Part shown: positions 1-64,000 of the stretch, in pieces
How the letters are laid out: the number at the start of each line of letters is the position of its first letter
Numbering within the stretch: position 1 is the stretch's first letter
Origin: Bacteroidota bacterium
GTDB taxonomy: Bacteria; Bacteroidota; Ignavibacteria; UBA10030; SZUA-254
DNA length: 64,000 nucleotides
Direction of reading: 5' to 3'
Assembly: GCA_020056225.1 (NCBI GenBank)
Contig: JAGVIE010000061.1
Coordinates: 1 to 64,000, forward strand
Translations under genes and position numbers: made by a program
The notes under the pieces: generated by a model
What the model saw: only the letters and a program-made list of their open reading frames with translations
Database searches by the model: none
What the model was told of the DNA's origin: nothing

Positions 1-1
1 C

Positions 2-55
2 TGTACGGTAGATTCAACCGGAAAGACAACACTGTCATTCGCTTCCGGTTGGTAA
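2..55 (+). CDS. possible C-terminal end of a gene cut by the window edge
   Basis: A reading frame open from the left edge ends at a TAA at 53-55, about 60 bases before a strong intrinsic terminator. Its 17 residues end in Ser-Gly-Trp. This is too little to identify a family. A second frame (1-180) is also open but runs through the terminator hairpin, so it is the less likely coding frame. Only the position relative to the terminator supports this call. Confidence 0.25.
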   Translation, partial: CTVDSTGKTTLSFASGW

Positions 56-70
56 ATAGTCGCAGATACT

Positions 71-99
71 CAAACCTCAAGTCGTTAATTGAGAGTTTG
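71..99 (+). other. stem-loop of unknown role upstream of the terminator
   Basis: An inverted repeat pairs CAAAC-CTCAA (71-80) with TTGAG-A-GTTTG (89-99), one bulged A, with an eight-base loop. There is no T-run after it, so it is not itself an intrinsic terminator. It may stabilise the 3' end of the transcript entering from the left edge. Confidence 0.4.
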
Positions 100-117
100 G
101 ACTGTTTTGCGCAATAT

Positions 118-174
118 GCTTTGCCAGAAGTAAAGGGAACACATCAAATCCCTGTTTCTGGCAAAGCTTTTTTT
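118..174 (+). terminator. strong Rho-independent terminator
   Basis: A perfect 12-bp stem, GCTTTGCCAGAA (118-129) with TTCTGGCAAAGC (156-167), is followed directly by seven T. The loop contains a further AGGGA/TCCCT pairing that extends the hairpin. It ends the transcript that enters from the left edge and isolates the filament operon that begins at 364. Confidence 0.88.
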
Positions 175-287
175 ATCTGAAGGATTTTTTCTACGTTAAA
201 AGAGCACTGTTGAGGTTTAGCACAAAATAGTTGCAATTAATCTCGCCAGTATCTACATTATGTCGGTTTATTAAAGTATACTCATCC

Positions 288-317
288 TTGAGATTGAAAT
301 GATGGATGAGGTAAATT
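288..317 (+). promoter_or_regulatory. candidate promoter of the first filament operon
   Basis: TTGAGA (288-293) and TAAATT (312-317) are separated by 18 bases and lie 47 bases upstream of the first gene, whose GGAG ribosome binding site is at 353-356. A weaker alternative with a 17-base spacer lies further upstream around 230-255. The rest of 175-363 shows nothing else recognisable. Low-confidence motif match. Confidence 0.35.
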
Positions 318-363
318 AAGCAGTGTCGAATTATTAATATTTTGTACATCTTGGAGTGAGAAT

Positions 364-1716
364 ATGCCTGAGTTTCGTATTGAGGGAATTTCACCAGCAG
401 GAAAAGCAGTACAGGGTGTGATCGAAGCTGAGAACGTCAGGGTCGCAAAACAAAAAGCAACACAGATGGCTACGCAGAGAAAGTTTAAGTTACTGCGTGT
501 CCTACGACGTGCAACATTTTTTTACAAAGTTCAGCGTGGTGGTGAAAAACCGATTACTGGCGAACAAAAAGCATTCACCAAAGAAGAAGTTCAGGAAGCT
601 CTCTCTAAGATGGGGTTCCGGGTAATTAATGTCCGCAAGAAGTCGCTTGACTTCAAGATGAAACCGCCCAACGCAGAAATTGTCACCTTTGTACGTGTGA
701 GTGCCGATTTGATCCGGCAGAAACTTCCGTACAATGAAATACTTCAGTTAATGGTAAACGACATCGAAAATAAAACGCTTCGTGATTCCATTAAGGAAAT
801 CAATAATGAATTGAAACAAGGGAAGGATAGTGAGAAAGTTTTTGTAAAGCAGGAGGCAGTTATCGGGCGATTTGCCTCCCACATGCTTGGTCTTGCGTCG
901 AAAAGCGGCAACATGGCTGAAATATACGATAGCACTGCAAAGTTTTTAGAGCGGCAAGCTGAGTTTCGGAAGAATCTTAAAAGCGCCCTGATTATGCCGA
1001 TAGTTACATTACTTGCTTTATTCGGCGCTTGCGTTTATTATATCGGATTTATTTTCCCTGGCATGGCGGAAGTATTTGTTCGACTAAAAGTCGATATGAA
1101 ACAATTTCCGATGACGTACGCGTCTTTGCAAATGAGTTATTTCCTTCAAGATAATTTCTTGCTCTTGTTGATATTAACATTGATTCCCGTTTTGATTGCT
1201 GTGCGGTTCTTCACTACCGAAAAAGGTAAATTTATAAGAGACAAATATATCTGGCGCATTCCGGTTGTTGGCTCATTATTACATAAAACAGCCATCGAAA
1301 TTTTTTGCCGTGTATTCTATGCTCTGTACAGTGGCGCCGGTGAAAATATCGATGTTATAAAAATGGCGGCTGAAGCTTGCGGGAATAAATACATGGAACA
1401 TCAGATAAAAACTATCGCCATCCCAATGATGGTAGAACGCGGCGCTGGAATTACCGAAGCATTTGAAGCAAGCGGGGTATTTACAAAGACTGCAATATCA
1501 CGTTTTCATTCAGGTGCTGAAACAGGAACAGTTAAACATACAGCACTCCAGCTTGCCGATTATTATGAAAAAGAAACAAATTACAAGATGCGTAACGCCA
1601 TCGATTTTATTCAATTGTGGGTAAACATGATAATCATGATCGTTTTAACGCTGTTGACATTGGTATCATCCGAAACAGCAACATTCCATCCGAGTACAGC
1701 GCCCGGCGGGCGTTAA
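364..1716 (+). CDS. GspF/PilC-type inner-membrane platform protein
   Basis: This is the polytopic inner-membrane platform of type II secretion and type IV pilus machines, which links the cytoplasmic ATPase to filament assembly. The 450-residue protein has a long cytoplasmic N-terminal part and two T2SSF-type domains. Three hydrophobic segments lie near residues 209-231, 262-283 and 417-438, the usual GspF layout, with the Gly-rich 'ASKSGNMAEI' and 'FHSGAETGT' stretches matching the conserved turns of the two domains. The N-terminal extension of about 110 residues is longer than in many family members. A GGAG site seven bases before the ATG supports the start. It is the first gene of an operon with the ATPase 39 bases downstream. 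Confidence 0.9.
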   Translation: MPEFRIEGISPAGKAVQGVIEAENVRVAKQKATQMATQRKFKLLRVLRRATFFYKVQRGGEKPITGEQKAFTKEEVQEALSKMGFRVINVRKKSLDFKMKPPNAEIVTFVRVSADLIRQKLPYNEILQLMVNDIENKTLRDSIKEINNELKQGKDSEKVFVKQEAVIGRFASHMLGLASKSGNMAEIYDSTAKFLERQAEFRKNLKSALIMPIVTLLALFGACVYYIGFIFPGMAEVFVRLKVDMKQFPMTYASLQMSYFLQDNFLLLLILTLIPVLIAVRFFTTEKGKFIRDKYIWRIPVVGSLLHKTAIEIFCRVFYALYSGAGENIDVIKMAAEACGNKYMEHQIKTIAIPMMVERGAGITEAFEASGVFTKTAISRFHSGAETGTVKHTALQLADYYEKETNYKMRNAIDFIQLWVNMIIMIVLTLLTLVSSETATFHPSTAPGGR

Positions 1717-1755
1717 AAAACAGTGATGGAATTTTCAATCGCATGAGAATACTTT

Positions 1756-3546
1756 ATGGCTGATATTGACATTACCGATAAAATAGGATACACATTATTA
1801 AAAAAAGGTATCATCGATTATGAAACGCTGGAAAAATCTCTCCATACCAGGGAAGCGGAAGATAAGAAAAATCGAAGAAACCTCGGACAGATTTTAGTCA
1901 CCGATTTCCACATAGATCATGACCTCGTATTTCGCGAGGTTGCTAATCTTTATGCTTTCAGGGAAATATATCTTAGCGATGAAGTGATCGACAATTTACG
2001 AATTGAATTCATTAAGAAAAATGTTGATGCTCTCCCAGAAAATTACCGCGATCTTCTTATCCAGACCAGAATGCTGCCGCTAAAATTCGATGAAAAGCAA
2101 CCGGAGAAGCTAATCGTAATCGCTTCCGATCCGACTGATCGCAACATTCCATCCATTGCCCGGAATTTTGGAGTAAAAAAATATGAAGTCTGTTACTGCC
2201 GGCTGAAAGAACTACAAGGTTTAATTGAACAAGTTGTACCGCCGGAAAATGAATTCCTCAAGTTACTGGCAAGCGCGGATGTTCAACTCCAGGGCGGTAG
2301 TGATGATGAAAGTAACGTCGACGAGGAGACGCTCGAAAGTGAAATTAGCAAGAGTGCGCTCGTTAATCTTGTTGAAGGATGTTTGGTCGAAGCAGTAAGG
2401 CAGGGAGCTAGCGATATTCACATTATCGGCAAGGAGGGAAACCGCACAGAAATTCTAATGAGATTGGATGGAAATCTTAAACTCTGGCATATACAGGAAA
2501 ACACAATGCCGGAAGCAGTTGCCGCCGTTGTGAAAGATCGCTCTAAAAATGTTGACAGGTTCGAACGGGAAATGTCGCAAGACGGATTTATCCAGCGAAA
2601 CATCGACGGTCATCAAATACGCTTCCGCGTATCGATCATGCCAATAGTCGGCACGGAATTTAAACACAAGTTTGAAAGTATTGTCATACGTGTACTCGAT
2701 GATCGAAAAGTTATAACCGACCTGAGCAAACTGGGCTTGCAAGGTCCGGCGAAAGATTTTTTCTACAAAGCAATTTCTAAACCTCAGGGAATTATCATTC
2801 TTACAGGACCGACCGGAAGCGGTAAAAGTACAACTCTTATCGCGGCGCTTCATCAAGTTATAGATCCAACTGTCAACGTGCTGACAGTTGAAGATCCTGT
2901 CGAGTATATTATTAAGGGAGCGCGGCAATTGAAGATCGGCTCCAAGATGGATTTTGATCTAGCGATTCGAGGTATCCTCCGTCATGACCCGGATATTGTT
3001 CTTGTGGGCGAGATGCGTGATAAAGTTACAGCGGAAATTGCAATCAAGCTCGCTAACACCGGGCACCTCACGTTTTCAACTCTTCATACTAATGATGCGC
3101 CGAGTGCAATTTCTCGTCTGTATAAAATGGGCATCGAATCATTCTTAATCGCTTATGCAATCAATATCATCGTTGCCCAACGCTTGATAAGAACGCTCTG
3201 CAAAAATTGTAAGAAACCCCAGAAGATGACAGATAAGGATGTTCAAATATTTTTGAAATTTGGTTTTACGGAAGATATGATAAAGAATTCTACATTTTAT
3301 GAGCCGGTAGGATGTGACAAATGTAATGCCGGATGGAAGGGGCGCGCCGCTATCCATGAAGCGCTCTATTTCACACGTGAGATCAAACAGCTAATTGTAA
3401 GTGCCGGCGACGATGTGAATGAGGCAGCCATTAGAGATCAGGCTATGAAAGATGGAATGTGGACTCTGCGCAGATCCGGCATGGAGCGGATGATGGAAGG
3501 GGCTACGACGTTAGAGGAAATTGTAGCAACAACAACTGAGGAGTAA
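1756..3546 (+). CDS. GspE/PilB-type assembly ATPase
   Basis: Hexameric cytoplasmic ATPase predicted to power pilin or pseudopilin extension. The 596-residue protein has an N-terminal MshEN-like region (about 1-170), a Walker A GPTGSGKSTT near residue 350, a Walker B-like DPDIVLVGEMRD near 411, and a C-terminal tetracysteine zinc site (CKNC near 482 and CDKC near 520) typical of GspE/PilB and absent from PilT. An acidic linker (SDDESNVDEETLESE) separates the N-terminal and catalytic parts. It follows the GspF-like gene in the same operon. It could serve either a secretion pseudopilus or a pilus; the sequence alone does not decide. Confidence 0.92.
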   Translation: MADIDITDKIGYTLLKKGIIDYETLEKSLHTREAEDKKNRRNLGQILVTDFHIDHDLVFREVANLYAFREIYLSDEVIDNLRIEFIKKNVDALPENYRDLLIQTRMLPLKFDEKQPEKLIVIASDPTDRNIPSIARNFGVKKYEVCYCRLKELQGLIEQVVPPENEFLKLLASADVQLQGGSDDESNVDEETLESEISKSALVNLVEGCLVEAVRQGASDIHIIGKEGNRTEILMRLDGNLKLWHIQENTMPEAVAAVVKDRSKNVDRFEREMSQDGFIQRNIDGHQIRFRVSIMPIVGTEFKHKFESIVIRVLDDRKVITDLSKLGLQGPAKDFFYKAISKPQGIIILTGPTGSGKSTTLIAALHQVIDPTVNVLTVEDPVEYIIKGARQLKIGSKMDFDLAIRGILRHDPDIVLVGEMRDKVTAEIAIKLANTGHLTFSTLHTNDAPSAISRLYKMGIESFLIAYAINIIVAQRLIRTLCKNCKKPQKMTDKDVQIFLKFGFTEDMIKNSTFYEPVGCDKCNAGWKGRAAIHEALYFTREIKQLIVSAGDDVNEAAIRDQAMKDGMWTLRRSGMERMMEGATTLEEIVATTTEE

Positions 3547-3629
3547 AACAATATGATATTGATATTCCTCACACCTACATTGAATTTAGCTTGGATTAAA
3601 TGTAGTTTATTCAAAAGATAGGATAAGCT

Positions 3630-4235
3630 ATGAACACTGGACAGGTTCTTTTAATTATTGCAGCGCTGGTTGTATTATCATTCGTGACTTTGGCTATAAA
3701 TTCGATGTTATTGAGCAAAACAACGACGATACTTCAATCCGAAGCGCATCTAACTGCAATATCTATTGCGCAATCGATGATAGATGAAATTATGGTTGTT
3801 GGCTATGATAGCGCCACCAATAGAAATCGCGTCTATCCTGGGCAGGAGACAAAACTTACCCCGAGCGTATATTTAGGTCCGGAGACGGATACATCTCCAT
3901 CGGAAGTATCTGCCGTAACAATCCCTGAGCTACCCGATACAACAATAGCCTATAAATCGGCAATCAGATATAACGACATCGACGATTACAACAATTATAA
4001 AAGATATTACTATTCACCATCCTTAGGCACCTTTACTGTTGTTGACAGCGTATTCTACGTATTGTTTACAGACCCTAATACAAAATCAAATACTCAAACG
4101 TTTTTTAAAAAGGTTGTTGTCACAGTTCGGCACCCAAACCTTTACCCGCCGGATGAATTTCAATCCTACGATCTATGGCGCGGACAATTTTATCTTCAGC
4201 TTTCAGATGTAGCTGTTTACAGACGATATTTTTAG
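3630..4235 (+). CDS. pseudopilin-like membrane protein, 201 aa
   Basis: The protein has one N-terminal hydrophobic helix (about residues 5-30) followed by a soluble extracytoplasmic domain, the shape of a minor pilin or pseudopilin. The N-terminus starts MNTGQVLLII, so a Gly precedes the helix as in short class III prepilins, but the usual hydrophobic +1 residue and Glu at +5 are not seen. AGGA lies a few bases before the ATG. Its place between the GspE-like ATPase and two similar small membrane proteins implies a filament or filament-tip subunit. No specific family is recognised, and cleavage by a prepilin peptidase is uncertain. Confidence 0.6.
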   Translation: MNTGQVLLIIAALVVLSFVTLAINSMLLSKTTTILQSEAHLTAISIAQSMIDEIMVVGYDSATNRNRVYPGQETKLTPSVYLGPETDTSPSEVSAVTIPELPDTTIAYKSAIRYNDIDDYNNYKRYYYSPSLGTFTVVDSVFYVLFTDPNTKSNTQTFFKKVVVTVRHPNLYPPDEFQSYDLWRGQFYLQLSDVAVYRRYF

Positions 4236-4259
4236 TTTAAATTAGCGGAGAAAATCCAT

Positions 4260-4841
4260 ATGACAGTAATGCTCGATATAGTGATGGCGACAGTTCTGCT
4301 CGGGATGATTATTTTAACTGTCATGAATATCAACATCAATTTGGCGGACGAAAATTACAAAGGAATGGTCGAGCTCAATACACAAACTGAAACGATTCAG
4401 CTTGCTCGGATAATCGAACACGATATCTATAAGGTGGGATATAGAGTTGCCAAACCTGCAATGATGATCGCCGATACATCAGAGATCAAGTTTAAAACTA
4501 ATCTTGGAGATGCAACAGGCGTAACCGATATCGTTCAGTATGGGCTCGGCGGTGCCGTGCTAAATTCAAACAATCCCAGAGATCGAATGCTTTTTAGAAT
4601 CGAGAATGTAACTACCGTTTACATTAATTACAGTGTAGTAAAATTCAAGTTGTCCTACTATGATTCAACCGATGTAGCAATGGCGACACCAATAACAGGT
4701 GCGGCGCTTAACAATATAAGATCGATAAAAGTATTGCTTAAGCTGGAAAGTCCGGAGCCGTTTGATACGACCAGAACCGGAGGTAAGCAGTATGCGAGTG
4801 CGCAGTATCAGAAGCTTATTTATCCGAGAAATTTACAATAG
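4260..4841 (+). CDS. pseudopilin-like membrane protein, 193 aa
   Basis: The N-terminus MTVMLDIVMATVLLGMIILT resembles the hydrophobic helix of GspI/GspJ-type pseudopilins ('LIEVMVALLLLG') with almost no leader before it. The acidic position is an Asp (residue 6) rather than Glu. The rest is a predicted beta-rich extracytoplasmic domain without recognised motifs. A GGAG site precedes the ATG, and 24 bases separate it from the previous gene. Context supports a minor filament subunit; the exact position in the filament is not known. Confidence 0.6.
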   Translation: MTVMLDIVMATVLLGMIILTVMNININLADENYKGMVELNTQTETIQLARIIEHDIYKVGYRVAKPAMMIADTSEIKFKTNLGDATGVTDIVQYGLGGAVLNSNNPRDRMLFRIENVTTVYINYSVVKFKLSYYDSTDVAMATPITGAALNNIRSIKVLLKLESPEPFDTTRTGGKQYASAQYQKLIYPRNLQ

Positions 4842-4854
4842 ATTGGAGTAAAAT

Positions 4855-5898
4855 ATGGGAAAAATGGCGTTGTTAGTTGTTATGAGTCTATCATTAGTAG
4901 TGGGTATTATTACCTATACTATCAACAAATCGAAAAATACGCTGGTGGAAAACGTTACTGGATTCCAGAAATACACCAGCGCTCGTAATATCGCTCATAC
5001 CGGTGTGAATATGATGCTGAGTAAGATGGATGCGAACGACACGTCCGTGACTAATTATCTTCAACCAAATATGCAGGCAATGAAGATATTCAATATCTCA
5101 TCAGGCATTTGCACTGTGTATGCAAGGCTCGCTTCTGTTGATACATCGAAGCGTGATACTGTGGATCTCATTGCACGGTCAAGATTCATGGACACAACAA
5201 GATATATGAAGATCCGTTTACGCCGACAACCCGTGCCATTTCCAACAGTAGGCGAAGCCGTTGGTCTTCGCATACCAGACGCAAATTTTACAATGAGTGG
5301 AACACCATCTATCGATGGACGTAATCATACAATAGGTGGTGCCCTCACTGCACAACCCGATACAAGTAATAAGCCGGGGGTCGGCGTTCTTAACCCGGCA
5401 GATACTACGCAAGTCCTTTTATATGGTAGCAAGATAGACGGAACAAAAGATGTTGTTGTAGATAGCAACATGTCCAATCCAATATCATATGTTGAAGAAT
5501 ATATTAATGCGGCAGATGTTTCTTACACTACTGGAACGTATGGGTCAAATATGACTTGGGGTTCAGTATCAGAACCTTGGATTGTAAGTGTAGAAGGCGA
5601 TGTAAAATTTTCTGGGAATATCGAAGGATGGGGGATTCTTATTGTCCATGGAGATATAACATTAACAGGTACTTTTACGTTTCATGGGCTTGTAGTTGCA
5701 TATAAAGAGATGCAAATAGACGTCACATTCGCAAAAGGTACTCCCGATGTTATTGGCGGTCTTCTTATGGCGGGACCTGCCGGAAGCACATTTGATATGA
5801 GAGGAAGTAGCGCTATTAGTTATAGTAAGGATGCCATTGAATTAGCCAAATATATCAATAAGTTACAATGGTACAAAGTTGTGTATTGGTATGAATAA
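4855..5898 (+). CDS. PilX/GspK-like pseudopilin candidate, 347 aa
   Basis: MGKMALLVVMSLSLVVGIIT gives a Gly-Lys start and a single hydrophobic helix, as in PilX/GspK-type minor pilins, where the +5 Glu is often missing. The long C-terminal region contains a repetitive hydrophobic/Gly pattern around residues 240-310 (SGNIEGWGILIVHGDITLTG) that looks like a short beta-helix, similar to polymer-forming cell-surface domains. It is the last gene of the first filament operon, followed by a terminator at 5939-5979. It may cap the filament tip. Family assignment is by layout and context only. Confidence 0.55.
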   Translation: MGKMALLVVMSLSLVVGIITYTINKSKNTLVENVTGFQKYTSARNIAHTGVNMMLSKMDANDTSVTNYLQPNMQAMKIFNISSGICTVYARLASVDTSKRDTVDLIARSRFMDTTRYMKIRLRRQPVPFPTVGEAVGLRIPDANFTMSGTPSIDGRNHTIGGALTAQPDTSNKPGVGVLNPADTTQVLLYGSKIDGTKDVVVDSNMSNPISYVEEYINAADVSYTTGTYGSNMTWGSVSEPWIVSVEGDVKFSGNIEGWGILIVHGDITLTGTFTFHGLVVAYKEMQIDVTFAKGTPDVIGGLLMAGPAGSTFDMRGSSAISYSKDAIELAKYINKLQWYKVVYWYE

Positions 5899-5938
5899 GG
5901 GAGACTTATAAGAAATGTGCACAGAATGGGACGAATTT

Positions 5939-5979
5939 TGCCTTAAACGGTGGGTAATGCCACTAGCTAAGGCATTTTT
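5939..5979 (+). terminator. Rho-independent terminator after the first filament operon
   Basis: TGCCTTA (5939-5945) pairs with TAAGGCA (5968-5974), followed by TTTTT. An alternative inner stem AATGCC/GGCATT shares the same T-run. It separates the first filament operon from the promoter at 6014. Confidence 0.75.
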
Positions 5980-6013
5980 ATTAGATAATATTACGTCATT
6001 TACTCATTTTTAG

Positions 6014-6042
6014 TTGACAAGAAATAAACTTTTGCCTATATT
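6014..6042 (+). promoter_or_regulatory. sigma70-type promoter of the second filament operon
   Basis: A perfect TTGACA (6014-6019), a 17-base spacer and TATATT (6037-6042) lie 57 bases before the PilT-like gene. It directly follows the terminator of the preceding operon, so genes 6099-13226 are probably an independent transcription unit. Confidence 0.78.
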
Positions 6043-6098
6043 TAACGCCGTAGATATATAGGTGATTTTGGATAATATTTAAAGCATGACTTGAGACT

Positions 6099-7331
6099 AT
6101 GTTTGAAGAATCGAGATCGATAATAAAGCAAATAGTTAGTAATATTCCAGAGACCGCCTATGGTGTCGAAAGACAGATGCTTATTGGCGATCTTGTCTCA
6201 CGCCAATCTACCGAAGAACGTGTCATCATCAAGCGTATGCTCGATGGTTTTTTGATGAAGATGTTCGAAATCAGCGCATCAGATATCGATCTGGGTGGAT
6301 TTGGATCTCAGGGGAAAATATGGTACCGCATCCATGGAACAAAGAAACCCGATGCAACGATTTCTGTTTTCAGTTATGATGAGACAAACGTTCTAATCCA
6401 AAGCATCCTCCTTGAGCGTCAGCGCCAGTTTCTATATGAGAATCGCAACCTCGATTTTTCCTACACTATCTTCCAGGAAGATCAGATGCATCGGTTCCGT
6501 GCCGATACATATTTTGATCTCGATCAAATAGCGCTTAACATGCGCGCTATTAATGCAGATGTTCGCCCCTATAAATCTCTTGAATTTCACCCGAACGTCA
6601 ACCGTGTTGTAAGTTTGCAGCACACGAAGGAAGGACTTATTCTCGTTACGGGAATAACGGGTTCCGGAAAAAGTTCTACGCTCGACAGTATCATGGATAT
6701 GAACAATCATTCCATCGATGCACACTGTGTTATAATTGCCTCTCCCGTTGAGTACGTTCATAAATCCGACAAATGCATAATCCGCCATCGTGAGGTGGGA
6801 AGAGATGTGCTTTCCTTTAAAGAAGGAACCGTTCAATCACTCCGGCAGGATCCGGACATTATTATTATCGGTGAATTAAGAGACCCGGATACAATTTTAA
6901 CGGCGCTTGAAGTAACAGACAGCGGTCATAAAGTTTTTTCAACGCTGCATACATCATCAGCCGTAGAAAGTATTAACAGAATCATCGGTGAAGTTCCGCC
7001 CATCGAACAAGAACGCGTGCGCAACCGCCTTGGAGATGTGCTACAATGCGTCATTTCACAAAAATTAGTGCAGAGTATCGATAAAAAACGAGTTCTTGCA
7101 AAAGAAGTCATGATTGCAACTCCATCAGTACGTGCCGCGATTAAAAATAATAACACAAGCGAAATATACCAGATGATGGCTGAATCTGGCGATCTTGGTA
7201 TGACGACTATGGAACAAGATCTTAAGCGATTATATCTTCAAAGAAAGATTTCATTGGAAGTTGCAATGAATTTTGCAAACAATAAACGCAGATTACAGCA
7301 AATTCTCAATCTTGCGCAAACAGGAGATTGA
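6099..7331 (+). CDS. PilT/PilU-like ATPase
   Basis: This is a type II/IV secretion ATPase of the PilT group, which normally drives pilus retraction. Walker A GITGSGKSST is near residues 184-193, and the PilT-typical SLRQDPDIIIIGELRD (Asp box/Walker B) near 246-261. The C-terminal region follows PilT/PilU ('VISQKLV', 'EIYQMMAESGDLGMTTMEQ'). It lacks the C-terminal tetracysteine site of GspE/PilB. The N-terminal 45 residues before the ATPase domain are longer than in PilT. Its presence argues for a retractable pilus rather than a pure type II secretion machine. It is the first gene after the promoter at 6014. Confidence 0.85.
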   Translation: MFEESRSIIKQIVSNIPETAYGVERQMLIGDLVSRQSTEERVIIKRMLDGFLMKMFEISASDIDLGGFGSQGKIWYRIHGTKKPDATISVFSYDETNVLIQSILLERQRQFLYENRNLDFSYTIFQEDQMHRFRADTYFDLDQIALNMRAINADVRPYKSLEFHPNVNRVVSLQHTKEGLILVTGITGSGKSSTLDSIMDMNNHSIDAHCVIIASPVEYVHKSDKCIIRHREVGRDVLSFKEGTVQSLRQDPDIIIIGELRDPDTILTALEVTDSGHKVFSTLHTSSAVESINRIIGEVPPIEQERVRNRLGDVLQCVISQKLVQSIDKKRVLAKEVMIATPSVRAAIKNNNTSEIYQMMAESGDLGMTTMEQDLKRLYLQRKISLEVAMNFANNKRRLQQILNLAQTGD

Positions 7332-7363
7332 CTATTAATATATTTTCGAAGGAATAATAGCCT

Positions 7364-8947
7364 ATGGCATCATTACGGGGTCGGAAAACAACCGCTATTG
7401 GTTTATTCGTGGATGGCCTGGAACTAAAGCTTGCCAAACTTTCTATCAAGAAAGGCAATATAGTAATCGACGAGATTCAATCTACCACTCTTGCTACAAA
7501 ATTGGAGGAGCGTCAAATCGGTAATGTAGAAATGGATAATCTCGGTGAGTCGAGCGAGACGTTTGCTCTCAGTACTTCAGAAGCGCCCTCTGAGGGTCCG
7601 GGATCTAACAGTAATGTCTTGTTGGGTTTGCTGTCGAAGTACCCCACGGCAGATTACATTCTGAGTTATGCAATCTCGGAACCGAGCATATATTATCATA
7701 CGCTTGAAAGCAATTTTGGACTTGAAGGGAAAAAACTTAAACAACGGATTTTGGATGAATTAAGAACTGTTCGTGCGGTTCAGCCTTCTCCTGATTCGAT
7801 AGACTATTTTTATTCTGGCGATAAGAATCTTATTTGCGTCGTTAGGGAAGACGGCGTCGCAATGCTGAATGTTCTTGAAGACATCAAACCTTTCTTAGGC
7901 AAGAGGCTTCCCCGAATTTCACTGATTGAAATTGGAGATGTTGCACTGATTAATCTCGCACGCGCCAATTACGGTTTTGCTCCGGATGAAGTAACCACGA
8001 TTATTTATGTCGGCGTTGAATTCACACGGCTGATTTTTTTGAAAGGCACAGAGTTTTTCCATTTTGCTCCTGTTCTCGGCGAAGGTTATGATTCTCCGAA
8101 TATTCAGAATACTGTGTACAGCCGTCTCCTGCTTGAGCAGGATAATATGGGTATACCGCGTATCGATAAGATTCTATTGGCAGGGGAAAGCCGCCGGATA
8201 GCTTTTGATGAATTTATGCGTGAACAATTACCCGAAGTCGATATTCAATATTTGCGGACACCGCGTCTGGATGCAAGCTCGCTGGCGCCCGAAATTCAAG
8301 AACAAATTCCGGAATTTGCCATTCCTATTGCGACGGCATGGAAAGTATTGGATGAAGTCCATCCGGGATTCTATAAAACGAACCTACTGCCGGAAAACGT
8401 TCGGGAAGGTCAGCGTGCGTTTAAGCTTGCCTGGCATGGATATGCGCTGCTTGTCCTGGTATTTCTTTCATCATTCTTCTTTACTTCGAGGTATGCTTCG
8501 CTTCAAATAGAAATTACAAGCAAGCAGCGGGTTCTTGAACAATTGCAAGATAAATTAAATGAAAATGAAAAACTCAAAGCCGCTATTGCCGGATTGGAAG
8601 ATCAGATAACCCGGTACAATACCGCTCTGGCGGTATATGATTCGCTGGTCCCCGGCGCCGACCGATGGAATAAAACTGTAGCTCAGCTTACGAAAGGCGT
8701 TGATGATTTGGGCGCAATATGGATAACGGAGCTTCGTTCACAGCCCGGAGGGGCGATGACGATTCAGGGATACGCGCTATACCGCGGACGTATTCCCCGG
8801 ATCGCGGCTCTGTTCGATAATTCAACACTAACGAAAGTTGAAGTGCGGGAAATTCGGCCGAATACACCGCCGGTCTACAATTTTATTATCTCAATCCCGC
8901 CACAGCCTGAAAAACCGGCAGTGGCAGATACACTTAAGACAAAATGA
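7364..8947 (+). CDS. PilM-PilN-like fusion (GspL-like assembly protein)
   Basis: The first about 350 residues have the alternating beta/alpha look of an actin-fold PilM domain (start FVDGLELKLAKL). A single transmembrane segment near residues 357-376, a coiled coil (about 378-425) and a small alpha/beta domain resemble PilN. Separate pilM and pilN genes are usual, so this looks like a natural fusion and is organised like GspL (cytoplasmic actin fold, one TM, periplasmic ferredoxin-like domain). The following gene is PilO-like. It should couple the inner-membrane platform to the secretin. The N-terminal domain is divergent and ATP-binding motifs are not clear. Confidence 0.65.
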   Translation: MASLRGRKTTAIGLFVDGLELKLAKLSIKKGNIVIDEIQSTTLATKLEERQIGNVEMDNLGESSETFALSTSEAPSEGPGSNSNVLLGLLSKYPTADYILSYAISEPSIYYHTLESNFGLEGKKLKQRILDELRTVRAVQPSPDSIDYFYSGDKNLICVVREDGVAMLNVLEDIKPFLGKRLPRISLIEIGDVALINLARANYGFAPDEVTTIIYVGVEFTRLIFLKGTEFFHFAPVLGEGYDSPNIQNTVYSRLLLEQDNMGIPRIDKILLAGESRRIAFDEFMREQLPEVDIQYLRTPRLDASSLAPEIQEQIPEFAIPIATAWKVLDEVHPGFYKTNLLPENVREGQRAFKLAWHGYALLVLVFLSSFFFTSRYASLQIEITSKQRVLEQLQDKLNENEKLKAAIAGLEDQITRYNTALAVYDSLVPGADRWNKTVAQLTKGVDDLGAIWITELRSQPGGAMTIQGYALYRGRIPRIAALFDNSTLTKVEVREIRPNTPPVYNFIISIPPQPEKPAVADTLKTK

Positions 8948-8984
8948 TATTTTGAGCAATGTCTAAATAATATCGGAGATAACC

Positions 8985-9869
8985 TTGTCATACATAATGA
9001 GAAATACAGTGGTTCTTGGCGTTGTTCTTGTAGTTATTTTTGGGGTGGGATTATTCTTCACTTCATTTACGCTTCCGAAAAAATTCAGAACAATCGAATC
9101 AAATATTAAAAAAATCGAAACTGAGCTTCAGAATACACCCGATCTCGCATACAGATATAATCTCGCGACCGCCCAGCTTGAAGCTGTAAAAAAACACTGG
9201 GAAACCCGCAATAAAGATGTTCCTCAAAAAGATATCACCGGCGAGACCTACGGATATCTCAACAGGACGATGGATGTAAGCGGAGAAATAAAAATGGATA
9301 TGACGTATGCGGGTCCGCGTGATTTTGGCAACTATGGTTATAATCTCTACACCTTAAAAGGCGAAGCGCCGTTCAGAAATCTATTTAAGTTTATCTGGTT
9401 TACGGAAAGCGGGCGCCGCTTATTCAAAGTTTCTAATATTACGCTTAGAGGTTATGAATCAAAATCTGCGACATCGGAAGATACAAAAATTCTTGTATTG
9501 TTCGAGATGGAGTTGCAAGCGTATTATTCTTCTATTCCGGAATTGAATAATGCGCCGGGTCAGCCGGTGGGTTTGCAGAGAACTTTAAGCTCGAACCCAT
9601 TTCATCCGCTGATCATGCATGAAATCCTGCCGCCGCAGGCAGATGAAATTGAAATAGAACGATCCGATCTGAAAGCAGTAATACCCGGAAAGGCATTCAT
9701 CATCGATCAAAATCAAAAATCGAGAGTTCTTGAAGAGGGTGATAAAGTGTATTTAGGATACATCACCCGTATCCTTCCCAATGAAGGAAAGATAGAATGT
9801 TTGTTGAATAAAGGTGGAGTCGCTGAACGTTTTGAACTTATAATTAGAGTTGGTCAACCGCTTAAGTAG
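8985..9869 (+). CDS. PilO/GspM-like periplasmic assembly protein
   Basis: One N-terminal transmembrane helix (about residues 6-29) is followed by a coiled coil (about 30-75) and a periplasmic domain, the layout of PilO/GspM. The C-terminal region (about 215-294: IPGKAFIIDQNQKSRVLEEG) resembles the short SH3-like module of PilP/GspC-type proteins, so PilO and PilP functions may be joined. The TTG at 8985 is chosen because a CGGAG site lies six bases before it; an ATG at 8997 would be 18 bases away. It sits between the PilM-PilN-like gene and the secretin. Confidence 0.55.
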   Translation: MSYIMRNTVVLGVVLVVIFGVGLFFTSFTLPKKFRTIESNIKKIETELQNTPDLAYRYNLATAQLEAVKKHWETRNKDVPQKDITGETYGYLNRTMDVSGEIKMDMTYAGPRDFGNYGYNLYTLKGEAPFRNLFKFIWFTESGRRLFKVSNITLRGYESKSATSEDTKILVLFEMELQAYYSSIPELNNAPGQPVGLQRTLSSNPFHPLIMHEILPPQADEIEIERSDLKAVIPGKAFIIDQNQKSRVLEEGDKVYLGYITRILPNEGKIECLLNKGGVAERFELIIRVGQPLK

Positions 9870-9888
9870 CACAAATTACGGAGTATCC

Positions 9889-11130
9889 ATGAAAAAGAAA
9901 TATATTGTTTTGATGTTTTGCTTATCGCTAATCTCCATTCATGCCGCATTTAGCCAAACGCGCGATGCACGTCTGAAGACGAGGGGTTATGTGAATCCGC
10001 AGGAAATTGTTTCGCTCGATTCCACTATGCGAATGGATCAAGCATTGCTGGTGATAAACGAACTGAGTAAACAATTTGCCGGTAAAATAATTATCGATTT
10101 GGAGAAACGGAGATCTCAAATCGGGGTATATATCGTTAATCAGCATTGGCGTGACGCCCTTGAGATAATACTCACCCGCCATGGATTGACGTTCATCGAG
10201 GAAGCCGATTACATTCGAATCGTCCAGGCGGGTACGGGTGGACCGATATCGGAAACCGGACAACCTGCGCAGATTCCCGGAGAACCGCCACCCACTTTGG
10301 AAGCACGGGACGTGAAAATATCGGCAGTTTTCTTTTCCACCGACGTAACTAAAATGCAAGACTATGGAATAAGCTGGAACTTCTTCAGGAATAAGAAGAA
10401 TGAACCGAATACGAACCTTTATATAAGTGCCGGCATTGGATCCACAGATACTCTCGGCAATATTCCGCCTGCGCCGCGCGGCTCATTTGATAAAGCATTA
10501 GGAGTGTTTTCGTCTCCACCCGAATTTACATTTGCAAACATAGATGCTTTGGTGAAATTTTTCGGCTCGAATAGCCTCGGTGAAATATTGACAAGTCCTG
10601 ATGTTATCGTCCGGAATGGAAGGAAAGGCAGAATTCAGGTCGGCACGGATATATTTGTTGCAACGCGCGATATTGCCGGTAATACAATTAACCAGCAGAT
10701 CTCTACCGGAACGATTATCGAGGTGACACCGATGATCTACAGTCAAGCCGACACTGATTTCATATATCTCGATATTCTTATTGAGCAAAGCGAAGCAAGT
10801 GAAGGACCAAAGATCAGCAGGAATGTGGTTAAAACTCACGCGTTGCTTTACGATGGAGAGGAAACGGTAATCGGAGGATTAGTTCATACTCTCGATATTC
10901 AAACTCGCGAAGGCATTCCGATATTGAAAGATCTGCCATGGTGGTTCCTTGGTCTGCGATATATATTCGGTTCCGACAGTAAACAAAAAATTAAAAATGA
11001 ATTGGTCATACTATTAAAGGTTGAACTTTCCAAACCAATTCGGGATCGGATGCTTGAACGCCGGACTCGGCAAGAGCTTATCAACAACAAGCGCGACGAC
11101 TATAAGAAAGAATTCGATAAGAAAGAGTGA
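9889..11130 (+). CDS. short secretin of the PilQ/GspD family
   Basis: Outer-membrane channel protein of a pilus or secretion machine. From the ATG at 9889 (CGGAG five bases upstream) it has a signal peptide (MKKKYIVLMFCLSLISIHAA), an STN/N-type domain at about residues 40-110, and a C-terminal secretin domain with the conserved 'LGEILTSPDVIVRNG' and 'ETVIGGLVHT...GIPILKDLP' regions. At 413 residues it is much shorter than typical PilQ or GspD because it has only one recognisable N-domain before the channel. An upstream in-frame start at 9850 would overlap the PilO-like gene and lacks a signal peptide. Confidence 0.85.
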   Translation: MKKKYIVLMFCLSLISIHAAFSQTRDARLKTRGYVNPQEIVSLDSTMRMDQALLVINELSKQFAGKIIIDLEKRRSQIGVYIVNQHWRDALEIILTRHGLTFIEEADYIRIVQAGTGGPISETGQPAQIPGEPPPTLEARDVKISAVFFSTDVTKMQDYGISWNFFRNKKNEPNTNLYISAGIGSTDTLGNIPPAPRGSFDKALGVFSSPPEFTFANIDALVKFFGSNSLGEILTSPDVIVRNGRKGRIQVGTDIFVATRDIAGNTINQQISTGTIIEVTPMIYSQADTDFIYLDILIEQSEASEGPKISRNVVKTHALLYDGEETVIGGLVHTLDIQTREGIPILKDLPWWFLGLRYIFGSDSKQKIKNELVILLKVELSKPIRDRMLERRTRQELINNKRDDYKKEFDKKE

Positions 11131-11186
11131 ATCAATCTGACGGATTGAATAATGACATTGACATTATATCTCAAGGAATTTAAATT

Positions 11187-13226
11187 ATGAAATCAAAACT
11201 TATTAGTATCTTGTTGGCAATAGTCTTCACACTCGGTGTGTGGAGCTGTAAAGATGTTCCACCTGAAACAGGCGCGGGCGCAGGTACTTCTATCATACAA
11301 GGTATTGTGTATGATATTAATTCAAGTATCGCCATTCCAAATGCTGCCGTTTATCTGGCGACATCCCTGCGCACCGATTCGATGTACACAGGAACCGATG
11401 GTAAATATCGGTTCGAGGTCGATTTAGGCGCAATTCAAGACATCAATGCAACTCTGACGGTTCGTAAGGCGGGATATATTTCTCGATCTCTCGATCTCTC
11501 GGTTGCACGCGATTCCCTCGTAGATGTCGGATTGAATATCAATATGGCAACACTCGCCGTGATTCAAGGAACTGTCCGCGACAGCAGCGTGTACTTATAT
11601 CCACTGCGAAATGCCACTGTGCTTCTCACACTACCCGGTTATGTGGATTCAGTAGTAACTGCGAAAGAAGGAACATTCCGGCTAACCACAGACCTTGTCG
11701 ATCGTGATTCGTTACAGGTAATCTTTACGGTATACAAAACCGGTTATCGGACAAAAAGATTAACATTCACAATTTTTAAAGGTCTTACCACTGATTTAGG
11801 CGACGTACTTCTCGCAGTCGATAAAGCGTCCACTGTTACACAAGTGTTCGGCAGGGTTTTTGACGATCAATCGAAACTTCCAATCACGAACGCGACGGTT
11901 ACTTTGGTTTCTAATCTTATGACAGACAGCGTGTTTACATCATTCAGCGGAGATTATTCGTTCTCTATTGATCTTCAGGGATTACCTTCACTTCAAGGAT
12001 TGTTGAAGGTTGATAAGAATGGATACAAATCTCAAAGCTCGACATTTACTTCCGAAGCCGGGAAAACATTCTCACAAGATTTTTACATTATCAGAGATAC
12101 AACAACGGCAATCCGGGATACGAGTGCCACCAGTTTATTTGCACATTCAATAGCGTTTGTTAGCTTGAGTGCAAGAGAAATCTCCGTTTACGGTGTTGGT
12201 GGGACTGAGGCATCCATTGTTGTTTGGGAAGCAAGGGATTCGCTCGGTTTCCCAATCGACATAGACCATCGTGATACAATTGAATTTGCATTGGTAGGTG
12301 TACCAGTTTCCGGTGGGGCATACGTGTCACCAGCAAGAGCCATCACGAATGCCTCAGGTAGAGTCGCAACTACTATCAACAGTGGGACTGTATCCGGCGT
12401 CGTCCAGTTTGTTGCTACACTCCATCGTGATATCGATGGACATATAATTCGATCGACGCCAGTTATTATTACAATAAATGCGGGTTTACCGGATCAAGCC
12501 CATTTCTCGATTGGTGCCGATCAGCTTAATTTTGCCGGTTATGATTGGCTGGCGCGACCAGACGGAATATTGGTTCAGGTCGGCGATAAGTACAGCAATC
12601 CGGTGAAAGTAAATACTGCAGTTTACTTCAATACCACAGCTGGTGTTGTAACAGCATCCGGATTTACAAATATCACAAGTCATGCTAGAGTTACGCTTTA
12701 TAGCGGTAATCCACTTCCTAAACTATCTTTGGCTGATCTTGCGCAATACGGTTTCACCCCGGCGGAAGTTGGAGACGGAACAGGATATTTATGGGTAAAA
12801 GCTCAATCGCTCGGTGAGAATAGTGTAGAGGTCACAGATAGTATTCTACTACTCATGTCGGCCAGCTCATATATATCTGCTACAGTTCCACCGAATTTTC
12901 ACCTTGATAGTGGAACATGTGTCCAAATACCTGTTACAATATCTGATAGGTTTGGCAACCCGCTTGCACCGGGGACACAAATCTCAACGGAGGTTAAATT
13001 CAGTCCCCCTGAAGGGACAAACTGGGCAGTTCGGGCAACTGGTTTACCGGATGATCCGCTTGCAGATTACTTAATTCGCGGTCCAAATAGAACTGATTTT
13101 ACCCTAACAGTCTGCGATGCTACGCCCGGTGGTACACCGCAAGCGATGCCCTTTGTTGTAACGATTCGTGTCACGGGACCCAATGGCAATGTTTATACAA
13201 ATATCAATGGTGTTGTCGGACCCTAA
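11187..13226 (+). CDS. Ig-like surface lipoprotein, candidate filament-associated adhesin
   Basis: A lipoprotein signal ending GVWSC (Cys21) is followed by three successive carboxypeptidase-regulatory-like beta-sandwich repeats (about residues 36-115, 120-205, 215-300), each with a 'TDGKYRF'-type strand, then a Big_1-like Ig region (about 320-430) and further beta-rich sequence. The 679-residue protein is the last gene of the secretin operon, 56 bases after the secretin, and a terminator follows. Such architectures are typical of surface-exposed binding proteins. Membership in the operon suggests that it works with, or is delivered by, the filament system. No catalytic motif is visible. Confidence 0.65.
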   Translation: MKSKLISILLAIVFTLGVWSCKDVPPETGAGAGTSIIQGIVYDINSSIAIPNAAVYLATSLRTDSMYTGTDGKYRFEVDLGAIQDINATLTVRKAGYISRSLDLSVARDSLVDVGLNINMATLAVIQGTVRDSSVYLYPLRNATVLLTLPGYVDSVVTAKEGTFRLTTDLVDRDSLQVIFTVYKTGYRTKRLTFTIFKGLTTDLGDVLLAVDKASTVTQVFGRVFDDQSKLPITNATVTLVSNLMTDSVFTSFSGDYSFSIDLQGLPSLQGLLKVDKNGYKSQSSTFTSEAGKTFSQDFYIIRDTTTAIRDTSATSLFAHSIAFVSLSAREISVYGVGGTEASIVVWEARDSLGFPIDIDHRDTIEFALVGVPVSGGAYVSPARAITNASGRVATTINSGTVSGVVQFVATLHRDIDGHIIRSTPVIITINAGLPDQAHFSIGADQLNFAGYDWLARPDGILVQVGDKYSNPVKVNTAVYFNTTAGVVTASGFTNITSHARVTLYSGNPLPKLSLADLAQYGFTPAEVGDGTGYLWVKAQSLGENSVEVTDSILLLMSASSYISATVPPNFHLDSGTCVQIPVTISDRFGNPLAPGTQISTEVKFSPPEGTNWAVRATGLPDDPLADYLIRGPNRTDFTLTVCDATPGGTPQAMPFVVTIRVTGPNGNVYTNINGVVGP

Positions 13227-13251
13227 CTATCCTTAGGTTCCTAATCATTTC

Positions 13252-13287
13252 AAAAGAAAAGCTGTCCAAACGGATAGCTTTTCTTTT
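13252..13287. terminator. bidirectional Rho-independent terminator
   Basis: A 16-bp stem, AAAAGAAAAGCTGTCC (13252-13267) with GGATAGCTTTTCTTTT (13272-13287), carries one G-T pair and an AAAC loop. It has a T-rich flank on both strands. It lies between the convergent lipoprotein gene (plus) and hemL (minus) and can end both transcripts. Confidence 0.88.
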
Positions 13288-13310
13288 TGGACTTGTTAGG
13301 ATGATTGCAA

Positions 13311-14600
13311 TTAGAGAATTTCTTTCAAAGATGTAAGGTTAGCCGCTATAGTTTTTTCAATATCGTCCTCAGTATGAGCGGCAGAAATAAACGCCGCTTC
13401 AAATTGTGACGGCGGGAGGTAAATCCCCTGCTTGAGCATCTCTTGAAAATATCCCGCAAACAATTTTGTATTTGATGTTTTTGCTGTGTCGTAGTCTGTT
13501 ACATCGCAACCTGTGAAGAAAAGCGTAAACATCGAACCGACGCGGTTAATCCGGTAATTCAACCCAAGCCGCCTGAGGTTATCGAGTATTCCTTCTTCAA
13601 GTTGACGTGCCAATTTTCCTAATCTTTTATAAATAGATTTTTGTGAGGATAGAATTGAAAGCATTTCGTATCCCGCTGACATTGCAAGTGGATTTCCGGA
13701 AAGCGTTCCAGCCTGATACATCGGTCCGTTTGGAGCTACCATCTTCATAATTTCCCGCTTGCCGCCGTATGCGCCTACAGGCAGCCCGCCGCCGATGATT
13801 TTTCCGAGTGTAGTTAAATCCGGTTTAATGTTGTACAGCCCTTGCGCACCGCCCGGTGCGACGCGGAATCCTGTCATCACTTCATCGAGGATGAAGACAA
13901 TTTTTTCTTTTGTGCATAACGCACGAAGTTGTTGAAGGAATCCCTGCTTCGGCGGCACGCATCCCATATTACCGACAATTGGTTCGACAATAATTGCCGC
14001 AATATCAGATCGGTGAGCTTTAATTAATTCCTTCACCGTGTCAATGTTGTTGAATTTTGCATTCAATGTGTCACGAGCAATCCCTCTCGTGATTCCCGGG
14101 CTGTCGGGTGTGCCAAGCGTAGTTGCGCCGGATCCCGCTTTGATGAGAAAGGAATCTCCGTGTCCGTGGTAGCATCCCTCGAATTTAATAATTTTGGATT
14201 TACCTGTATATGCGCGCGCAAGTCGGATTGCACTCATGGTTGCCTCTGTGCCGGAGTTGACCATTCGAACCATTTCAATCGATGGAATAAGTTCAGTGAT
14301 AAGTTTTGCCATCTTCACTTCAAGCTCTGTTGGCGCGCCGAAGCTCGTACCGTTTTTAGCTGTCTCCCCGATTGCTTTCAGTATGCGTGGATGTGAATGA
14401 CCAAGTATCATTGGTCCCCACGAGCCTACATAGTCTATATATTTGTTGCCATCGACATCCCACATGTAAGCGCCTTTCGCTTTCTGAATAAAAAGCGGGT
14501 TCAATCCAACTGATTTATATGCTCGTACGGGTGAATTTACTCCACCCGGAATTACCTTCTTCGCGCTGTTAAAAAGTTTTGTCGATTTGCTTGTCTTCAT
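13311..14600 (-). CDS. hemL: glutamate-1-semialdehyde 2,1-aminomutase
   Basis: A PLP enzyme that converts glutamate-1-semialdehyde to 5-aminolevulinate, the second step of the C5 heme route. The 429-residue length is normal. It shows '[14 protein letters not shown]' near the N-terminus, '[11 protein letters not shown]', '[10 protein letters not shown]' (PLP-binding Asp) and the PLP lysine in '[13 protein letters not shown]'. It is the last gene of the minus-strand heme cluster, 87 bases after the epimerase, and ends at the bidirectional terminator. No clear ribosome binding site precedes the ATG; the start is set by alignment with the family's usual N-terminus. Confidence 0.96.
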
Positions 14601-14687
14601 ATGTTCAACTCAAAATTGAAAAGTATAAAATAAAAATCTTGTTTAACCAATTTACAATCCATAAATCAAAATCCCAAATCTCATATC

Positions 14688-15668
14688 TCATATCATCCCA
14701 TTCTCATTATACCACTCGTATGCTTCTCTGATTGCATCTTCGATAAAGGTTGGGTTGTATCCAAGTTCCCGTTTTGCTTTCTCGATGGAATACCAATTAT
14801 ACAAACCTGCCGCCGCTGTGAGATCGGATGTCAATGGCGGCTGGGTATGTGTAATATCACCGACTAGATCAAGGACTTTTCCCGCTAATTTGACCATCCA
14901 GACCGGTACCTTTAACTTCGGTGGCTTGCCGTCTAAAATTTTCGCAACCAATTGAAAAACTTCCCGATGGGTTAAATTTACTCCGCCGAGGATATATCGC
15001 TCGCCGTTCCTGCCGTGAAGTGCCGCTGCAATCTCACCGGCAACAACATCGTGCACGCTAACTATATTCATGCCTCCCTCAACATACGATGGAATACGTC
15101 CATGTTTAATATCCTTTAGGATAATACCGCCGTGTGTATTGATGTCACGAGGTCCTATGATTATCGATGGATTTATAATAGAAGAATTCAATCCCTTATC
15201 AACTCCCTTGAGAATTTCAAGCTCGGCGAGATGTTTTGTATATCTATATGAATACAGAGCGCCCCAGTTATATGCTGTCGATTCATCGATTAGTCCGCGA
15301 TCGGTTCTATAGCCGAGAGCTGCAACAGAGCTAGTGTGGACGAGTTTTTCTATGCCAGTCTCCAAACAAGTATCGACTATATTCTTTGTGCCGCTGACAT
15401 TAACTTCGAATTGTTCTTTTCTTTTTCTCTTCCAGAAAGTTACAAGAGCCGCAGTATGAAAAACAGTATCGCATCCGCGCATTGCACTGGCAAGTGAATC
15501 ACGATCAATGATATCGCCGATAACATGTTCAACCTCAATGCCTCTGAGTGTAATATCGTTAGATGATGCACGCTGAAACGAGCGAACATTGTACCCCCGG
15601 CGTATGAGTTCTCTTACAAGATTAGAGCCGATAAAGCCGGTACCGCCGGTGACGAGAATGTTTTTCAC
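14688..15668 (-). CDS. NAD-dependent epimerase/dehydratase (extended SDR)
   Basis: An extended short-chain dehydrogenase with an N-terminal Rossmann motif GGTGFIG (about residues 8-14) and the catalytic Tyr-x3-Lys in YRYTK (about 147-151), preceded by the Ser of 'VHTSSVAALG'. It resembles the dihydroflavonol-4-reductase/hopanoid-associated epimerase subgroup. The 326-residue length is typical. It lies between hemB and hemL with a nine-base gap to hemB and so is co-transcribed with heme genes, but no known heme step needs it. Substrate is unknown. Confidence 0.8.
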   Translation of the reverse strand: MKNILVTGGTGFIGSNLVRELIRRGYNVRSFQRASSNDITLRGIEVEHVIGDIIDRDSLASAMRGCDTVFHTAALVTFWKRKRKEQFEVNVSGTKNIVDTCLETGIEKLVHTSSVAALGYRTDRGLIDESTAYNWGALYSYRYTKHLAELEILKGVDKGLNSSIINPSIIIGPRDINTHGGIILKDIKHGRIPSYVEGGMNIVSVHDVVAGEIAAALHGRNGERYILGGVNLTHREVFQLVAKILDGKPPKLKVPVWMVKLAGKVLDLVGDITHTQPPLTSDLTAAAGLYNWYSIEKAKRELGYNPTFIEDAIREAYEWYNENGMI

Positions 15669-15677
15669 GAAAGGGTA

Positions 15678-16691
15678 TTACAGCAGTTTTGCCGCTTCTT
15701 TTGCATGATATGTCAGAATCAAATCCGCGCCGGCGCGTTTGATACTTGTGAGTATTTCCATCATCACACGCTGTTCATCTATCCAGCCGAGTTTGCTTGC
15801 GGCTTTCACCATAGAATACTCGCCGCTTACGTTGTACGCCGCAGTCGGCATATGGAATGTATCTTTCACCCGGCGAATTACATCAAGGTATGAGAGAGCG
15901 GGTTTTACCATGACGATGTCCGCGCCTTCCTCGATATCCGTTTGAACTTCTCTGAGGGCTTCATTAGAATTCGCCGGATCCATCTGGTGCGAGCGGCGGT
16001 CGCCGAATTTCGGTGTGCTCTCTGCCGCCTCGCGGAACGGTCCGTAAAATCCCGAAGCATACTTAGCGGCATACGACATGATTGGAATATTCAGAAAATC
16101 ATTCGCATCGAGGATTGCGCGGATTGCTTTCACGCGTCCATCGAACATATCGGACGGGGCAATCATGTCAGCACCAGCTTGAGCATGCGTGAGAGCTTCT
16201 TTTGCAAGCAGCTCAATTGATCTATCGTTTACGATCTGGTCGCCTTTCACTATACCGCAGTGACCATGAGAAGTATATTCACAAAGGCAGACATCGGTTA
16301 TCACGACAAGTTCGGGAACTTCTTTCTTGATTGCCCGGACTGACTGTTGTATTATTCCCTTCGGATCGTAAGCTCCGCTGCCGACTTCATCTTTATGCGC
16401 AGGAATTCCAAACAGTATCACTGCCGGAATGCCGAGAGATTTTACCTGAACGCATTCTTTCACGAGTACATCTATCGACATCTGGTAAACGCCGGGCATG
16501 GAAGAGATCTCTTTCTTTACTTTTTTTCCGGTAACTGCAAAAAGAGGATAAATGAAATCATTTTTCGACAGTTCTGTTTCCCTCACCATTGAACGAAGTT
16601 GAGCGGTCATTCGCGTACGGCGAAGACGTTTAAAATTATTGGATTCCATCGTAGTTAAATGTCCCGACTTTTGTTGTTTAGTGCCTGGCAT
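15678..16691 (-). CDS. hemB: delta-aminolevulinic acid dehydratase (porphobilinogen synthase)
   Basis: Condenses two 5-aminolevulinate molecules to porphobilinogen. The 337-residue protein has the two active-site lysines in '[14 protein letters not shown]' and '[13 protein letters not shown]' and the three-cysteine zinc site in [14 protein letters not shown], so the zinc-dependent type is expected. An AAGGAA site seven bases before 16691 supports this start, which adds 14 residues before the second Met. It is upstream of the epimerase and hemL in the same direction; the 108 bases before it may carry a promoter, but none is clear. Confidence 0.96.
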
Positions 16692-16799
16692 AGTAATTTC
16701 CTTATTAATCGAACTGAGATTTGATTCAATTTACCAAACTCCCGTCTGATCTACAAATATTAATGTGATGGCAAGTTCAGTATCGCTTCAAATAATCTG

Positions 16800-17600
16800 C
16801 TATATTTTTTTCAAGAAGGTGAGAAGATGTTTGTTAAAGGCGTCCGGATTTTCAAGATTGCATAGATGTGCGGCGTCAGGAATAATGTGCATCTCTGCCT
16901 TCGGAATTTGTTCCTTCATTGAAGATAAAACTGCAGGTGGAGTAATCTCGTCATAGTTGCCTGCCATGAGCAAAGTTGGCACATTGATATTCCGAAGCCA
17001 CGATGAAGTGTCGGTTCGGGCAGCGAGGGCGATAAGCATTCCGGTAATTGCGATAGGTGACGCTCTGTCTATAATTTCGCGGAGGAGTTTTACGATCTCG
17101 GGTTTATTCTTAATTGTGTTCTCATAAAGAACTGTCGGGATAAAAGTGTTGGCGAATTTCTTAGCCCCAAATATTTTAACACTCTTTGCCTGCAGTGCCC
17201 TTTTAATTTTTATCTCGTTCGTATCCGCTTCGCTTCGTGTATCGCACAAAACAAGTCCTTTTAGACGATCCGGATTTCTTTCTGCCGTTCTTAGGGCGAT
17301 GTAGCCGCCCATTGAAAGTCCGACTACAACCGCTTGTGATATTTTAAGAAGATCGAGTAATCCGACTAAATCGTCGACACAATACTCTATCGTATATTGA
17401 CCATTTCCTACACCGCTTAGCCCGTGTCCGCGAACGTCATAAGCCACGACATAATAATCTGTTTTCAATGCTTCGATCTGTGGTTTCCACATTTTCTTAC
17501 TGAAAGGAAATCCATGTATGAGCACAACGGGCAAATTGGTGCTTGAACCTTCAACAATGTAATCAATGCCAAAGCCGTTAATCTTTGTGTACATTAACAT
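16800..17600 (-). CDS. alpha/beta-fold hydrolase
   Basis: The 266-residue protein shows the alpha/beta hydrolase pattern: oxyanion 'LIHGFPFSKKMW', nucleophile elbow GLSMGG (Ser near residue 92), an acid in 'LMAGNYDEITPP' and a catalytic His in 'PDAAHLCNLE'. It is closest in style to 3-oxoadipate enol-lactonase/non-heme peroxidase-like hydrolases, so the substrate cannot be stated. An AGGGAG site precedes the ATG. It lies between the TerC gene and hemB on the heme strand and is a likely passenger of that transcript. Confidence 0.85.
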   Translation of the reverse strand: MLMYTKINGFGIDYIVEGSSTNLPVVLIHGFPFSKKMWKPQIEALKTDYYVVAYDVRGHGLSGVGNGQYTIEYCVDDLVGLLDLLKISQAVVVGLSMGGYIALRTAERNPDRLKGLVLCDTRSEADTNEIKIKRALQAKSVKIFGAKKFANTFIPTVLYENTIKNKPEIVKLLREIIDRASPIAITGMLIALAARTDTSSWLRNINVPTLLMAGNYDEITPPAVLSSMKEQIPKAEMHIIPDAAHLCNLENPDAFNKHLLTFLKKI

Positions 17601-17639
17601 GTTTCTCCCTTGAGGATGGAATGAACACGGGGTGCCGTT

Positions 17640-18569
17640 TTATTTTTCTTTTGATGATTCAACTTTCTTCTGATTGAGAATCGAAGCAACTATCGATAGC
17701 GTAATAATGCCGAATATCATTACAAGCGAAGCGATGATCGGTACTTTATACCACGGTTCAATAAGCATCTTAATGCCGATAAATCCAAGAACAACAGATA
17801 AACCATATTTTAGATATTTGAATTGTTTCATGAAACCGGCAACAACAAAGTATAATGATCGAAGTCCAAGTATCGCAAAGATGTTAGATGTGTAAATGAT
17901 GAACGTGTCACGTGTTATTGCGAATATTGCAGGGATGGAATCGGTGGCAAATGCGATGTCGGTACTTTCAATCATCAAGAGGACGAGGAAAAGAGGGGTC
18001 ATGTATCGCTTACCGTTGTGCCTGACGATGAATTTTTCCCCCTCATAATCCTTTGTTACCGGCAGAATCTTTCGCGCGAAGCGAATTAACGGATTATGTT
18101 CCGGATGAATTTCGGTTTCTTTTTGGATAGCAAGCTTGATCGCAGTGAAAACCAGAAACGCACCCAAGAGATAAAGTATCCAGTGGAATTGAGAAATCAA
18201 TGCCGCACCTGCAACAATAAAAATTGCCCGAAAGATGATAGCACCTAATATTCCCCAGAATAAAACCTTATGCTGTGCATGTTTGGGAACCCCAAAAAAG
18301 GAAAAGATAACAATAAAAACAAAAACATTATCAACCGATAATGCTTCCTCAACAACATAACCCGTGTAGTATTCGAGAGCTTTTTGACCGCCAAGATCGT
18401 ACCAGATGTAAACTCCGAAGAGTAATGCGAGACTTACCCAGACCGCTGTCCAGCTTAATGCTTCCTTCATGGAAGGAAAATGTGCGCGTTTCTGGATAAT
18501 TCCTAAATCCAGAATCAGCATTAATAATATAAAAATATTGAATAAAACTAAGATTAAATTTTCACTCAA
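17640..18569 (-). CDS. TerC/Alx-family integral membrane protein
   Basis: The 309-residue protein with about eight or nine hydrophobic segments matches the TerC/Alx family; members with studied function export manganese or serve in metal loading of exported proteins. Family residues are visible in 'EEALSVDNVFVFIVIFSFF' and 'IESTDIAFATDSIPAIFAIT' (acidic residues inside the membrane). A GGGGA site lies six bases before the TTG start. It sits between the protoporphyrinogen oxidase and the hydrolase within the heme cluster, which suggests a link between heme/iron and manganese homeostasis. No yybP-ykoY riboswitch is visible upstream. Confidence 0.9.
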   Translation of the reverse strand: MSENLILVLFNIFILLMLILDLGIIQKRAHFPSMKEALSWTAVWVSLALLFGVYIWYDLGGQKALEYYTGYVVEEALSVDNVFVFIVIFSFFGVPKHAQHKVLFWGILGAIIFRAIFIVAGAALISQFHWILYLLGAFLVFTAIKLAIQKETEIHPEHNPLIRFARKILPVTKDYEGEKFIVRHNGKRYMTPLFLVLLMIESTDIAFATDSIPAIFAITRDTFIIYTSNIFAILGLRSLYFVVAGFMKQFKYLKYGLSVVLGFIGIKMLIEPWYKVPIIASLVMIFGIITLSIVASILNQKKVESSKEK

Positions 18570-18634
18570 GAGATCCCCTGCCTGTATATTTTGTGGGTAT
18601 AGTGTTTAAACAAGAAAAGATTATTAGTTTGCAA

Positions 18635-18646
18635 GTATCCGGATAC
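18635..18646. promoter_or_regulatory. 12-bp perfect palindrome upstream of the TerC-family gene
   Basis: GTATCCGGATAC is a perfect palindrome about 66 bases upstream of the TTG start of the TerC-family gene, in a 150-base intergenic stretch. It could be an operator for a dimeric regulator. No other copy was noticed in the window, so a chance occurrence is possible. Confidence 0.25.
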
Positions 18647-18719
18647 AATCATAATTTAAATGAGAATATGTACGGAAGATTTTATCCAATGTACTGATTT
18701 TTCTCCAATAAAACATAAT

Positions 18720-20141
18720 TCACAATGGCGATGAATTAATCATTGTTTCGATTTTTGTTACCGTTATCTCCGCATTCATCACGCAATCGCCCACAGCGAT
18801 ACCCCCGCGATAGTTGCTGCAAATGAATGTTCCGGGATAATTCTGCTCGAATCTTTCCATCTTGTCGAGAATTTTCTGGTACCCTAGATTATATTGCGGG
18901 ATAGCTTTATCCCATCGAATTATTTTTGAATATACAGGGCGACCTTCAATTCCCATAAGGGATCGTAGTTCTTCCAGAACGAGAGTTGTTATTTGCTCAT
19001 CGTTCCTGGTTGTCAGTTCGGGTTGGCGGGCACCGCCAACGAATGTGGTAAGTGCTATGCAATCAGCGGGAGATCTTTTTGGAAAAAGTATCGATGACCA
19101 TATCGTACCTAATATTTTCCGATGTTCAACTTCGGGAACGAGAAATCCAAAGCCATCCAACGGTCGTTCGATTTGATCCGATTTGAAACCGAGAAAAACT
19201 TCAGCCACGGGTGGATAGTAAATCGATTCTAATGTCTTTGCCATTTCAGGATCGATAGGACGGATTATGCTCGCAGTCGAGCGTGCAGGTGCTGCCAGCA
19301 CTACTGTTTCTGATTCGACTGATTCTCGTTCACCGTTATGCGTGTATGTGATTGAATAAACCGGGTGATTTCCAACTTTCCTCGGAATAATTTGTTCAAC
19401 AGAACAGTTAAGTTTCAGGGAATTCCCTAAATGTTCAGCAATACTGTCTGGGAACACTTGCATTCCATCGAGGAATGAAAAAAGTTTTGCGCGGTCTTTT
19501 GCAATTTCTTTTCGCTCCTTGCGTTCCTTGCGAGAACCAATCATTCCCTTGACCAGCCCACCGTATTTTTCTTCGAGCGAATACAATTTTGGAAATGCAG
19601 CTCGAACAGAAAGTTCTTCCGGATTACCGGCATAAACACCTGCAACAAAAGGATTTATTCCATAATCGAGAAACTCCTTACCAAGCCGCCTCTCAACGAA
19701 TTCAGCGACAGTTTCTTCTTTCATCGCCCTACCGATAAATGGCTCTTTAAATAGCCGTAACTTACCGCCTGCCGTCCAAAGTTTGGTCGTCAGGAATGTA
19801 CCTATATTCATCGGCAGTGAATTAAGTTTCCCATCCCTCACAATATATCTATTAGAAGCTTCACCGCTCGCATAAATACTCTGGTCAAGAATTCCCAATT
19901 CACCGAAGAGCTGTTTGAGAAGCGGTGTAGTTTCAAGAGCACTATTGGGACCACTCTCGATGAGCCAGCCGTGGTCATGCAAGGTTTTCATTGTTCCACC
20001 CGGCTCTTCATCTTTTTCCAAAACTGTAACATCGAATCCTTTTTTCTTCAGCCAATAAGCAACGCACAGCCCGGAGATGCCTGCGCCAATAATGACAACG
20101 GATTTAGTATTACGGATTTGGGATTGGGAATTATTTTCCAT
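18720..20141 (-). CDS. hemY: protoporphyrinogen oxidase, FAD-dependent (HemY/HemG type)
   Basis: Oxidises protoporphyrinogen IX (or coproporphyrinogen III in the CgoX variant) using FAD. The 473-residue protein begins with a dinucleotide-binding GAGISGLCVAYWLKK motif and has the C-terminal FAD contact 'YRGGIAVGDCVMNAE'. The family-typical 'GGTMKTLHDHGWLIESGPNS' follows the FAD motif. It lies 91 bases downstream of hemH. Since no hemQ is present in the window, whether it acts in the protoporphyrin or coproporphyrin branch is not settled; Gram-negative context favours protoporphyrin. The N-terminal 13 residues are polar and lack a clear ribosome binding site. Confidence 0.93.
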   Translation of the reverse strand: MENNSQSQIRNTKSVVIIGAGISGLCVAYWLKKKGFDVTVLEKDEEPGGTMKTLHDHGWLIESGPNSALETTPLLKQLFGELGILDQSIYASGEASNRYIVRDGKLNSLPMNIGTFLTTKLWTAGGKLRLFKEPFIGRAMKEETVAEFVERRLGKEFLDYGINPFVAGVYAGNPEELSVRAAFPKLYSLEEKYGGLVKGMIGSRKERKERKEIAKDRAKLFSFLDGMQVFPDSIAEHLGNSLKLNCSVEQIIPRKVGNHPVYSITYTHNGERESVESETVVLAAPARSTASIIRPIDPEMAKTLESIYYPPVAEVFLGFKSDQIERPLDGFGFLVPEVEHRKILGTIWSSILFPKRSPADCIALTTFVGGARQPELTTRNDEQITTLVLEELRSLMGIEGRPVYSKIIRWDKAIPQYNLGYQKILDKMERFEQNYPGTFICSNYRGGIAVGDCVMNAEITVTKIETMINSSPL

Positions 20142-20232
20142 GGTATTTAATTAAAAAATCAAAATTCATAAATAAAAAAAATATGTGTGTTTCCATTATT
20201 ATGTAATTTAATCGGTAATTCGTAATCTGTCA

Positions 20233-21204
20233 TTATACTTTTTCCATAACCAATTCGGTTAAACATTGGATGAACTTTGGAGAATCATTTAGAGCAGGCA
20301 TTAATTCAAACTGTTCTACGCCAAGCTGTTCAGCTTCTCGACGAATCTCAATATTAATCTCGTTCAGGGTTTCAAGATGCTCGGTAACGAACGATATCGG
20401 AATAATTAAAAAATGTTTTCTTCCGTTTGCCGCAAGATTCTGAATCGTTTCACGCAGTGACGGCTCCAGCCATTTCACCGGACCGACTTTGCTCTGATAA
20501 CAGAGAGTATGAGTAGAATTCCACTGACCTCTTTCCATAACTAATCGGACTGTTTCTTCGATTTGTTCTTTATACGGATCACCCTTTTTAACAAGACTCG
20601 CCGGGGTTCCGTGCGCGCTAACTATCAGATCAACCTCCTCTTGACTTATATGAGAAAACTTCATTAACGCTTTCTGAATATTCTCAACAATCGCTTCGAT
20701 GTAAAGCGGATGGTTATGAAACGATGAAATCGTTTTAGCGGATGATGGGAAATTTTTTTTGAGCGCACATTGTCGATTCCATTCGTTCAAACTCGAACCG
20801 GTGGTTGCTTTCGAGTAATGGGGATAGAGCGGAAGAAGAATGATCTTTTCAAACTGTTCTTTTTGTATTGAGGTAACAACTTCTTCCGTAAGCGGATGCC
20901 AGTATCGCATTGCGATAAAAACTTTTGCAGAGATTGTTTTATTCAACTCGCGTTCGAGAGAAGCCGCCTGAGTTTTTGTATGCTCAAGAATAGGAGATTT
21001 ACCGCCGATGATCTGGTATTTCTCAATAACTTTTTCTGAACGTCTGGATGATATAAATCGGGCGAGCGGCTTTCGTGCAAGGAATGCTCCGGGGAAATCG
21101 ATGATATCAGGATCGCAGAAGAGATTGTAAAGAAATGGTTTAACGGCATCGAGCGAATCCGGTCCGCCAAGCTGAAATAGCACTACTGCAATTTTATCTG
21201 GCAC
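20233..21204 (-). CDS. hemH: ferrochelatase
   Basis: Inserts iron into the porphyrin, the final step of heme synthesis. The 323-residue protein starts 'IAVVLFQLGGPDSLDAV' and contains the metal-binding His of 'IVSAHGTPASLV' and the Glu region 'PISFVTEHLETL' (conserved HxxxHxE-like element reduced to EHLE as in the family). It starts nine bases after hemE. No [2Fe-2S] C-terminal extension is seen. Confidence 0.95.
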   Translation of the reverse strand: MPDKIAVVLFQLGGPDSLDAVKPFLYNLFCDPDIIDFPGAFLARKPLARFISSRRSEKVIEKYQIIGGKSPILEHTKTQAASLERELNKTISAKVFIAMRYWHPLTEEVVTSIQKEQFEKIILLPLYPHYSKATTGSSLNEWNRQCALKKNFPSSAKTISSFHNHPLYIEAIVENIQKALMKFSHISQEEVDLIVSAHGTPASLVKKGDPYKEQIEETVRLVMERGQWNSTHTLCYQSKVGPVKWLEPSLRETIQNLAANGRKHFLIIPISFVTEHLETLNEINIEIRREAEQLGVEQFELMPALNDSPKFIQCLTELVMEKV

Positions 21205-21213
21205 TTTTTAACC

Positions 21214-22257
21214 TTACAGATGATATCGTGAGCTTTCTTCTTTTACAGCCCGAACAAATTCCCTCGCATGTTCAACTGGAATATCCGGCAGAATACCGTG
21301 ACCGAGATTGAAAATATGCCCCGAGCCTTTTCCGAACTTTTCAAGAATAGATTTTACTTCCTGCCGGATTATTTCCGGTTTTGAATACAGGATTGTCGGA
21401 TCCATGTTCCCTTGTAGAGCAACGCGGTCACCAACAATTTTCTTTGCATCACCGATATCAATCGTCCAATCTAATCCAATCACTTGACAGCCGGTTGAAG
21501 CAATCTTTTCAATTGAATGCCCACAATCTTTACAAAAGACAATAATCGGTGCCCCATTGGTTTTGGTTTCAGCGATGACTTGCTTGATGTATCGTAATGA
21601 AAATTCCTCAAATGCATCCTGTGTCAAAATCCCACCCCATGTATCGAATATTTGTATCGCTTGCGCACCCGCTTCGATTTGTGCACTGAGATATAAGGAT
21701 ACTGCTTTGGCAAGTTTGTCAAGTAGAATGTGGGCAAGCTTCGGTTCATTGTAAATCAGTTCTTTGATGTATCGGAAATTTTTTGAACCATGTCCCTCAA
21801 CCATGTACGAAGCGAGCGTCCACGGAGAACCTGAAAATCCAATTAACGGAACTCTTCCATTCAATTGTCGGCGTGTTAAACTCAGAGCATCCATGACGAA
21901 CTTGAGTTTGTCGGTTGGATCGGGAATAAAAAGTTTTGTAATATCGCCAGATGAACGCAATGGCGACGGGAAGCGTGGTCCTCCTTTGCCTTCCTCGACT
22001 ATCAATTCCATCCCCATTGCCTCGGGAATAACGAGAATGTCTGAAAAAATAATCGCCGCATCAACGTCAATTATATCTACCGGCTGTATTGTTACTTCAG
22101 CCGCAAGCGCGGGAGTTTTACAGAGCGTTAGAAAATCTGCTTTGGCTCTGACAGCACGATACTCTGGTAAGTATCGTCCTGCCTGACGCATCAGCCAGAC
22201 TGGGGTGTATGGAGTTGGTTGGCGAAGACATGCTTTTAAAAATGTATCGTTTGTCAT
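21214..22257 (-). CDS. hemE: uroporphyrinogen decarboxylase
   Basis: Decarboxylates the four acetate side chains of uroporphyrinogen III to coproporphyrinogen III. The 347-residue protein has the N-terminal signature 'PVWLMRQAGRYLPEYR' and the second signature 'PLIGFSGSPWTLASYM'. It lies between hemD (16-base gap) and hemH (nine-base gap). Its product needs a coproporphyrinogen oxidase (HemF or HemN) that is not encoded in this window. Confidence 0.97.
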   Translation of the reverse strand: MTNDTFLKACLRQPTPYTPVWLMRQAGRYLPEYRAVRAKADFLTLCKTPALAAEVTIQPVDIIDVDAAIIFSDILVIPEAMGMELIVEEGKGGPRFPSPLRSSGDITKLFIPDPTDKLKFVMDALSLTRRQLNGRVPLIGFSGSPWTLASYMVEGHGSKNFRYIKELIYNEPKLAHILLDKLAKAVSLYLSAQIEAGAQAIQIFDTWGGILTQDAFEEFSLRYIKQVIAETKTNGAPIIVFCKDCGHSIEKIASTGCQVIGLDWTIDIGDAKKIVGDRVALQGNMDPTILYSKPEIIRQEVKSILEKFGKGSGHIFNLGHGILPDIPVEHAREFVRAVKEESSRYHL

Positions 22258-22273
22258 AATGTAAATTTAGATT

Positions 22274-23047
22274 TTAGATTTCTGATTGATAATGATTTTG
22301 GATCGCTTCCACAAGTCCTTCGATAGTGGATTGAGTCGGCTGAATATCGACATCTAATCCGCACTCTTCAATGGCGTTTGCAGTCGAGGGTCCTATTGCG
22401 GCGATCATCGTCCCTTTCGGAAATTGTTTTGTTTTGATAAGGTAAAAAAAATTTTTCACCGTTGATGGACTGGTAAAGGTAATAACGTCAATCTTACCAT
22501 TGCTTAACAATGTTTTAACTTCTTTGATATTCGCGGGAGTAGGAATCCTGGTTTCGTAAACGATGACTTCATCTACTGAAGCGCCCAGCGATTTTAAAGC
22601 TTCGGGCAGCGTGTCTTTTGCCAGATTTCCTTTTGGGAACAGAAAATATTTTCCCGTCAAATCTTCCTGCTGTAACATCGAAGCTAAATCTTGTGCAGTG
22701 AACTTTTCCGGCATCAATGTAACAGTTAATCCGTAATCATCCAAAGCTCGTTTTGTTTTTTCACCGACTGCCAGCAGAGCTTTTCCTTTTAATAATTGCG
22801 CAGAAATATTCTGCTCTACAAACCGTTGAAAGAAATATTCAACTCCGTTTACGCTCGTGAAGGCAATTCCATCAAACATATACAAGTTTTTTAATGATTG
22901 ATCCAGCTTGTCCCACGAGCCCGGTTTTGTAATTTCGATAGTTGGGAAAATTATTGGAATTCCGTTTTGTTCTTTTATCAATCTCACAAAAATATCTGTC
23001 TGATGAGCGGCGCGCGTTATTAAAATTGTCTTGCCTGAAAGGCTCAT
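22274..23047 (-). CDS. hemD: uroporphyrinogen-III synthase
   Basis: Cyclises hydroxymethylbilane with inversion of ring D. The 257-residue protein is weakly conserved, as usual for HemD. It has the two-lobe Rossmann-like organisation, with 'ILITRAAHQTDIF' at the N-terminus and the conserved 'IDVITFTSPSTVKNFF' and 'IAAIGPSTANAIEECG' elements in the second lobe. It lies 20 bases after hemC and is not fused to a methyltransferase. Confidence 0.92.
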   Translation of the reverse strand: MSLSGKTILITRAAHQTDIFVRLIKEQNGIPIIFPTIEITKPGSWDKLDQSLKNLYMFDGIAFTSVNGVEYFFQRFVEQNISAQLLKGKALLAVGEKTKRALDDYGLTVTLMPEKFTAQDLASMLQQEDLTGKYFLFPKGNLAKDTLPEALKSLGASVDEVIVYETRIPTPANIKEVKTLLSNGKIDVITFTSPSTVKNFFYLIKTKQFPKGTMIAAIGPSTANAIEECGLDVDIQPTQSTIEGLVEAIQNHYQSEI

Positions 23048-23067
23048 TTTTATAAATCAAAAAGGAA

Positions 23068-24024
23068 TCATTTTGAGTAATTAATATTGCGGATTTGATC
23101 GAGAATTTCTTTGCCTCCGCTTTCCGCCAATGTTTTGGCGAGCTGTATGCCTAAATTTTCTGCTTCATCGGGATTGCCTTTAATTGAGCCGCGTATAATC
23201 TTTTTTCCATCCAGACTGCCGATTAACGCGTCCATGATAAACACGTTTTCTTCGATTCGTGCAAACGCTCCAATCGGAATCTGGCAGCCGCCTTCCAGAG
23301 CATGAAGAAATGCCCGCTCGCCTGAAGTCGCGCAGGTTGTTGCCTCGCTGGCTAATGGCTGAAGAAAATCTTTTAATTTTTCATCTTCTTCTCTTATCTC
23401 GATTCCTAAGGCTCCCTGCCCGATAGCGGGAAGCATAATATCAAACGGCAGGATTTCTGTTATTCGATTTTGAAAACCGAGCCGGGTTACACCCGCATAA
23501 GCGAGTATCATTCCATCCCACTCAGATGAGTCGAGTTTGGCAAACCTTGTATTCAGGTTACCACGAAGATCGATAATCTCCAGATCTTGCCGCCAGCTCA
23601 ACGCCTGACACTTTCGTCTTAGACTGCCGGTGGCAATTTTTGCCTTCACGGGAACATCTGAAAATTTTTTGTAATTTTTCTGCGGATGGGAAATAAAAAC
23701 ATCGCGGACATCTTCGCGTTTTGTAATAGCGGCGAGCGTCAATCCTTTCGGAAGGTTTGTCGGAACATCTTTTAAGCTATGAACGGCCAGGTCAATGTGA
23801 TGATCCAATAAAGCCAGCTCAATTTCCTTTGTGAACAATCCCTTGTCGCCGATTTTCGATAATGGCGAATCTAGAATTTTATCCCCGGTAGTATTGATGA
23901 TCTCGATTTCAATGTGGCACTTGGGATGAAACCGCGTGAGTTCTTTCTTCACCCACTCTGCTTGCCAAAGCGCGAGCTGACTTCCTCGAGTACCGATAAT
24001 AACTTTATTCAATGCAGCGGTCAT
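23068..24024 (-). CDS. hemC: porphobilinogen deaminase (hydroxymethylbilane synthase)
   Basis: Polymerises four porphobilinogens to hydroxymethylbilane on a covalently bound dipyrromethane. The 318-residue protein starts with 'IIGTRGSQLALWQAEWV' and carries the cofactor Cys in 'ALEGGCQIPIGAFA'. The Arg-rich substrate stretch 'KIATGSLRRKCQAL' is present. It begins two bases after the hemA stop, implying translational coupling. Confidence 0.97.
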   Translation of the reverse strand: MTAALNKVIIGTRGSQLALWQAEWVKKELTRFHPKCHIEIEIINTTGDKILDSPLSKIGDKGLFTKEIELALLDHHIDLAVHSLKDVPTNLPKGLTLAAITKREDVRDVFISHPQKNYKKFSDVPVKAKIATGSLRRKCQALSWRQDLEIIDLRGNLNTRFAKLDSSEWDGMILAYAGVTRLGFQNRITEILPFDIMLPAIGQGALGIEIREEDEKLKDFLQPLASEATTCATSGERAFLHALEGGCQIPIGAFARIEENVFIMDALIGSLDGKKIIRGSIKGNPDEAENLGIQLAKTLAESGGKEILDQIRNINYSK

Positions 24025-24026
24025 TA

Positions 24027-25295
24027 TTAATCCTTTTTTTCTAAACCAAAAAGATGCCTTAGTGTGTGGATCTTATTGCGGGTTTCAGTTTCGCTGTGTT
24101 CGGGAGTTCCGTTTTTCAGATTTGCCATCGGTGTATGCAGGATTTTATTTACAATGCGCTTTGTCAGAATTTCAAGTTCTTCGTACTTATCTGCCGCAAA
24201 ATGATGGCGGTGTTTTTCAACTTCTGAACTACGGATAGATTCAAATCGATCTCGAAGTTGCTGGATTGTAGGAATTACTTCGAGCGAGTCGTGCCAATTT
24301 TTAAACCGCGTTAATTCATCCAGAATGATTTGCTGGATTTTCGGAACTTCAGCGTTTCTGTGAGCAAGATTTATGCTGATGATTTGGTTTAGAGCATCCA
24401 TGTCGTGGAGAAACACATTGTCAATAGTATTTGATTCCGGATCGATGTTGCGGGGTAATCCGATATCTATGACAAATAATGGTTTATTTCCGCGAGCCTT
24501 CATTGCTTGCCGTATATCTCCGGCAGAAAGAATGTAGGATGGCGCTTCGACAGAACTGATCACAATGTCGACATGAGAAAGCTCTGCCTGTAAATTTTCA
24601 AAATCAGCAACACGCCCGCCAAGTTTGCCGGCAAGATCTTCGGCTCGTTTCCTGGTTCGGTTTGTGATTATAAGGTTTCCAAGATTTCTTCCGGCAAGGT
24701 GTTTTGCCGTAAGCTCACCTGTTTCTCCGGCGCCAATGAGTAAAGCAGTGTGATTGGAGAGGTCTTCGAAAATCTTCGATGCAAGTTCAGCGGCGGCATA
24801 ACTGACAGATACAGCGCCTTCGGCGATCTCAGTTTCAGCGCGGGCGCGTTTCCCGACGTGAAATGCCGCAGTGAAGAGTCGATTGAGTAAAAATCCGGCA
24901 GTCTGGTTTTCAACTGCGAGAGCGAAAGCTTCTTTCATCTGGTTAAGAATTTGTACATCTCCCAACACCATTGAATCTATGCCGGAAGCGACACCGAAGA
25001 TATGCTTAACGACATTTAACGAAGAAATAGAGTAAAAATGATTCTCCTGGAAGAAAAGTTCCGCCCCTTTTTGTTGCGCCAATATTTTCCATAATGGCTC
25101 ACCAGAAAGCTCCGTGTTATGCTGCACGTAATATAATTCCGTACGGTTGCAAGTTGAGACTAAAACCGTTTCCTTGAAATATTTTTCTTTATAAAAAGAT
25201 AGAATTGTAGGAATCTCGTTTGCCGAGAACCATAATTTCTCCCTAACGTCGATAGGGGCTGAACGATGATTTATACCGAGACAAAATATATTCAT
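24027..25295 (-). CDS. hemA: glutamyl-tRNA reductase
   Basis: First committed step of C5-type tetrapyrrole synthesis, reducing glutamyl-tRNA to glutamate-1-semialdehyde. The 422-residue protein has 'GINHRSAPIDVREKL', the catalytic Cys in 'VSTCNRTELYYV', the NADPH motif 'LLIGAGETGELTAKHL' and a C-terminal dimerisation helix region. A candidate promoter with TATAAT lies about 35-60 bases upstream, so it may be transcribed separately from the HemX/CcsA-like gene as well as with it. Confidence 0.97.
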   Translation of the reverse strand: MNIFCLGINHRSAPIDVREKLWFSANEIPTILSFYKEKYFKETVLVSTCNRTELYYVQHNTELSGEPLWKILAQQKGAELFFQENHFYSISSLNVVKHIFGVASGIDSMVLGDVQILNQMKEAFALAVENQTAGFLLNRLFTAAFHVGKRARAETEIAEGAVSVSYAAAELASKIFEDLSNHTALLIGAGETGELTAKHLAGRNLGNLIITNRTRKRAEDLAGKLGGRVADFENLQAELSHVDIVISSVEAPSYILSAGDIRQAMKARGNKPLFVIDIGLPRNIDPESNTIDNVFLHDMDALNQIISINLAHRNAEVPKIQQIILDELTRFKNWHDSLEVIPTIQQLRDRFESIRSSEVEKHRHHFAADKYEELEILTKRIVNKILHTPMANLKNGTPEHSETETRNKIHTLRHLFGLEKKD

Positions 25296-25329
25296 AAGAA
25301 CGATGTGGATTTATGATTTAAAAACCACA

Positions 25330-25357
25330 AATTATATGTCACCTGTGTTGCTTCGTA
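25330..25357 (-). promoter_or_regulatory. candidate hemA promoter
   Basis: On the minus strand a TATAAT (25335 to 25330) lies 16 bases from a weak -35 TTACGA (25357 to 25352), in the 85-base gap between the HemX/CcsA-like gene and hemA. The -10 is perfect and the -35 poor. Confidence 0.4.
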
Positions 25358-25380
25358 ATTATCAAATCTAACTTGATGTA

Positions 25381-26205
25381 CTAATAAAATTTATGGAAAC
25401 CGCTGAAGAACATATTTATGATAGTCATGGAGAACATTGTAACCGCGAAACCAATCAGAGACAGCACCATGATGCGCCTGCCCTGCCAGCCGATTATTTT
25501 TTTTGCCGCAAGGCCTATTGCATAAACAATCCAGATAGCTATTGTGCCGATAAGTTTCGGATCGGCATACGAAAATTTTTCTACTGCTTGCGGCATCCAG
25601 ATAAGTCCAACAATGATGGCGATAGTTAAAAGAATAAATCCCAAAACAGTTGCAGTGAAACTCATTCCTTCCAATATCTCCAGATTAGGCAGGCGTTTGT
25701 AGATAACGCTGAAATGACTCGACTTAATATCATGATAAAGCATAAGATATAAGAAACCGTATACCCCCGATATTGTAATAGCCGCATATCCAAGAAGAGC
25801 GCTGGTTACATGAAAACCAAGCAAGTAACTTCTCAGTATCGGAGGAATGACAGTTAATTCCTTTATAAAAATCGATGATATGGTTTGGAAAAAAAATGGA
25901 AGCATTAAAATAAAATAGCCGGTCATTTTACTCCTCGTGCGGATCTCTATATAAGAATAGGAGAAAATAACCGCAAATGCGATTAAAGAGAGAATTTCAA
26001 AGATTGTCGTGATAGGTGGATGGCTGTATTCGAGCGTCCTAATGATGATGTAACAAGCGTGAGAAAGAAGCGTGGCATACAAAAAATAAGGTGCGAGACG
26101 TTCTGCGAGCTTATTACTGCGAAAAAAAATTTTCGCATATACCCAAATTGTACTGAAATAGAAAAAGGGCAGCAGAATTTCAAAAATTTGCAGATATAAG
26201 CGCAT
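25381..26205 (-). CDS. HemX/CcsA-like membrane protein
   Basis: The 274-residue protein has about eight hydrophobic helices and belongs to the CcsA/CcmC/HemX superfamily of heme-handling proteins. 'LLGFHVTSALLGYAAI' carries the conserved His of this family, and a second His is in 'LLSHACY'. The tryptophan-rich WWD heme loop of true cytochrome c synthases is degenerate: the expected 'SWDPKE' reads 'SYADPK' and flanking tryptophans are mostly missing. Together with its position directly upstream of hemA this favours a HemX-like role (control of glutamyl-tRNA reductase in Bacillus) over cytochrome c maturation. A CcsA with altered loop remains possible. Confidence 0.75.
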   Translation of the reverse strand: MRLYLQIFEILLPFFYFSTIWVYAKIFFRSNKLAERLAPYFLYATLLSHACYIIIRTLEYSHPPITTIFEILSLIAFAVIFSYSYIEIRTRSKMTGYFILMLPFFFQTISSIFIKELTVIPPILRSYLLGFHVTSALLGYAAITISGVYGFLYLMLYHDIKSSHFSVIYKRLPNLEILEGMSFTATVLGFILLTIAIIVGLIWMPQAVEKFSYADPKLIGTIAIWIVYAIGLAAKKIIGWQGRRIMVLSLIGFAVTMFSMTIINMFFSGFHKFY

Positions 26206-26314
26206 TTTGTAATTATCAAATTGAATATGAATAAGATAATCAAATCTTTCCCGATTTTCAAAAAATCAGATTAAGAGCTCTGTATTCAATATATTCAAAT
26301 GATCACTCATCAAC

Positions 26315-26343
26315 TTGCAAGTCCGCTATGTCTTTATTATATT
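26315..26343 (+). promoter_or_regulatory. candidate promoter of the dipeptidase gene
   Basis: TTGCAA (26315-26320), a 17-base spacer and TATATT (26338-26343) lie 46 bases upstream of the M20 peptidase, in the 184-base divergent region facing the HemX/CcsA-like gene. A weaker minus-strand candidate (TTGAAA, 17 bases, TATCTT) lies in the same gap. Confidence 0.55.
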
Positions 26344-26389
26344 GATTTCGCAATTCTTTACTTTCTCAAGAATTTTTTTTTAGTGTCAC

Positions 26390-27769
26390 ATGAACTCAAT
26401 TCTACATTTTATCGAAGATAATCAAACGCGTTACCTCGATGAGTTAAAAACTTTCCTGTCGATTCCCAGCGTCAGTACAAATCCACAGAATAAATCCGAT
26501 ATGGAAAAATGCGCACACTGGCTGAGTGATCATCTGAAAAATATCGGTTTGGATCACATCCAAATTTTTCCGACAGAGGGTCACCCGATTGTATATGGAG
26601 ATTGGCTTCACGCACCAGGGAAACCGACAGTTTTAATCTACGGGCACTACGATGTTCAACCACCGGAGCCTATCGAATTGTGGACGTCACCACCTTTCGA
26701 GGCAACCATCCGCGATGGGAATCTCTATGCAAGAGGAGCTTCCGATGATAAAGGACAAGTTTTTATTCATCTGAAAGCAATTGAAGCCTACCTGAAAAAC
26801 GCCGGCAAGCTGCCGATTAACATCAAATTTATAATCGAGGGTGAAGAGGAAATTGGAAGCGACCATCTTGAGCCGTTTATAAAAACTCATAAAGAATTGC
26901 TTAAAACTAATTTGGTTTTGATTTCAGATACGTCTATGTTCGCGAAGGGCATTCCTTCTGTTTGTTACAGCTTAAGGGGTTTAAGTTATATGCAGATCGA
27001 CTTGGTAGGTCCCGGCAAGGATTTACATTCGGGTTCCTATGGCGGTTCAGTACATAATCCTATTCAGGCATTAACTGAGATTGTCGCACAACTTCATGAT
27101 AAAAACGGACGTATAACGATACCCGGATTTTATAATGATGTCCGAAAACTGACTAAAGAAGAACGAAACGCTTTCAAGAAACTACCATGGAGTGATAAAA
27201 AATTTGCAAAAGACTTGAATGTGAAAGTTCTATACGGTGAGAAAGGGTTTACTACTCTTGAACGTCTCTGGGCACGACCTACTCTGGAATGCAACGGCAT
27301 CTGGGGCGGATTTACTGGTGAAGGTGCAAAGACCGTTCTTCCCTCAAAAGCATCAGCTAAAATATCTATGCGCTTAGTACCTGATCAAGATCCGGATAAG
27401 ATTGCGAAACTTTTTGAAAAACATATCAGGAAAATAACTCCTAAATCTGTCCACATCACAGTGAAGAATTTGCATGGTGGTCATCCCGCTATAACTCCCA
27501 TCGATAGTCCCGGAGTGCGGGCGGCAGTTGCAGCTCTTGAAAAAGGCTTCGGCAAAAAGCCGCTTTATCAGCGGGAAGGCGGTTCGATCCCGATCGTCGT
27601 ACAATTCAAGCAATTATTAGGAGCCGATACCGTTCTTCTCGGATTCGGATTACCCGATGAAAATGCGCACGCACCTAACGAGTTCATCTTCCTTGATAAT
27701 TTTTTCGGCGGCATCAGAACGGTCGCTCATTTTTATAATGAGTTTCCGAATTATATCTCTAAAAAATAG
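26390..27769 (+). CDS. M20-family metallodipeptidase
   Basis: Zinc peptidase of the M20 (ArgE/DapE/CNDP) family, probably cleaving dipeptides in the cytoplasm. Metal and catalytic residues are visible in 'LIYGHYDVQPPEP' (His and Asp), 'ARGASDDKGQ' (bridging Asp), 'IIEGEEEIGS' (general-base Glu and metal Glu), 'LISDTSMF' (Asp) and 'DENAHAPNEF' (His). At 459 residues it matches the CNDP-like dipeptidase branch. It is 24 bases upstream of the adenosyltransferase gene, so the two are probably co-transcribed although functionally unrelated. Confidence 0.92.
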   Translation: MNSILHFIEDNQTRYLDELKTFLSIPSVSTNPQNKSDMEKCAHWLSDHLKNIGLDHIQIFPTEGHPIVYGDWLHAPGKPTVLIYGHYDVQPPEPIELWTSPPFEATIRDGNLYARGASDDKGQVFIHLKAIEAYLKNAGKLPINIKFIIEGEEEIGSDHLEPFIKTHKELLKTNLVLISDTSMFAKGIPSVCYSLRGLSYMQIDLVGPGKDLHSGSYGGSVHNPIQALTEIVAQLHDKNGRITIPGFYNDVRKLTKEERNAFKKLPWSDKKFAKDLNVKVLYGEKGFTTLERLWARPTLECNGIWGGFTGEGAKTVLPSKASAKISMRLVPDQDPDKIAKLFEKHIRKITPKSVHITVKNLHGGHPAITPIDSPGVRAAVAALEKGFGKKPLYQREGGSIPIVVQFKQLLGADTVLLGFGLPDENAHAPNEFIFLDNFFGGIRTVAHFYNEFPNYISKK

Positions 27770-27793
27770 CGGACTAATTTTTCTTACATCAAT

Positions 27794-28336
27794 TTGAAGA
27801 TTTATACCAAAACCGGCGACAAGGGGGATACATCGTTATTCGGAGGGAAACGTGTACGGAAATATAATCTTCGTATCGAAACATATGGAACCATCGATGA
27901 ATTGAACAGCGCGATCGGGGTGTGCCGATCGATCAATACCGTAAAGGAAATAGATGCTATCCTCGAAGAAATCCAGAACGATCTATTTACGCTTGGCGCT
28001 GATATTGCCACCCCTACTGACATCAGTAAAATAGAAACAAAACAGATTCATTCCACTGCTGTCTCCCGTCTTGAACAACATATTGATAAGTTAGAGCCAC
28101 AACTTGAACCACTGAGACAGTTTATCTTGCCGGGAGGAAATCGTACTGCGGCAATGCTTCACCTTGCGAGGACGATATGCAGACGCGCGGAACGATTGGC
28201 GGTTCATCTTTCAAATGAAGAATCTATCGGTGAAAATCCAATCGTCTATCTCAACCGGCTTTCCGATTTGCTTTTCGTATTAGCGCGATGGAGCAATGCT
28301 CTTAGCCATACCTCTGAAATGAAGTGGCAGCAATAG
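27794..28336 (+). CDS. cob(I)alamin adenosyltransferase, PduO type
   Basis: Transfers the adenosyl group of ATP to cob(I)alamin to form coenzyme B12. The 180-residue protein starts with the family signature 'MKIYTKTGDKGDTSLFGG' (ATP-binding loop) and has 'RIETYGTIDELNSAIG', the catalytic Arg/Glu region 'LARTICRRAERL' and 'NRLSDLLFVLARW'. The TTG start is chosen because it puts the conserved KIYTKTGD directly at the N-terminus. No B12 riboswitch is seen nearby. Terminator structure downstream is weak: a hairpin ATGTGGAT/ATCCACAT at 28348-28372 has no immediate T-run. Confidence 0.94.
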   Translation: MKIYTKTGDKGDTSLFGGKRVRKYNLRIETYGTIDELNSAIGVCRSINTVKEIDAILEEIQNDLFTLGADIATPTDISKIETKQIHSTAVSRLEQHIDKLEPQLEPLRQFILPGGNRTAAMLHLARTICRRAERLAVHLSNEESIGENPIVYLNRLSDLLFVLARWSNALSHTSEMKWQQ

Positions 28337-28582
28337 CGAATTCTTGTATGTGGATATGATTCAAATCCACATGCTACTTATCTCTGAGTAGAATCAAAAA
28401 CATTCATTCCTTTTTTTGATTGCCTTAATAAACACGAGATAAAAATCGGTCATCAAATTTCACACGGCTTAGATTGAATTGCTGAAAACATGTTTAGATC
28501 AAAAGGCAAATTAAACGGTTCAATTTGTGTACGAAGGCGATAAGGTATGTATTGGTTTGACGAGTGATATGGATATTGAAAG

Positions 28583-28658
28583 AAAAAAAAGAGCATCGGC
28601 AGGTGGGCATTCCAACTTGGGAGGCGAAGTCAGAAACCGTGGATCCTACCGGATGCTC
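28583..28658 (-). ncRNA. small structured RNA, possibly 6S-Flavo-like
   Basis: On the minus strand a 76-base transcript is bounded by a near-perfect promoter and an eight-U tail. Its ends form a 13-bp stem: GAGCATC-C-GGTAGG with CCTGCCGATGCTC, one bulged C; one pair is G-U on this strand but would be a C-A mismatch on the other, which fixes the orientation. Inside, TTCTGACTT pairs with AAGTTGGAA (nine pairs, two G-U) around a C-rich loop CGCCTCCC, separated from the outer stem by an asymmetric internal bubble. The stem-bubble-stem shape fits an RNA-polymerase-binding 6S-type RNA, and the sequence reminds me of the Bacteroidota 6S-Flavo motif; that identity is from memory and unverified. The CCUCCC loop could alternatively pair with ribosome binding sites. 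The 60-codon ORF on the plus strand here (28527-28709) is a shadow. Confidence 0.78.
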
Positions 28659-28664
28659 GCTTGT

Positions 28665-28693
28665 ATTATACAATACAAAAACACAAAAGTCAA
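28665..28693 (-). promoter_or_regulatory. near-consensus promoter of the small RNA
   Basis: Read on the minus strand: TTGACT (28693 to 28688), exactly 17 bases, then a perfect TATAAT (28670 to 28665). The predicted start at 28658 is the first G of the RNA's terminal stem. It is the strongest promoter match in the window, implying a highly expressed RNA. Confidence 0.85.
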
Positions 28694-28718
28694 GAAAAAT
28701 TTTTCGTGAAAACTTGTT

Positions 28719-28747
28719 TTGACTTTAACGCAAAAATTTTCTAAATT
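28719..28747 (+). promoter_or_regulatory. promoter of the nuo operon
   Basis: TTGACT (28719-28724), 17 bases, TAAATT (28742-28747). It is divergent from the small-RNA promoter; the two -35 boxes face each other 25 bases apart as part of an inverted AAAGTCAA/TTGACTTT repeat. Predicted start is about 45 bases before nuoA. Confidence 0.7.
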
Positions 28748-28798
28748 TAGTTCAAATTATTACACCATTCGATATTAAATTAGTAAAATAAATATTTC

Positions 28799-29191
28799 AT
28801 GCTTACAGAATTTGGTCGGATTTTCATCTTTTTACTGATCGGAGTAGTTTTCGTGGCTGGCGGCTTGGCAGTAGCCTGGTTAATCCGTCCGCATCGCTGG
28901 TACCCGGAAAAGCTATCAACCTACGAGTGCGGAGAGTCACCGGTCGGAAATGCGATCGTTAAATTCAATATACGCTTTTATGTTGTTGCTCTCATCTTCT
29001 TGATCTTCGATGTTGAAGTTGTTTTTCTTTTCCCTTGGGCAGTCGTTTTCCAAAAGCTTGGCATGTATGCTTTTGTGGAAATGATGATCTTCATTGCGAT
29101 TCTTCTGGTCGGCTATGCCTACGTTTGGGTAAAAGGTGATTTAGAGTGGGATAAACCTGTACCGCAAATTCCCAAATTGGTGAAAGAATAA
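28799..29191 (+). CDS. nuoA: NADH-quinone oxidoreductase subunit A
   Basis: Small membrane subunit of complex I near the quinone channel. The 130-residue protein has three hydrophobic helices and the conserved loop '[13 protein letters not shown]' after the first helix, followed by '[20 protein letters not shown]' with the family's acidic residues in helix two. It is the first gene of the nuo operon, with an AT-rich leader lacking an obvious Shine-Dalgarno sequence. Confidence 0.95.
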
Positions 29192-29247
29192 TATTTTTCA
29201 ACACAAGTATTCCCCCAAACTTAAAATAGAGATTTATAAAATTAACA

Positions 29248-29739
29248 ATGGGACTCTTAGACAAACAATTTAATAATAGCAACGTCATCATAACCTCGAT
29301 GGACAATCTTTTGAACTGGGCACGTCTTTCATCGATGTGGCCCATGCAATTCGGACTTGCATGCTGCGCGATTGAGATGATGGCAACTGGTGCGTCGCAT
29401 TACGATCTCGACAGGTTCGGTATTTTTTTTCGCGCATCCCCCCGTCAAACTGATGTAATGATCGTTGCCGGTACTGTCACGCTGAAGATGGCTACTCGAA
29501 TTAAAAAATTATACGATCAGATGGCTGAACCCCGTTACGTGTTATCGATGGGAAGCTGTGCGAATTGCGGGGGTCCTTACTGGGAACATGGATACCATGT
29601 CCTCAAAGGAGTCGATCGGGTTATTCCGGTAGATGTATATGTTCCGGGCTGCCCGCCGCGCCCCGAAGCGTTGCTGGAAGGTATAATGAAACTTCAGGAA
29701 AAAATACGCTCGGAAAGTTTAGTCAAGAAAACCGCATAA
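29248..29739 (+). CDS. nuoB: NADH-quinone oxidoreductase subunit B
   Basis: Peripheral-arm subunit that holds the terminal [4Fe-4S] cluster N2. The 163-residue protein shows the tandem Cys in '[12 protein letters not shown]', the third Cys in '[12 protein letters not shown]' and the fourth in '[13 protein letters not shown]'. It is of normal length and starts 56 bases after nuoA. Confidence 0.96.
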
Positions 29740-29744
29740 TATTT

Positions 29745-30224
29745 ATGACACCACAAGAAATATCCGATAAGCTGAAACAAAAATTTCCAGACGCAATCCT
29801 AGAAATTAAGATCGAAGGTGTTGTTGACCCATACATCAAAATTTCACCCTCGAATCTAAAGGATATCGCTCTCTATCTCCGAGACGATCCCGATTTTCAA
29901 TTCGATTTTTTAATGTGTTTAAGCGGCATGGATTATACAAAAGGCACGCTTGGCGTGGTGTATAATATTTTTTCGATGAAGAAAAAACATAAAGTCAATC
30001 TAAAAGTCGATGTCCCGAAAGATAAAGCTGAAGTTCCATCGATTGCGTCCGTATGGCCCGCAGCAAACTGGCATGAGCGGGAAGCTTATGATCTGATCGG
30101 TGTAAAATTTCTCGATCATCCGGATATGCGCAGGATTTTAATGCCCGACGATTGGGATGGACATCCCCTTCAAAAAGATTATAAGGTACCGGAATATTAT
30201 CAGGGCATGAAAGTTCCCTATTAA
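29745..30224 (+). CDS. nuoC: NADH-quinone oxidoreductase subunit C
   Basis: 30-kDa-type subunit of the hydrophilic arm. The ATG at 29745 gives 159 residues; the longer upstream frame overlaps nuoB and is not family-like. The signature 'WHEREAYDLIGVKFLDHPDM' and the C-terminal 'LPDDW...PLQKDY' pattern (here MPDDWDGHPLQKDYKVPEYY) are clear. It starts five bases after nuoB. It is separate from nuoD, unlike the NuoCD fusion of enterobacteria. Confidence 0.95.
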   Translation: MTPQEISDKLKQKFPDAILEIKIEGVVDPYIKISPSNLKDIALYLRDDPDFQFDFLMCLSGMDYTKGTLGVVYNIFSMKKKHKVNLKVDVPKDKAEVPSIASVWPAANWHEREAYDLIGVKFLDHPDMRRILMPDDWDGHPLQKDYKVPEYYQGMKVPY

Positions 30225-30238
30225 ATTGAAATTTACTA

Positions 30239-31399
30239 ATGACTGAAATTATAACTCCTCCAATTAAATCATCCATAGGCAGAACTGTTCGCACAGAAGA
30301 GATGCTGCTCAATATGGGACCTCAGCATCCCTCCATGCACGGCGTGCTGCGTCTTGAATTAGTTATTGACGGTGAGATTGTTGTCGATGTAGTTCCGCAG
30401 ATCGGGTATCTTCACAGGTGTTTTGAAAAACACGCCGAGTCGATGACGAATTATCAACAAGTCGTGCCGTATGTTGATCGTATGGATTATTGCGCGGCTA
30501 TGAACATGGATTTCGGATATGTCATAGCAGTTGAAAAACTTCTCGGCATAAAAGTTCCTGAGCGCGTTGAATATATTCGTGTAATTATGGCTGAGTTGCA
30601 GAGGATTGCGTCACATCTTATCGCAGCGGGAACATACGGATTGGATATCGGCGCATGGACGCCATTTTTGTATATGTTCCGTGACAGAGAAAGAATTCTC
30701 GATCTTTATGAAATGACATGCGGCGCCCGGCTTCTCTATAACTACATGTGGGTAGGTGGTGTTTCGCATGATCTTCCGCCCGGTTTCATAGATAAAGCAA
30801 AAGATTTCTGTAAATATTTTCGTCCGAAAATTGAAGAGTATAACAATCTACTCAGCTTCAACGAGATTTTTATCAAGCGGACTGCAAACGTCGGCGTATT
30901 GCCTGCAGATGTTGCGATAGCTTATGGAGTTTCGGGCCCGGTTCTTCGGGGTTCAGGTGTTAATTTTGATTTGCGCCGCGACGATCTGTATTCTATATAT
31001 AACCGTTTTGAATGGGAACCCCAGATCGGCAAAGGCGAAATGGGAACCGTAGGCGATTGCTGGGATCGCTATATCGTTCGTATCCGGGAAATGGAGCAGA
31101 GTATTAATATTGTCGAGCAAGCGCTTAATCAAATTCCCGATGGCGATGTTGCATCAGCAATTCCCAAGAGGATCCGTCCTAATCCGGGAGATGTATATGC
31201 GCGAACCGAATCGGCGCGTGGTGAATTAGGTTTCTATGTTGTTAGTGATGGAAGCGGCAAGCCTTTCCGGGTGAAGGGACGCTCGCCTTGTTTCGTGCAT
31301 CTCAGTGTTTTACCTGAAATTTCCAGAGGATCAATGATAGCAGATATGATAGCCATTGCAGGCAGTTTGGATATTGTTCTGGGAGAGGTAGACAGGTAA
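30239..31399 (+). CDS. nuoD: NADH-quinone oxidoreductase subunit D
   Basis: 49-kDa-type subunit that forms the quinone pocket with NuoB. The 386-residue protein contains '[17 protein letters not shown]' with the quinone-pocket His, '[18 protein letters not shown]' and the C-terminal '[14 protein letters not shown]' typical of the family. NiFe-hydrogenase cysteines are absent as expected. Confidence 0.96.
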
Positions 31400-31403
31400 T
31401 TTA

Positions 31404-32423
31404 ATGGAACAATTACTCAGAAATATTTTAGATAATGATTTCTTTGTCTACACAGCTATGGCAATCGTCCCATTGTTATGGATTTTACCATACGCGCTTG
31501 GAGTAATATGGTTGGAGAGAAAAGTTTCCGCTCACATGCAGGATCGCCTTGGACCTATGCGCACTGGCGGGTGGCATGGATGGGCGCAAACCATCGCCGA
31601 TATGATGAAGCTTTTACAGAAAGAAGATATTGTTCCCGCCGCCGCTGATAAAAAACTTCATACGCTCGCTCCTTACCTGATGTTCATAGGTGCGTATGCA
31701 GTCTATGCAACGATACCGTTCAGCAGTGATTATATCGGCAGTGACCTCAACATCGGACTTTTCTATATCGTTGCCGTATCTTCAATAACAGCTGTTGCAA
31801 TTCTGATGTCGGGATGGTCTTCGAACAACAAATGGTCGTTATTGGGCGCTATGCGTTCGGTTGCCCAAATAGTTAGCTATGAGATTCCCACTATACTGGC
31901 GCTTCTTGCTGTTGTAATGATCGCCGGGACATTAAATTTGCAAGAGATCAATAAAATGCAGACCGGTTGGTTCTGGAATTGGTTTGTTTTTCAAAAATTT
32001 CCGTTTATTTTTATTGCATTTATAATTTATTTTGTCGCTTCTCTTGCTGAAACGAACCGTACACCGTTCGATATACCTGAAGCCGAATCGGAAATTGTAG
32101 CGGGTTACATAACCGAGTATAGCGGGATGAAGTTCGCCATGTTCATGCTTTCTGAATTCGTAAATATGTTTGCCGTATCGGCAATTGCCGCAACGGTATT
32201 TTTGGGAGGATGGAACAGCCCATTCGGTGAATTTATGAGCGGTCCCGTTTGGGGAGTGTTCTGGTTCCTTTCAAAAGGAATGTTCTTTGTTTTTATACAG
32301 ATGTGGCTGCGATGGACACTCCCGCGATTGCGTGTTGATCAACTGATGTATGTTTCATGGAAAGTCTTAACCCCGTGGGCGTTCGCCTGTATAGTTTGCG
32401 TTGGTCTCTGGATGATGCTCTGA
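31404..32423 (+). CDS. nuoH: NADH-quinone oxidoreductase subunit H
   Basis: Membrane subunit that connects the hydrophilic arm to the proton-pumping arm. The 339-residue protein has about eight helices and the family motifs '[20 protein letters not shown]' and '[20 protein letters not shown]' (charged quinone-access loop). It starts four bases after nuoD. Confidence 0.96.
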
Positions 32424-32433
32424 TAATGGACAA

Positions 32434-33042
32434 GTGATTATGAGGAAATATTTTAAAGATATATTTCAATCTATTTGGACGATACTGATCGGAATGAAAA
32501 TTACGATGGGACATTTATTTGTCCCTGCTGTGACTATTCAGTATCCTGACGTCAAAGTAAAACTTCCGGAACGCGCGCGTAATCGTCTCTATGTGAATAT
32601 GGACGATTGCATCGGCTGTTTGCAATGTGAGATGGCATGTCCGGTTAATTGCATCGAGATCGAAACAGTTAAGTCACTCCCGACGGACAATTTAGGAACA
32701 ACATCCTCGGGCCAGAAGAAAAAACTTTGGGTTACTAAGTTCGATATCGATATTGCAAAATGTTGTTACTGCGGACTGTGTGTCTATCCATGTCCGACCG
32801 AATGTATCAAGATGACCGAAGTCTACGAGTTCTCGGAGTTCGATCGTAATAATCTGATCTATAATTTTGTGACTATGACGCCGGGTGAAATCGAAATTGC
32901 GAAAGCAAAAGCGGCGGAATATGAAAAAGAACAGGCGGCTAAAAAAGCCGCGGCAGCAGCACAAGCCAAAGTCGCAAGTACGCCTGTGCCGGCTGTTCAA
33001 CCGTCCAAGCCGGCGGATCCATCAGTAGAAAAACCATCGTAA
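32434..33042 (+). CDS. nuoI: NADH-quinone oxidoreductase subunit I
   Basis: Carries two [4Fe-4S] clusters (N6a/N6b) that relay electrons to NuoB. The motifs are 'CIGCLQCEMACPVNC' and 'CCYCGLCVYPCPTEC'. The 202-residue protein has an Ala/Lys/Pro-rich C-terminal tail of about 45 residues after 'TPGEIEIAKAKAAEYE' that is not part of the ferredoxin fold; such tails occur in the Bacteroidota but their role is unknown. It starts ten bases after nuoH. Confidence 0.95.
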   Translation: MIMRKYFKDIFQSIWTILIGMKITMGHLFVPAVTIQYPDVKVKLPERARNRLYVNMDDCIGCLQCEMACPVNCIEIETVKSLPTDNLGTTSSGQKKKLWVTKFDIDIAKCCYCGLCVYPCPTECIKMTEVYEFSEFDRNNLIYNFVTMTPGEIEIAKAKAAEYEKEQAAKKAAAAAQAKVASTPVPAVQPSKPADPSVEKPS

Positions 33043-33049
33043 TATAACT

Positions 33050-33556
33050 ATGAATCTATTTGATATTATTTTTTATTTCTTTGCCTTCATAACGCTCGCT
33101 TCTGCGGGTATAGTCGTGTTTTCGCGGAACATTATTTACGCGGCATTCTCGCTCCTTTTTACTTTCTTCGGTGTCGCGGGAATTTATGTTCTGCTCAATG
33201 CCGACTTCATAGCAGTAGCGCAATTATTGATATACGTCGGCGGTATCCTTGTACTGCTTCTTTTCGGAGTGATGCTAACGAACAAAGTAGTAAGCGTTGA
33301 TATTAAAACAGGTACGCTTCAAACTCTGCCTGCATCGTTACTGGCTGCAATGACTGCCGGTTCGATATGCGGTGTTTTCTATGCCACTGATTGGAAGATC
33401 GTTCAATCCGTTCCGGATGTTTCGACCACCACGCATAGATTAGGTGAAATGTTTTTGACAACGTACCTGCTTCCGTTTGAAGTGGCGTCGCTCATTCTTC
33501 TTGTGGCATTGATCGGTGCGGCTATGATCGCACGCCGCGGTAAGACTATTTTTTAA
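33050..33556 (+). CDS. nuoJ: NADH-quinone oxidoreductase subunit J
   Basis: Membrane subunit (ND6-like), 168 residues, five hydrophobic helices. The conserved helix 'DFIAVAQLLIYVGGILVLLL' containing the flexible pi-bulge region is present. It starts seven bases after nuoI and is followed by nuoK. Confidence 0.94.
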   Translation: MNLFDIIFYFFAFITLASAGIVVFSRNIIYAAFSLLFTFFGVAGIYVLLNADFIAVAQLLIYVGGILVLLLFGVMLTNKVVSVDIKTGTLQTLPASLLAAMTAGSICGVFYATDWKIVQSVPDVSTTTHRLGEMFLTTYLLPFEVASLILLVALIGAAMIARRGKTIF

Positions 33557-33584
33557 AACTTAGATTATTGTTAAATAAAATATT

Positions 33585-33893
33585 ATGCAAGTAACCTTAA
33601 CACATTATCTCATCCTCAGCGCGGTTCTTTTTTCGCTCGGTCTCTATGGTGTCGTTACACGTAAAAATGCCATTATGGTGCTGATGGGAATCGAACTGAT
33701 ACTGAATGCGGCTAACATCAATTTCATTGCCTTCTCTCGTTACGGCGGGATGCGGCTTGACGGACAGGCAATAGCCGTGTTCGTGATTATCCTTGCCGCT
33801 GCCGAAGCTGCCGTCGCCCTGGCAATCGTTTTAAATATCTATCAGCGTTTTAAAACAGTTAACGTTGATGAAATCAACAAGTTAAAGGAGTAG
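33585..33893 (+). CDS. nuoK: NADH-quinone oxidoreductase subunit K
   Basis: ND4L-like subunit, 102 residues, three helices. The conserved membrane Glu residues occur in 'VLMGIELILNAANINF' and 'VIILAAAEAAVALAIVLNIY'. An AAGGAG near its 3' end (33885-33890) serves the TTG start of nuoL. Confidence 0.96.
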   Translation: MQVTLTHYLILSAVLFSLGLYGVVTRKNAIMVLMGIELILNAANINFIAFSRYGGMRLDGQAIAVFVIILAAAEAAVALAIVLNIYQRFKTVNVDEINKLKE

Positions 33894-33896
33894 GAT

Positions 33897-36143
33897 TTGT
33901 CGCCGGAACTTCTTGTTAAATTTTCTCTGATCGTTTTACTATTACCGCTTATTAGTTTTGTTACGCTTATCTTTCTCGGGAAAAGATTATCCCGGCAGGG
34001 AGATTGGCTGGGGACATCAGTTCTATTCATTTGTCTGGCTATCTCGTTCTTCATCATGTATCAAAAGTTAACGGTATTTGACGAGCCGATATCTCTTAGC
34101 TTTAAGTGGGTGGATTTTGGAAATGTCCCGCTTCTTGGATTCCTTCAAATGTATCTCGGGTTGGTCATCGATAATCTCTCCGCGATTATGATGGTGGTCG
34201 TTTGCATCGTTAGCGCGCTTGTTCATCTGTTCTCTATTGGATACATGAAAGGCGATGTGAGATACACAAGATATTTCGCATACCTCGGTCTGTTCACTTT
34301 CTCCATGCTCGTGATTGTTCTGACAAATAATTTCTTTACGATGTATGTTGGATGGGAACTTGTTGGCATCAGCTCCTATCTTCTCATCGGTCATTGGTAT
34401 GAGAAGAAGTCAGCTTCGGATGCCGCAATAAAAGCATTTGTTGTGAATCGTATCGGGGATATTGGAATGTTTACGGGTATTCTAATACTCTACTATACAT
34501 TCAGAACATTCGGATTTAACGAAATTTTTTCTGCTATTCAATCCGGTCACATCCCGATGGGAAGTGAATCATGGCTGACGGCGGCAGGGATTCTAATCTT
34601 CTGTGGAGCTATAGGTAAGTCTGCTCAGTTTCCGCTTCATGTATGGTTGCCGGATGCAATGGAAGGTCCTACGCCTGTTAGTGCCTTGATTCATGCCGCA
34701 ACAATGGTTGCCGCCGGCGTGTATCTTGTCGCACGGACATTCCCGATGATGACCGCCAGCGCGCTGATTGTGATTGCATACGTAGGAGCTATTACCGCTT
34801 TCATCTCTGCAACTATTGCCATCGCTCAAAACGATATCAAGAAAGTGCTCGCATACTCGACCATCTCACAGCTCGGTTATATGGTAATGGGACTCGGTGT
34901 GGGCGCGTACACTGCGGGGTTTTTCCATCTGACGACACACGCAATGTTTAAAGCGGGTTTATTCCTCGGTTCAGGATCTGTTATTTACGCTATGCACAAA
35001 GCCTTGCACCATCAGGGCGATCATCATACCGACGCACAAGATATTCGAAATATGGGCGGACTTGGTAAAAAAATGCCTATTACATTCTTTGCGTTCCTGA
35101 TGTATACGCTCGCGATCAGCGGGGTTCCGTTCACTTCTGGTTTTTTAAGTAAAGATGAAGTCCTTGCCGGAACGCTAGCATTCGGCGGGTTAACCGGGCA
35201 TTATTTAATTCCGATCGTCGGATTTTTAGTTGCCGGCTTAACAGCGTTTTACATGTTCCGGCTTGTTATCATCACGTTTCTCGGCGATCCTGTCGATGCC
35301 AATCGTATAGAACATATTCATGAATCACCAAAGACCATGACTATACCGCTCATAATCTTTGCGGTTCTCAGTTTCTTTGTGTTCTTCTCGTTCAATCCTT
35401 TTGGCGCTTCATCGGGTTGGTTTTATCACGCAATCGAGAGACCAATATCGGTAGTGCCCGAAACGGTTCGCGCGACCGAAATCGAAAAATTTGAAGAAGC
35501 TCTTCACCATTCACACATTCCGGCTATGGCACTATCGCTTATAGTCGCTGGTATTGGTATTCTTCTGGCTTTCGTAACCTATAAGTGGAAGAAAATCAAT
35601 GCCGATACGTTGGCAGAAAAATATAGTGGTCTGTACAAGTTCTTATTGAATAAATGGTATTTTGACGAACTGTATAGCGCTGTTATAGTAGGCGGTACAC
35701 TTGCAGTTACACGCATCCTGCGTTGGTTTGATAATAATATAATCGACGGTATTGTAAACGGTACTGCGGGCTGGACTAAGGGTATTGTATTTGGATATAC
35801 CGATCATTCAAAAGAACAGAAGGCAAGCGCAACGGCATTGTTAATTATCGGAGGGATTGTTTCGGTAGTTGCTGCAATTTTTGTCGGGCAGTGGTTCTAC
35901 GGTCAGCATGCGCTCATCAGTGCAATTGTTATGGGATTGTTGACTGCTGGTCTAACTTTCTTCTTTTTCTGGGCTGGTGCCGGTGGTTTCGATCAGCGTG
36001 TTGTAGATGGGCTTGTAAATGGCATGGCATATTTTTCTGGATTTTTTGGGATACTCTTAAGAAAAACTCAAACCGGTCGTGTTCAATCATATATTATTTT
36101 TGTGATTCTCGGTGTAATGGTATTGTTCTATGTTTTCAGATAA
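33897..36143 (+). CDS. nuoL: NADH-quinone oxidoreductase subunit L
   Basis: Distal antiporter-like proton-pumping subunit, 748 residues, longer than the roughly 610 of E. coli because of a C-terminal extension with additional helices. Key residues appear in 'YVGWELVGISSYLLIGHWYE' (TM5 Glu), 'FPLHVWLPDAMEGPTPVSAL' and 'AQNDIKKVLAYSTISQLGYM' (pump Lys). The TTG at 33897 is preceded at six bases by AGGAG, so a rare start codon is well supported. The next gene is a foreign-looking small ORF rather than nuoM. Confidence 0.95.
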   Translation: MSPELLVKFSLIVLLLPLISFVTLIFLGKRLSRQGDWLGTSVLFICLAISFFIMYQKLTVFDEPISLSFKWVDFGNVPLLGFLQMYLGLVIDNLSAIMMVVVCIVSALVHLFSIGYMKGDVRYTRYFAYLGLFTFSMLVIVLTNNFFTMYVGWELVGISSYLLIGHWYEKKSASDAAIKAFVVNRIGDIGMFTGILILYYTFRTFGFNEIFSAIQSGHIPMGSESWLTAAGILIFCGAIGKSAQFPLHVWLPDAMEGPTPVSALIHAATMVAAGVYLVARTFPMMTASALIVIAYVGAITAFISATIAIAQNDIKKVLAYSTISQLGYMVMGLGVGAYTAGFFHLTTHAMFKAGLFLGSGSVIYAMHKALHHQGDHHTDAQDIRNMGGLGKKMPITFFAFLMYTLAISGVPFTSGFLSKDEVLAGTLAFGGLTGHYLIPIVGFLVAGLTAFYMFRLVIITFLGDPVDANRIEHIHESPKTMTIPLIIFAVLSFFVFFSFNPFGASSGWFYHAIERPISVVPETVRATEIEKFEEALHHSHIPAMALSLIVAGIGILLAFVTYKWKKINADTLAEKYSGLYKFLLNKWYFDELYSAVIVGGTLAVTRILRWFDNNIIDGIVNGTAGWTKGIVFGYTDHSKEQKASATALLIIGGIVSVVAAIFVGQWFYGQHALISAIVMGLLTAGLTFFFFWAGAGGFDQRVVDGLVNGMAYFSGFFGILLRKTQTGRVQSYIIFVILGVMVLFYVFR

Positions 36144-36176
36144 GTTTTATTTAATATAGTCTTAACGGATTTCTAA

Positions 36177-36548
36177 ATGGCGGATGAAAAAAATAGTGAT
36201 GAATTTAGGCCTATTCCTATAGATTTGGATCAATTATTGAGCGAAGCTTTGCAATTTGAACACTTGGAAGTTGAAGTTGAATATCTGAGTAAGATTCTAA
36301 AATTAGTGCAAGATCCATCTGGAAGGGAGTTGGGTTTTATACTAACAGCATTATTAATAAGTAGTCCAATTAGTGAATTGGAGCGGAAATCTGAGATAAT
36401 TAGAAAATCTCTCCGGCAAATTGAAGAATTAATGGAAGATGTAAATGTAGGAGAGGAGGGATTGCAAATAACGGAACGACTTTCAATGAAAATATTTGCA
36501 ACTCTTGTAATGAGACTCGATGGTGAATGGGAAAATAAATACGAATAA
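36177..36548 (+). CDS. unknown small acidic protein inserted in the nuo operon
   Basis: The 123-residue protein has no transmembrane segment and no recognised domain. It is acidic and helix-rich (about residues 17-55 and 70-110), with a Leu/Glu heptad-like pattern. Base composition is visibly more AT-rich than that of nuoL and nuoM, and a 102-base spacer follows it, whereas other nuo genes are a few to about 50 bases apart. It is not a complex I subunit known to me. It could be an acquired gene, part of an antitoxin-like or immunity-like system, or a lineage-specific accessory factor; none of these is supported by a motif. Confidence 0.7.
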   Translation: MADEKNSDEFRPIPIDLDQLLSEALQFEHLEVEVEYLSKILKLVQDPSGRELGFILTALLISSPISELERKSEIIRKSLRQIEELMEDVNVGEEGLQITERLSMKIFATLVMRLDGEWENKYE

Positions 36549-36650
36549 AATTGCAGAATTAATGAACTTTAACGAGTTTGATCACTTAAATAAAATGGAT
36601 CTTATTAAAAATAAGAAACGATATTTAAAAAACTTTAGGATTAATTTGAC

Positions 36651-38243
36651 ATGAGTTTTCTTGGATTTGGAATTTTATCTTGGGCAACATTCCTCCCAAT
36701 TATAGGAATGGTTCTTGTGCTTCTCCTACCGAAAGAGAATAAGAGTGCTATCCGCTGGTCGGCGGCTTTCTTCACGGCATTGCAGGTAATCCTCGCCGGA
36801 ATTATTTACATTAATTTCAACCGTGGGATGTCGGGCATTAATACACAGGAAGGATTTCAATTCGTTGAAAAAGCAACATGGATCGATATCAAATCGGTTG
36901 CGTGGTTTGGCAGGATTCACATAGATTATTTCATGGGAATCGACGGATTGAGTGTGTTGATGGTTATCTTGACGGCGATAATATCGTTTATTGCAGTGTT
37001 TGCATCGTGGGGAATAGTAAAATCGATTAAGGGATATTTTGCTCTTCTTTTGCTTCTCGACACCGGAATGATGGGTGTGTTTGTTTCGCTCGACTTTTTC
37101 TTATTCTATGTTTTTTGGGAAATCATGCTTCTGCCGATGTACTTTCTTATCGGTGTCTGGGGTGGACCCCGGCGTGAATATGCGGCTATTAAATTCTTCC
37201 TCTATACATTATTCGGAAGCGTTTTAATTCTTCTGGCAATGTTGGCTCTATATTTTAGTGTTTCGGTCATAGATCCGGCAACCGGAGAAAAATTTCACAC
37301 GTTTAATATGCTCGCGATGATGAATCCGAATAACTTCGATCCCGGTTCGATTCTCAGCGGGCTTAATACGTCGTGGCGTTATCTGGCATTCATAGGATTG
37401 TTTATCGGATTTGCGATCAAAGTTCCAATCTTCCCGTTCCATACGTGGTTGCCCGATGCTCACGTTGAAGCCCCGACGGCAATCAGCGTAATTCTTGCGG
37501 GTGTTTTATTGAAGATGGGAACTTACGGGTTACTGAGGGTCAGTTTTCCAATGTTTCCCGATGCGACTTTATACTATCAGATTCCGCTTGCGATACTCGG
37601 ATTTATTAATATTGTTTATGGCGCGCTTGTAGCAATGGCACAGACAGATTTCAAGAAGCTCATCGCATATTCCAGCATAAGTCACATGGGTGTTGTTGTT
37701 CTCGGGATGGCTGCGCTCAATACTCAAGGTCTTACCGGCGCCGTTTTCCAAATGTTCAATCATGGTACGATCACCGCTATGCTCTTCTTGATTGTCGGTG
37801 TTATTTATGATCGTGCTCATACTCGCGGATTGAACGACTTCGGCGGTTTGATGAACCAGATGCCGAAATATTCCGGTGTTATGGTAATTGCATTCTTCGC
37901 TGCTCTTGGTTTACCGGGTTTAAGCGGTTTTATTAGCGAAGCATTCTCGTTCCTTGGGGCGTTTCAATCTTTTAAAGCTATTACGATAGCGTCGACACTG
38001 GGCATTGTGCTTACTGCCGCTTATATGCTCTGGACTTTACAGCGTGTATTCCTCGGTACGTTACCCGATAAATGGAAATCGCTGCCCGATATCAATGGAC
38101 GTGAGTTATTTACATTAGTACCGCTGGCTATAATTGTTATATTCCTCGGGATTTATCCGTCGCCTGCAATTGATTTGATGACTTCGGCGGTTAATACTCT
38201 CGTTAATGTTGTCAATCAAAATGGCGGTATGACTTTACCTTGA
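36651..38243 (+). CDS. nuoM: NADH-quinone oxidoreductase subunit M
   Basis: Antiporter-like proton-pumping subunit (ND4), 530 residues, about 14 helices. Conserved residues are in 'FYVFWEIMLLPMYFLIGVWG' (Glu), 'VPIFPFHTWLPDAHVEAPTA' and 'AMAQTDFKKLIAYSSISHMG' (pump Lys). Its start lies 102 bases after the small unknown gene. Confidence 0.96.
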   Translation: MSFLGFGILSWATFLPIIGMVLVLLLPKENKSAIRWSAAFFTALQVILAGIIYINFNRGMSGINTQEGFQFVEKATWIDIKSVAWFGRIHIDYFMGIDGLSVLMVILTAIISFIAVFASWGIVKSIKGYFALLLLLDTGMMGVFVSLDFFLFYVFWEIMLLPMYFLIGVWGGPRREYAAIKFFLYTLFGSVLILLAMLALYFSVSVIDPATGEKFHTFNMLAMMNPNNFDPGSILSGLNTSWRYLAFIGLFIGFAIKVPIFPFHTWLPDAHVEAPTAISVILAGVLLKMGTYGLLRVSFPMFPDATLYYQIPLAILGFINIVYGALVAMAQTDFKKLIAYSSISHMGVVVLGMAALNTQGLTGAVFQMFNHGTITAMLFLIVGVIYDRAHTRGLNDFGGLMNQMPKYSGVMVIAFFAALGLPGLSGFISEAFSFLGAFQSFKAITIASTLGIVLTAAYMLWTLQRVFLGTLPDKWKSLPDINGRELFTLVPLAIIVIFLGIYPSPAIDLMTSAVNTLVNVVNQNGGMTLP

Positions 38244-38276
38244 CACTAATTTTCTTTAATTTACAATTTGCCTTGA

Positions 38277-39779
38277 ATGATGCTCGAACAAATACTAAAT
38301 AGCGTTAAACTTTTATATCCGGAAACAACTCTTGCCGTTACTTTCTGTCTGTTGATTCTCACAGATCTAATCTCGCGAAAAAGAAGTAATGGTACCGCAT
38401 TGATCGCCCCTCTAGGTTTGTTTATCACCGCTTATTTTGTCGTGCAGCAAATATCAACGGGTGCGAATTCGATTTTCTCGAACATGCTTGCGGTCGATTC
38501 ATTCTCGATTTATTTTAAATTTGTGATTCTTGTCAGCGCTATCATTGTTGTAATATTTTCTATGCAATTCGCCGAGCTTACGCGGGGTAAACGCAGTGTT
38601 GCAGAATATTACGCGCTTTTAATTGCTCTGACGCTTGGTTTGTTCCTGATGGTCGGATCGACAAATTTGTTGATGATGTATCTTTCGTTGGAGTTGTCGA
38701 GCATCAGTTCTTACATTCTTGCCGGCTACACGAAGGAAGCGGATGATTCAAGCGAGGCATCGTTGAAATATATCATCTACGGCGCAGTTTCATCAGGTAT
38801 GATGCTTTATGGTATTTCGATCTTGTACGGATTAACCGGCGCCGTCGATATTTACGGTATTAATAATGCGTTGATGTTGACTGAAGTAAATGCAGTGACT
38901 TTAATGATAGCGGGAATTTTAATTGTAGTAGGATTCGGCTATAAAATATCGGCAGTGCCATTTCACTTCTGGACTCCCGATGTGTATGAGGGTGCCCCGA
39001 TAACAATAACGGCATTTCTGTCGGTTGCATCTAAAGCCGCAGGCTTCGCAATGATGATCCGTTTCTTCAAAGTCGCGTTCATGAATCCGGCAGTCGGAAA
39101 TCTCGCTTTTGGTTCTTGGGCAACATTCCGCGGATTTGACTGGAACCTGATTCTTGCTGTTCTTTCGGTGCTTACGATGACTATTGGGAATTTAGTTGCT
39201 GTCTGGCAGAATAATCTCAAGCGGCTGCTCGCATATTCCAGTATCGCACATGCCGGTTACATGCTGATGGGCATAGTGGTGTTAAGCAATGAAGGAATAG
39301 CCGCCATACTGATATATTTTGTAGTTTATCTCTTCATGAATCTCGGCGCTTTTTACATTGTAATGATTGTCGCCAACAAAACGGGCAGTGAAGACATAAA
39401 TGCTTATAAAGGGCTTGGCTACCGCGCGCCGTTACTCGGTGTTGCGATGACTATATTTCTTTTATCACTAACTGGTATTCCACCTACAGCCGGATTTGTT
39501 GGTAAGTTATATATTTTTGCCGCTCTCATTAACGCTAAATGGTTCTGGCTTGCTATCGTAGGTGTCTTGAACAGTGTGGTCTCACTGTATTATTACGTCC
39601 GGATTTTACGCAATATGTTCCTCCGCGATCCCGATTCATCGGTGCAGCCATTTCAAATATCGGTGTCACAGATTATCATCGTGCTGATGCTCGTTGTTCC
39701 TACAATTCTATTGGGTCTATATTTTGGACCGTTGGTGGAATATGCGCAAGCGTCGGTTACGATGTTCGGTATTCATTAA
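38277..39779 (+). CDS. nuoN: NADH-quinone oxidoreductase subunit N
   Basis: Third antiporter-like subunit (ND2), 500 residues. Motifs: 'MMYLSLELSSISSYILAGY' (Glu), 'SAVPFHFWTPDVYEGAPITI' and 'VWQNNLKRLLAYSSIAHAGY' (pump Lys). It ends the nuo operon; no intrinsic terminator is evident in the 106 bases before the response regulator, so read-through into the two-component genes is possible. Confidence 0.96.
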   Translation: MMLEQILNSVKLLYPETTLAVTFCLLILTDLISRKRSNGTALIAPLGLFITAYFVVQQISTGANSIFSNMLAVDSFSIYFKFVILVSAIIVVIFSMQFAELTRGKRSVAEYYALLIALTLGLFLMVGSTNLLMMYLSLELSSISSYILAGYTKEADDSSEASLKYIIYGAVSSGMMLYGISILYGLTGAVDIYGINNALMLTEVNAVTLMIAGILIVVGFGYKISAVPFHFWTPDVYEGAPITITAFLSVASKAAGFAMMIRFFKVAFMNPAVGNLAFGSWATFRGFDWNLILAVLSVLTMTIGNLVAVWQNNLKRLLAYSSIAHAGYMLMGIVVLSNEGIAAILIYFVVYLFMNLGAFYIVMIVANKTGSEDINAYKGLGYRAPLLGVAMTIFLLSLTGIPPTAGFVGKLYIFAALINAKWFWLAIVGVLNSVVSLYYYVRILRNMFLRDPDSSVQPFQISVSQIIIVLMLVVPTILLGLYFGPLVEYAQASVTMFGIH

Positions 39780-39885
39780 GCTTAACACACACATTGCGAA
39801 CATTTTTCTTTTGAAACGAATTATTTATTTTACGGTGTTGCCGTTATAAAGAGTTTTTGTTATTTCTTACACCAGGAATATTATT

Positions 39886-40614
39886 GTGCAAAAGAAAATC
39901 TCACACGAAGAAACAGATAGTCATCCGCCACCCGCGGATAAAATCAATATTCTCGTAGTTGAAGATGAACAGCATCTGGCTGACTCCATAGCGAGGCGGT
40001 TGCTGGAAGACGGATATGCAGTCGATATTGCTCATGATGGCGATGAAGGGTTTCGTCTTGCCTCTACCAAAAGATACCATCTGATTGTCCTCGATATACT
40101 CTTACCCCGCAGAGATGGTCTTCAAGTTCTAAAAGATCTGCGTCGGAACAAAGTTCAAAGTATGGTACTTATATTGACCGCAAAAAGCACTATCGAAGAC
40201 CGTGTTGAAGGTTTGCGAGCAGGCGCAGACGATTATTTATTGAAACCTTTTGCGTTCGCTGAGTTACTCGCTCGCGTAGAATCTCTGTTACGCCGTCAGG
40301 GGATACAGCAGAGAAGCCCGCTCCGCGTCGCAGACCTGGAGCTTGATATTGAAACACGCTGTGTCCGCCGCGCATCCAGAAATATTCGTCTGACTGCTAA
40401 GGAATATTTTCTCCTTGAACTCCTGATGCGCAACAAAAATCGTATTCTAACCCGCCGGGAAATAGCCGAACAAGTTTGGGGATATAATTTTGATACCGGA
40501 ACTAATGTTGTAGACGTTTACATAAATTATCTTCGAAAAGCGATTGATGAAGGATTTCCAACGCGGTTGATTCAAACTGTGCGCGGAGTCGGATTCATCA
40601 TGAAGGAAGAATAA
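39886..40614 (+). CDS. OmpR/PhoB-family response regulator
   Basis: The 242-residue protein has an N-terminal receiver domain ('ILVVEDEQHLADSIARRL' acidic pocket, phospho-Asp in 'LIVLDILLPRRDG' near residue 70, Lys in 'YLLKPFAFAELLAR') and a C-terminal winged-helix domain (about 145-240). The GTG start has AGGAA about nine bases upstream. The kinase gene starts on the base after its stop codon. A position between nuo and the cytochrome conduit suggests that it may control one of them. Confidence 0.93.
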   Translation: MQKKISHEETDSHPPPADKINILVVEDEQHLADSIARRLLEDGYAVDIAHDGDEGFRLASTKRYHLIVLDILLPRRDGLQVLKDLRRNKVQSMVLILTAKSTIEDRVEGLRAGADDYLLKPFAFAELLARVESLLRRQGIQQRSPLRVADLELDIETRCVRRASRNIRLTAKEYFLLELLMRNKNRILTRREIAEQVWGYNFDTGTNVVDVYINYLRKAIDEGFPTRLIQTVRGVGFIMKEE

Positions 40615-41997
40615 ATGTATCGTTCCATACGATTCCGACTTGCCCTGTGGTACACGATTGTTTTTGCAGTTACCTTCATTGTTATTTCCTGGGCGATCTA
40701 TGAATATATTAACCGAACTCTATCCGATGCACTGGATAAATCGATTCAGAATGAAGCCAAGTGGATTAGCGCACGGCTTGAAAAGCATGCAGCCCGTGGG
40801 GAGTCGGATCAAGCTGTCAAAGAAGATATCTTTGAGCATGCGTCTTTTTATCCGATCAAAGAATATATCGAGATATGGAACTATACCGGAAAAATTTATT
40901 ACCAATCCCCGAATCTGAAATTTGAAGACACGCTTGCCAGCCATGCAAACCTTTCAAACGGTAAGTTTTCGCTTTTGACGACGATTAAAACTTTCCGTAA
41001 TCATGATATCCGTCTCATCATAGAACGATCAAGCCGTAATATTATCTATCTGGCTATGCCTACAGAAAGCATCACATCGGCTGTTAACCAGTTGTTGAAG
41101 ATTTTAGCCTGGATGGGTCCTATTATTCTGCTGCTTGCCGCAACTGTGGGAGCGTTGCTTGCTAAACAATCCTTTGCAAAAATCAATCAAGTTATCGAAA
41201 CGGCACAGCGTATCAATGCCGACAGGTTATATGACAGAATCCCCGAACATAGCGCAAAAGATGAGATTGGAAAGATAATATCTACTTTCAATGAAATGAT
41301 CTCCAGGCTGGAATTCTCATTCAAACAACTGAAACAATTTTCCGCCGATGCATCTCATGAACTGAAGACTCCGCTCTCTGTAATGCGGGCTCAACTTGAG
41401 ACTGCTCTCGATAGTAAAATATCAATAGTTGAAATACGTGAAACGATTGCGCGCTGCCTCGATGAGACCCTTCGTATGAACAGCATCATTGAAAACTTAC
41501 TCCTTCTTGCGAAGGGAGATGTAGGCCAGGAGATAATCTCAAAGGAACCGGTAGACCTGAGACAATTAATAGTTGGAATGTATGAGGAAAGCGTTATTAT
41601 CGCTTCCCAGCGAGAAATTTCTGTTACTCTTGATCGACTTGCCGATGCGACTATTATCGGTGACGAACAACGGCTTCGCCAGATGTTCTTGAATCTGATA
41701 GACAATGCTGTCAAATATAATCATCATCAAGGAAGTATACATATCGGCTTATCATGTCTCAATGGTTTTGCCAGGGTAACGATTGCAGATACCGGTATCG
41801 GGATTCCTCAATCAGAAATTGTACGCATCTTCGATCGGTTTTATAGAGTGGATAAAGCTCGTTCACGCGAACTTGGCGGAACAGGATTAGGGTTATCAAT
41901 CGCGAAGCTGATAGTCGAGGCTCACAGCGGTACTATCTCGGTGGCAAGTACTCCGGACCAGGGGAGTGAATTTACAGTATTTTTACCGTTGGCGTAA
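40615..41997 (+). CDS. membrane sensor histidine kinase
   Basis: Partner of the preceding regulator. The 460-residue protein has two transmembrane helices (about 8-28 and 158-180) around a periplasmic sensor of about 130 residues, a HAMP linker, a HisKA domain with the phospho-acceptor His in 'SADASHELKTPLSVM' (near residue 247), and a HATPase domain with 'NLIDNAVKYNHHQG', 'DTGIGIP' and 'GGTGLGLSIAK'. This is the CusS/heavy-metal-sensor-like arrangement, but the periplasmic ligand is unknown. Confidence 0.93.
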   Translation: MYRSIRFRLALWYTIVFAVTFIVISWAIYEYINRTLSDALDKSIQNEAKWISARLEKHAARGESDQAVKEDIFEHASFYPIKEYIEIWNYTGKIYYQSPNLKFEDTLASHANLSNGKFSLLTTIKTFRNHDIRLIIERSSRNIIYLAMPTESITSAVNQLLKILAWMGPIILLLAATVGALLAKQSFAKINQVIETAQRINADRLYDRIPEHSAKDEIGKIISTFNEMISRLEFSFKQLKQFSADASHELKTPLSVMRAQLETALDSKISIVEIRETIARCLDETLRMNSIIENLLLLAKGDVGQEIISKEPVDLRQLIVGMYEESVIIASQREISVTLDRLADATIIGDEQRLRQMFLNLIDNAVKYNHHQGSIHIGLSCLNGFARVTIADTGIGIPQSEIVRIFDRFYRVDKARSRELGGTGLGLSIAKLIVEAHSGTISVASTPDQGSEFTVFLPLA

Positions 41998-42010
41998 ATA
42001 TTTAATATGT

Positions 42011-42044
42011 ATCAACACGCTATTGATTTTAATGTTTTTTTTTT
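42011..42044 (+). terminator. weak possible terminator after the kinase gene
   Basis: ATCAA (42011-42015) and TTGAT (42023-42027) can pair, with a ten-T run at 42035-42044. The stem is short and separated from the T-run, so read-through is likely. Confidence 0.3.
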
Positions 42045-42113
42045 GAATATTTCCCTGCAAGCTTTCAGTAATAATATCGCCGTAAATATTCATTACTTAT
42101 AATAATATCAACC

Positions 42114-43430
42114 ATGAAACTTCTAAAATTTCTTTTTTTTGTCCTCCTGATTTTCATACTGGTGAATTTCACGAGTGCTCAACTAATCAACGGTAGATTA
42201 TCAACTTCTTTTTACTCATGGGAAAGATTCACATCAGTTAAAACTTCGGATATAGTAACACGGTTCTACCAAAATCTTCAACTCGACGCATCGCACGGAG
42301 AATTTTTGTTTCACACGAACATTGCCGGGGCAATAAGCAGTTCACCCTCGACTTCCGATGATGGGGCGGTTCGCGTGTACAATGCGTACCTGAAGTGGAA
42401 GAATTTTGTGGATATCGTCGATCTGAACATTGGGAGAATACCGGTATTCGCGGGCGTTGGCAACGGTGTTGTAGATGGAGTACTATTCAAAGCGAAAATG
42501 TGGAATAAGAAGATGATTCTCACCGGTTACGGCGGCGCAAATGTACAATCTAATTTGCACTGGAAAGGATTCAAAGATATCGACAGAAATTTTTTAGCCG
42601 GTGGTCAAATTATCGGATACTTCTTAGAAGGATCGAGGCTCGGGTTGAGTTATTCCAATCGTAATCGGTTGATGGAAGGCTATTCAGCAATCAGACCCGA
42701 TAGTATCTTCAATCCGGTTACCGTTATTATCCAACCCGCAGTCCGCAAGGAACAATTAATCAGCGCCGACGCCAGCTATTCTTACGGAACTCGATTGTCG
42801 GCGTATGGCAGGTTCGATTATGAATTAAATACGAGCAATGTTTTGCGTGGTGAAATTAATTCAAGAGTGAATGCTAACGATAAACTTGCATTCACCGGTA
42901 CTTATATCTATCGGGGACAAAGGATTCCATTTAATTCATTTTTCTCGATCTTCGAAAGTGAAGCAGTGAACGAATATGAAGGTGGAGTGGAATATTCCTT
43001 GTGTTCTCCGCTATCCACGTTCGGCAGAATCGCCTTCGTTCAGTATGGTGAAGAATTAAGCCGCCGGTTGACATTAGGTGTTAGCTCTACGTACGGCAGT
43101 GTTCGCTATGCAGGCAGCAACGGATATTCCGGTCAGCTCGCTTCTTATAGCGCGGAAGGCATGTATCCTTTATTTGATCGAAAATTTATTCCAACAATCA
43201 GCGCTTCGTTTGCGACATATCGGTTGGATGAACAATCCGGCAAAAAGAAGGAATTGTTCGCTGGTTCGCTCGGTGTTATAGTCCGGTTGGTTTCTTCTTT
43301 CTCGTTGGATACACAGGTACAATGGGTAAGAAATAAAATTGCACAAGATGATTTGCGGGTTTTCGGAAAGGTCAGTTATTGGTTCAGCCATAATTTCTCT
43401 CAATCGCCGACGGTTGGAGAAGGAGAATAA
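42114..43430 (+). CDS. outer-membrane beta-barrel porin of a porin-cytochrome conduit
   Basis: A signal peptide (MKLLKFLFFVLLIFILVN, cleaved near FTSAQ) is followed by about 415 residues of alternating polar/hydrophobic strands ('FLFHTNIAGAIS', 'KLAFTGTYIYRGQ', 'RISTISASFATY'-like) with no helical membrane segment, the look of a beta-barrel. There is no recognised enzyme domain. Its stop codon overlaps the start of a 12-heme cytochrome by one base (TAATG), and a lipoprotein cytochrome follows; this trio is the gene order of porin-cytochrome conduits. It would form the pore that holds a periplasmic and an outer cytochrome together across the outer membrane. Confidence 0.75.
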   Translation: MKLLKFLFFVLLIFILVNFTSAQLINGRLSTSFYSWERFTSVKTSDIVTRFYQNLQLDASHGEFLFHTNIAGAISSSPSTSDDGAVRVYNAYLKWKNFVDIVDLNIGRIPVFAGVGNGVVDGVLFKAKMWNKKMILTGYGGANVQSNLHWKGFKDIDRNFLAGGQIIGYFLEGSRLGLSYSNRNRLMEGYSAIRPDSIFNPVTVIIQPAVRKEQLISADASYSYGTRLSAYGRFDYELNTSNVLRGEINSRVNANDKLAFTGTYIYRGQRIPFNSFFSIFESEAVNEYEGGVEYSLCSPLSTFGRIAFVQYGEELSRRLTLGVSSTYGSVRYAGSNGYSGQLASYSAEGMYPLFDRKFIPTISASFATYRLDEQSGKKKELFAGSLGVIVRLVSSFSLDTQVQWVRNKIAQDDLRVFGKVSYWFSHNFSQSPTVGEGE

Positions 43431-44491
43431 TGATGAAAAAAATAGTTTTCTTTTTTATAGTGATCGCAATACTCCTCGTCTCTCTCGCAATGAAAGAATC
43501 TTCTAATAACAGATGGAAAGAGGATGACAATTCAAAGTTCATCAAATTCTCTCACATATACCATGTTAAAGAAGCGGGTGTTGCTTGTGAAGATTGTCAT
43601 CATTCCGCGAAAACGAGCAAACAATCTTCCGATAATCTGATGGGTGATCACGAAAGCTGCAAAACTTGCCATGAAGATGAGCTTTCGAACAAGTGCGGGC
43701 TTTGTCATATCGATCCTGATAACATCACGGCAATTCCTAATCCCGAACGTGAAATTATTTTCTCGCACGAGAACCATGCAGGCAAACGTGACGTAAAATG
43801 CGAGGCATGTCATGCCGGTCTCGATGGTGTTAAATATGCTACTGCAGAGAATATGCCCACGATGACTAACTGCGTGAATTGTCATACCGATAAGAAGGCG
43901 CTCCTTGAGTGCGCAGGTTGCCACACAGACTTTGTTAACTTAATTCCCAGTGATCACCTTAAGGGTGATTTTAAAAAAGATCATAAGTATCTCACTCGAC
44001 TTGGCGAGCAGAATGTATCGTGTGCATCGTGTCATACTGAAAATTTTTGCCAGGATTGTCATACAGGTATAGAACTAAAGGGATTTGGGTCATATAAAGA
44101 CTTGATGGCGGATCCATACGCACGCACGCCGCTGCGGGATACACCCCGCGGACTAAAGTTACAGAATGTCCATAATCTCAATTACCGTTACACGCACGGC
44201 ATCGATGCTAGATCCAAAGCGACTGACTGTAACGCTTGCCATGAACAGCAGACATTTTGTGCGGAGTGCCATCAGGCGGGCAGTAATGTTACTCAAGAAA
44301 GAATTAGGCCTATAAACCATGATGAGCCGGGGTTTAAGTTGTTCGGAAAAGGATCGGGCGGCGGACGTCATGCGGAACTTGCCAATAAAGATATCGAGTA
44401 CTGCATGTCTTGCCACGATGTCGAGGGTAAAGACCCTGTTTGCATGATGTGTCACACTGTAAGCGGAGAGGTTAATTATGAAAATGAATAG
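43430..44491 (+). CDS. periplasmic dodecaheme c-type cytochrome
   Basis: An N-terminal hydrophobic export signal (about residues 3-20) is followed by 12 CxxCH heme-binding motifs in 353 residues (for example CEDCH, CKTCH, CGLCH, CEACH, CMMCH). Additional lone His residues ('FSHIYHVK', 'FSHENHAG', 'YTHGIDA', 'INHDEPG') can serve as distal heme ligands. The protein matches the cytochrome c7/c3-type repeats. Overlap by one base with the porin and by 14 bases with the next cytochrome indicates translational coupling. Expected to carry electrons from the periplasm into the porin channel. Confidence 0.9.
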   Translation: MMKKIVFFFIVIAILLVSLAMKESSNNRWKEDDNSKFIKFSHIYHVKEAGVACEDCHHSAKTSKQSSDNLMGDHESCKTCHEDELSNKCGLCHIDPDNITAIPNPEREIIFSHENHAGKRDVKCEACHAGLDGVKYATAENMPTMTNCVNCHTDKKALLECAGCHTDFVNLIPSDHLKGDFKKDHKYLTRLGEQNVSCASCHTENFCQDCHTGIELKGFGSYKDLMADPYARTPLRDTPRGLKLQNVHNLNYRYTHGIDARSKATDCNACHEQQTFCAECHQAGSNVTQERIRPINHDEPGFKLFGKGSGGGRHAELANKDIEYCMSCHDVEGKDPVCMMCHTVSGEVNYENE

Positions 44492-45866
44492 AATAATGCT
44501 GGCGCTCGCCTTGGTCATCATCATTATGATGACAAGCTGTACAGATTTGAAAAATAATTTACCAACGCCAAGCAGCGGCGGATTATCTATTCACGATGCC
44601 GCGTGGAATGATACAACATCTCCAAATTTTCATGGTAAAGTTTTAAAATCGGAGCAATATGATCTTACAAAATGCATTTCTTGCCATGCGAAATATTTTA
44701 CCGGCGGGATAAGTAATACATCATGCTATACTTGCCATCAATCGTATCCTCATAAATCTGGATGGGGAGATTCATCGTCCGCTACGTATCATGGAAGATT
44801 TCTACTCTCCGGGCAGGGGCGGTTAAGCGATTGCGCGGCATGTCACGGTACGGATTATTCCGGCGGGACGAGCAATAAATCTTGCTATACGTGTCATGCG
44901 TCTTACCCGCATAAGGCAGGATGGATGAATACCGATTCAGCTGACTATCACGGCAAGTATCTCAAAGCGAACGATTGGCATGTAAACGAATGCGCTCCAT
45001 GCCATGGTTCAAATTTCGATGGAGGTACAAGCGGTAAATCGTGTTATCAATGCCATCCTTCTTTTCCACACGAAGTAAAATTTGCTGTTGAGGGAATGCA
45101 TGCTGGTTACCTGGGAGAAAACGGATATCCAATTTCTGATTGCAAGAAATGTCACGGTGCAAACTACGCTGGCGGAGTAATAGTGAATATTTCTTGTTCA
45201 CAGTCTGATTGTCATAGAGATGCAGGTGGAAACGCCAAATCGCCTGAAGCATGTAACACTTGCCATGGTAAATTTAGAGCATCGGCAAATGATACAATTT
45301 CATGGGCACCGCCTCCAGCAGTTAATGGGATCGAAAATTCTCCAAGTGTTGGTGCACATCAACAGCACTTAATTACCGGAACGATTGGTAAATCAGTTAA
45401 ATGTCAGGAATGTCATACTGTTCCTACTGAGGTGAGCGCTTCAGGTCATATTGAAATACCATTCAATGTTCAGGTTATATTTAATGATACGTTGGCAAGT
45501 TTAAAAACTTCCGGCGGAATCATTATTCCTACACCCGCATATAGCCCTGCAGATTTGAGCTGCACCAATCTTTACTGTCATGGATATTTTGTAAACGGTA
45601 ATCTGACTAATAGTCCGACATGGAATAAGGTTGATGGCACTCAAGCGGCTTGCGGAACGTGTCATGGGAATCCCACGACCGGAAATCCGTTACCGGCTGG
45701 AACACATTACACGGGTGATTTCTTTAAGAATTGTGCATTATGTCATTATACCGGGTCTGTTCCGGTTGCGCAATATAATTCCGGAACAGATACCTGGGTT
45801 ATTGTTGATCGTCCAAGACACGTAAATGGAAAACTAAGCCGTGGCGGTACAGAAGCGATTTTCTGA
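44478..45866 (+). CDS. outer-membrane multiheme lipoprotein cytochrome c
   Basis: A lipoprotein signal ends in MMTSC (Cys21). The 462-residue protein has 11 CxxCH motifs plus two CX4CH motifs (CSQSDCH and CTNLYCH), 13 potential hemes. The first part is four tandem di-heme repeats of 50-60 residues (about residues 42-250), each with a 'YHGKYL' strand, CxxCH, a 'GGTSNKSC' turn and a second CxxCH. The C-terminal part with CX4CH and CxxCH resembles the Geobacter OmcB-type domain. It is the probable cell-surface cytochrome that hands electrons to external acceptors or partners. An intrinsic terminator follows at 45975-46006. Confidence 0.88.
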   Translation: MKMNRIMLALALVIIIMMTSCTDLKNNLPTPSSGGLSIHDAAWNDTTSPNFHGKVLKSEQYDLTKCISCHAKYFTGGISNTSCYTCHQSYPHKSGWGDSSSATYHGRFLLSGQGRLSDCAACHGTDYSGGTSNKSCYTCHASYPHKAGWMNTDSADYHGKYLKANDWHVNECAPCHGSNFDGGTSGKSCYQCHPSFPHEVKFAVEGMHAGYLGENGYPISDCKKCHGANYAGGVIVNISCSQSDCHRDAGGNAKSPEACNTCHGKFRASANDTISWAPPPAVNGIENSPSVGAHQQHLITGTIGKSVKCQECHTVPTEVSASGHIEIPFNVQVIFNDTLASLKTSGGIIIPTPAYSPADLSCTNLYCHGYFVNGNLTNSPTWNKVDGTQAACGTCHGNPTTGNPLPAGTHYTGDFFKNCALCHYTGSVPVAQYNSGTDTWVIVDRPRHVNGKLSRGGTEAIF

Positions 45867-45974
45867 TTACGGAAAAATTGTTTTTTCATATTTGAGGAAG
45901 ATATTTCAATAATATTTTCACAAATAATAAAATAAATCTTCTCTGATATAGGGTTTCATATATAAGCTAAAAAC

Positions 45975-46006
45975 AAAAGCCATTCTTGGAAAGGAATGGC
46001 TTTTTT
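45975..46006 (+). terminator. Rho-independent terminator after the cytochrome operon
   Basis: AAAAGCCATTC (45975-45985) pairs with GAATGGCTTTT (45994-46004), with an eight-base loop and a T-run to 46006. It separates the conduit genes from the dehydrogenase at 46125. Confidence 0.88.
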
Positions 46007-46026
46007 ATTAAATTCAATGGAATTAA

Positions 46027-46055
46027 TTGGCACAAAGCTTGACTATTAATACGCT
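46027..46055 (+). promoter_or_regulatory. candidate promoter for the dehydrogenase gene
   Basis: TTGGCA (46027-46032), 17 bases and TACGCT (46050-46055) lie 70 bases before the dehydrogenase start. The -10 is poor; a TTGACT at 46039-46044 is a possible alternative -35 without a matching -10. Confidence 0.3.
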
Positions 46056-46124
46056 AATTCTTGCTTGATTAGTGATAAAAGAAAGAAATTTTAAGAAATA
46101 ATAATTCAACAGGAAAGGATTATC

Positions 46125-47243
46125 ATGGCAAAGTATAAAATCGCATGGCTCCCCGGGGATGGAATAGGTATTGAAGTTCTTGAAGCTGCAAAGATCGTAT
46201 TAGACAAACTTCACCTCGATGCCGAATATATCCACGGCGATATCGGCTGGGATTTTTGGTGCAAAGAAGGTGATGCGTTTCCACAACGTACAATTGATCT
46301 TCTTAAGAATGTTAATGCAGCAATGTTCGGCGCAATAACTTCCAAACCGGTGAAGGCGGCAGAAGCAGAACTTGTTCCTGAATTGAAAGGGAAAGGGTTG
46401 ATCTATCGTTCTCCAATTGTTAGAATGCGTCAACTGTTCGATCTTTATGTTTGTCTGCGTCCATGCAAGGGTTATCCGGGTAATCCATTAAACTACAAAG
46501 AGGATATCGATCTTGTAGTATTCAGAGAAAACACTGAAGATCTTTATTGTGGCGTGGAATTTTCACCTGTTCCGCCTGAGCTTGCAGAAACATTGTTGCG
46601 TATCTCTAAACCGTTCACCGCTTTCAAAGATTATTCAAGAGATCAGTATGCGATTTCATGTAAGATAAACACGAGGAAAGGTTCAGAGAGAATCATTCGT
46701 GCTGCTTTTGATTTTGCAAAGAAATTTAACCGGAAGAAAGTGACAATCGTTCACAAGGCAAATGTCGTACGTGCAACTGACGGATTGTTCCTCGAAACAG
46801 CGAAAGACGTTGCAAGGAATTATCCCGGTATCGAAATGGACGATGCTAATATCGACGCGATGACAATGTGGTTACTAAAGAATCCTTTCAATTACGATGT
46901 GCTTGTCGCGCCGAATCTTTACGGCGACATTATTTCCGATCTCTGTGCGCAAATGGTTGGTGGTTTGGGATTTGGCTGTTCCGGAAACATCGGCGAAAAG
47001 TTAGCTGTTTTTGAACCAACACACGGCTCGGCGCCAAAGTATGCAGGTCAGTATAAAGTAAATCCGATTGCTACAATTCTCGCTGCAAAGATGATGCTTG
47101 ATTGGCTTGGCGAAAAAGAAATGGGTACTAAACTGGAAAACGCTACCGCTGCCGTCATCAAAGAAGGTAAAGTTCGCACGTACGATATGGGCGGAAGCAA
47201 TAAGACTCTTGATATGGCAAAGGCAATAGCTGAAAAACTCTAA
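46125..47243 (+). CDS. isocitrate/isopropylmalate-family dehydrogenase
   Basis: A beta-decarboxylating dehydrogenase, 372 residues, acting on a 2-hydroxy tri- or dicarboxylic acid. The nucleotide loop starts 'WLPGDGIGIEVLEA'. The substrate region 'RSPIVRMRQLFDLYVCLRP' aligns with that of isocitrate dehydrogenases (Ser and the downstream Arg are kept) but the Asn that follows Ser by two positions is Ile. The cofactor loop 'HGSAPKYAGQ' has the Lys-Tyr pair that in E. coli Icd favours NADP, while the second NADP Arg is not evident. Isocitrate is the most likely substrate; homoisocitrate or an isopropylmalate-like acid is possible given the neighbouring hydro-lyase. AGGA precedes the ATG. Confidence 0.85.
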   Translation: MAKYKIAWLPGDGIGIEVLEAAKIVLDKLHLDAEYIHGDIGWDFWCKEGDAFPQRTIDLLKNVNAAMFGAITSKPVKAAEAELVPELKGKGLIYRSPIVRMRQLFDLYVCLRPCKGYPGNPLNYKEDIDLVVFRENTEDLYCGVEFSPVPPELAETLLRISKPFTAFKDYSRDQYAISCKINTRKGSERIIRAAFDFAKKFNRKKVTIVHKANVVRATDGLFLETAKDVARNYPGIEMDDANIDAMTMWLLKNPFNYDVLVAPNLYGDIISDLCAQMVGGLGFGCSGNIGEKLAVFEPTHGSAPKYAGQYKVNPIATILAAKMMLDWLGEKEMGTKLENATAAVIKEGKVRTYDMGGSNKTLDMAKAIAEKL

Positions 47244-47253
47244 ATCCTAATAT

Positions 47254-47366
47254 CTAAATTCGAAATAAATTCAAAAACCTAAATCTCCAAATTTATACTT
47301 CAAAGGTATTCTATTTTTCGAATTCGGAATTTTGAAATTGTTCAGAATTTAGAACTTCGAATTTAG
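47254..47366. repeat. AT-rich intergenic palindrome
   Basis: A perfect inverted pair CTAAATTCGAA (47254-47264) and TTCGAATTTAG (47356-47366) frames a stretch rich in degenerate TTCGAATT words and is followed by TTTTTATT. It may act as a large-loop terminator or be a spreading AT-rich intergenic repeat. Confidence 0.4.
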
Positions 47367-47400
47367 TTTTTATTATCTATAAATATTCAATAGTTCTAAT

Positions 47401-48306
47401 ATGCAGAAAATTGTCATTCACGAAGTCGGTCTACGCGATGGTTTGCAGATGGAAAAGCAAGTCGTTCCGACTGAGCAAAAGCTGAAATGGATTAATAGAT
47501 TGATCGATGCCGGAGTTGACATTATCCAGGTTGGCTCGTTCGTTCATCCGGAAAAAGTCCCGCAAATGGCTGATACGGATAAACTATTCGCCGAACTCAC
47601 GAAAAACAAGACAGGCAAAGCAATTCTTTCCGGACTTGTCCTAAACGAAAAAGGTTTAGAGCGCGGTGAAAAGTGCGGCGTAGAAATGTACTGCCTGGGA
47701 GTTTCGGCAAGCGAAACACATAGCATGAAGAACACCGGAATGAGCACGACTGAAGCTACCGAGCGGATTATTGCTACTGCGAAGCAGGCGATATCAGCAG
47801 GGAAAAAAGTCCAGGTTTCAGTGCAGTCAGCGTTTGGGTGTGGATTTGAAGGAGTTGTTCCGCACGAACGAGTGCTTGGCATCGTTCAAAAATATCTCGA
47901 TGCCGGGCTGAAAAATATCTCACTTGCCGATACCGCCGGGCACGCGACCCCGGATCAGATTGAAAAATTGTACGATGCAATCTATAAACTTGATAGTTCC
48001 GTTGAAGCCGCTTGCCATTTCCACAACACGTACGGTATGGGACTCGCAAATATCTATGCCGCAATGAAAATTGGGGTGCAGAATTACGAGTCTTCAATTG
48101 CCGGACTTGGCGGCTGTCCGTTTACAAAAGTTGCTGCAGGAAATGTCTGTACGGAAGATTTCATCCACGCACTGCAACGGATGAGATTCCGTAAGGAAAT
48201 TAATTTACTCAAACTGATTGATCTGGCTAAAGAGTTTGCAGGATTTTTCAATCGTGAAATGCCGGGGTTGGTGTATAAATCAGGACCGATCCCGATGAAT
48301 CAATAA
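47401..48306 (+). CDS. HMG-CoA lyase-type enzyme
   Basis: The TIM-barrel lyase, 301 residues, cleaves 3-hydroxy-3-methylglutaryl-CoA to acetyl-CoA and acetoacetate in its typical form. It has the lyase-specific 'EVGLRDGLQMEK' (the synthases read RDGEQ instead), metal His pair in 'AACHFHNTYGMGLAN' and the signature 'SSIAGLGGCPFTKVAAGN' with the loop Cys. Next to a class III CoA-transferase, an alternative substrate such as (R)-citramalyl-CoA, cleaved by an HMGL-like lyase in Chloroflexus, is possible. The CoA-transferase starts 31 bases downstream. Confidence 0.88.
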   Translation: MQKIVIHEVGLRDGLQMEKQVVPTEQKLKWINRLIDAGVDIIQVGSFVHPEKVPQMADTDKLFAELTKNKTGKAILSGLVLNEKGLERGEKCGVEMYCLGVSASETHSMKNTGMSTTEATERIIATAKQAISAGKKVQVSVQSAFGCGFEGVVPHERVLGIVQKYLDAGLKNISLADTAGHATPDQIEKLYDAIYKLDSSVEAACHFHNTYGMGLANIYAAMKIGVQNYESSIAGLGGCPFTKVAAGNVCTEDFIHALQRMRFRKEINLLKLIDLAKEFAGFFNREMPGLVYKSGPIPMNQ

Positions 48307-48337
48307 TTCATTGAATGTTTAAAGGAATTCGATCTGT

Positions 48338-49531
48338 ATGAAATTACTCTCTAATATTCGCGTTCTCGATTTAACAAACGTTTTATCGGGACCATTTGCA
48401 ACACTCCACCTCGCACTTCTCGGTGCCGAGGTAATTAAAATCGAAAACCCAACAGGCGGAGATCTCGCTCGTGCATTGGGGTGTCTCCCTGAGTTGAATA
48501 AAAAACAAATGGGAACGAGTTTCCTCGCGCAGAATGCAAACAAGAAATCTGTAACGCTCAATCTTAAATTTCCTGAGGGAAAAGAAATTTTTAAAAAATT
48601 GGTGAAGACTGCCGACGTGATTGTGGAAAATTTCCGCCCGGATGTTATGGATCGTTTGGGAGTCGGGTATAATGCGTTGAAGGAAATCAATCCAAAAATT
48701 ATTTATTGCGGTATATCAGGATTCGGGAAAGATGGACCCGATGCAATGAAGCCGGCTTACGATCAGATCATCCAAGGGTTGAGTGGTGAGATGGCGATCA
48801 ATGGTGATGAGCGGTTGAGTCCGCTGCGAGCTGGTTTTCCTGTCTGTGATACTGTCGGCGGTTTGAATGCGGCATTTGCAATCATGAGTGCGCTTTATTA
48901 TCGCGAGAGAACAGGTGAAGGTCAGTTTATCGACGTTGCGCTTCTCGATTCAATTATGCCGCTGATGGGCTGGGTTGCTGCGAATCTATTGATCGGCAAA
49001 CAGCAACCGGTGTTAATGGGAAATGATAATTTTACTGCCGCGCCATCGGGTGTCTTCAAAACAAAAGACGGCTACATCAACATCGCCGCGAATAAACAGG
49101 AACAGTGGGAATCTGTTGCGGAAGTGCTGGGTGTTCCCGAATTGAAAGCGGATGCACGCTTTCAGGAACGCGATACGCGGAAGAAGAACCGGAAACTTCT
49201 CACACCATTACTCGAAGCAAAACTTGCTGAGCAGGAAACAAAACATTGGGTTGAAAAACTAAATGCAAATGATGTACCCTCGGGTGATATCCTTTCGCTC
49301 GAAGATGCCCTCAACCAGCCGCAAATCAAACATCGCGAGACTATCAAGTCGGTTCACAGTGAAGGCATCGGCGACTTGAAACTGTTCAATCTAACTGCTA
49401 AGTTTAGTAAGACGCCGGGTAGCATCGATTCACCACCGCCCAAATTGTCGGAACACACTGTTGAGGTTTTAAAGAGCGTTGGGTATAGTGATCAGGAAAT
49501 AGCTGGGTTTAAAGAAAAGAAAATAGTCTAG
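48338..49531 (+). CDS. class III (CaiB/BaiF) CoA-transferase
   Basis: The 397-residue protein begins 'IRVLDLTNVLSGPFATLHLA' and has the catalytic Asp region 'GFGKDGPDAMKPAYDQIIQG' typical of formyl-CoA/succinyl-CoA transferases. 'GQFIDVALLDSIMPLMGW' and 'NFTAAPSGVFKTKDGYINIA' are further family blocks. It would activate a carboxylic acid to its CoA ester, probably from succinyl-CoA or acetyl-CoA, supplying the neighbouring lyase. The donor and acceptor cannot be read from sequence. A decayed copy of its last about 40 codons lies at 50281-50373. Confidence 0.9.
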   Translation: MKLLSNIRVLDLTNVLSGPFATLHLALLGAEVIKIENPTGGDLARALGCLPELNKKQMGTSFLAQNANKKSVTLNLKFPEGKEIFKKLVKTADVIVENFRPDVMDRLGVGYNALKEINPKIIYCGISGFGKDGPDAMKPAYDQIIQGLSGEMAINGDERLSPLRAGFPVCDTVGGLNAAFAIMSALYYRERTGEGQFIDVALLDSIMPLMGWVAANLLIGKQQPVLMGNDNFTAAPSGVFKTKDGYINIAANKQEQWESVAEVLGVPELKADARFQERDTRKKNRKLLTPLLEAKLAEQETKHWVEKLNANDVPSGDILSLEDALNQPQIKHRETIKSVHSEGIGDLKLFNLTAKFSKTPGSIDSPPPKLSEHTVEVLKSVGYSDQEIAGFKEKKIV

Positions 49532-49678
49532 TTTATTGCTCGGTTGTTACCAAGAATTATCTTCATAAGATAATTGGTGAATACATTTTCAAAGATTCGT
49601 GTAATGAATAAATCAAGAATTAATCAGAGCAACAGATTACCTCCATTTGTTAAGCAACCTAAAAATGAACCGTCTGGC

Positions 49679-50278
49679 ATGAAACTTCTCTCAATAATGT
49701 TTACCTTATTACTTATCGGTTGTGCAACAACAAAAATGCCTTCATTGGTAGGCAGTGATGGTGTCGAAAAAATTGCACTTCTTTCAATGCCATTCATATT
49801 ATGCTATGGTTATGAACAATCAGCACCACATGCTTTTGTTGAGTTCGCATTTCAAATAAATGGAGAAATACAATATTTTAGGACTAAAACCACTTGTTCA
49901 GATTTCAATCTGAAAAAAGATGAACATTTAATTTATGGAGAACGTGTTACATTGTTTGGTGATGGTTCACCAACAGCAGTTCGCCGTGAAAACGGAATGT
50001 TATATCAGATTTTGCAAAAAACTCAGATATCGTATTCCTTTGGTGGGTATAGTATTAATGTTTACCAGAATATGGAGCATATTAAAAATCCCCATCCAGA
50101 CCTTGTTATTGAAGAATGTCGCCTTATTATCGATTCAAAAAAACGGGATCATTTTCTATCTATGCAAGCTGCGTTACAAAAGAATTACTTATTATGTAAT
50201 GAATTATCAGATTCTTCAATGTGCATCAAATGTAATGAATGGATCGACAATATTGAAAATGGACGAGTTAATAAGTAA
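49679..50278 (+). CDS. small lipoprotein of unknown function
   Basis: The ATG at 49679 starts a lipoprotein signal with LLIGC (Cys15); upstream in-frame TTG/GTG starts would add 35 polar residues before it and are unlikely. The 199-residue product has no recognised domain; it contains four further Cys near the C-terminus and around residue 70-80 ('KTTCSDFNL', 'LLCNELSDSSMCIKCNEW'). Codon use and AT content differ from the CoA-transferase before it. It is flanked on its right by a remnant of that gene's 3' end, so it appears to be inserted into the CoA-module. Confidence 0.6.
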   Translation: MKLLSIMFTLLLIGCATTKMPSLVGSDGVEKIALLSMPFILCYGYEQSAPHAFVEFAFQINGEIQYFRTKTTCSDFNLKKDEHLIYGERVTLFGDGSPTAVRRENGMLYQILQKTQISYSFGGYSINVYQNMEHIKNPHPDLVIEECRLIIDSKKRDHFLSMQAALQKNYLLCNELSDSSMCIKCNEWIDNIENGRVNK

Positions 50279-50280
50279 AT

Positions 50281-50373
50281 ATTGGAAATGTATAATTTAA
50301 CAGCTAAATTTAAGAAGATGAATGGTACGATTAGGGATAGTGATCAAGAAATAGCAGTATCTTAAGAAAATAA
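50281..50373 (+). pseudogene. decayed copy of the CoA-transferase 3' end
   Basis: The frame starting at 50281 reads like the CoA-transferase C-terminus: 'YNLTAKFKKMNGTI' against 'FNLTAKFSKTPGSI', then 'SDQEIA' against 'SDQEIA', with about 20 codons between the two blocks deleted. Many differences are at third codon positions, so it derives from a once-functional homologous gene rather than a recent copy. It lies directly after the lipoprotein gene. Confidence 0.65.
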
Positions 50374-50375
50374 TC

Positions 50376-50472
50376 TGACCCTCACCCCGTAACCCCTCTC
50401 CCAGGCTTGTCCTGAGCAAAGGCGAAGGATGGGAAAGGGGTGCTTCGCATCAAATGAGCGGGGAGAGGGTCA
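50376..50472. repeat. MITE-like nested palindromic element
   Basis: Terminal inverted repeats TGACCCTCACCCC (50376-50388) and GGGGAGAGGGTCA (50460-50472) match at 12 of 13 positions. Inside them ACCCCTCTCCCA pairs with TGGGAAAGGGGT, and the centre holds a CTTGTCCTGAGC...GCGAAGGA hairpin, a core known from dispersed intergenic repeats in several phyla. No coding capacity. It lies about 40 bases upstream of the hydro-lyase gene and could affect its transcript. Confidence 0.75.
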
Positions 50473-50510
50473 AGCAAGAGAAATAATTAATCAAGGAGAA
50501 TTAGAATTTT

Positions 50511-51800
50511 ATGGGAATGACGCTCGTAGAAAAAATACTGGCAAAGGCGACTGGGCAGGCGGCGGTAAAAGCCGGCGACGTGCTGGAGCCGAAGGTTGAT
50601 CTTGCGATGTCGCATGAGAATGCGGCGTTGGTGATCAATCAATTTTCAGAAATTTATAAAGACACCGGTATCCCGCTGAAAGTTTGGGATCCATCGAAGA
50701 TAGCAATTATATTCGATCATCGTGTTCCCGCTGAAAGCGCGAAGACAGCAACAAACCAGAAGAAAATACGCGACTTTGTAGGTAAACAAGGTGTTACAAA
50801 ATTCCACGACATCCGCGGCGATGAAGGCGGCATCTGCCATCAGGTATTGCCGGAAAACGGTTATGTCATTCCCGGATCGGTGATTGTCGGAACTGATAGC
50901 CATACCACAAGTCATGGTGCACTCGGAACTTTCGCTTTCGGTATCGGTGCAACGGAAATGGCAAGCGTATGGACGCTCGGAACGGTTCTGAATGTTGAAG
51001 TTCCCGGAACAATTAAAGTAAATGTCAAAGGAAAATTCCCTGCTGGTGTTTATCCGAAAGATTTGATTCTTTATTTGATCGGAAAACTCACTGCCGAAGG
51101 TGCGAATTTTAAAGTGCTAGAATTTCATGGCGAGACAATCAAAAACATGAGCACCTCCGGACGCTTAACGCTTTCCAACATGTCGGTAGAAGCGGGCGCG
51201 ACTTCCGGATTAGTGCCACCCGATGAGGAAACTCTCCGATATCTGAAAGAAGAAGCAAGTGTTGACTTCAAAGGTGAATTGTTAAAACCGGATGCTGAAG
51301 CAAAATATGATCAGGTCATAGAGGTCGATGTCACAGCTCTTGAACCACAAATAGCAAAGCCGCACACAGTTGATAATGTAAAACCGATTTCAGAAGTAAA
51401 GAATGTAAAATTAAATCAGATTGTCATTGGTTCTTGCACAAACGGTCGGTTGGATGATTTGGAAGCGGCGGCGAAAATTCTGGAGGGTAAAAAAGTTTCA
51501 AAAGATGTCCGAATGCTTGTTTTTCCGGCATCGTGGAGGATTTATAAAGAGGCGCTCAAGCGCGGTTACATCGCCGATTTAATGGATGCGGGCGCTGTGA
51601 TAATGAATTCAAATTGCGGGTGCTGCTTGGGCGTTCATCAAGGCGCGCTGGCGGATGGCGATGTTTCGCTCTCAACAACTAATCGAAACTTTAAGGGCAG
51701 ACAGGGCAATCCGAATTCCGAAGTGTATCTTTGCTCTGCCGCCGTTGCAGCCGCAAGCGCAATCACAGGTATTATTACAGATCCGAGAGGAGTAAATTAA
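50511..51800 (+). CDS. LeuC-type hydro-lyase large subunit (aconitase superfamily)
   Basis: [4Fe-4S] dehydratase/isomerase large subunit, 429 residues, the size of archaeal-type LeuC/HacA. Cluster cysteines are visible in 'IVIGSCTNGRLDDLEAA' and 'NSNCGCCLGVHQGALADG'; 'VPGSVIVGTDSHTTSHGALG' is the substrate His/Ser block. Annotated relatives are 3-isopropylmalate dehydratase, homoaconitase, archaeal-type aconitase and dimethylmalate dehydratase; sequence alone does not choose. No isopropylmalate synthase or leuB-typical gene is adjacent. GGAG precedes the start by about ten bases. It is one base from its small subunit. Confidence 0.88.
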   Translation: MGMTLVEKILAKATGQAAVKAGDVLEPKVDLAMSHENAALVINQFSEIYKDTGIPLKVWDPSKIAIIFDHRVPAESAKTATNQKKIRDFVGKQGVTKFHDIRGDEGGICHQVLPENGYVIPGSVIVGTDSHTTSHGALGTFAFGIGATEMASVWTLGTVLNVEVPGTIKVNVKGKFPAGVYPKDLILYLIGKLTAEGANFKVLEFHGETIKNMSTSGRLTLSNMSVEAGATSGLVPPDEETLRYLKEEASVDFKGELLKPDAEAKYDQVIEVDVTALEPQIAKPHTVDNVKPISEVKNVKLNQIVIGSCTNGRLDDLEAAAKILEGKKVSKDVRMLVFPASWRIYKEALKRGYIADLMDAGAVIMNSNCGCCLGVHQGALADGDVSLSTTNRNFKGRQGNPNSEVYLCSAAVAAASAITGIITDPRGVN

Positions 51801-51801
51801 T

Positions 51802-52314
51802 ATGTCACAAGAGAAATCAAAAGTTGTTGCGTTAATGCTGAATGATATTTCAACGGATATAATTTATCCCGGCAGATTCATGGCGACAGTTCTTCCAACC
51901 GAAACGCCGCAGTACTGTTTTGCAGATATGACCGAACTGAATAAACGTTTGAAGAACAAAGAAATTCCTCCGAACAGTGTTATCGTTGCCGGCGCTAATT
52001 TCGGATGCGGTTCATCTCGTGAACAAGCAGTTTCAACCATCAAAGGTTACGAAATAGTAATTGTTGCTAAAGGATTTGCAAGAATATTTTTGCAGAATTC
52101 TGTCAACCTTGGTTTAAACACTGTGGTATGTCCGACTATTGAAGCCTCGGAAGGTGATGAACTTGAGATTCTTCAAGACAAAATTGTGAATTTAACTAGT
52201 GGGAAAACCTTTCCGGTTGAACCATTGCCAAAAGCCCGGCAAGTGATTGTCGATGCAGGCGGTTTGATTGCGTATACTAGAAAGAGATTGCTCGAGAAGG
52301 TTGGAAAGAAATAA
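51802..52314 (+). CDS. LeuD-type hydro-lyase small subunit
   Basis: Swivel-domain subunit, 170 residues, that completes the active site of the preceding large subunit. The signature 'ANFGCGSSREQAVSTIKG' is clear. The N-terminal substrate loop after 'DISTDIIYPGR' reads FMAT, where homoaconitases carry YLRT and archaeal isopropylmalate isomerases YLVY-like residues (from memory), so its substrate may differ from both. It starts one base after the large-subunit stop. Confidence 0.88.
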   Translation: MSQEKSKVVALMLNDISTDIIYPGRFMATVLPTETPQYCFADMTELNKRLKNKEIPPNSVIVAGANFGCGSSREQAVSTIKGYEIVIVAKGFARIFLQNSVNLGLNTVVCPTIEASEGDELEILQDKIVNLTSGKTFPVEPLPKARQVIVDAGGLIAYTRKRLLEKVGKK

Positions 52315-52379
52315 TTATTTCTTTCTTTCCTATTCGACATTCATCCTCTATTGATTTAAGATAAGGAGAATCCAACAAG

Positions 52380-54347
52380 ATGAAAAAACGATTCATTATG
52401 GTTGGAATTCTCCTTTTATTTTTTCTCAACCTTAACGGGCAGGAGAAACTATCTGATAATCAAGAGGAGGAAAAAATATTTATTTCGTCGGAAATGCAAC
52501 GGTATGAGAAATTACTCCACTCCAACAGTATTTCGAGTTATTCCAGCGTCTGGTTCGATGTTAGTTACTATAATCTAAATTTATCAATAAACACTAACCC
52601 ACAATACATCAGCGGTATTGTTACCATTGTTGGAATCTGTGGTCAAAATCCCGATACAATGCTCGTGCTCGATTTAATGAATAGTCTGCACATTGATTCA
52701 ATCAAGGTAAACGGCGCAGGAAGTACATTCCGTCAGGAAACGTCATGGTTTCTCATCGATCTTGGTTATTTATTTTCGCTTGGCGATAAATTGACAGTCG
52801 AGATATTTTATGGAGGGATACCGGGCAGTTCTGGTTTTGGAAGTTTTGCGTTCGATTCTCATTCAGGTATCCCCTGGGTATGGTCACTGAGCGAGCCGTA
52901 TGGCGCGCGCGATTGGTGGCCCTGCAAAGATCATCCTTCAGACAAAGCTGACTCGGCAGATATAATTGTAACTTGTGATTCGGTATTCAAGGTTGGTTCG
53001 AATGGAAAACTTATATCTGTGCAGGATAACGGTGACGGGACAAAAACACACCACTGGCAGGAGCGATACCCCATTGCTACTTATCTTATCTCGGTTGCTA
53101 TAACAAACTATGAACAATTTTCAAACTGGTTCTATTACACACCTGCGGATTCAATGGAAGTTCTGAATTATGTTCTCCCAGAACATCTAACTGCCGCGAT
53201 TGAGAATCTTCCGCTTACTATCGGTATGCTGAAAATATTTTCAGACATGTATGGATTGTATCCGTTCATAAATGAAAAATACGGGCATTCTGATTTCAAG
53301 CGAGGCGGCGCCATGGAACATCAGACGATGACGTCGACGACAACCTACTCTGAAACGGTGATCGCTCACGAGCTTGCTCACCAATGGTTTGGAGATATGA
53401 TCACGTGTAAAACATGGCCCGATCTTTGGCTTAACGAGGGATTCGCTCAGTATTCGACTGCATTGTATTTAGAGAAGAAATATAGTGAAAGCGCATATTG
53501 GAACTACATGAGAAATCAATTGAGTAACGCGCGGTTGGCGGTCGGGAGTGTTTATGTGAATGATACTGCCGTAGTGAGAGATCTATTTGACGGCAGATTG
53601 GTTTATTCAAAAGGCGCTTCAGTTCTGCATATGCTTCGTCATGTATTAGGCGACACCGTGTTTTTTAATTCCATGTATGAATACGCAAATCATTCATCTT
53701 TAAAATACGGCAATGCGGAGACAAAAGATTTTAGATCGGTTTGCGAAAATGTCAGCGGAAAAGATCTTGGATATTTTTTTGATGAATGGGTATATGGCGA
53801 GAATTTCCCCCACTATACATTTAGTTGGAAAATCGATCAAGCACAGAATGATAATGTAGTATCGGTTAGTATAGCTCAACCCGCAGGCCGGATAAATCCG
53901 GCTTTCTTCACTATGCCCATAGATATTAAACTGATTGGAAAAGGTTGGGATACAACGGTTACAGTTTTCAATAATTCCTTGGAACAAATCTTTTACATTC
54001 CAGTATCACATGCTATTACAGAAGTTCAATTCGATCCAGGCGAGTGGATCCTTCGCAACATCCTTGAAGAAATATATCCTGCCTTTTCTTTAAGCCAGAA
54101 TTATCCGAACCCGTTCGAAGTGAGCACGCGGATTGACTATTGTGTTCCCAGTAGAACCAGGGTGAAATTGGTGGTATATAATATTCTTGGTCAGGCAGTT
54201 GTAACTCTCTGCGATGAAGTAAAGACGATGGGCAATTATACCGCCTTCTGGAATGCCGCCGGATTACCGGCGGGTGTATATTTTTATAGGCTGCAAACAT
54301 CAAACAAACAAGTTACCGGTAAAATGGTTTTAATTTCGTCCTATTAA
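52380..54347 (+). CDS. secreted M1 metallopeptidase with T9SS C-terminal domain
   Basis: Aminopeptidase-N-like zinc peptidase, 655 residues. It has a signal peptide (about residues 1-21), the zinc site HELAH near residues 330-334 in 'VIAHELAHQWFGDMI' with the third ligand Glu in 'WLNEGFAQYSTAL', and the N-terminal exopeptidase motif region 'KRGGAMEHQTMTS' (GAMEH variant of GAMEN). The last about 85 residues ('LSQNYPNPFEVSTRI' to the end) form a Por secretion-system (type IX) sorting domain, so it is exported across the outer membrane. It is a monocistronic-looking gene with 65 bases before it. GAMEH instead of GAMEN is a variant that may favour aminopeptidase-like or endopeptidase use. Confidence 0.92.
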   Translation: MKKRFIMVGILLLFFLNLNGQEKLSDNQEEEKIFISSEMQRYEKLLHSNSISSYSSVWFDVSYYNLNLSINTNPQYISGIVTIVGICGQNPDTMLVLDLMNSLHIDSIKVNGAGSTFRQETSWFLIDLGYLFSLGDKLTVEIFYGGIPGSSGFGSFAFDSHSGIPWVWSLSEPYGARDWWPCKDHPSDKADSADIIVTCDSVFKVGSNGKLISVQDNGDGTKTHHWQERYPIATYLISVAITNYEQFSNWFYYTPADSMEVLNYVLPEHLTAAIENLPLTIGMLKIFSDMYGLYPFINEKYGHSDFKRGGAMEHQTMTSTTTYSETVIAHELAHQWFGDMITCKTWPDLWLNEGFAQYSTALYLEKKYSESAYWNYMRNQLSNARLAVGSVYVNDTAVVRDLFDGRLVYSKGASVLHMLRHVLGDTVFFNSMYEYANHSSLKYGNAETKDFRSVCENVSGKDLGYFFDEWVYGENFPHYTFSWKIDQAQNDNVVSVSIAQPAGRINPAFFTMPIDIKLIGKGWDTTVTVFNNSLEQIFYIPVSHAITEVQFDPGEWILRNILEEIYPAFSLSQNYPNPFEVSTRIDYCVPSRTRVKLVVYNILGQAVVTLCDEVKTMGNYTAFWNAAGLPAGVYFYRLQTSNKQVTGKMVLISSY

Positions 54348-54552
54348 CTTGTTATCATGTCTGAGAGTTAATACTCAACGAATTTTTCATGCCTGAGAAC
54401 TGTTCAGCACATGAAATTCTCTAAATCAGCAAGTCTTCCGTTTTTATAAGGATTTGGAAGTCAGTTGAAACTTCTAAATAATCGATTTAATTTCTTGCTG
54501 GCACACCAATTGATGTTACATAATACAATCTAAATGTAAGATAGTATTAAAG

Positions 54553-55071
54553 ATGAAAGAAAGAGCTCAGACAATAAAGACCCGGGTACAATACGATGAT
54601 CCACTCGAAGTGTTGAGCAGAGAACATGATTACGGGTCGGAATATCTCGATAAACTGCACGAGGCGGTGGGATCCATACAGAAAAATGGATTTTCCGTAC
54701 AGGCATTCTTGCAGATAACGGATTCGACACAATATATTGCCGGCAAGATGCGGCAACATAATATTATTGAAGAGCGTTATCTTTTTTCGAAGTTGGATAG
54801 GCACGTATTTGAATCACCGAATGCAATTCGGCATGAACGGCGTGAGATGTGGCAGGCTTTCAATGAACTGATGATGTCGGTTAAGGATGTCGAGGAAGGA
54901 CGTATTCACGGAACAACCATACGTGAATTGATTCATTCGGCTGAGATGGTTGTCGAGCGATTTCGAAATCAAATAGAAAAAGAAAACACTATAATCTTCC
55001 CGATGGTGAAACGTATTTTTACCCCGGATGAATACGCATTGCTGACACAAGAAATTGCGTTAGCTTTGTAA
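54553..55071 (+). CDS. hemerythrin-like domain protein
   Basis: The 172-residue all-helical protein has the HHE pattern: 'LSREHDYGSEYLDKLHEAV', 'MRQHNIIEERYLFSKLDRH', 'IHSAEMVVERF', and 'IEKENTIIFPMVKRIF', giving His and Glu residues for a di-iron site. It may sense or carry oxygen or NO or donate iron. No TM or DNA-binding domain is seen. The 205 bases before it contain imperfect hairpins but no clear promoter; it ends 46 bases before the RAM-domain gene. Confidence 0.8.
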   Translation: MKERAQTIKTRVQYDDPLEVLSREHDYGSEYLDKLHEAVGSIQKNGFSVQAFLQITDSTQYIAGKMRQHNIIEERYLFSKLDRHVFESPNAIRHERREMWQAFNELMMSVKDVEEGRIHGTTIRELIHSAEMVVERFRNQIEKENTIIFPMVKRIFTPDEYALLTQEIALAL

Positions 55072-55117
55072 TTCCCGGAAAACATTTAATAATTACAAGT
55101 GAAGTAAGGAACGTTGC

Positions 55118-55615
55118 ATGAGCGTTGGAACATATGTGCTGGCTCGTTTTTCAGACACCGAAAAACTTCTGCCTGCCATTGAAAAATTAAAAACTTGTGA
55201 ACATGTCCGGCGCTGGAATGCCGTCGAAGGGCATGTTCATCTGATCATCAAAACCAAAACATCTTCTGCGTCATTACCCGATACGATCAAAAAATTAGAC
55301 GGTCTTTCGGAAATATTAAGCTACGATATACTTTCTGATGGTCAAGGGGAAGATAAAGATTTTGATTCGAAGTATTGCTATTCTTACGTTTTCATCGAAT
55401 GTGAATCGGCAAAAACCGAAAAGATAATAAATTCACTTCAAACTGAAGACGGTATTCTTTTCGCTTCATCGGTGCGAGGCGGTTGCGACATCGTTGCGCT
55501 TGTTAGGGGTGATACGTTCTCCGCCATTGATCGTATCGTGAATGAGAAGATTAGCATCCTTGATGGAATACTCAGGATGAAAACAGATCGAGTTATCGAT
55601 CTTAAGCAAATTTAA
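55118..55615 (+). CDS. stand-alone tandem RAM (Lrp/AsnC effector) domain protein
   Basis: The 165-residue protein seems to contain two Lrp/AsnC-type ligand-binding (RAM) modules (about residues 1-80 and 85-165); the second is the clearer, with 'SYVFIECESAKTEKI' and 'VRGGCDIVALVRGDTFSAI'. The helix-turn-helix half of Lrp is missing, so it probably binds a small molecule or partner rather than DNA. It starts an operon with NuoE-, NuoF- and NuoG-like genes and Buk/Ptb; the NuoE-like gene starts ten bases after it. A role as amino acid sensor for this branch is a hypothesis. Confidence 0.65.
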   Translation: MSVGTYVLARFSDTEKLLPAIEKLKTCEHVRRWNAVEGHVHLIIKTKTSSASLPDTIKKLDGLSEILSYDILSDGQGEDKDFDSKYCYSYVFIECESAKTEKIINSLQTEDGILFASSVRGGCDIVALVRGDTFSAIDRIVNEKISILDGILRMKTDRVIDLKQI

Positions 55616-55625
55616 TGAGGATAAA

Positions 55626-56129
55626 ATGAGCGCATCTGCAGATGAATTCAAACCATTCAACGTCGATTTGTGGAAGTACGATGGGCACGACGGTGCTTTG
55701 ATACCGCTTCTTCAATCTGCTCAGGATACTTACGGCTACGTCTCCGAAAAGGCAATAGATTACATAAGTCATGTAACCGGTATAGCAGCGGCAGATATTT
55801 ACGGTGTGGTTACATTCTATGCGCAGTTCCGCACTAAACCGCTCGGGAAAAACGTTATCAAAATATGCAACGGCACGGCATGCCATGTGAACGGCGCTAA
55901 GTCTGTTTACGATGTGGTTCAGGATGAGTTAAACCTGAATTACGATGAGACTACAGAAGATGGAAATTTCAGTTTGCTGTCTGTTGCTTGCATCGGTTGT
56001 TGTTCGCTCGCCCCGGTAATGACGATCGGTGGAGAGACATACGGCCGGCTGGAGTCGAACAAGTTGAGAAAAATCCTGCGCGAGCAGAAAAAACACGCGC
56101 GAGAAACCGCGAAACAAACAGAAACCTGA
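55626..56129 (+). CDS. NuoE-like [2Fe-2S] thioredoxin-fold subunit
   Basis: 24-kDa-type subunit, 167 residues, of NADH-oxidising modules. Cysteine ligands are in 'KICNGTACHVNGAKSV' (Cys-x4-Cys) and 'VACIGCCSLAPVMTIG' (Cys-x3-Cys). The N-terminal helix bundle 'IPLLQSAQDTYGYVSEKAID' is typical. Together with the next two genes it forms the electron-input part of a Nuo-, Hyd- or Fdh-type complex. GAGG lies six bases before the ATG. Confidence 0.9.
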   Translation: MSASADEFKPFNVDLWKYDGHDGALIPLLQSAQDTYGYVSEKAIDYISHVTGIAAADIYGVVTFYAQFRTKPLGKNVIKICNGTACHVNGAKSVYDVVQDELNLNYDETTEDGNFSLLSVACIGCCSLAPVMTIGGETYGRLESNKLRKILREQKKHARETAKQTET

Positions 56130-56139
56130 GGAATCAATC

Positions 56140-57897
56140 ATGAAAACTGTAACAATCGGTCTCGGTACATGCGGTATTTCTGCGGGCGGTGAAAAAGTTT
56201 ATAAAGCGTTTCTCGATGAATTGAAGGATCGCCCCAATTCATTCCTTCTTAAAGAAACAGGATGCGTGGGGATGTGTTATCGTGAAGTGCTCGTTGAAGT
56301 TTTTGATGCAGGTGGAAAAGCGCACGTTTATGGAGATGTCACTCCGGATAAAGTTGGAAAAATCGTTGAGGAAGATATACTCAGCGATCGAACTATAGAC
56401 GATTGGCTCGTTAGCGGTGATGGCAGAGAAAAAGGATTTTATGAGAATCAAGTTCGCATCGTCTTAAGAAATTGCGGTAAGATCGATCCGGGTTTAATAG
56501 AAGAATATATAAACTGCGGCGGTTACACGGCTATCCAAAAGGTTTTTAAATCGGTGACTCCCGAAAAAGTAATTGATGAAATTATTGTTTCAGGTTTGAG
56601 GGGCAGAGGCGGCGGCGGTTTTCCGACCGGGACAAAATGGAAATTTACACGAGCCGCAACAGGCACGAAAAAATATGTTATATGCAATGCCGATGAAGGC
56701 GATCCGGGGGCGTTCATGGACCGCTCGGTTCTTGAAAGCGATCCTCATTCCGTTCTCGAGGGGATGATCATTGCCGCTTATGCGATTGGTGCGAGTGACG
56801 GTTACATTTATGTGCGCGCCGAGTATCCCAAGGCAGTAGCACGTTTGCGTCAGGCAATCGTCCAGGCACGGAAAAAAGGATACCTCGGTGAAAATATTCT
56901 CGGTTCAGGTTTTTCATTCGACATAAAAATTAAAGAAGGCGCCGGCGCGTTCGTGTGCGGCGAAGAGACTGCCCTTATTGCATCTATAGAAGGACGCCGC
57001 GGTATGCCGCGTTTCCGTCCGCCTTTCCCGGCAAATTCCGGCTTGTGGGGAAAACCGACAAACATTAACAATGTTGAAACATTTGCCAATATTCCGTGGA
57101 TTATACTAAATGGCGGTGCGGCGTTTGCCGCTTACGGAACCGCCGACAGCAAAGGAACCAAAGTATTCGCCATGGCAGGAAAAGTGAAACGCACCGGGCT
57201 TGTTGAAGTCCCGATGGGAATCACTATCAACTCTATCATCTTTGATGTTTGCGGCGGTATTGTCAACGATAAAAAATTCAAGGCTGTACAAATGGGCGGA
57301 CCATCAGGCGGGTGTATTCCTGCTTCTATGTGCGAACTCCCGATCGATTATCAGCAGATAAACAAAACCGGCGCGATCATGGGTTCCGGTGGTTTGATTG
57401 TGATGGATGAAACCACATGCATGGTCGATGTGGCAAAATTCTTCCTGGGTTTTACGCAAGCTGAATCGTGCGGCAAATGTACCTTCTGTAGAATCGGTAC
57501 AAAACGGATGCTCGAAATTCTTGAACGCATCACAGAAGGCAAAGGTACGATGGCTGATCTTGAAAATCTTCAGGAGCTAAGCGAACAAGTTAGGTCAGCA
57601 TCACTCTGCGGACTCGGGCAAACGGCGCCCAATCCTGTTCTCACCACGCTGAAATATTTCCGTGAAGAATATGTTGCGCATATTCAGGAAAAAAAATGTC
57701 CGGCGCACGTATGCGCTGCGATTCTCGTCTATACGATCAACGAGAAATGTACCGGTTGTACCGTATGTGCGAAAGCCTGTCCAACCGAGGCGATCACGGG
57801 AGAGCGAAAAGAAATTCATCTAATCGATCAAGATAAATGCATCAAGTGCGGTAAGTGCTTCACCGTCTGCCGTTTCGATGCGGTACTGAAAAATTGA
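56140..57897 (+). CDS. NuoF-like NADH:FMN subunit with extra ferredoxin domains
   Basis: The 585-residue protein combines an N-terminal thioredoxin-like [2Fe-2S] domain (about 1-85), the NADH/FMN domain ('GLRGRGGGGFPTGTKW', 'NADEGDPGAFMDRSVLE'), the N3 [4Fe-4S] site 'ESCGKCTFCRIGTKRML' (about 448-463) and a C-terminal 2x[4Fe-4S] ferredoxin ('CTGCTVCAKACPTEA', 'CIKCGKCFTVCRFDA'). Complex I NuoF (about 440 residues) lacks the two end domains; they are typical of HydB/HndC-type subunits from electron-bifurcating enzymes. Eleven bases separate it from the NuoE-like gene and nine from the NuoG-like gene. Confidence 0.92.
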   Translation: MKTVTIGLGTCGISAGGEKVYKAFLDELKDRPNSFLLKETGCVGMCYREVLVEVFDAGGKAHVYGDVTPDKVGKIVEEDILSDRTIDDWLVSGDGREKGFYENQVRIVLRNCGKIDPGLIEEYINCGGYTAIQKVFKSVTPEKVIDEIIVSGLRGRGGGGFPTGTKWKFTRAATGTKKYVICNADEGDPGAFMDRSVLESDPHSVLEGMIIAAYAIGASDGYIYVRAEYPKAVARLRQAIVQARKKGYLGENILGSGFSFDIKIKEGAGAFVCGEETALIASIEGRRGMPRFRPPFPANSGLWGKPTNINNVETFANIPWIILNGGAAFAAYGTADSKGTKVFAMAGKVKRTGLVEVPMGITINSIIFDVCGGIVNDKKFKAVQMGGPSGGCIPASMCELPIDYQQINKTGAIMGSGGLIVMDETTCMVDVAKFFLGFTQAESCGKCTFCRIGTKRMLEILERITEGKGTMADLENLQELSEQVRSASLCGLGQTAPNPVLTTLKYFREEYVAHIQEKKCPAHVCAAILVYTINEKCTGCTVCAKACPTEAITGERKEIHLIDQDKCIKCGKCFTVCRFDAVLKN

Positions 57898-57905
57898 GGC
57901 GCTGA

Positions 57906-60900
57906 ATGATAACTCTTACTATCAACGGACAAAAAATACCGGCATCTCCGGATAAAACTATCCTGCAGGTCTGCCGCGAGCAGAAGATCGATAACATCCC
58001 AACACTTTGTTATGACGATAAACTACCGCCGTTTGGATCGTGTTTTTTATGCGTCGTAGAATTGGATGGTCAAAGCAGATTATTTCCATCATGTTCCACG
58101 AAGGTTGCGGAAGGGATGAATATCAAAACACGCTCTGAACGAGTTGTTCGGGCAAGGAAAACCTGTTTGGAACTTCTTCTATCCGATCATTACGCCGATT
58201 GTTTTGGACCATGCAGACTAAACTGTCCTGCCGATGTCGATATTCAGGGATATATGTCGTTGATACACCTTGGTAAATTCAAGGAAGCAGTCGCACTCAT
58301 CAAGGAAAAAAATCCTCTGCCTTCGGTATGCGGCCGCGTATGTACGCGTAAGTGTGAGATCAATTGCCGCCGTACATTAGTTGACCAGCCGGTTGGTATT
58401 GATTTTCTAAAACGTTATGTCGCAGATCAGGATATGATCGGCGAGATGTGGAAACCGGAAGTGAAACCACCGACAGGCGAACCTATTGCCATCATTGGCG
58501 GCGGTCCCGCTGGTTTGACATGCGCATATTATTTAGTGATTGAGGGTTATCGTCCGACGATATTCGAAGCGCTTCCAGAACTCGGCGGAATGCTTCGGTA
58601 CGGCATTCCTGAATATCGACTTCCAAAGGATGTGTTAGACAAAGAAATCGGTTGGATTACCGACCTCGGTGTGGAAGTTCACCTCAATAAAGTTCTTGGG
58701 AAAGATTTTAAGATCGATGATCTATTCGATCAGGGATTTAAATCGGTCTTCATCGGTTTGGGTGCGCAGGTTGGAAAACCGATGCAAGTCGAGAATGAAG
58801 ATGTCGATGGCGTATTAAGCGGTGTTGATTTCCTTAGACAGGTAGAGATGAAAACAAATCCTCCGGTGAAAGGTCGTGTTGTAGTGGTGGGTGGCGGCAA
58901 CACTGCTATTGATGCCGCAAGAACATCGCTTCGTCTCGGTGCCGATGAAGTTATTCTGCTCTATCGCCGGACAAGAAATGAAATGCCTGCCAACATGATT
59001 GAGATCGAAGCTGCTGAACATGAAGGGGTGAAAATGGAATTTCTTGCCGCACCTGTCCGCGTTAATGTTGAACACGATAGAATGTCTTCGATTGAATGCA
59101 TCCGTATGGAGCTTGGTGAACCCGATTCGAGCGGAAGACGCAAACCTGTTCCTCAAAAAGGTTCGGAATATACATTGAAGTGTGATTGGGTGATTTCGGC
59201 AATAGGTCAGGAAGCTGATCTTACCGGTGTTGATAAAATTAAAGTTACTAAATGGAAAACAATTGAAGCCAAGCCGGGAACATTCGATGTCGATAGAACC
59301 GGTGTCTTCGCCGGAGGTGATGTTGTTACAGGTCCTGCCGATGCAATAGATGCGATTGCGGCAGGAAGAATGGCTGCACGCGCAATTGATAAATATATTA
59401 AAACTGGAATTGTGGAGCCGCTTCTCTCCCGGTTTGAAAGCCGCAGGGATAATTTTCACACGCTTACCCAAAACGATTTCCCGCAGATTGAAAAATCTGA
59501 ACGCCACACTCCGGAAGAGCTTTCGGCTTCGGAACGAATTCGGACTTTTCAGGAAGTTGAACTCAGCTACGATGATGAGACGGCGCGGGAAGAAGCGTTG
59601 CGCTGTGCTGAATGCGGCTGTGATGTCGGGTTGACTTGTATCCTCCAGGATTACTGTACTGAGTACGGTGTAGAGCAAAAGAGGTTCGTCGGTGCCTTCA
59701 ATCGTTATAAAGTAGATACACGGCATCCTTTTATTAAGATTGATTCAAATAAATGTATTCGTTGTGGAAGATGCGTCAATACTTGTTCCGAGATTCTTAA
59801 CGTATCAGCTCTTGGATTCGTCAACAGAGGTTTCCGAACGATTATAAAACCCGCGCTAGAAAAATCACTTCAGGAAACCAATTGTGTGTCGTGTGGGAAC
59901 TGCATCGATGTTTGCCCAACCGGAGCGCTTGTAGAGAAGATGCCGTTTCGTCGTTCCGGTCCATGGAAGATGGAATCGTATAATAATGTTTGCAATTACT
60001 GTGGGGTTGGGTGCAACATTACATTGAAAGTTAAAACACCCGATCTCTTTTTTGTAGCAGGAGCTTCACCTGAACTCGGACCCAATCACGGTGAATTGTG
60101 CGTGAAGGGTAGATTTGGATACGAGCATTATCTCGATGGGAGCCGGCATACTAGACCAATGATTCGGAAAGGCGGGTCGCTGGTTACCGCAACCTGGGAA
60201 GAGGCATTGGAAGCCGTTCGGAATGGACTCAACAGAATTATTATGGAACATGGCAATGACGCGATAATGGTTGCCGCATCTCCAAAATTAACTAACGAAG
60301 AGTTGTATCTTGCCGGTAGAGTTGCTCGTGCCGCTTTGAAGACCAACAATCTTACTTCATTCCATCGAATGGTGAATGAAGGGGACTATCACGCACTGGA
60401 CGATATGCTCGGAGGTACATACCCGACTGTTGAACTGGATGATGTCCTGAATGCCGATTTGTATCTTATCTTCGGCTCAAATCCTACATCAGAAAATCCC
60501 GTTATCGGCTGGAAAATTAATCGCAGAATACGGCATGGCGCTAATGCGATTGTTATTAACTCTGCCGAAATTGAAATAGCGAAACACGCCAGTGTTTGGG
60601 CTGATCCCCGCAGAGGAACTGCCACCGTTCTGATGAACGGCATTATTGCCGAGCTTATCCGCCGCGGAAAAACCGATCAGAAATTCATCAACAAACGGAC
60701 TGATAATTTTATTCAACTGAAAGAAAATCTGATTAAATATGATCTTCCTGAAGTTTCATCCATTACCGGTGTGTCCGTTGCTTCTATTGAAAAAATTGTT
60801 GAGCTTCTCTCGAATACAAATCAAAATATTGTTGCCGTATATAATATTGAAAGCAGGATAGATCGTTCAATGAACGATTTGAGATCTCTGGCTACGCTCC

Positions 60901-61631
60901 TTCTCTCGATTGGCAAACTCGGAGTTAATGGCTCCGGGATTGCGATTCTATCAGGTCAATGTAATAATACCGGAATGCAGCTTGCCGGATTCGATAGTAA
61001 GCTTGTGCCGGGCGGATGTGCGATTTCAGATAAAAAACTTGTCGGGGAAATTTCCCGGTTATGGCAAGCAGATCTTGAACAAATATTGAATGGATCCGGT
61101 TTAAATCTTGCCAGAAAAATCCGGGAAGATAAAATAAGGGCGGCGGTTATTCTCGGAGAGAATCCTTTGGCAGCCCCCGAATATAATGCGTTTGTAAATA
61201 ATCTTGAATTCAGAGTTGTTGCAGATATGTTCCTGACGGAAACGGCAATGGCGGCGGATGTCTTTCTACCGCTCTCCGCTTATCTTGAAACTGGCGGTCA
61301 TCTTACAACCTGGTACGGTGCGAAACAAAAAACCAACCCGATTGGTCCGCCATTGAATGGATTTACGACTACCGATATTCTGAAAAAACTTGCCGGATTG
61401 ATGGCACATCAGATTAAATACAATTCTATTGATGATATTACAACAGAACTCGATTCTCTGATTCAAAATCATGGTTGGCGGACATCTTGCAATAACACAT
61501 TTCTAACGAACGATGGTAAAGCCCATTTCAGTGTGTACACAGATCAAATTGTCACGACAAATCCTGTTTCACCAACAGTGTTGGCTATCGATGCGAAGAT
61601 GAAATCTCGTTTGAAATCAATCAAATCATAA
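57906..61631 (+). CDS. GltD-NuoG-like fusion: NAD(P)H:FAD oxidoreductase with molybdopterin-type domain
   Basis: A 1241-residue multidomain subunit. An N-terminal plant-type [2Fe-2S] domain (Cys35, 46, 49, 63) is followed by a GltD/NfnL-like part (about 95-510): 'SDHYADCFGPCRLNCPADV' and 'CGRVCTRKCEINCRR' cluster sites, FAD motif 'IAIIGGGPAGLTCAYYLV', NAD(P)H motif 'VVVVGGGNTAIDAARTSLRL' with a downstream YRRTRNEMPA, and 'GVFAGGDVVTGPADAIDAIA'. Next come two [4Fe-4S] motifs ('CIRCGRCVNTCSEIL', 'CVSCGNCIDVCPTGA'), and a molybdopterin-oxidoreductase domain (about 690-1241) with 'CNYCGVGCNITL'. The metal-ligand Cys/Sec of formate dehydrogenase is missing: the loop reads 'SFHRMVNEGDYH', so an active formate dehydrogenase is unlikely and NuoG-like use is favoured. 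Confidence 0.88.
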   Translation: MITLTINGQKIPASPDKTILQVCREQKIDNIPTLCYDDKLPPFGSCFLCVVELDGQSRLFPSCSTKVAEGMNIKTRSERVVRARKTCLELLLSDHYADCFGPCRLNCPADVDIQGYMSLIHLGKFKEAVALIKEKNPLPSVCGRVCTRKCEINCRRTLVDQPVGIDFLKRYVADQDMIGEMWKPEVKPPTGEPIAIIGGGPAGLTCAYYLVIEGYRPTIFEALPELGGMLRYGIPEYRLPKDVLDKEIGWITDLGVEVHLNKVLGKDFKIDDLFDQGFKSVFIGLGAQVGKPMQVENEDVDGVLSGVDFLRQVEMKTNPPVKGRVVVVGGGNTAIDAARTSLRLGADEVILLYRRTRNEMPANMIEIEAAEHEGVKMEFLAAPVRVNVEHDRMSSIECIRMELGEPDSSGRRKPVPQKGSEYTLKCDWVISAIGQEADLTGVDKIKVTKWKTIEAKPGTFDVDRTGVFAGGDVVTGPADAIDAIAAGRMAARAIDKYIKTGIVEPLLSRFESRRDNFHTLTQNDFPQIEKSERHTPEELSASERIRTFQEVELSYDDETAREEALRCAECGCDVGLTCILQDYCTEYGVEQKRFVGAFNRYKVDTRHPFIKIDSNKCIRCGRCVNTCSEILNVSALGFVNRGFRTIIKPALEKSLQETNCVSCGNCIDVCPTGALVEKMPFRRSGPWKMESYNNVCNYCGVGCNITLKVKTPDLFFVAGASPELGPNHGELCVKGRFGYEHYLDGSRHTRPMIRKGGSLVTATWEEALEAVRNGLNRIIMEHGNDAIMVAASPKLTNEELYLAGRVARAALKTNNLTSFHRMVNEGDYHALDDMLGGTYPTVELDDVLNADLYLIFGSNPTSENPVIGWKINRRIRHGANAIVINSAEIEIAKHASVWADPRRGTATVLMNGIIAELIRRGKTDQKFINKRTDNFIQLKENLIKYDLPEVSSITGVSVASIEKIVELLSNTNQNIVAVYNIESRIDRSMNDLRSLATLLLSIGKLGVNGSGIAILSGQCNNTGMQLAGFDSKLVPGGCAISDKKLVGEISRLWQADLEQILNGSGLNLARKIREDKIRAAVILGENPLAAPEYNAFVNNLEFRVVADMFLTETAMAADVFLPLSAYLETGGHLTTWYGAKQKTNPIGPPLNGFTTTDILKKLAGLMAHQIKYNSIDDITTELDSLIQNHGWRTSCNNTFLTNDGKAHFSVYTDQIVTTNPVSPTVLAIDAKMKSRLKSIKS

Positions 61632-62693
61632 ATGGAAAAAGCACATACAATATTAATTATCAATCCGGGTTCCACATCGACAAAAATCGCAATCTGCATT
61701 GGCGGTAATATTTCCGACGCTGAAATTATACCTCATGCGGCTTCCGACCTTAAACAATTTGCAGGTATCTGGGGACAATTTCCTTACAGAATTAAACTTT
61801 GTCAGGAGTGGGCGGGAAAACGGTTAACAGAATGTTCGGCTGTTGTTGCGATGGGCGGATTGCTTCGTCCGCTTCAAGGAGGTACATATCTTGTTAATGA
61901 TCGGATGTTGAAAGATGCGCGTGCTAATTTACAGGGTGAGCATGCTTCGAATCTTGGCTGTGCGCTTGCTTATGAGATCGCATCTAAATACAATTGCCCG
62001 GCTTATGTTGTCGATCCTGTTTCTGTCGATGAATTTGAGCCTTTGGCATTTTATTCAGGACATCCGAAAATCAAACGTAAATGTCTTTCTCATGCCCTGA
62101 ACATACATGCGGCTGCACGGCGTGGTGCGGAAGAATTGAAAATACCTCTTCCTCAGTCTTCGATGGTGATCTGTCATCTTGGAGGAGGAATATCGATAGC
62201 TCCGGTTCGTGGGGGGAAAATAATCGACGTAAATGATGCTTCTAGTGATGGACCGTTTTCACCGGAACGAACCGGCGGGTTGCCGCTCCAGCAGTTTATT
62301 TCCCTTTGTTTCTCAGGTGACTACACAGAAGATGAAATCCGAAAGTTGGTAATGGGAAAGGGCGGAATGGTTGCTTACCTTGGGACTAACTCCATCCTTG
62401 AAGTTGAACAACGAATCTTGCAGGGTGATGAGACTGCGAAAGAAGTATTTCAGGCGATGGCATACCAAATTTCTAAAGAAATCGGTGCAATGACTACCGT
62501 ACTTAATGGAAAAGTAAATGCGATTGTTCTTACCGGCGGTATCGCAAAATCAAAGATGCTGGTTGGGTGGATAGAGGAACGTGTTCGTTTCATCGCGCCA
62601 ATCCTTGTTTATCCCGGTGAAGATGAAATGCTTTCGCTGGCGCAAGGGGCTTTACGTGTTCTCAAAGGAGAAGAACAACAGAAGGAGTATTGA
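61632..62693 (+). CDS. buk: butyrate kinase (acyl kinase)
   Basis: Makes ATP from acyl-phosphate (butyryl-, isobutyryl- or isovaleryl-phosphate) and ADP. The 353-residue ASKHA-fold protein starts 'ILIINPGSTSTKIAICIG' and carries 'VICHLGGGISIAPVRGGKII' and 'GKVNAIVLTGGIAKSKMLV'. It starts on the base after the stop codon of the fusion gene, so it belongs to the same operon. Branched acyl-phosphates are plausible natural substrates. Confidence 0.93.
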   Translation: MEKAHTILIINPGSTSTKIAICIGGNISDAEIIPHAASDLKQFAGIWGQFPYRIKLCQEWAGKRLTECSAVVAMGGLLRPLQGGTYLVNDRMLKDARANLQGEHASNLGCALAYEIASKYNCPAYVVDPVSVDEFEPLAFYSGHPKIKRKCLSHALNIHAAARRGAEELKIPLPQSSMVICHLGGGISIAPVRGGKIIDVNDASSDGPFSPERTGGLPLQQFISLCFSGDYTEDEIRKLVMGKGGMVAYLGTNSILEVEQRILQGDETAKEVFQAMAYQISKEIGAMTTVLNGKVNAIVLTGGIAKSKMLVGWIEERVRFIAPILVYPGEDEMLSLAQGALRVLKGEEQQKEY

Positions 62694-62696
62694 GCC

Positions 62697-63614
62697 ATGA
62701 TTAAAAATTTTGAAGAATTACTCATAACTGCATCAAGTATTACTGACAAACGTGTCGTTGTCGCTTTTCCGAATAACGAGGAAACTCTTTTAGCTGTAAC
62801 GCAAGCGCTTTCAAAAAGACTTGCTAATTTTATTCTGGTCGGAGACGAGGCAATCATCAGAAAAAAAATTACACTTGATGGCGGCATACCGGCGGGAATA
62901 GAAATAATTAATGAGCCTGTGGTAAACAATGCTTTACATGCATCTATCGATATTATCCGGCAGGGAAGAGGAGACGTTCTTTTAAAAGGCGGCGTTGATA
63001 CCGGTACTCTGATGAAGGTGGTTCTTCATGAGGAATCCGGTTTAAGAACCGGAAGATTGCTTTCGGATGTTTTCATATTCGAATATCCAATTAGAAAAGA
63101 AAATAAACTGATTATGATCACCGATGGAGGATTAACTCTCTCCCCGAATTTGCAAGATAAAGTTGAGTTAATCAATAATGCGGTAGAGGTAGCTCATTCT
63201 TTGGGTAACATGAATCCAAGAGTAGCAGTTCTCTCAGCAACTGAGTTTGTCAATCCCAAACTTCAATCTACAGTCGATGCGGCTGAACTTACCAAAATGA
63301 ATGAAGACGGTCAAATTAAAGGATGCACAGTGTATGGACCGCTTGCCCTCGACAATGCTATTTCTGTTGAAGCTGCCGATGAGAAAGGAATCAAATCGCC
63401 GGTTGCCGGAAATGCCGAAATTCTCGTACTACCGAGCATCGAAGCCGCAAATATATTTGCTAAAGGCACTACCTACTTAGCCGGTTTTAGGCTCGCGCAT
63501 GTAATTGTAGGAGGTAAAATTCCAATTCTCATTCCTTCCCGAGCAGATAAAAGCGATGCAAAGATGCTATCGATTGCACTAGGCGTGATGATGAGTAGTT
63601 TTAATAAGATGTAA
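62697..63614 (+). CDS. ptb: phosphate acyl(butyryl)transferase
   Basis: Converts acyl-CoA and phosphate to acyl-phosphate for the kinase encoded just upstream. The 305-residue protein has the PTA_PTB fold pattern: 'VVAFPNNEETLLAVTQAL', 'VLLKGGVDTGTLMKVVL', 'PLALDNAISVEAADEKGI' and the CoA/phosphate site 'VPNAEILVLPSIEAANI'-like segment (here PVAGNAEILVLPSIEAANIF). Length excludes the long Pta type. It is three bases from buk and the last gene of the operon. Confidence 0.92.
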   Translation: MIKNFEELLITASSITDKRVVVAFPNNEETLLAVTQALSKRLANFILVGDEAIIRKKITLDGGIPAGIEIINEPVVNNALHASIDIIRQGRGDVLLKGGVDTGTLMKVVLHEESGLRTGRLLSDVFIFEYPIRKENKLIMITDGGLTLSPNLQDKVELINNAVEVAHSLGNMNPRVAVLSATEFVNPKLQSTVDAAELTKMNEDGQIKGCTVYGPLALDNAISVEAADEKGIKSPVAGNAEILVLPSIEAANIFAKGTTYLAGFRLAHVIVGGKIPILIPSRADKSDAKMLSIALGVMMSSFNKM

Positions 63615-63653
63615 TAAGATAAGTATTGTTTGCCGTTTTATGTGCAGTTGAGT

Positions 63654-64000
63654 TCAATTAAGTCGCTTTAATTCCACGAGATCAAAGCGGGCACTGCCAG
63701 AAGCTCTTTCACCGGCGCCTCCCGATAATTGAACTGCGAGTGTATCATTTGGTTGCAGAGAGATTGTGTCAATAATAGAGAGAGTCTGCCAACTCGTTGA
63801 GTTCGTTGAGATAGTTTTGGAACTCGTCCATTTGTTGTTCACGATACGACCCAGCAAGATACATGGATCCCACATATTAGCGAGGGTCAGATTCTTCATA
63901 GAGATAGTGAGTTTGTAGATCCCTGTTCCTGACTGGCCAGAAAGATAAGTTCTGGCACAAAATTGTTGAGGTATCCAACCTGGCACCAATTCAAGGGACC
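63654..64000 (-). CDS. C-terminal part of an unknown beta-sandwich protein (cut by window edge)
   Basis: The minus-strand frame stays open to the right edge and ends at 63654; about 115 residues are visible. The sequence is Ser/Thr/Asn-rich with alternating strands ('GIYKLTISMKNLTLANMW', 'DTLAVQLSGGAGERASG') and 'ARFDLVELKRL' at the very end, like a carbohydrate-binding or Ig-like module of a surface protein. The start is outside the window and the function is unknown. It is convergent with ptb. Confidence 0.65.
   Translation of the reverse strand, partial: SLELVPGWIPQQFCARTYLSGQSGTGIYKLTISMKNLTLANMWDPCILLGRIVNNKWTSSKTISTNSTSWQTLSIIDTISLQPNDTLAVQLSGGAGERASGSARFDLVELKRLN

Follow-up and report, generated by a model that had tools for sequence, protein, structure and literature searches.

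Which reaction is carried out by a NuoG-like protein that harbors a complete GltD-type flavin module? The question is raised by three contiguous genes (55626-61631) of the window, which is the whole stretch of 64,000 nucleotides analyzed here, from an uncultured bacterium of Ignavibacteriales type (Bacteroidota, class Ignavibacteria). An earlier note on this DNA, made from the letters of the sequence, had described the longest of the three proteins as an assembly of a [2Fe-2S] domain, a GltD-type FAD and NAD(P)H unit, two ferredoxin motifs, and a molybdopterin-type domain devoid of the catalytic Cys/Sec. It suggested that the protein and its NuoF-like partner, with its own NADH/FMN site and extra ferredoxin clusters, may couple NADH, NADPH, and ferredoxin by bifurcation or transhydrogenation, either in place of feeding complex I or in addition to it.

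A Three-Gene Locus of the StnABC Type

Only 10 bp separate the first gene from the second and 8 bp the second from the third, which is an intact open reading frame with exact coordinates and reading frame (Table 1). We assign the three genes, with a probability of about 0.9, to the StnABC family and thus to a known enzyme, not a new one, because the gene set, domain order, checked cluster ligands, diagnostic residues, and tree position, as compared at the sequence level, all match StnABC. In the BfuABC classification, the family bears the name Nfn-Bfu, and its listed hosts already include Bacteroidetes (PMC9304861). StnABC purified from Sporomusa ovata couples NADPH, NAD+, and ferredoxin, as demonstrated by assays (PMC7483475), and its cryo-EM structure has been published together with mutants (PMC10482914; PDB 8oh5/8oh9).

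Table 1. Features of the stn locus and of its neighbors, in positions of the window.
Feature	Positions	Strand	Basis or remark
Tandem RAM gene (165 aa): two Lrp/AsnC ligand-binding (RAM-type) domains, without DNA-binding domain	55118..55615	+	PF01037
stnA (NuoE/HydC-like, 167 aa)	55626..56129	+	one [2Fe-2S] thioredoxin-like domain; proposed moving gate
stnB (NuoF/HydB-like, 585 aa)	56140..57897	+	Pfam, PDB matches, tree
stnC (1241 aa), NuoG-like with inserted GltD/NfnB-type module and inactive FdhF-like domain	57906..61631	+	
StnC residues 1-99: NuoG/hydrogenase-type [2Fe-2S] domain (C35, C46, C49, C63), H95 and C99	57906..58202	+	Fer2_4
StnC residues 100-571: inserted GltD/NfnB-type FAD and NADP(H) module; K169, R238, C146/C150/C154	58203..59618	+	Fer4_20, Pyr_redox_2
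StnC residues 572-689: C572, C578 and ferredoxin motifs C617-C627 and C660-C670, both [4Fe-4S]	59619..59972	+	NuoG alignment
StnC residues 690-1241: FdhF-like domain, [4Fe-4S] ligands C696/C699/C703/C732	59973..61628	+	
Butyrate kinase	61632..62693	+	TIGR02707, 463 bits (cut-off 289)
Phosphate butyryltransferase-like	62697..63614	+	PF01515, E 4e-42; PRK05805/TIGR02706 below cut-off

A search of solved structures returned the same three complexes, 9bov, 8oh5, and 9n5u, as the best matches for every subunit. The E-values were 3e-255 (9bov_A), 7e-240 (8oh5_C), and 7e-203 (9n5u_A) for StnC; 4e-261 (9bov_B), 1.5e-254 (8oh5_B), and 5e-253 (9n5u_B) for StnB; and 2e-46 (9bov_C), 1e-44 (9n5u_C), and 1e-39 (8oh5_A, the StnA of S. 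ovata) for StnA. For StnC, these Stn/Nfn-type structures outranked NfnB, formate dehydrogenases, and NuoG by a wide margin, and none of the best 25 NCBIfam models reached its own cut-off. We identified 8oh5 as the S. ovata complex from the 1172-residue length of its StnC and the published cryo-EM work. The Thermococcus label of 9n5u in our trees was inferred from names and from the NfnA length of 963 residues, both of which agree with the enzyme of Thermococcus sibiricus (PMC9304861).

Pfam confirmed every domain named in the earlier note. StnC contains Fer2_4 (residues 1-77), Fer4_20 (101-177), Pyr_redox_2 (194-487), Fer4_Nqo3/dicluster (608-675), Molybdop_Fe4S4 (690-741), and Molybdopterin (747-1149), an architecture that is already known and represented by solved structures. 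The NuoF-like partner was also described correctly: StnB shows Complex1_51K, NADH_4Fe-4S, and two ferredoxin motifs, giving a layout of an N-terminal thioredoxin-like domain, an FMN/NAD(H) site, the NADH_4Fe-4S cluster, and two C-terminal [4Fe-4S] clusters (the ferredoxin site), whose motifs at C537-C577 are absent from NuoF. StnA matched 2Fe-2S_thioredx with an E-value of 3e-49.

The window proteins share with S. ovata StnABC the three genes, the domain order, the cluster ligands, the equivalents of K170 and R239, and the inactive FdhF domain. The sequence identity amounts to 62.6% for StnB and 42.9% for StnC over about 855 aligned residues, a likeness of the StnC sequences that is far beyond chance. 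The 9n5u-type Nfn-Bfu has the same modules, and window StnC is 46% identical to it over the N-terminal part. However, the 9n5u row lacks the ligands C627, C660, C663, and C666, which are kept in window StnC, and its C-terminal part is shorter.

Cluster Ligands and the FdhF-Like Domain

We adopted the assignment of the StnC clusters from the S. ovata structure, for which seven clusters were reported (PMC10482914). Besides the two ferredoxin motifs, window StnC has ligands for one [2Fe-2S] cluster and for further [4Fe-4S] clusters, two of which lie within or around the GltD module, and all cluster ligands match those of S. ovata StnC. H95 and C99 constitute the first half of a split His-ligated motif, and C572 and C578 the second half. 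In an alignment of 28 rows (the window protein, 24 metagenomic StnC sequences, and three PDB rows), C35, C46, C49, C63, H95, C99, C572, and C578 are invariant, and so are C103, C107, C567, C570, C146/C150/C154, K169, and R238. Both ferredoxin motifs and C696/C699/C703/C732 are likewise kept, except for the losses in 9n5u and its unaligned C-terminal part. K169 and R238 align with K170 and R239 of S. ovata, both of which have been probed by mutation; K170 is a ligand of cluster C7 and strictly conserved in StnC (PMC10482914). One deviation from S. ovata StnC is the replacement of C114 by isoleucine (I113 in window StnC). Two other homologues carry Val or Ile at the equivalent position, and a Cys is not strictly needed there (PMC10482914). 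In addition, extra cysteines at positions 87 and 142 are conserved in the clade of Ignavibacteriales and Zixiibacteriota.

The FdhF-like domain could suggest a bifurcating or NAD-dependent formate dehydrogenase (Fdh-Bfu) with an active C-terminal domain. When taken alone, this domain indeed finds its best matches among active FdhF/HDCR and formate dehydrogenases, and S. ovata StnC itself has been annotated as a formate dehydrogenase (PMC7483475). However, the places of the catalytic Cys/Sec and of the adjoining His in formate dehydrogenases are taken in window StnC by V823 (codon 60372-60374) and N824, as the earlier note had anticipated for the Cys/Sec, and the Cys/Sec position is occupied by non-Cys residues in all 25 StnC rows (window and 24 metagenomic). 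Furthermore, Pfam gave no match to domain IV (Molydop_binding, PF01568) in StnC, and no formate oxidation was found for S. ovata StnC (PMC7483475). Formate dehydrogenase activity is thus extremely improbable, and we regard the domain of this StnC family member as a probable structural remnant.

In StnB, D188 corresponds to D186 of S. ovata; every Stn and HydB row has Asp at this position, and the complex I rows have Glu. The StnAB pair is homologous to HydCB of HydABC and NiFe-HydABCSL, with 57-60% identity for StnB, but the cysteine pattern at the N-terminus of StnB is of the Stn type, not the HydB type, and Stn has neither the H-cluster nor the NiFe subunits.

Location and Segment Order of the GltD Module

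The NuoG protein of the same genome served to locate the insertion. StnC residues 1-105 align with NuoG residues 1-109 and StnC residues 572-802 with NuoG residues 101-325. Because the alignment breaks at this point, the GltD module is placed exactly within the HxxxC..CxxxxxC motif of the N5 cluster. Compared with NfnB of a related genome, StnC residues 103-498 align with NfnB residues 79-494 and StnC residues 544-579 with NfnB residues 48-80. Since these segments match out of order, we read the GltD module of StnC as a circular permutant, in which the N-terminal segment of NfnB appears to have moved to the end of the module. Comparisons with two GltD-type proteins of known structure also gave a weak signal of the out-of-order segment. 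The segment order is the same in the proteins of S. ovata and 9bov, so that the permutation would be a feature of the family. The word "permut" was not found in the Stn literature we searched, which does not prove that the permutation went unnoticed.

NfnAB has the same type of FAD and NADP(H) module, but it differs from Stn in two respects: the window module sits inside a NuoG-like protein and ends with the segment that is N-terminal in NfnB, and bifurcation by Stn has been assigned to the FMN of StnB, not to the FAD of the GltD module (PMC10482914).

Phylogeny and Distribution

We constructed a tree of 34 StnB rows with IQ-TREE under the LG+C20 model. Window StnB falls into one clade with 9bov, 8oh5, and 9n5u with 100/100 support. 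This clade lies outside HydB, the NiFe-Bfu HydB, and NuoF of complex I, including the NuoF and NiFe-Bfu proteins of the same genome.

The tree also bears on the idea that StnABC might serve respiratory complex I as an alternative module for NADH/NADPH input, in favor of which one could cite the homology of StnABC to NuoE/F/G and the membrane-arm NuoL/M/N-like genes in the same window (33897-39779). In this genome, however, complex I is equipped with a NuoE, a NuoF (contig C60), and a NuoG (contig C4) of its own, and StnB not only branches outside complex I NuoF but also possesses two features missing from it, the C-terminal clusters of ferredoxin type and Asp188. We therefore give such a module hardly any credence, and the part of the earlier note about feeding complex I finds no support. 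Its main proposal fared better. The tree places StnB with Stn/Nfn-Bfu and not inside formate dehydrogenases or complex I, the placement that the note had named as speaking against its view, and the coupling of NADH, NADPH, and ferredoxin that it put forward is the activity of the characterized homologue from S. ovata (PMC7483475; PMC10482914).

The closest relatives of window StnC, with 72-73% identity, come from metagenome assemblies of Ignavibacteriales and Zixiibacteriota. Among 59 sampled relatives, only two other genomes have an orthologue, both from the same order but from other families. Further families of the class harbor a second Stn lineage that is less closely related (40-46% identity). 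Because the rows of Ignavibacteriales and Zixiibacteriota interleave in the StnB tree and the distribution is patchy, lateral transfer is likely. We found no report of Stn in Ignavibacteria or Zixibacteria in the literature searched; the family itself is known, and Ignavibacteriales and Zixiibacteriota are additional, newly noted hosts.

Neighboring Genes

Unlike the S. ovata locus, the window locus has a RAM-domain gene upstream, ending 10 bp before stnA, and its host is not known as an acetogen. The AlphaFold2 model of the RAM protein (pLDDT 86.6) comprises two beta-alpha-beta-beta-alpha-beta units, and Foldseek matched it to the stand-alone RAM modules 2djw, 2cvi, and 2zbc and to AsnC (2cg4). 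RAM homologues lie upstream of stn in all loci of the Ignavibacteriales/Zixiibacteriota clade with enough flanking sequence; locus L060 lacks the gene. A fusion protein in which a response-regulator receiver precedes the RAM domains is encoded in the second Ignavibacteria lineage and in one Nitrospirota locus. In the former, stnC is followed by genes for a histidine kinase and a sigma-54 activator. The conserved upstream RAM genes, the receiver fusions, and the kinase with the sigma-54 activator together suggest a dedicated regulation of Stn, with the RAM protein as a probable regulatory partner of StnABC. More tentatively, and with the odds somewhat against it, StnABC in Ignavibacteriales, Zixiibacteriota, and Nitrospirota might have a dedicated RAM sensor that binds an amino acid or a nucleotide and tunes the expression or activity of the transhydrogenase. 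The Stn literature searched made no mention of a RAM-type control layer.

On the other side of the locus, the butyrate kinase gene starts directly after the stop codon of stnC and is possibly a member of the same operon; the phosphate butyryltransferase-like gene follows 3 bp after buk. A link between Stn and butyrate fermentation through an operon was considered and rejected, as the adjacency is not conserved in relatives: ptb/buk occur near stn in only one relative locus (L018), where indolepyruvate oxidoreductase genes are found on the other strand. We therefore kept the butyrate genes out of the mechanism.

A hemerythrin-domain gene is located just upstream (54553-55071). It might be taken to indicate a protein of the same fold family with a third substrate other than NADP(H), e.g., a peroxide-reducing use or an oxidoreductase like the NADPH-dependent sulfur/oxygen oxidoreductase Nso, since NsoABC of Thermococcus is homologous (PMC7483475). 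The hemerythrin gene is, however, not conserved upstream in relatives, the residues of the GltD site match StnC, and Nso itself is considered a likely NADH-dependent Fd:NADP+ oxidoreductase (PMC7483475), which makes a different third substrate very unlikely.

Proposed Mechanism and Role in the Host

With the assignment to StnABC, the mechanism proposed for the S. ovata enzyme on structural and mutational grounds (PMC10482914) may be transferred to the window proteins by analogy. Hydride exchange with NADP(H) would take place at the GltD-module FAD of StnC, from which single electrons would pass via the clusters C7-C6-C5-C4-C3 to the FMN of StnB. This FMN, which is the bifurcating flavin in S. 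ovata instead of the GltD-type FAD (PMC10482914), would split the electrons, one part going to NAD+ at the FMN itself and the other to ferredoxin at the StnB C-terminal clusters. StnA would act as the gate for the ferredoxin branch, and the FdhF-like domain of StnC would be catalytically dead. One could also imagine that the parts were retained but the tight coupling was lost, leaving a transhydrogenase that works without bifurcation (NADPH:NAD+ or NADPH:ferredoxin); NfnII of Pyrococcus furiosus illustrates that relatives of NfnAB can change their coupling (PMC7483475). The retention within the clade of all StnAB clusters, Asp188 in the flavin loop, and the StnA cluster makes such a loss very improbable, and we favor a bifurcating StnABC.

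As to the role in the host, neither PntB, an NfnB-type gene, nor G6PDH was found in its genome, which makes Stn plausible as the NADPH source; these absences could be gaps because the assembly consists of 62 contigs, although its completeness is given as 100%. We also rejected NfnAB as a system of this genome, since the sole Fer4_20 match besides StnC is a short PreT-like GltD homologue beside a PreA-like gene. Rnf was rejected as well: the only RnfC_N match is a 455-residue RnfC-like protein beside a BMC-domain gene, with no rnf cluster. The genome has a PFOR-like protein and NiFe-Bfu hydrogenase genes, which imply pools of ferredoxin and NADH. Together with complex I and the three genes not found, they point to the NADPH-forming direction, so that the net reaction in the host is likely NADH + reduced ferredoxin -> 2 NADPH for biosynthesis.

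The locus thus extends a characterized energy-coupling enzyme to lineages of the FCB group known here only from metagenome assemblies. Such proteins are easily annotated as formate dehydrogenase or NuoG, and their presence should not be taken as a sign of formate metabolism or complex I. The conserved RAM or response-regulator neighbor provides a testable lead on regulation, and StnABC suggests a route to NADPH for a bacterium in which none of PntB, NfnB, and G6PDH was found.

StnC architecture

Compared with NfnB, the GltD module of StnC (residues 103-579) is circularly permuted, and in comparison with NuoG it sits inside the split motif of the His-ligated N5 cluster. The module order is identical to that of the characterised StnC from S. 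ovata. The window StnC contains two additional cysteines, at residues 87 and 142, which are conserved across the Ignavibacteriales/Zixiibacteriota clade. C142 lies near the ligands of cluster C7, where the equivalent of S. ovata C114 is missing; a cysteine at the C142 position also occurs in some other GltD-type proteins.

Genes surrounding stnABC and other redox gene sets

A gene for tandem Lrp/AsnC ligand (RAM) domains is conserved directly upstream of stnA in the window and in loci such as L023, L027, L058, and L032, and in L058, L059, L061-L063, and L032 a response-regulator receiver is fused to the RAM domains. Directly 3' of stnC, the second, more distant Ignavibacteria lineage carries a histidine kinase and a sigma-54-type response regulator, and NfnAB-like genes are found near the stn loci L058 and L063.

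Elsewhere in the same genome, we observed an NiFe-Bfu type bifurcating hydrogenase set (contig C41) and a BMC-domain protein adjoining an RnfC-like protein (Complex1_51K, RnfC_N, Fer4; contig C33), beside which no further rnf genes were found at this locus. The window also contains a gene cluster at 46125-52314, whose members are given in the table.

Coordinates of stnC and of the genes discussed
Feature	Locus	Position
stnC	window	57906-61631
RAM gene	window	55118-55615
RAM gene	L023	5228-5722
RAM gene	L027	5216-5707
RAM gene, receiver-fused	L058	4896-5903
RAM gene, receiver-fused	L032	970-1977
Histidine kinase, sigma-54-type response regulator	L058	12074-15322
Same pair	L059	12522-15772
Same pair	L061	12179-15425
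Same pair	L062	12494-15746
Same pair	L063	1819-5068
BfuC, BfuB, BfuA, MvhD-like, NiFe small and large subunits, maturation genes	L013 (own genome, C41)	4827-16001
BMC-domain and RnfC-like proteins	L065 (own genome, C33)	4531-6862
Isocitrate/isopropylmalate-type dehydrogenase, HMG-CoA-lyase-like, CoA-transferase III, aconitase-type large and small subunits	window	46125-52314
Butyrate kinase, phosphate butyryltransferase	window	61632-63614

The butyrate kinase and phosphate butyryltransferase genes of the window adjoin the 3' end of stnC without a gap. Downstream of the stn genes in the compared locus L018, two ptb genes, buk, and indolepyruvate oxidoreductase genes lie on the opposite strand, hinting at amino acid fermentation.
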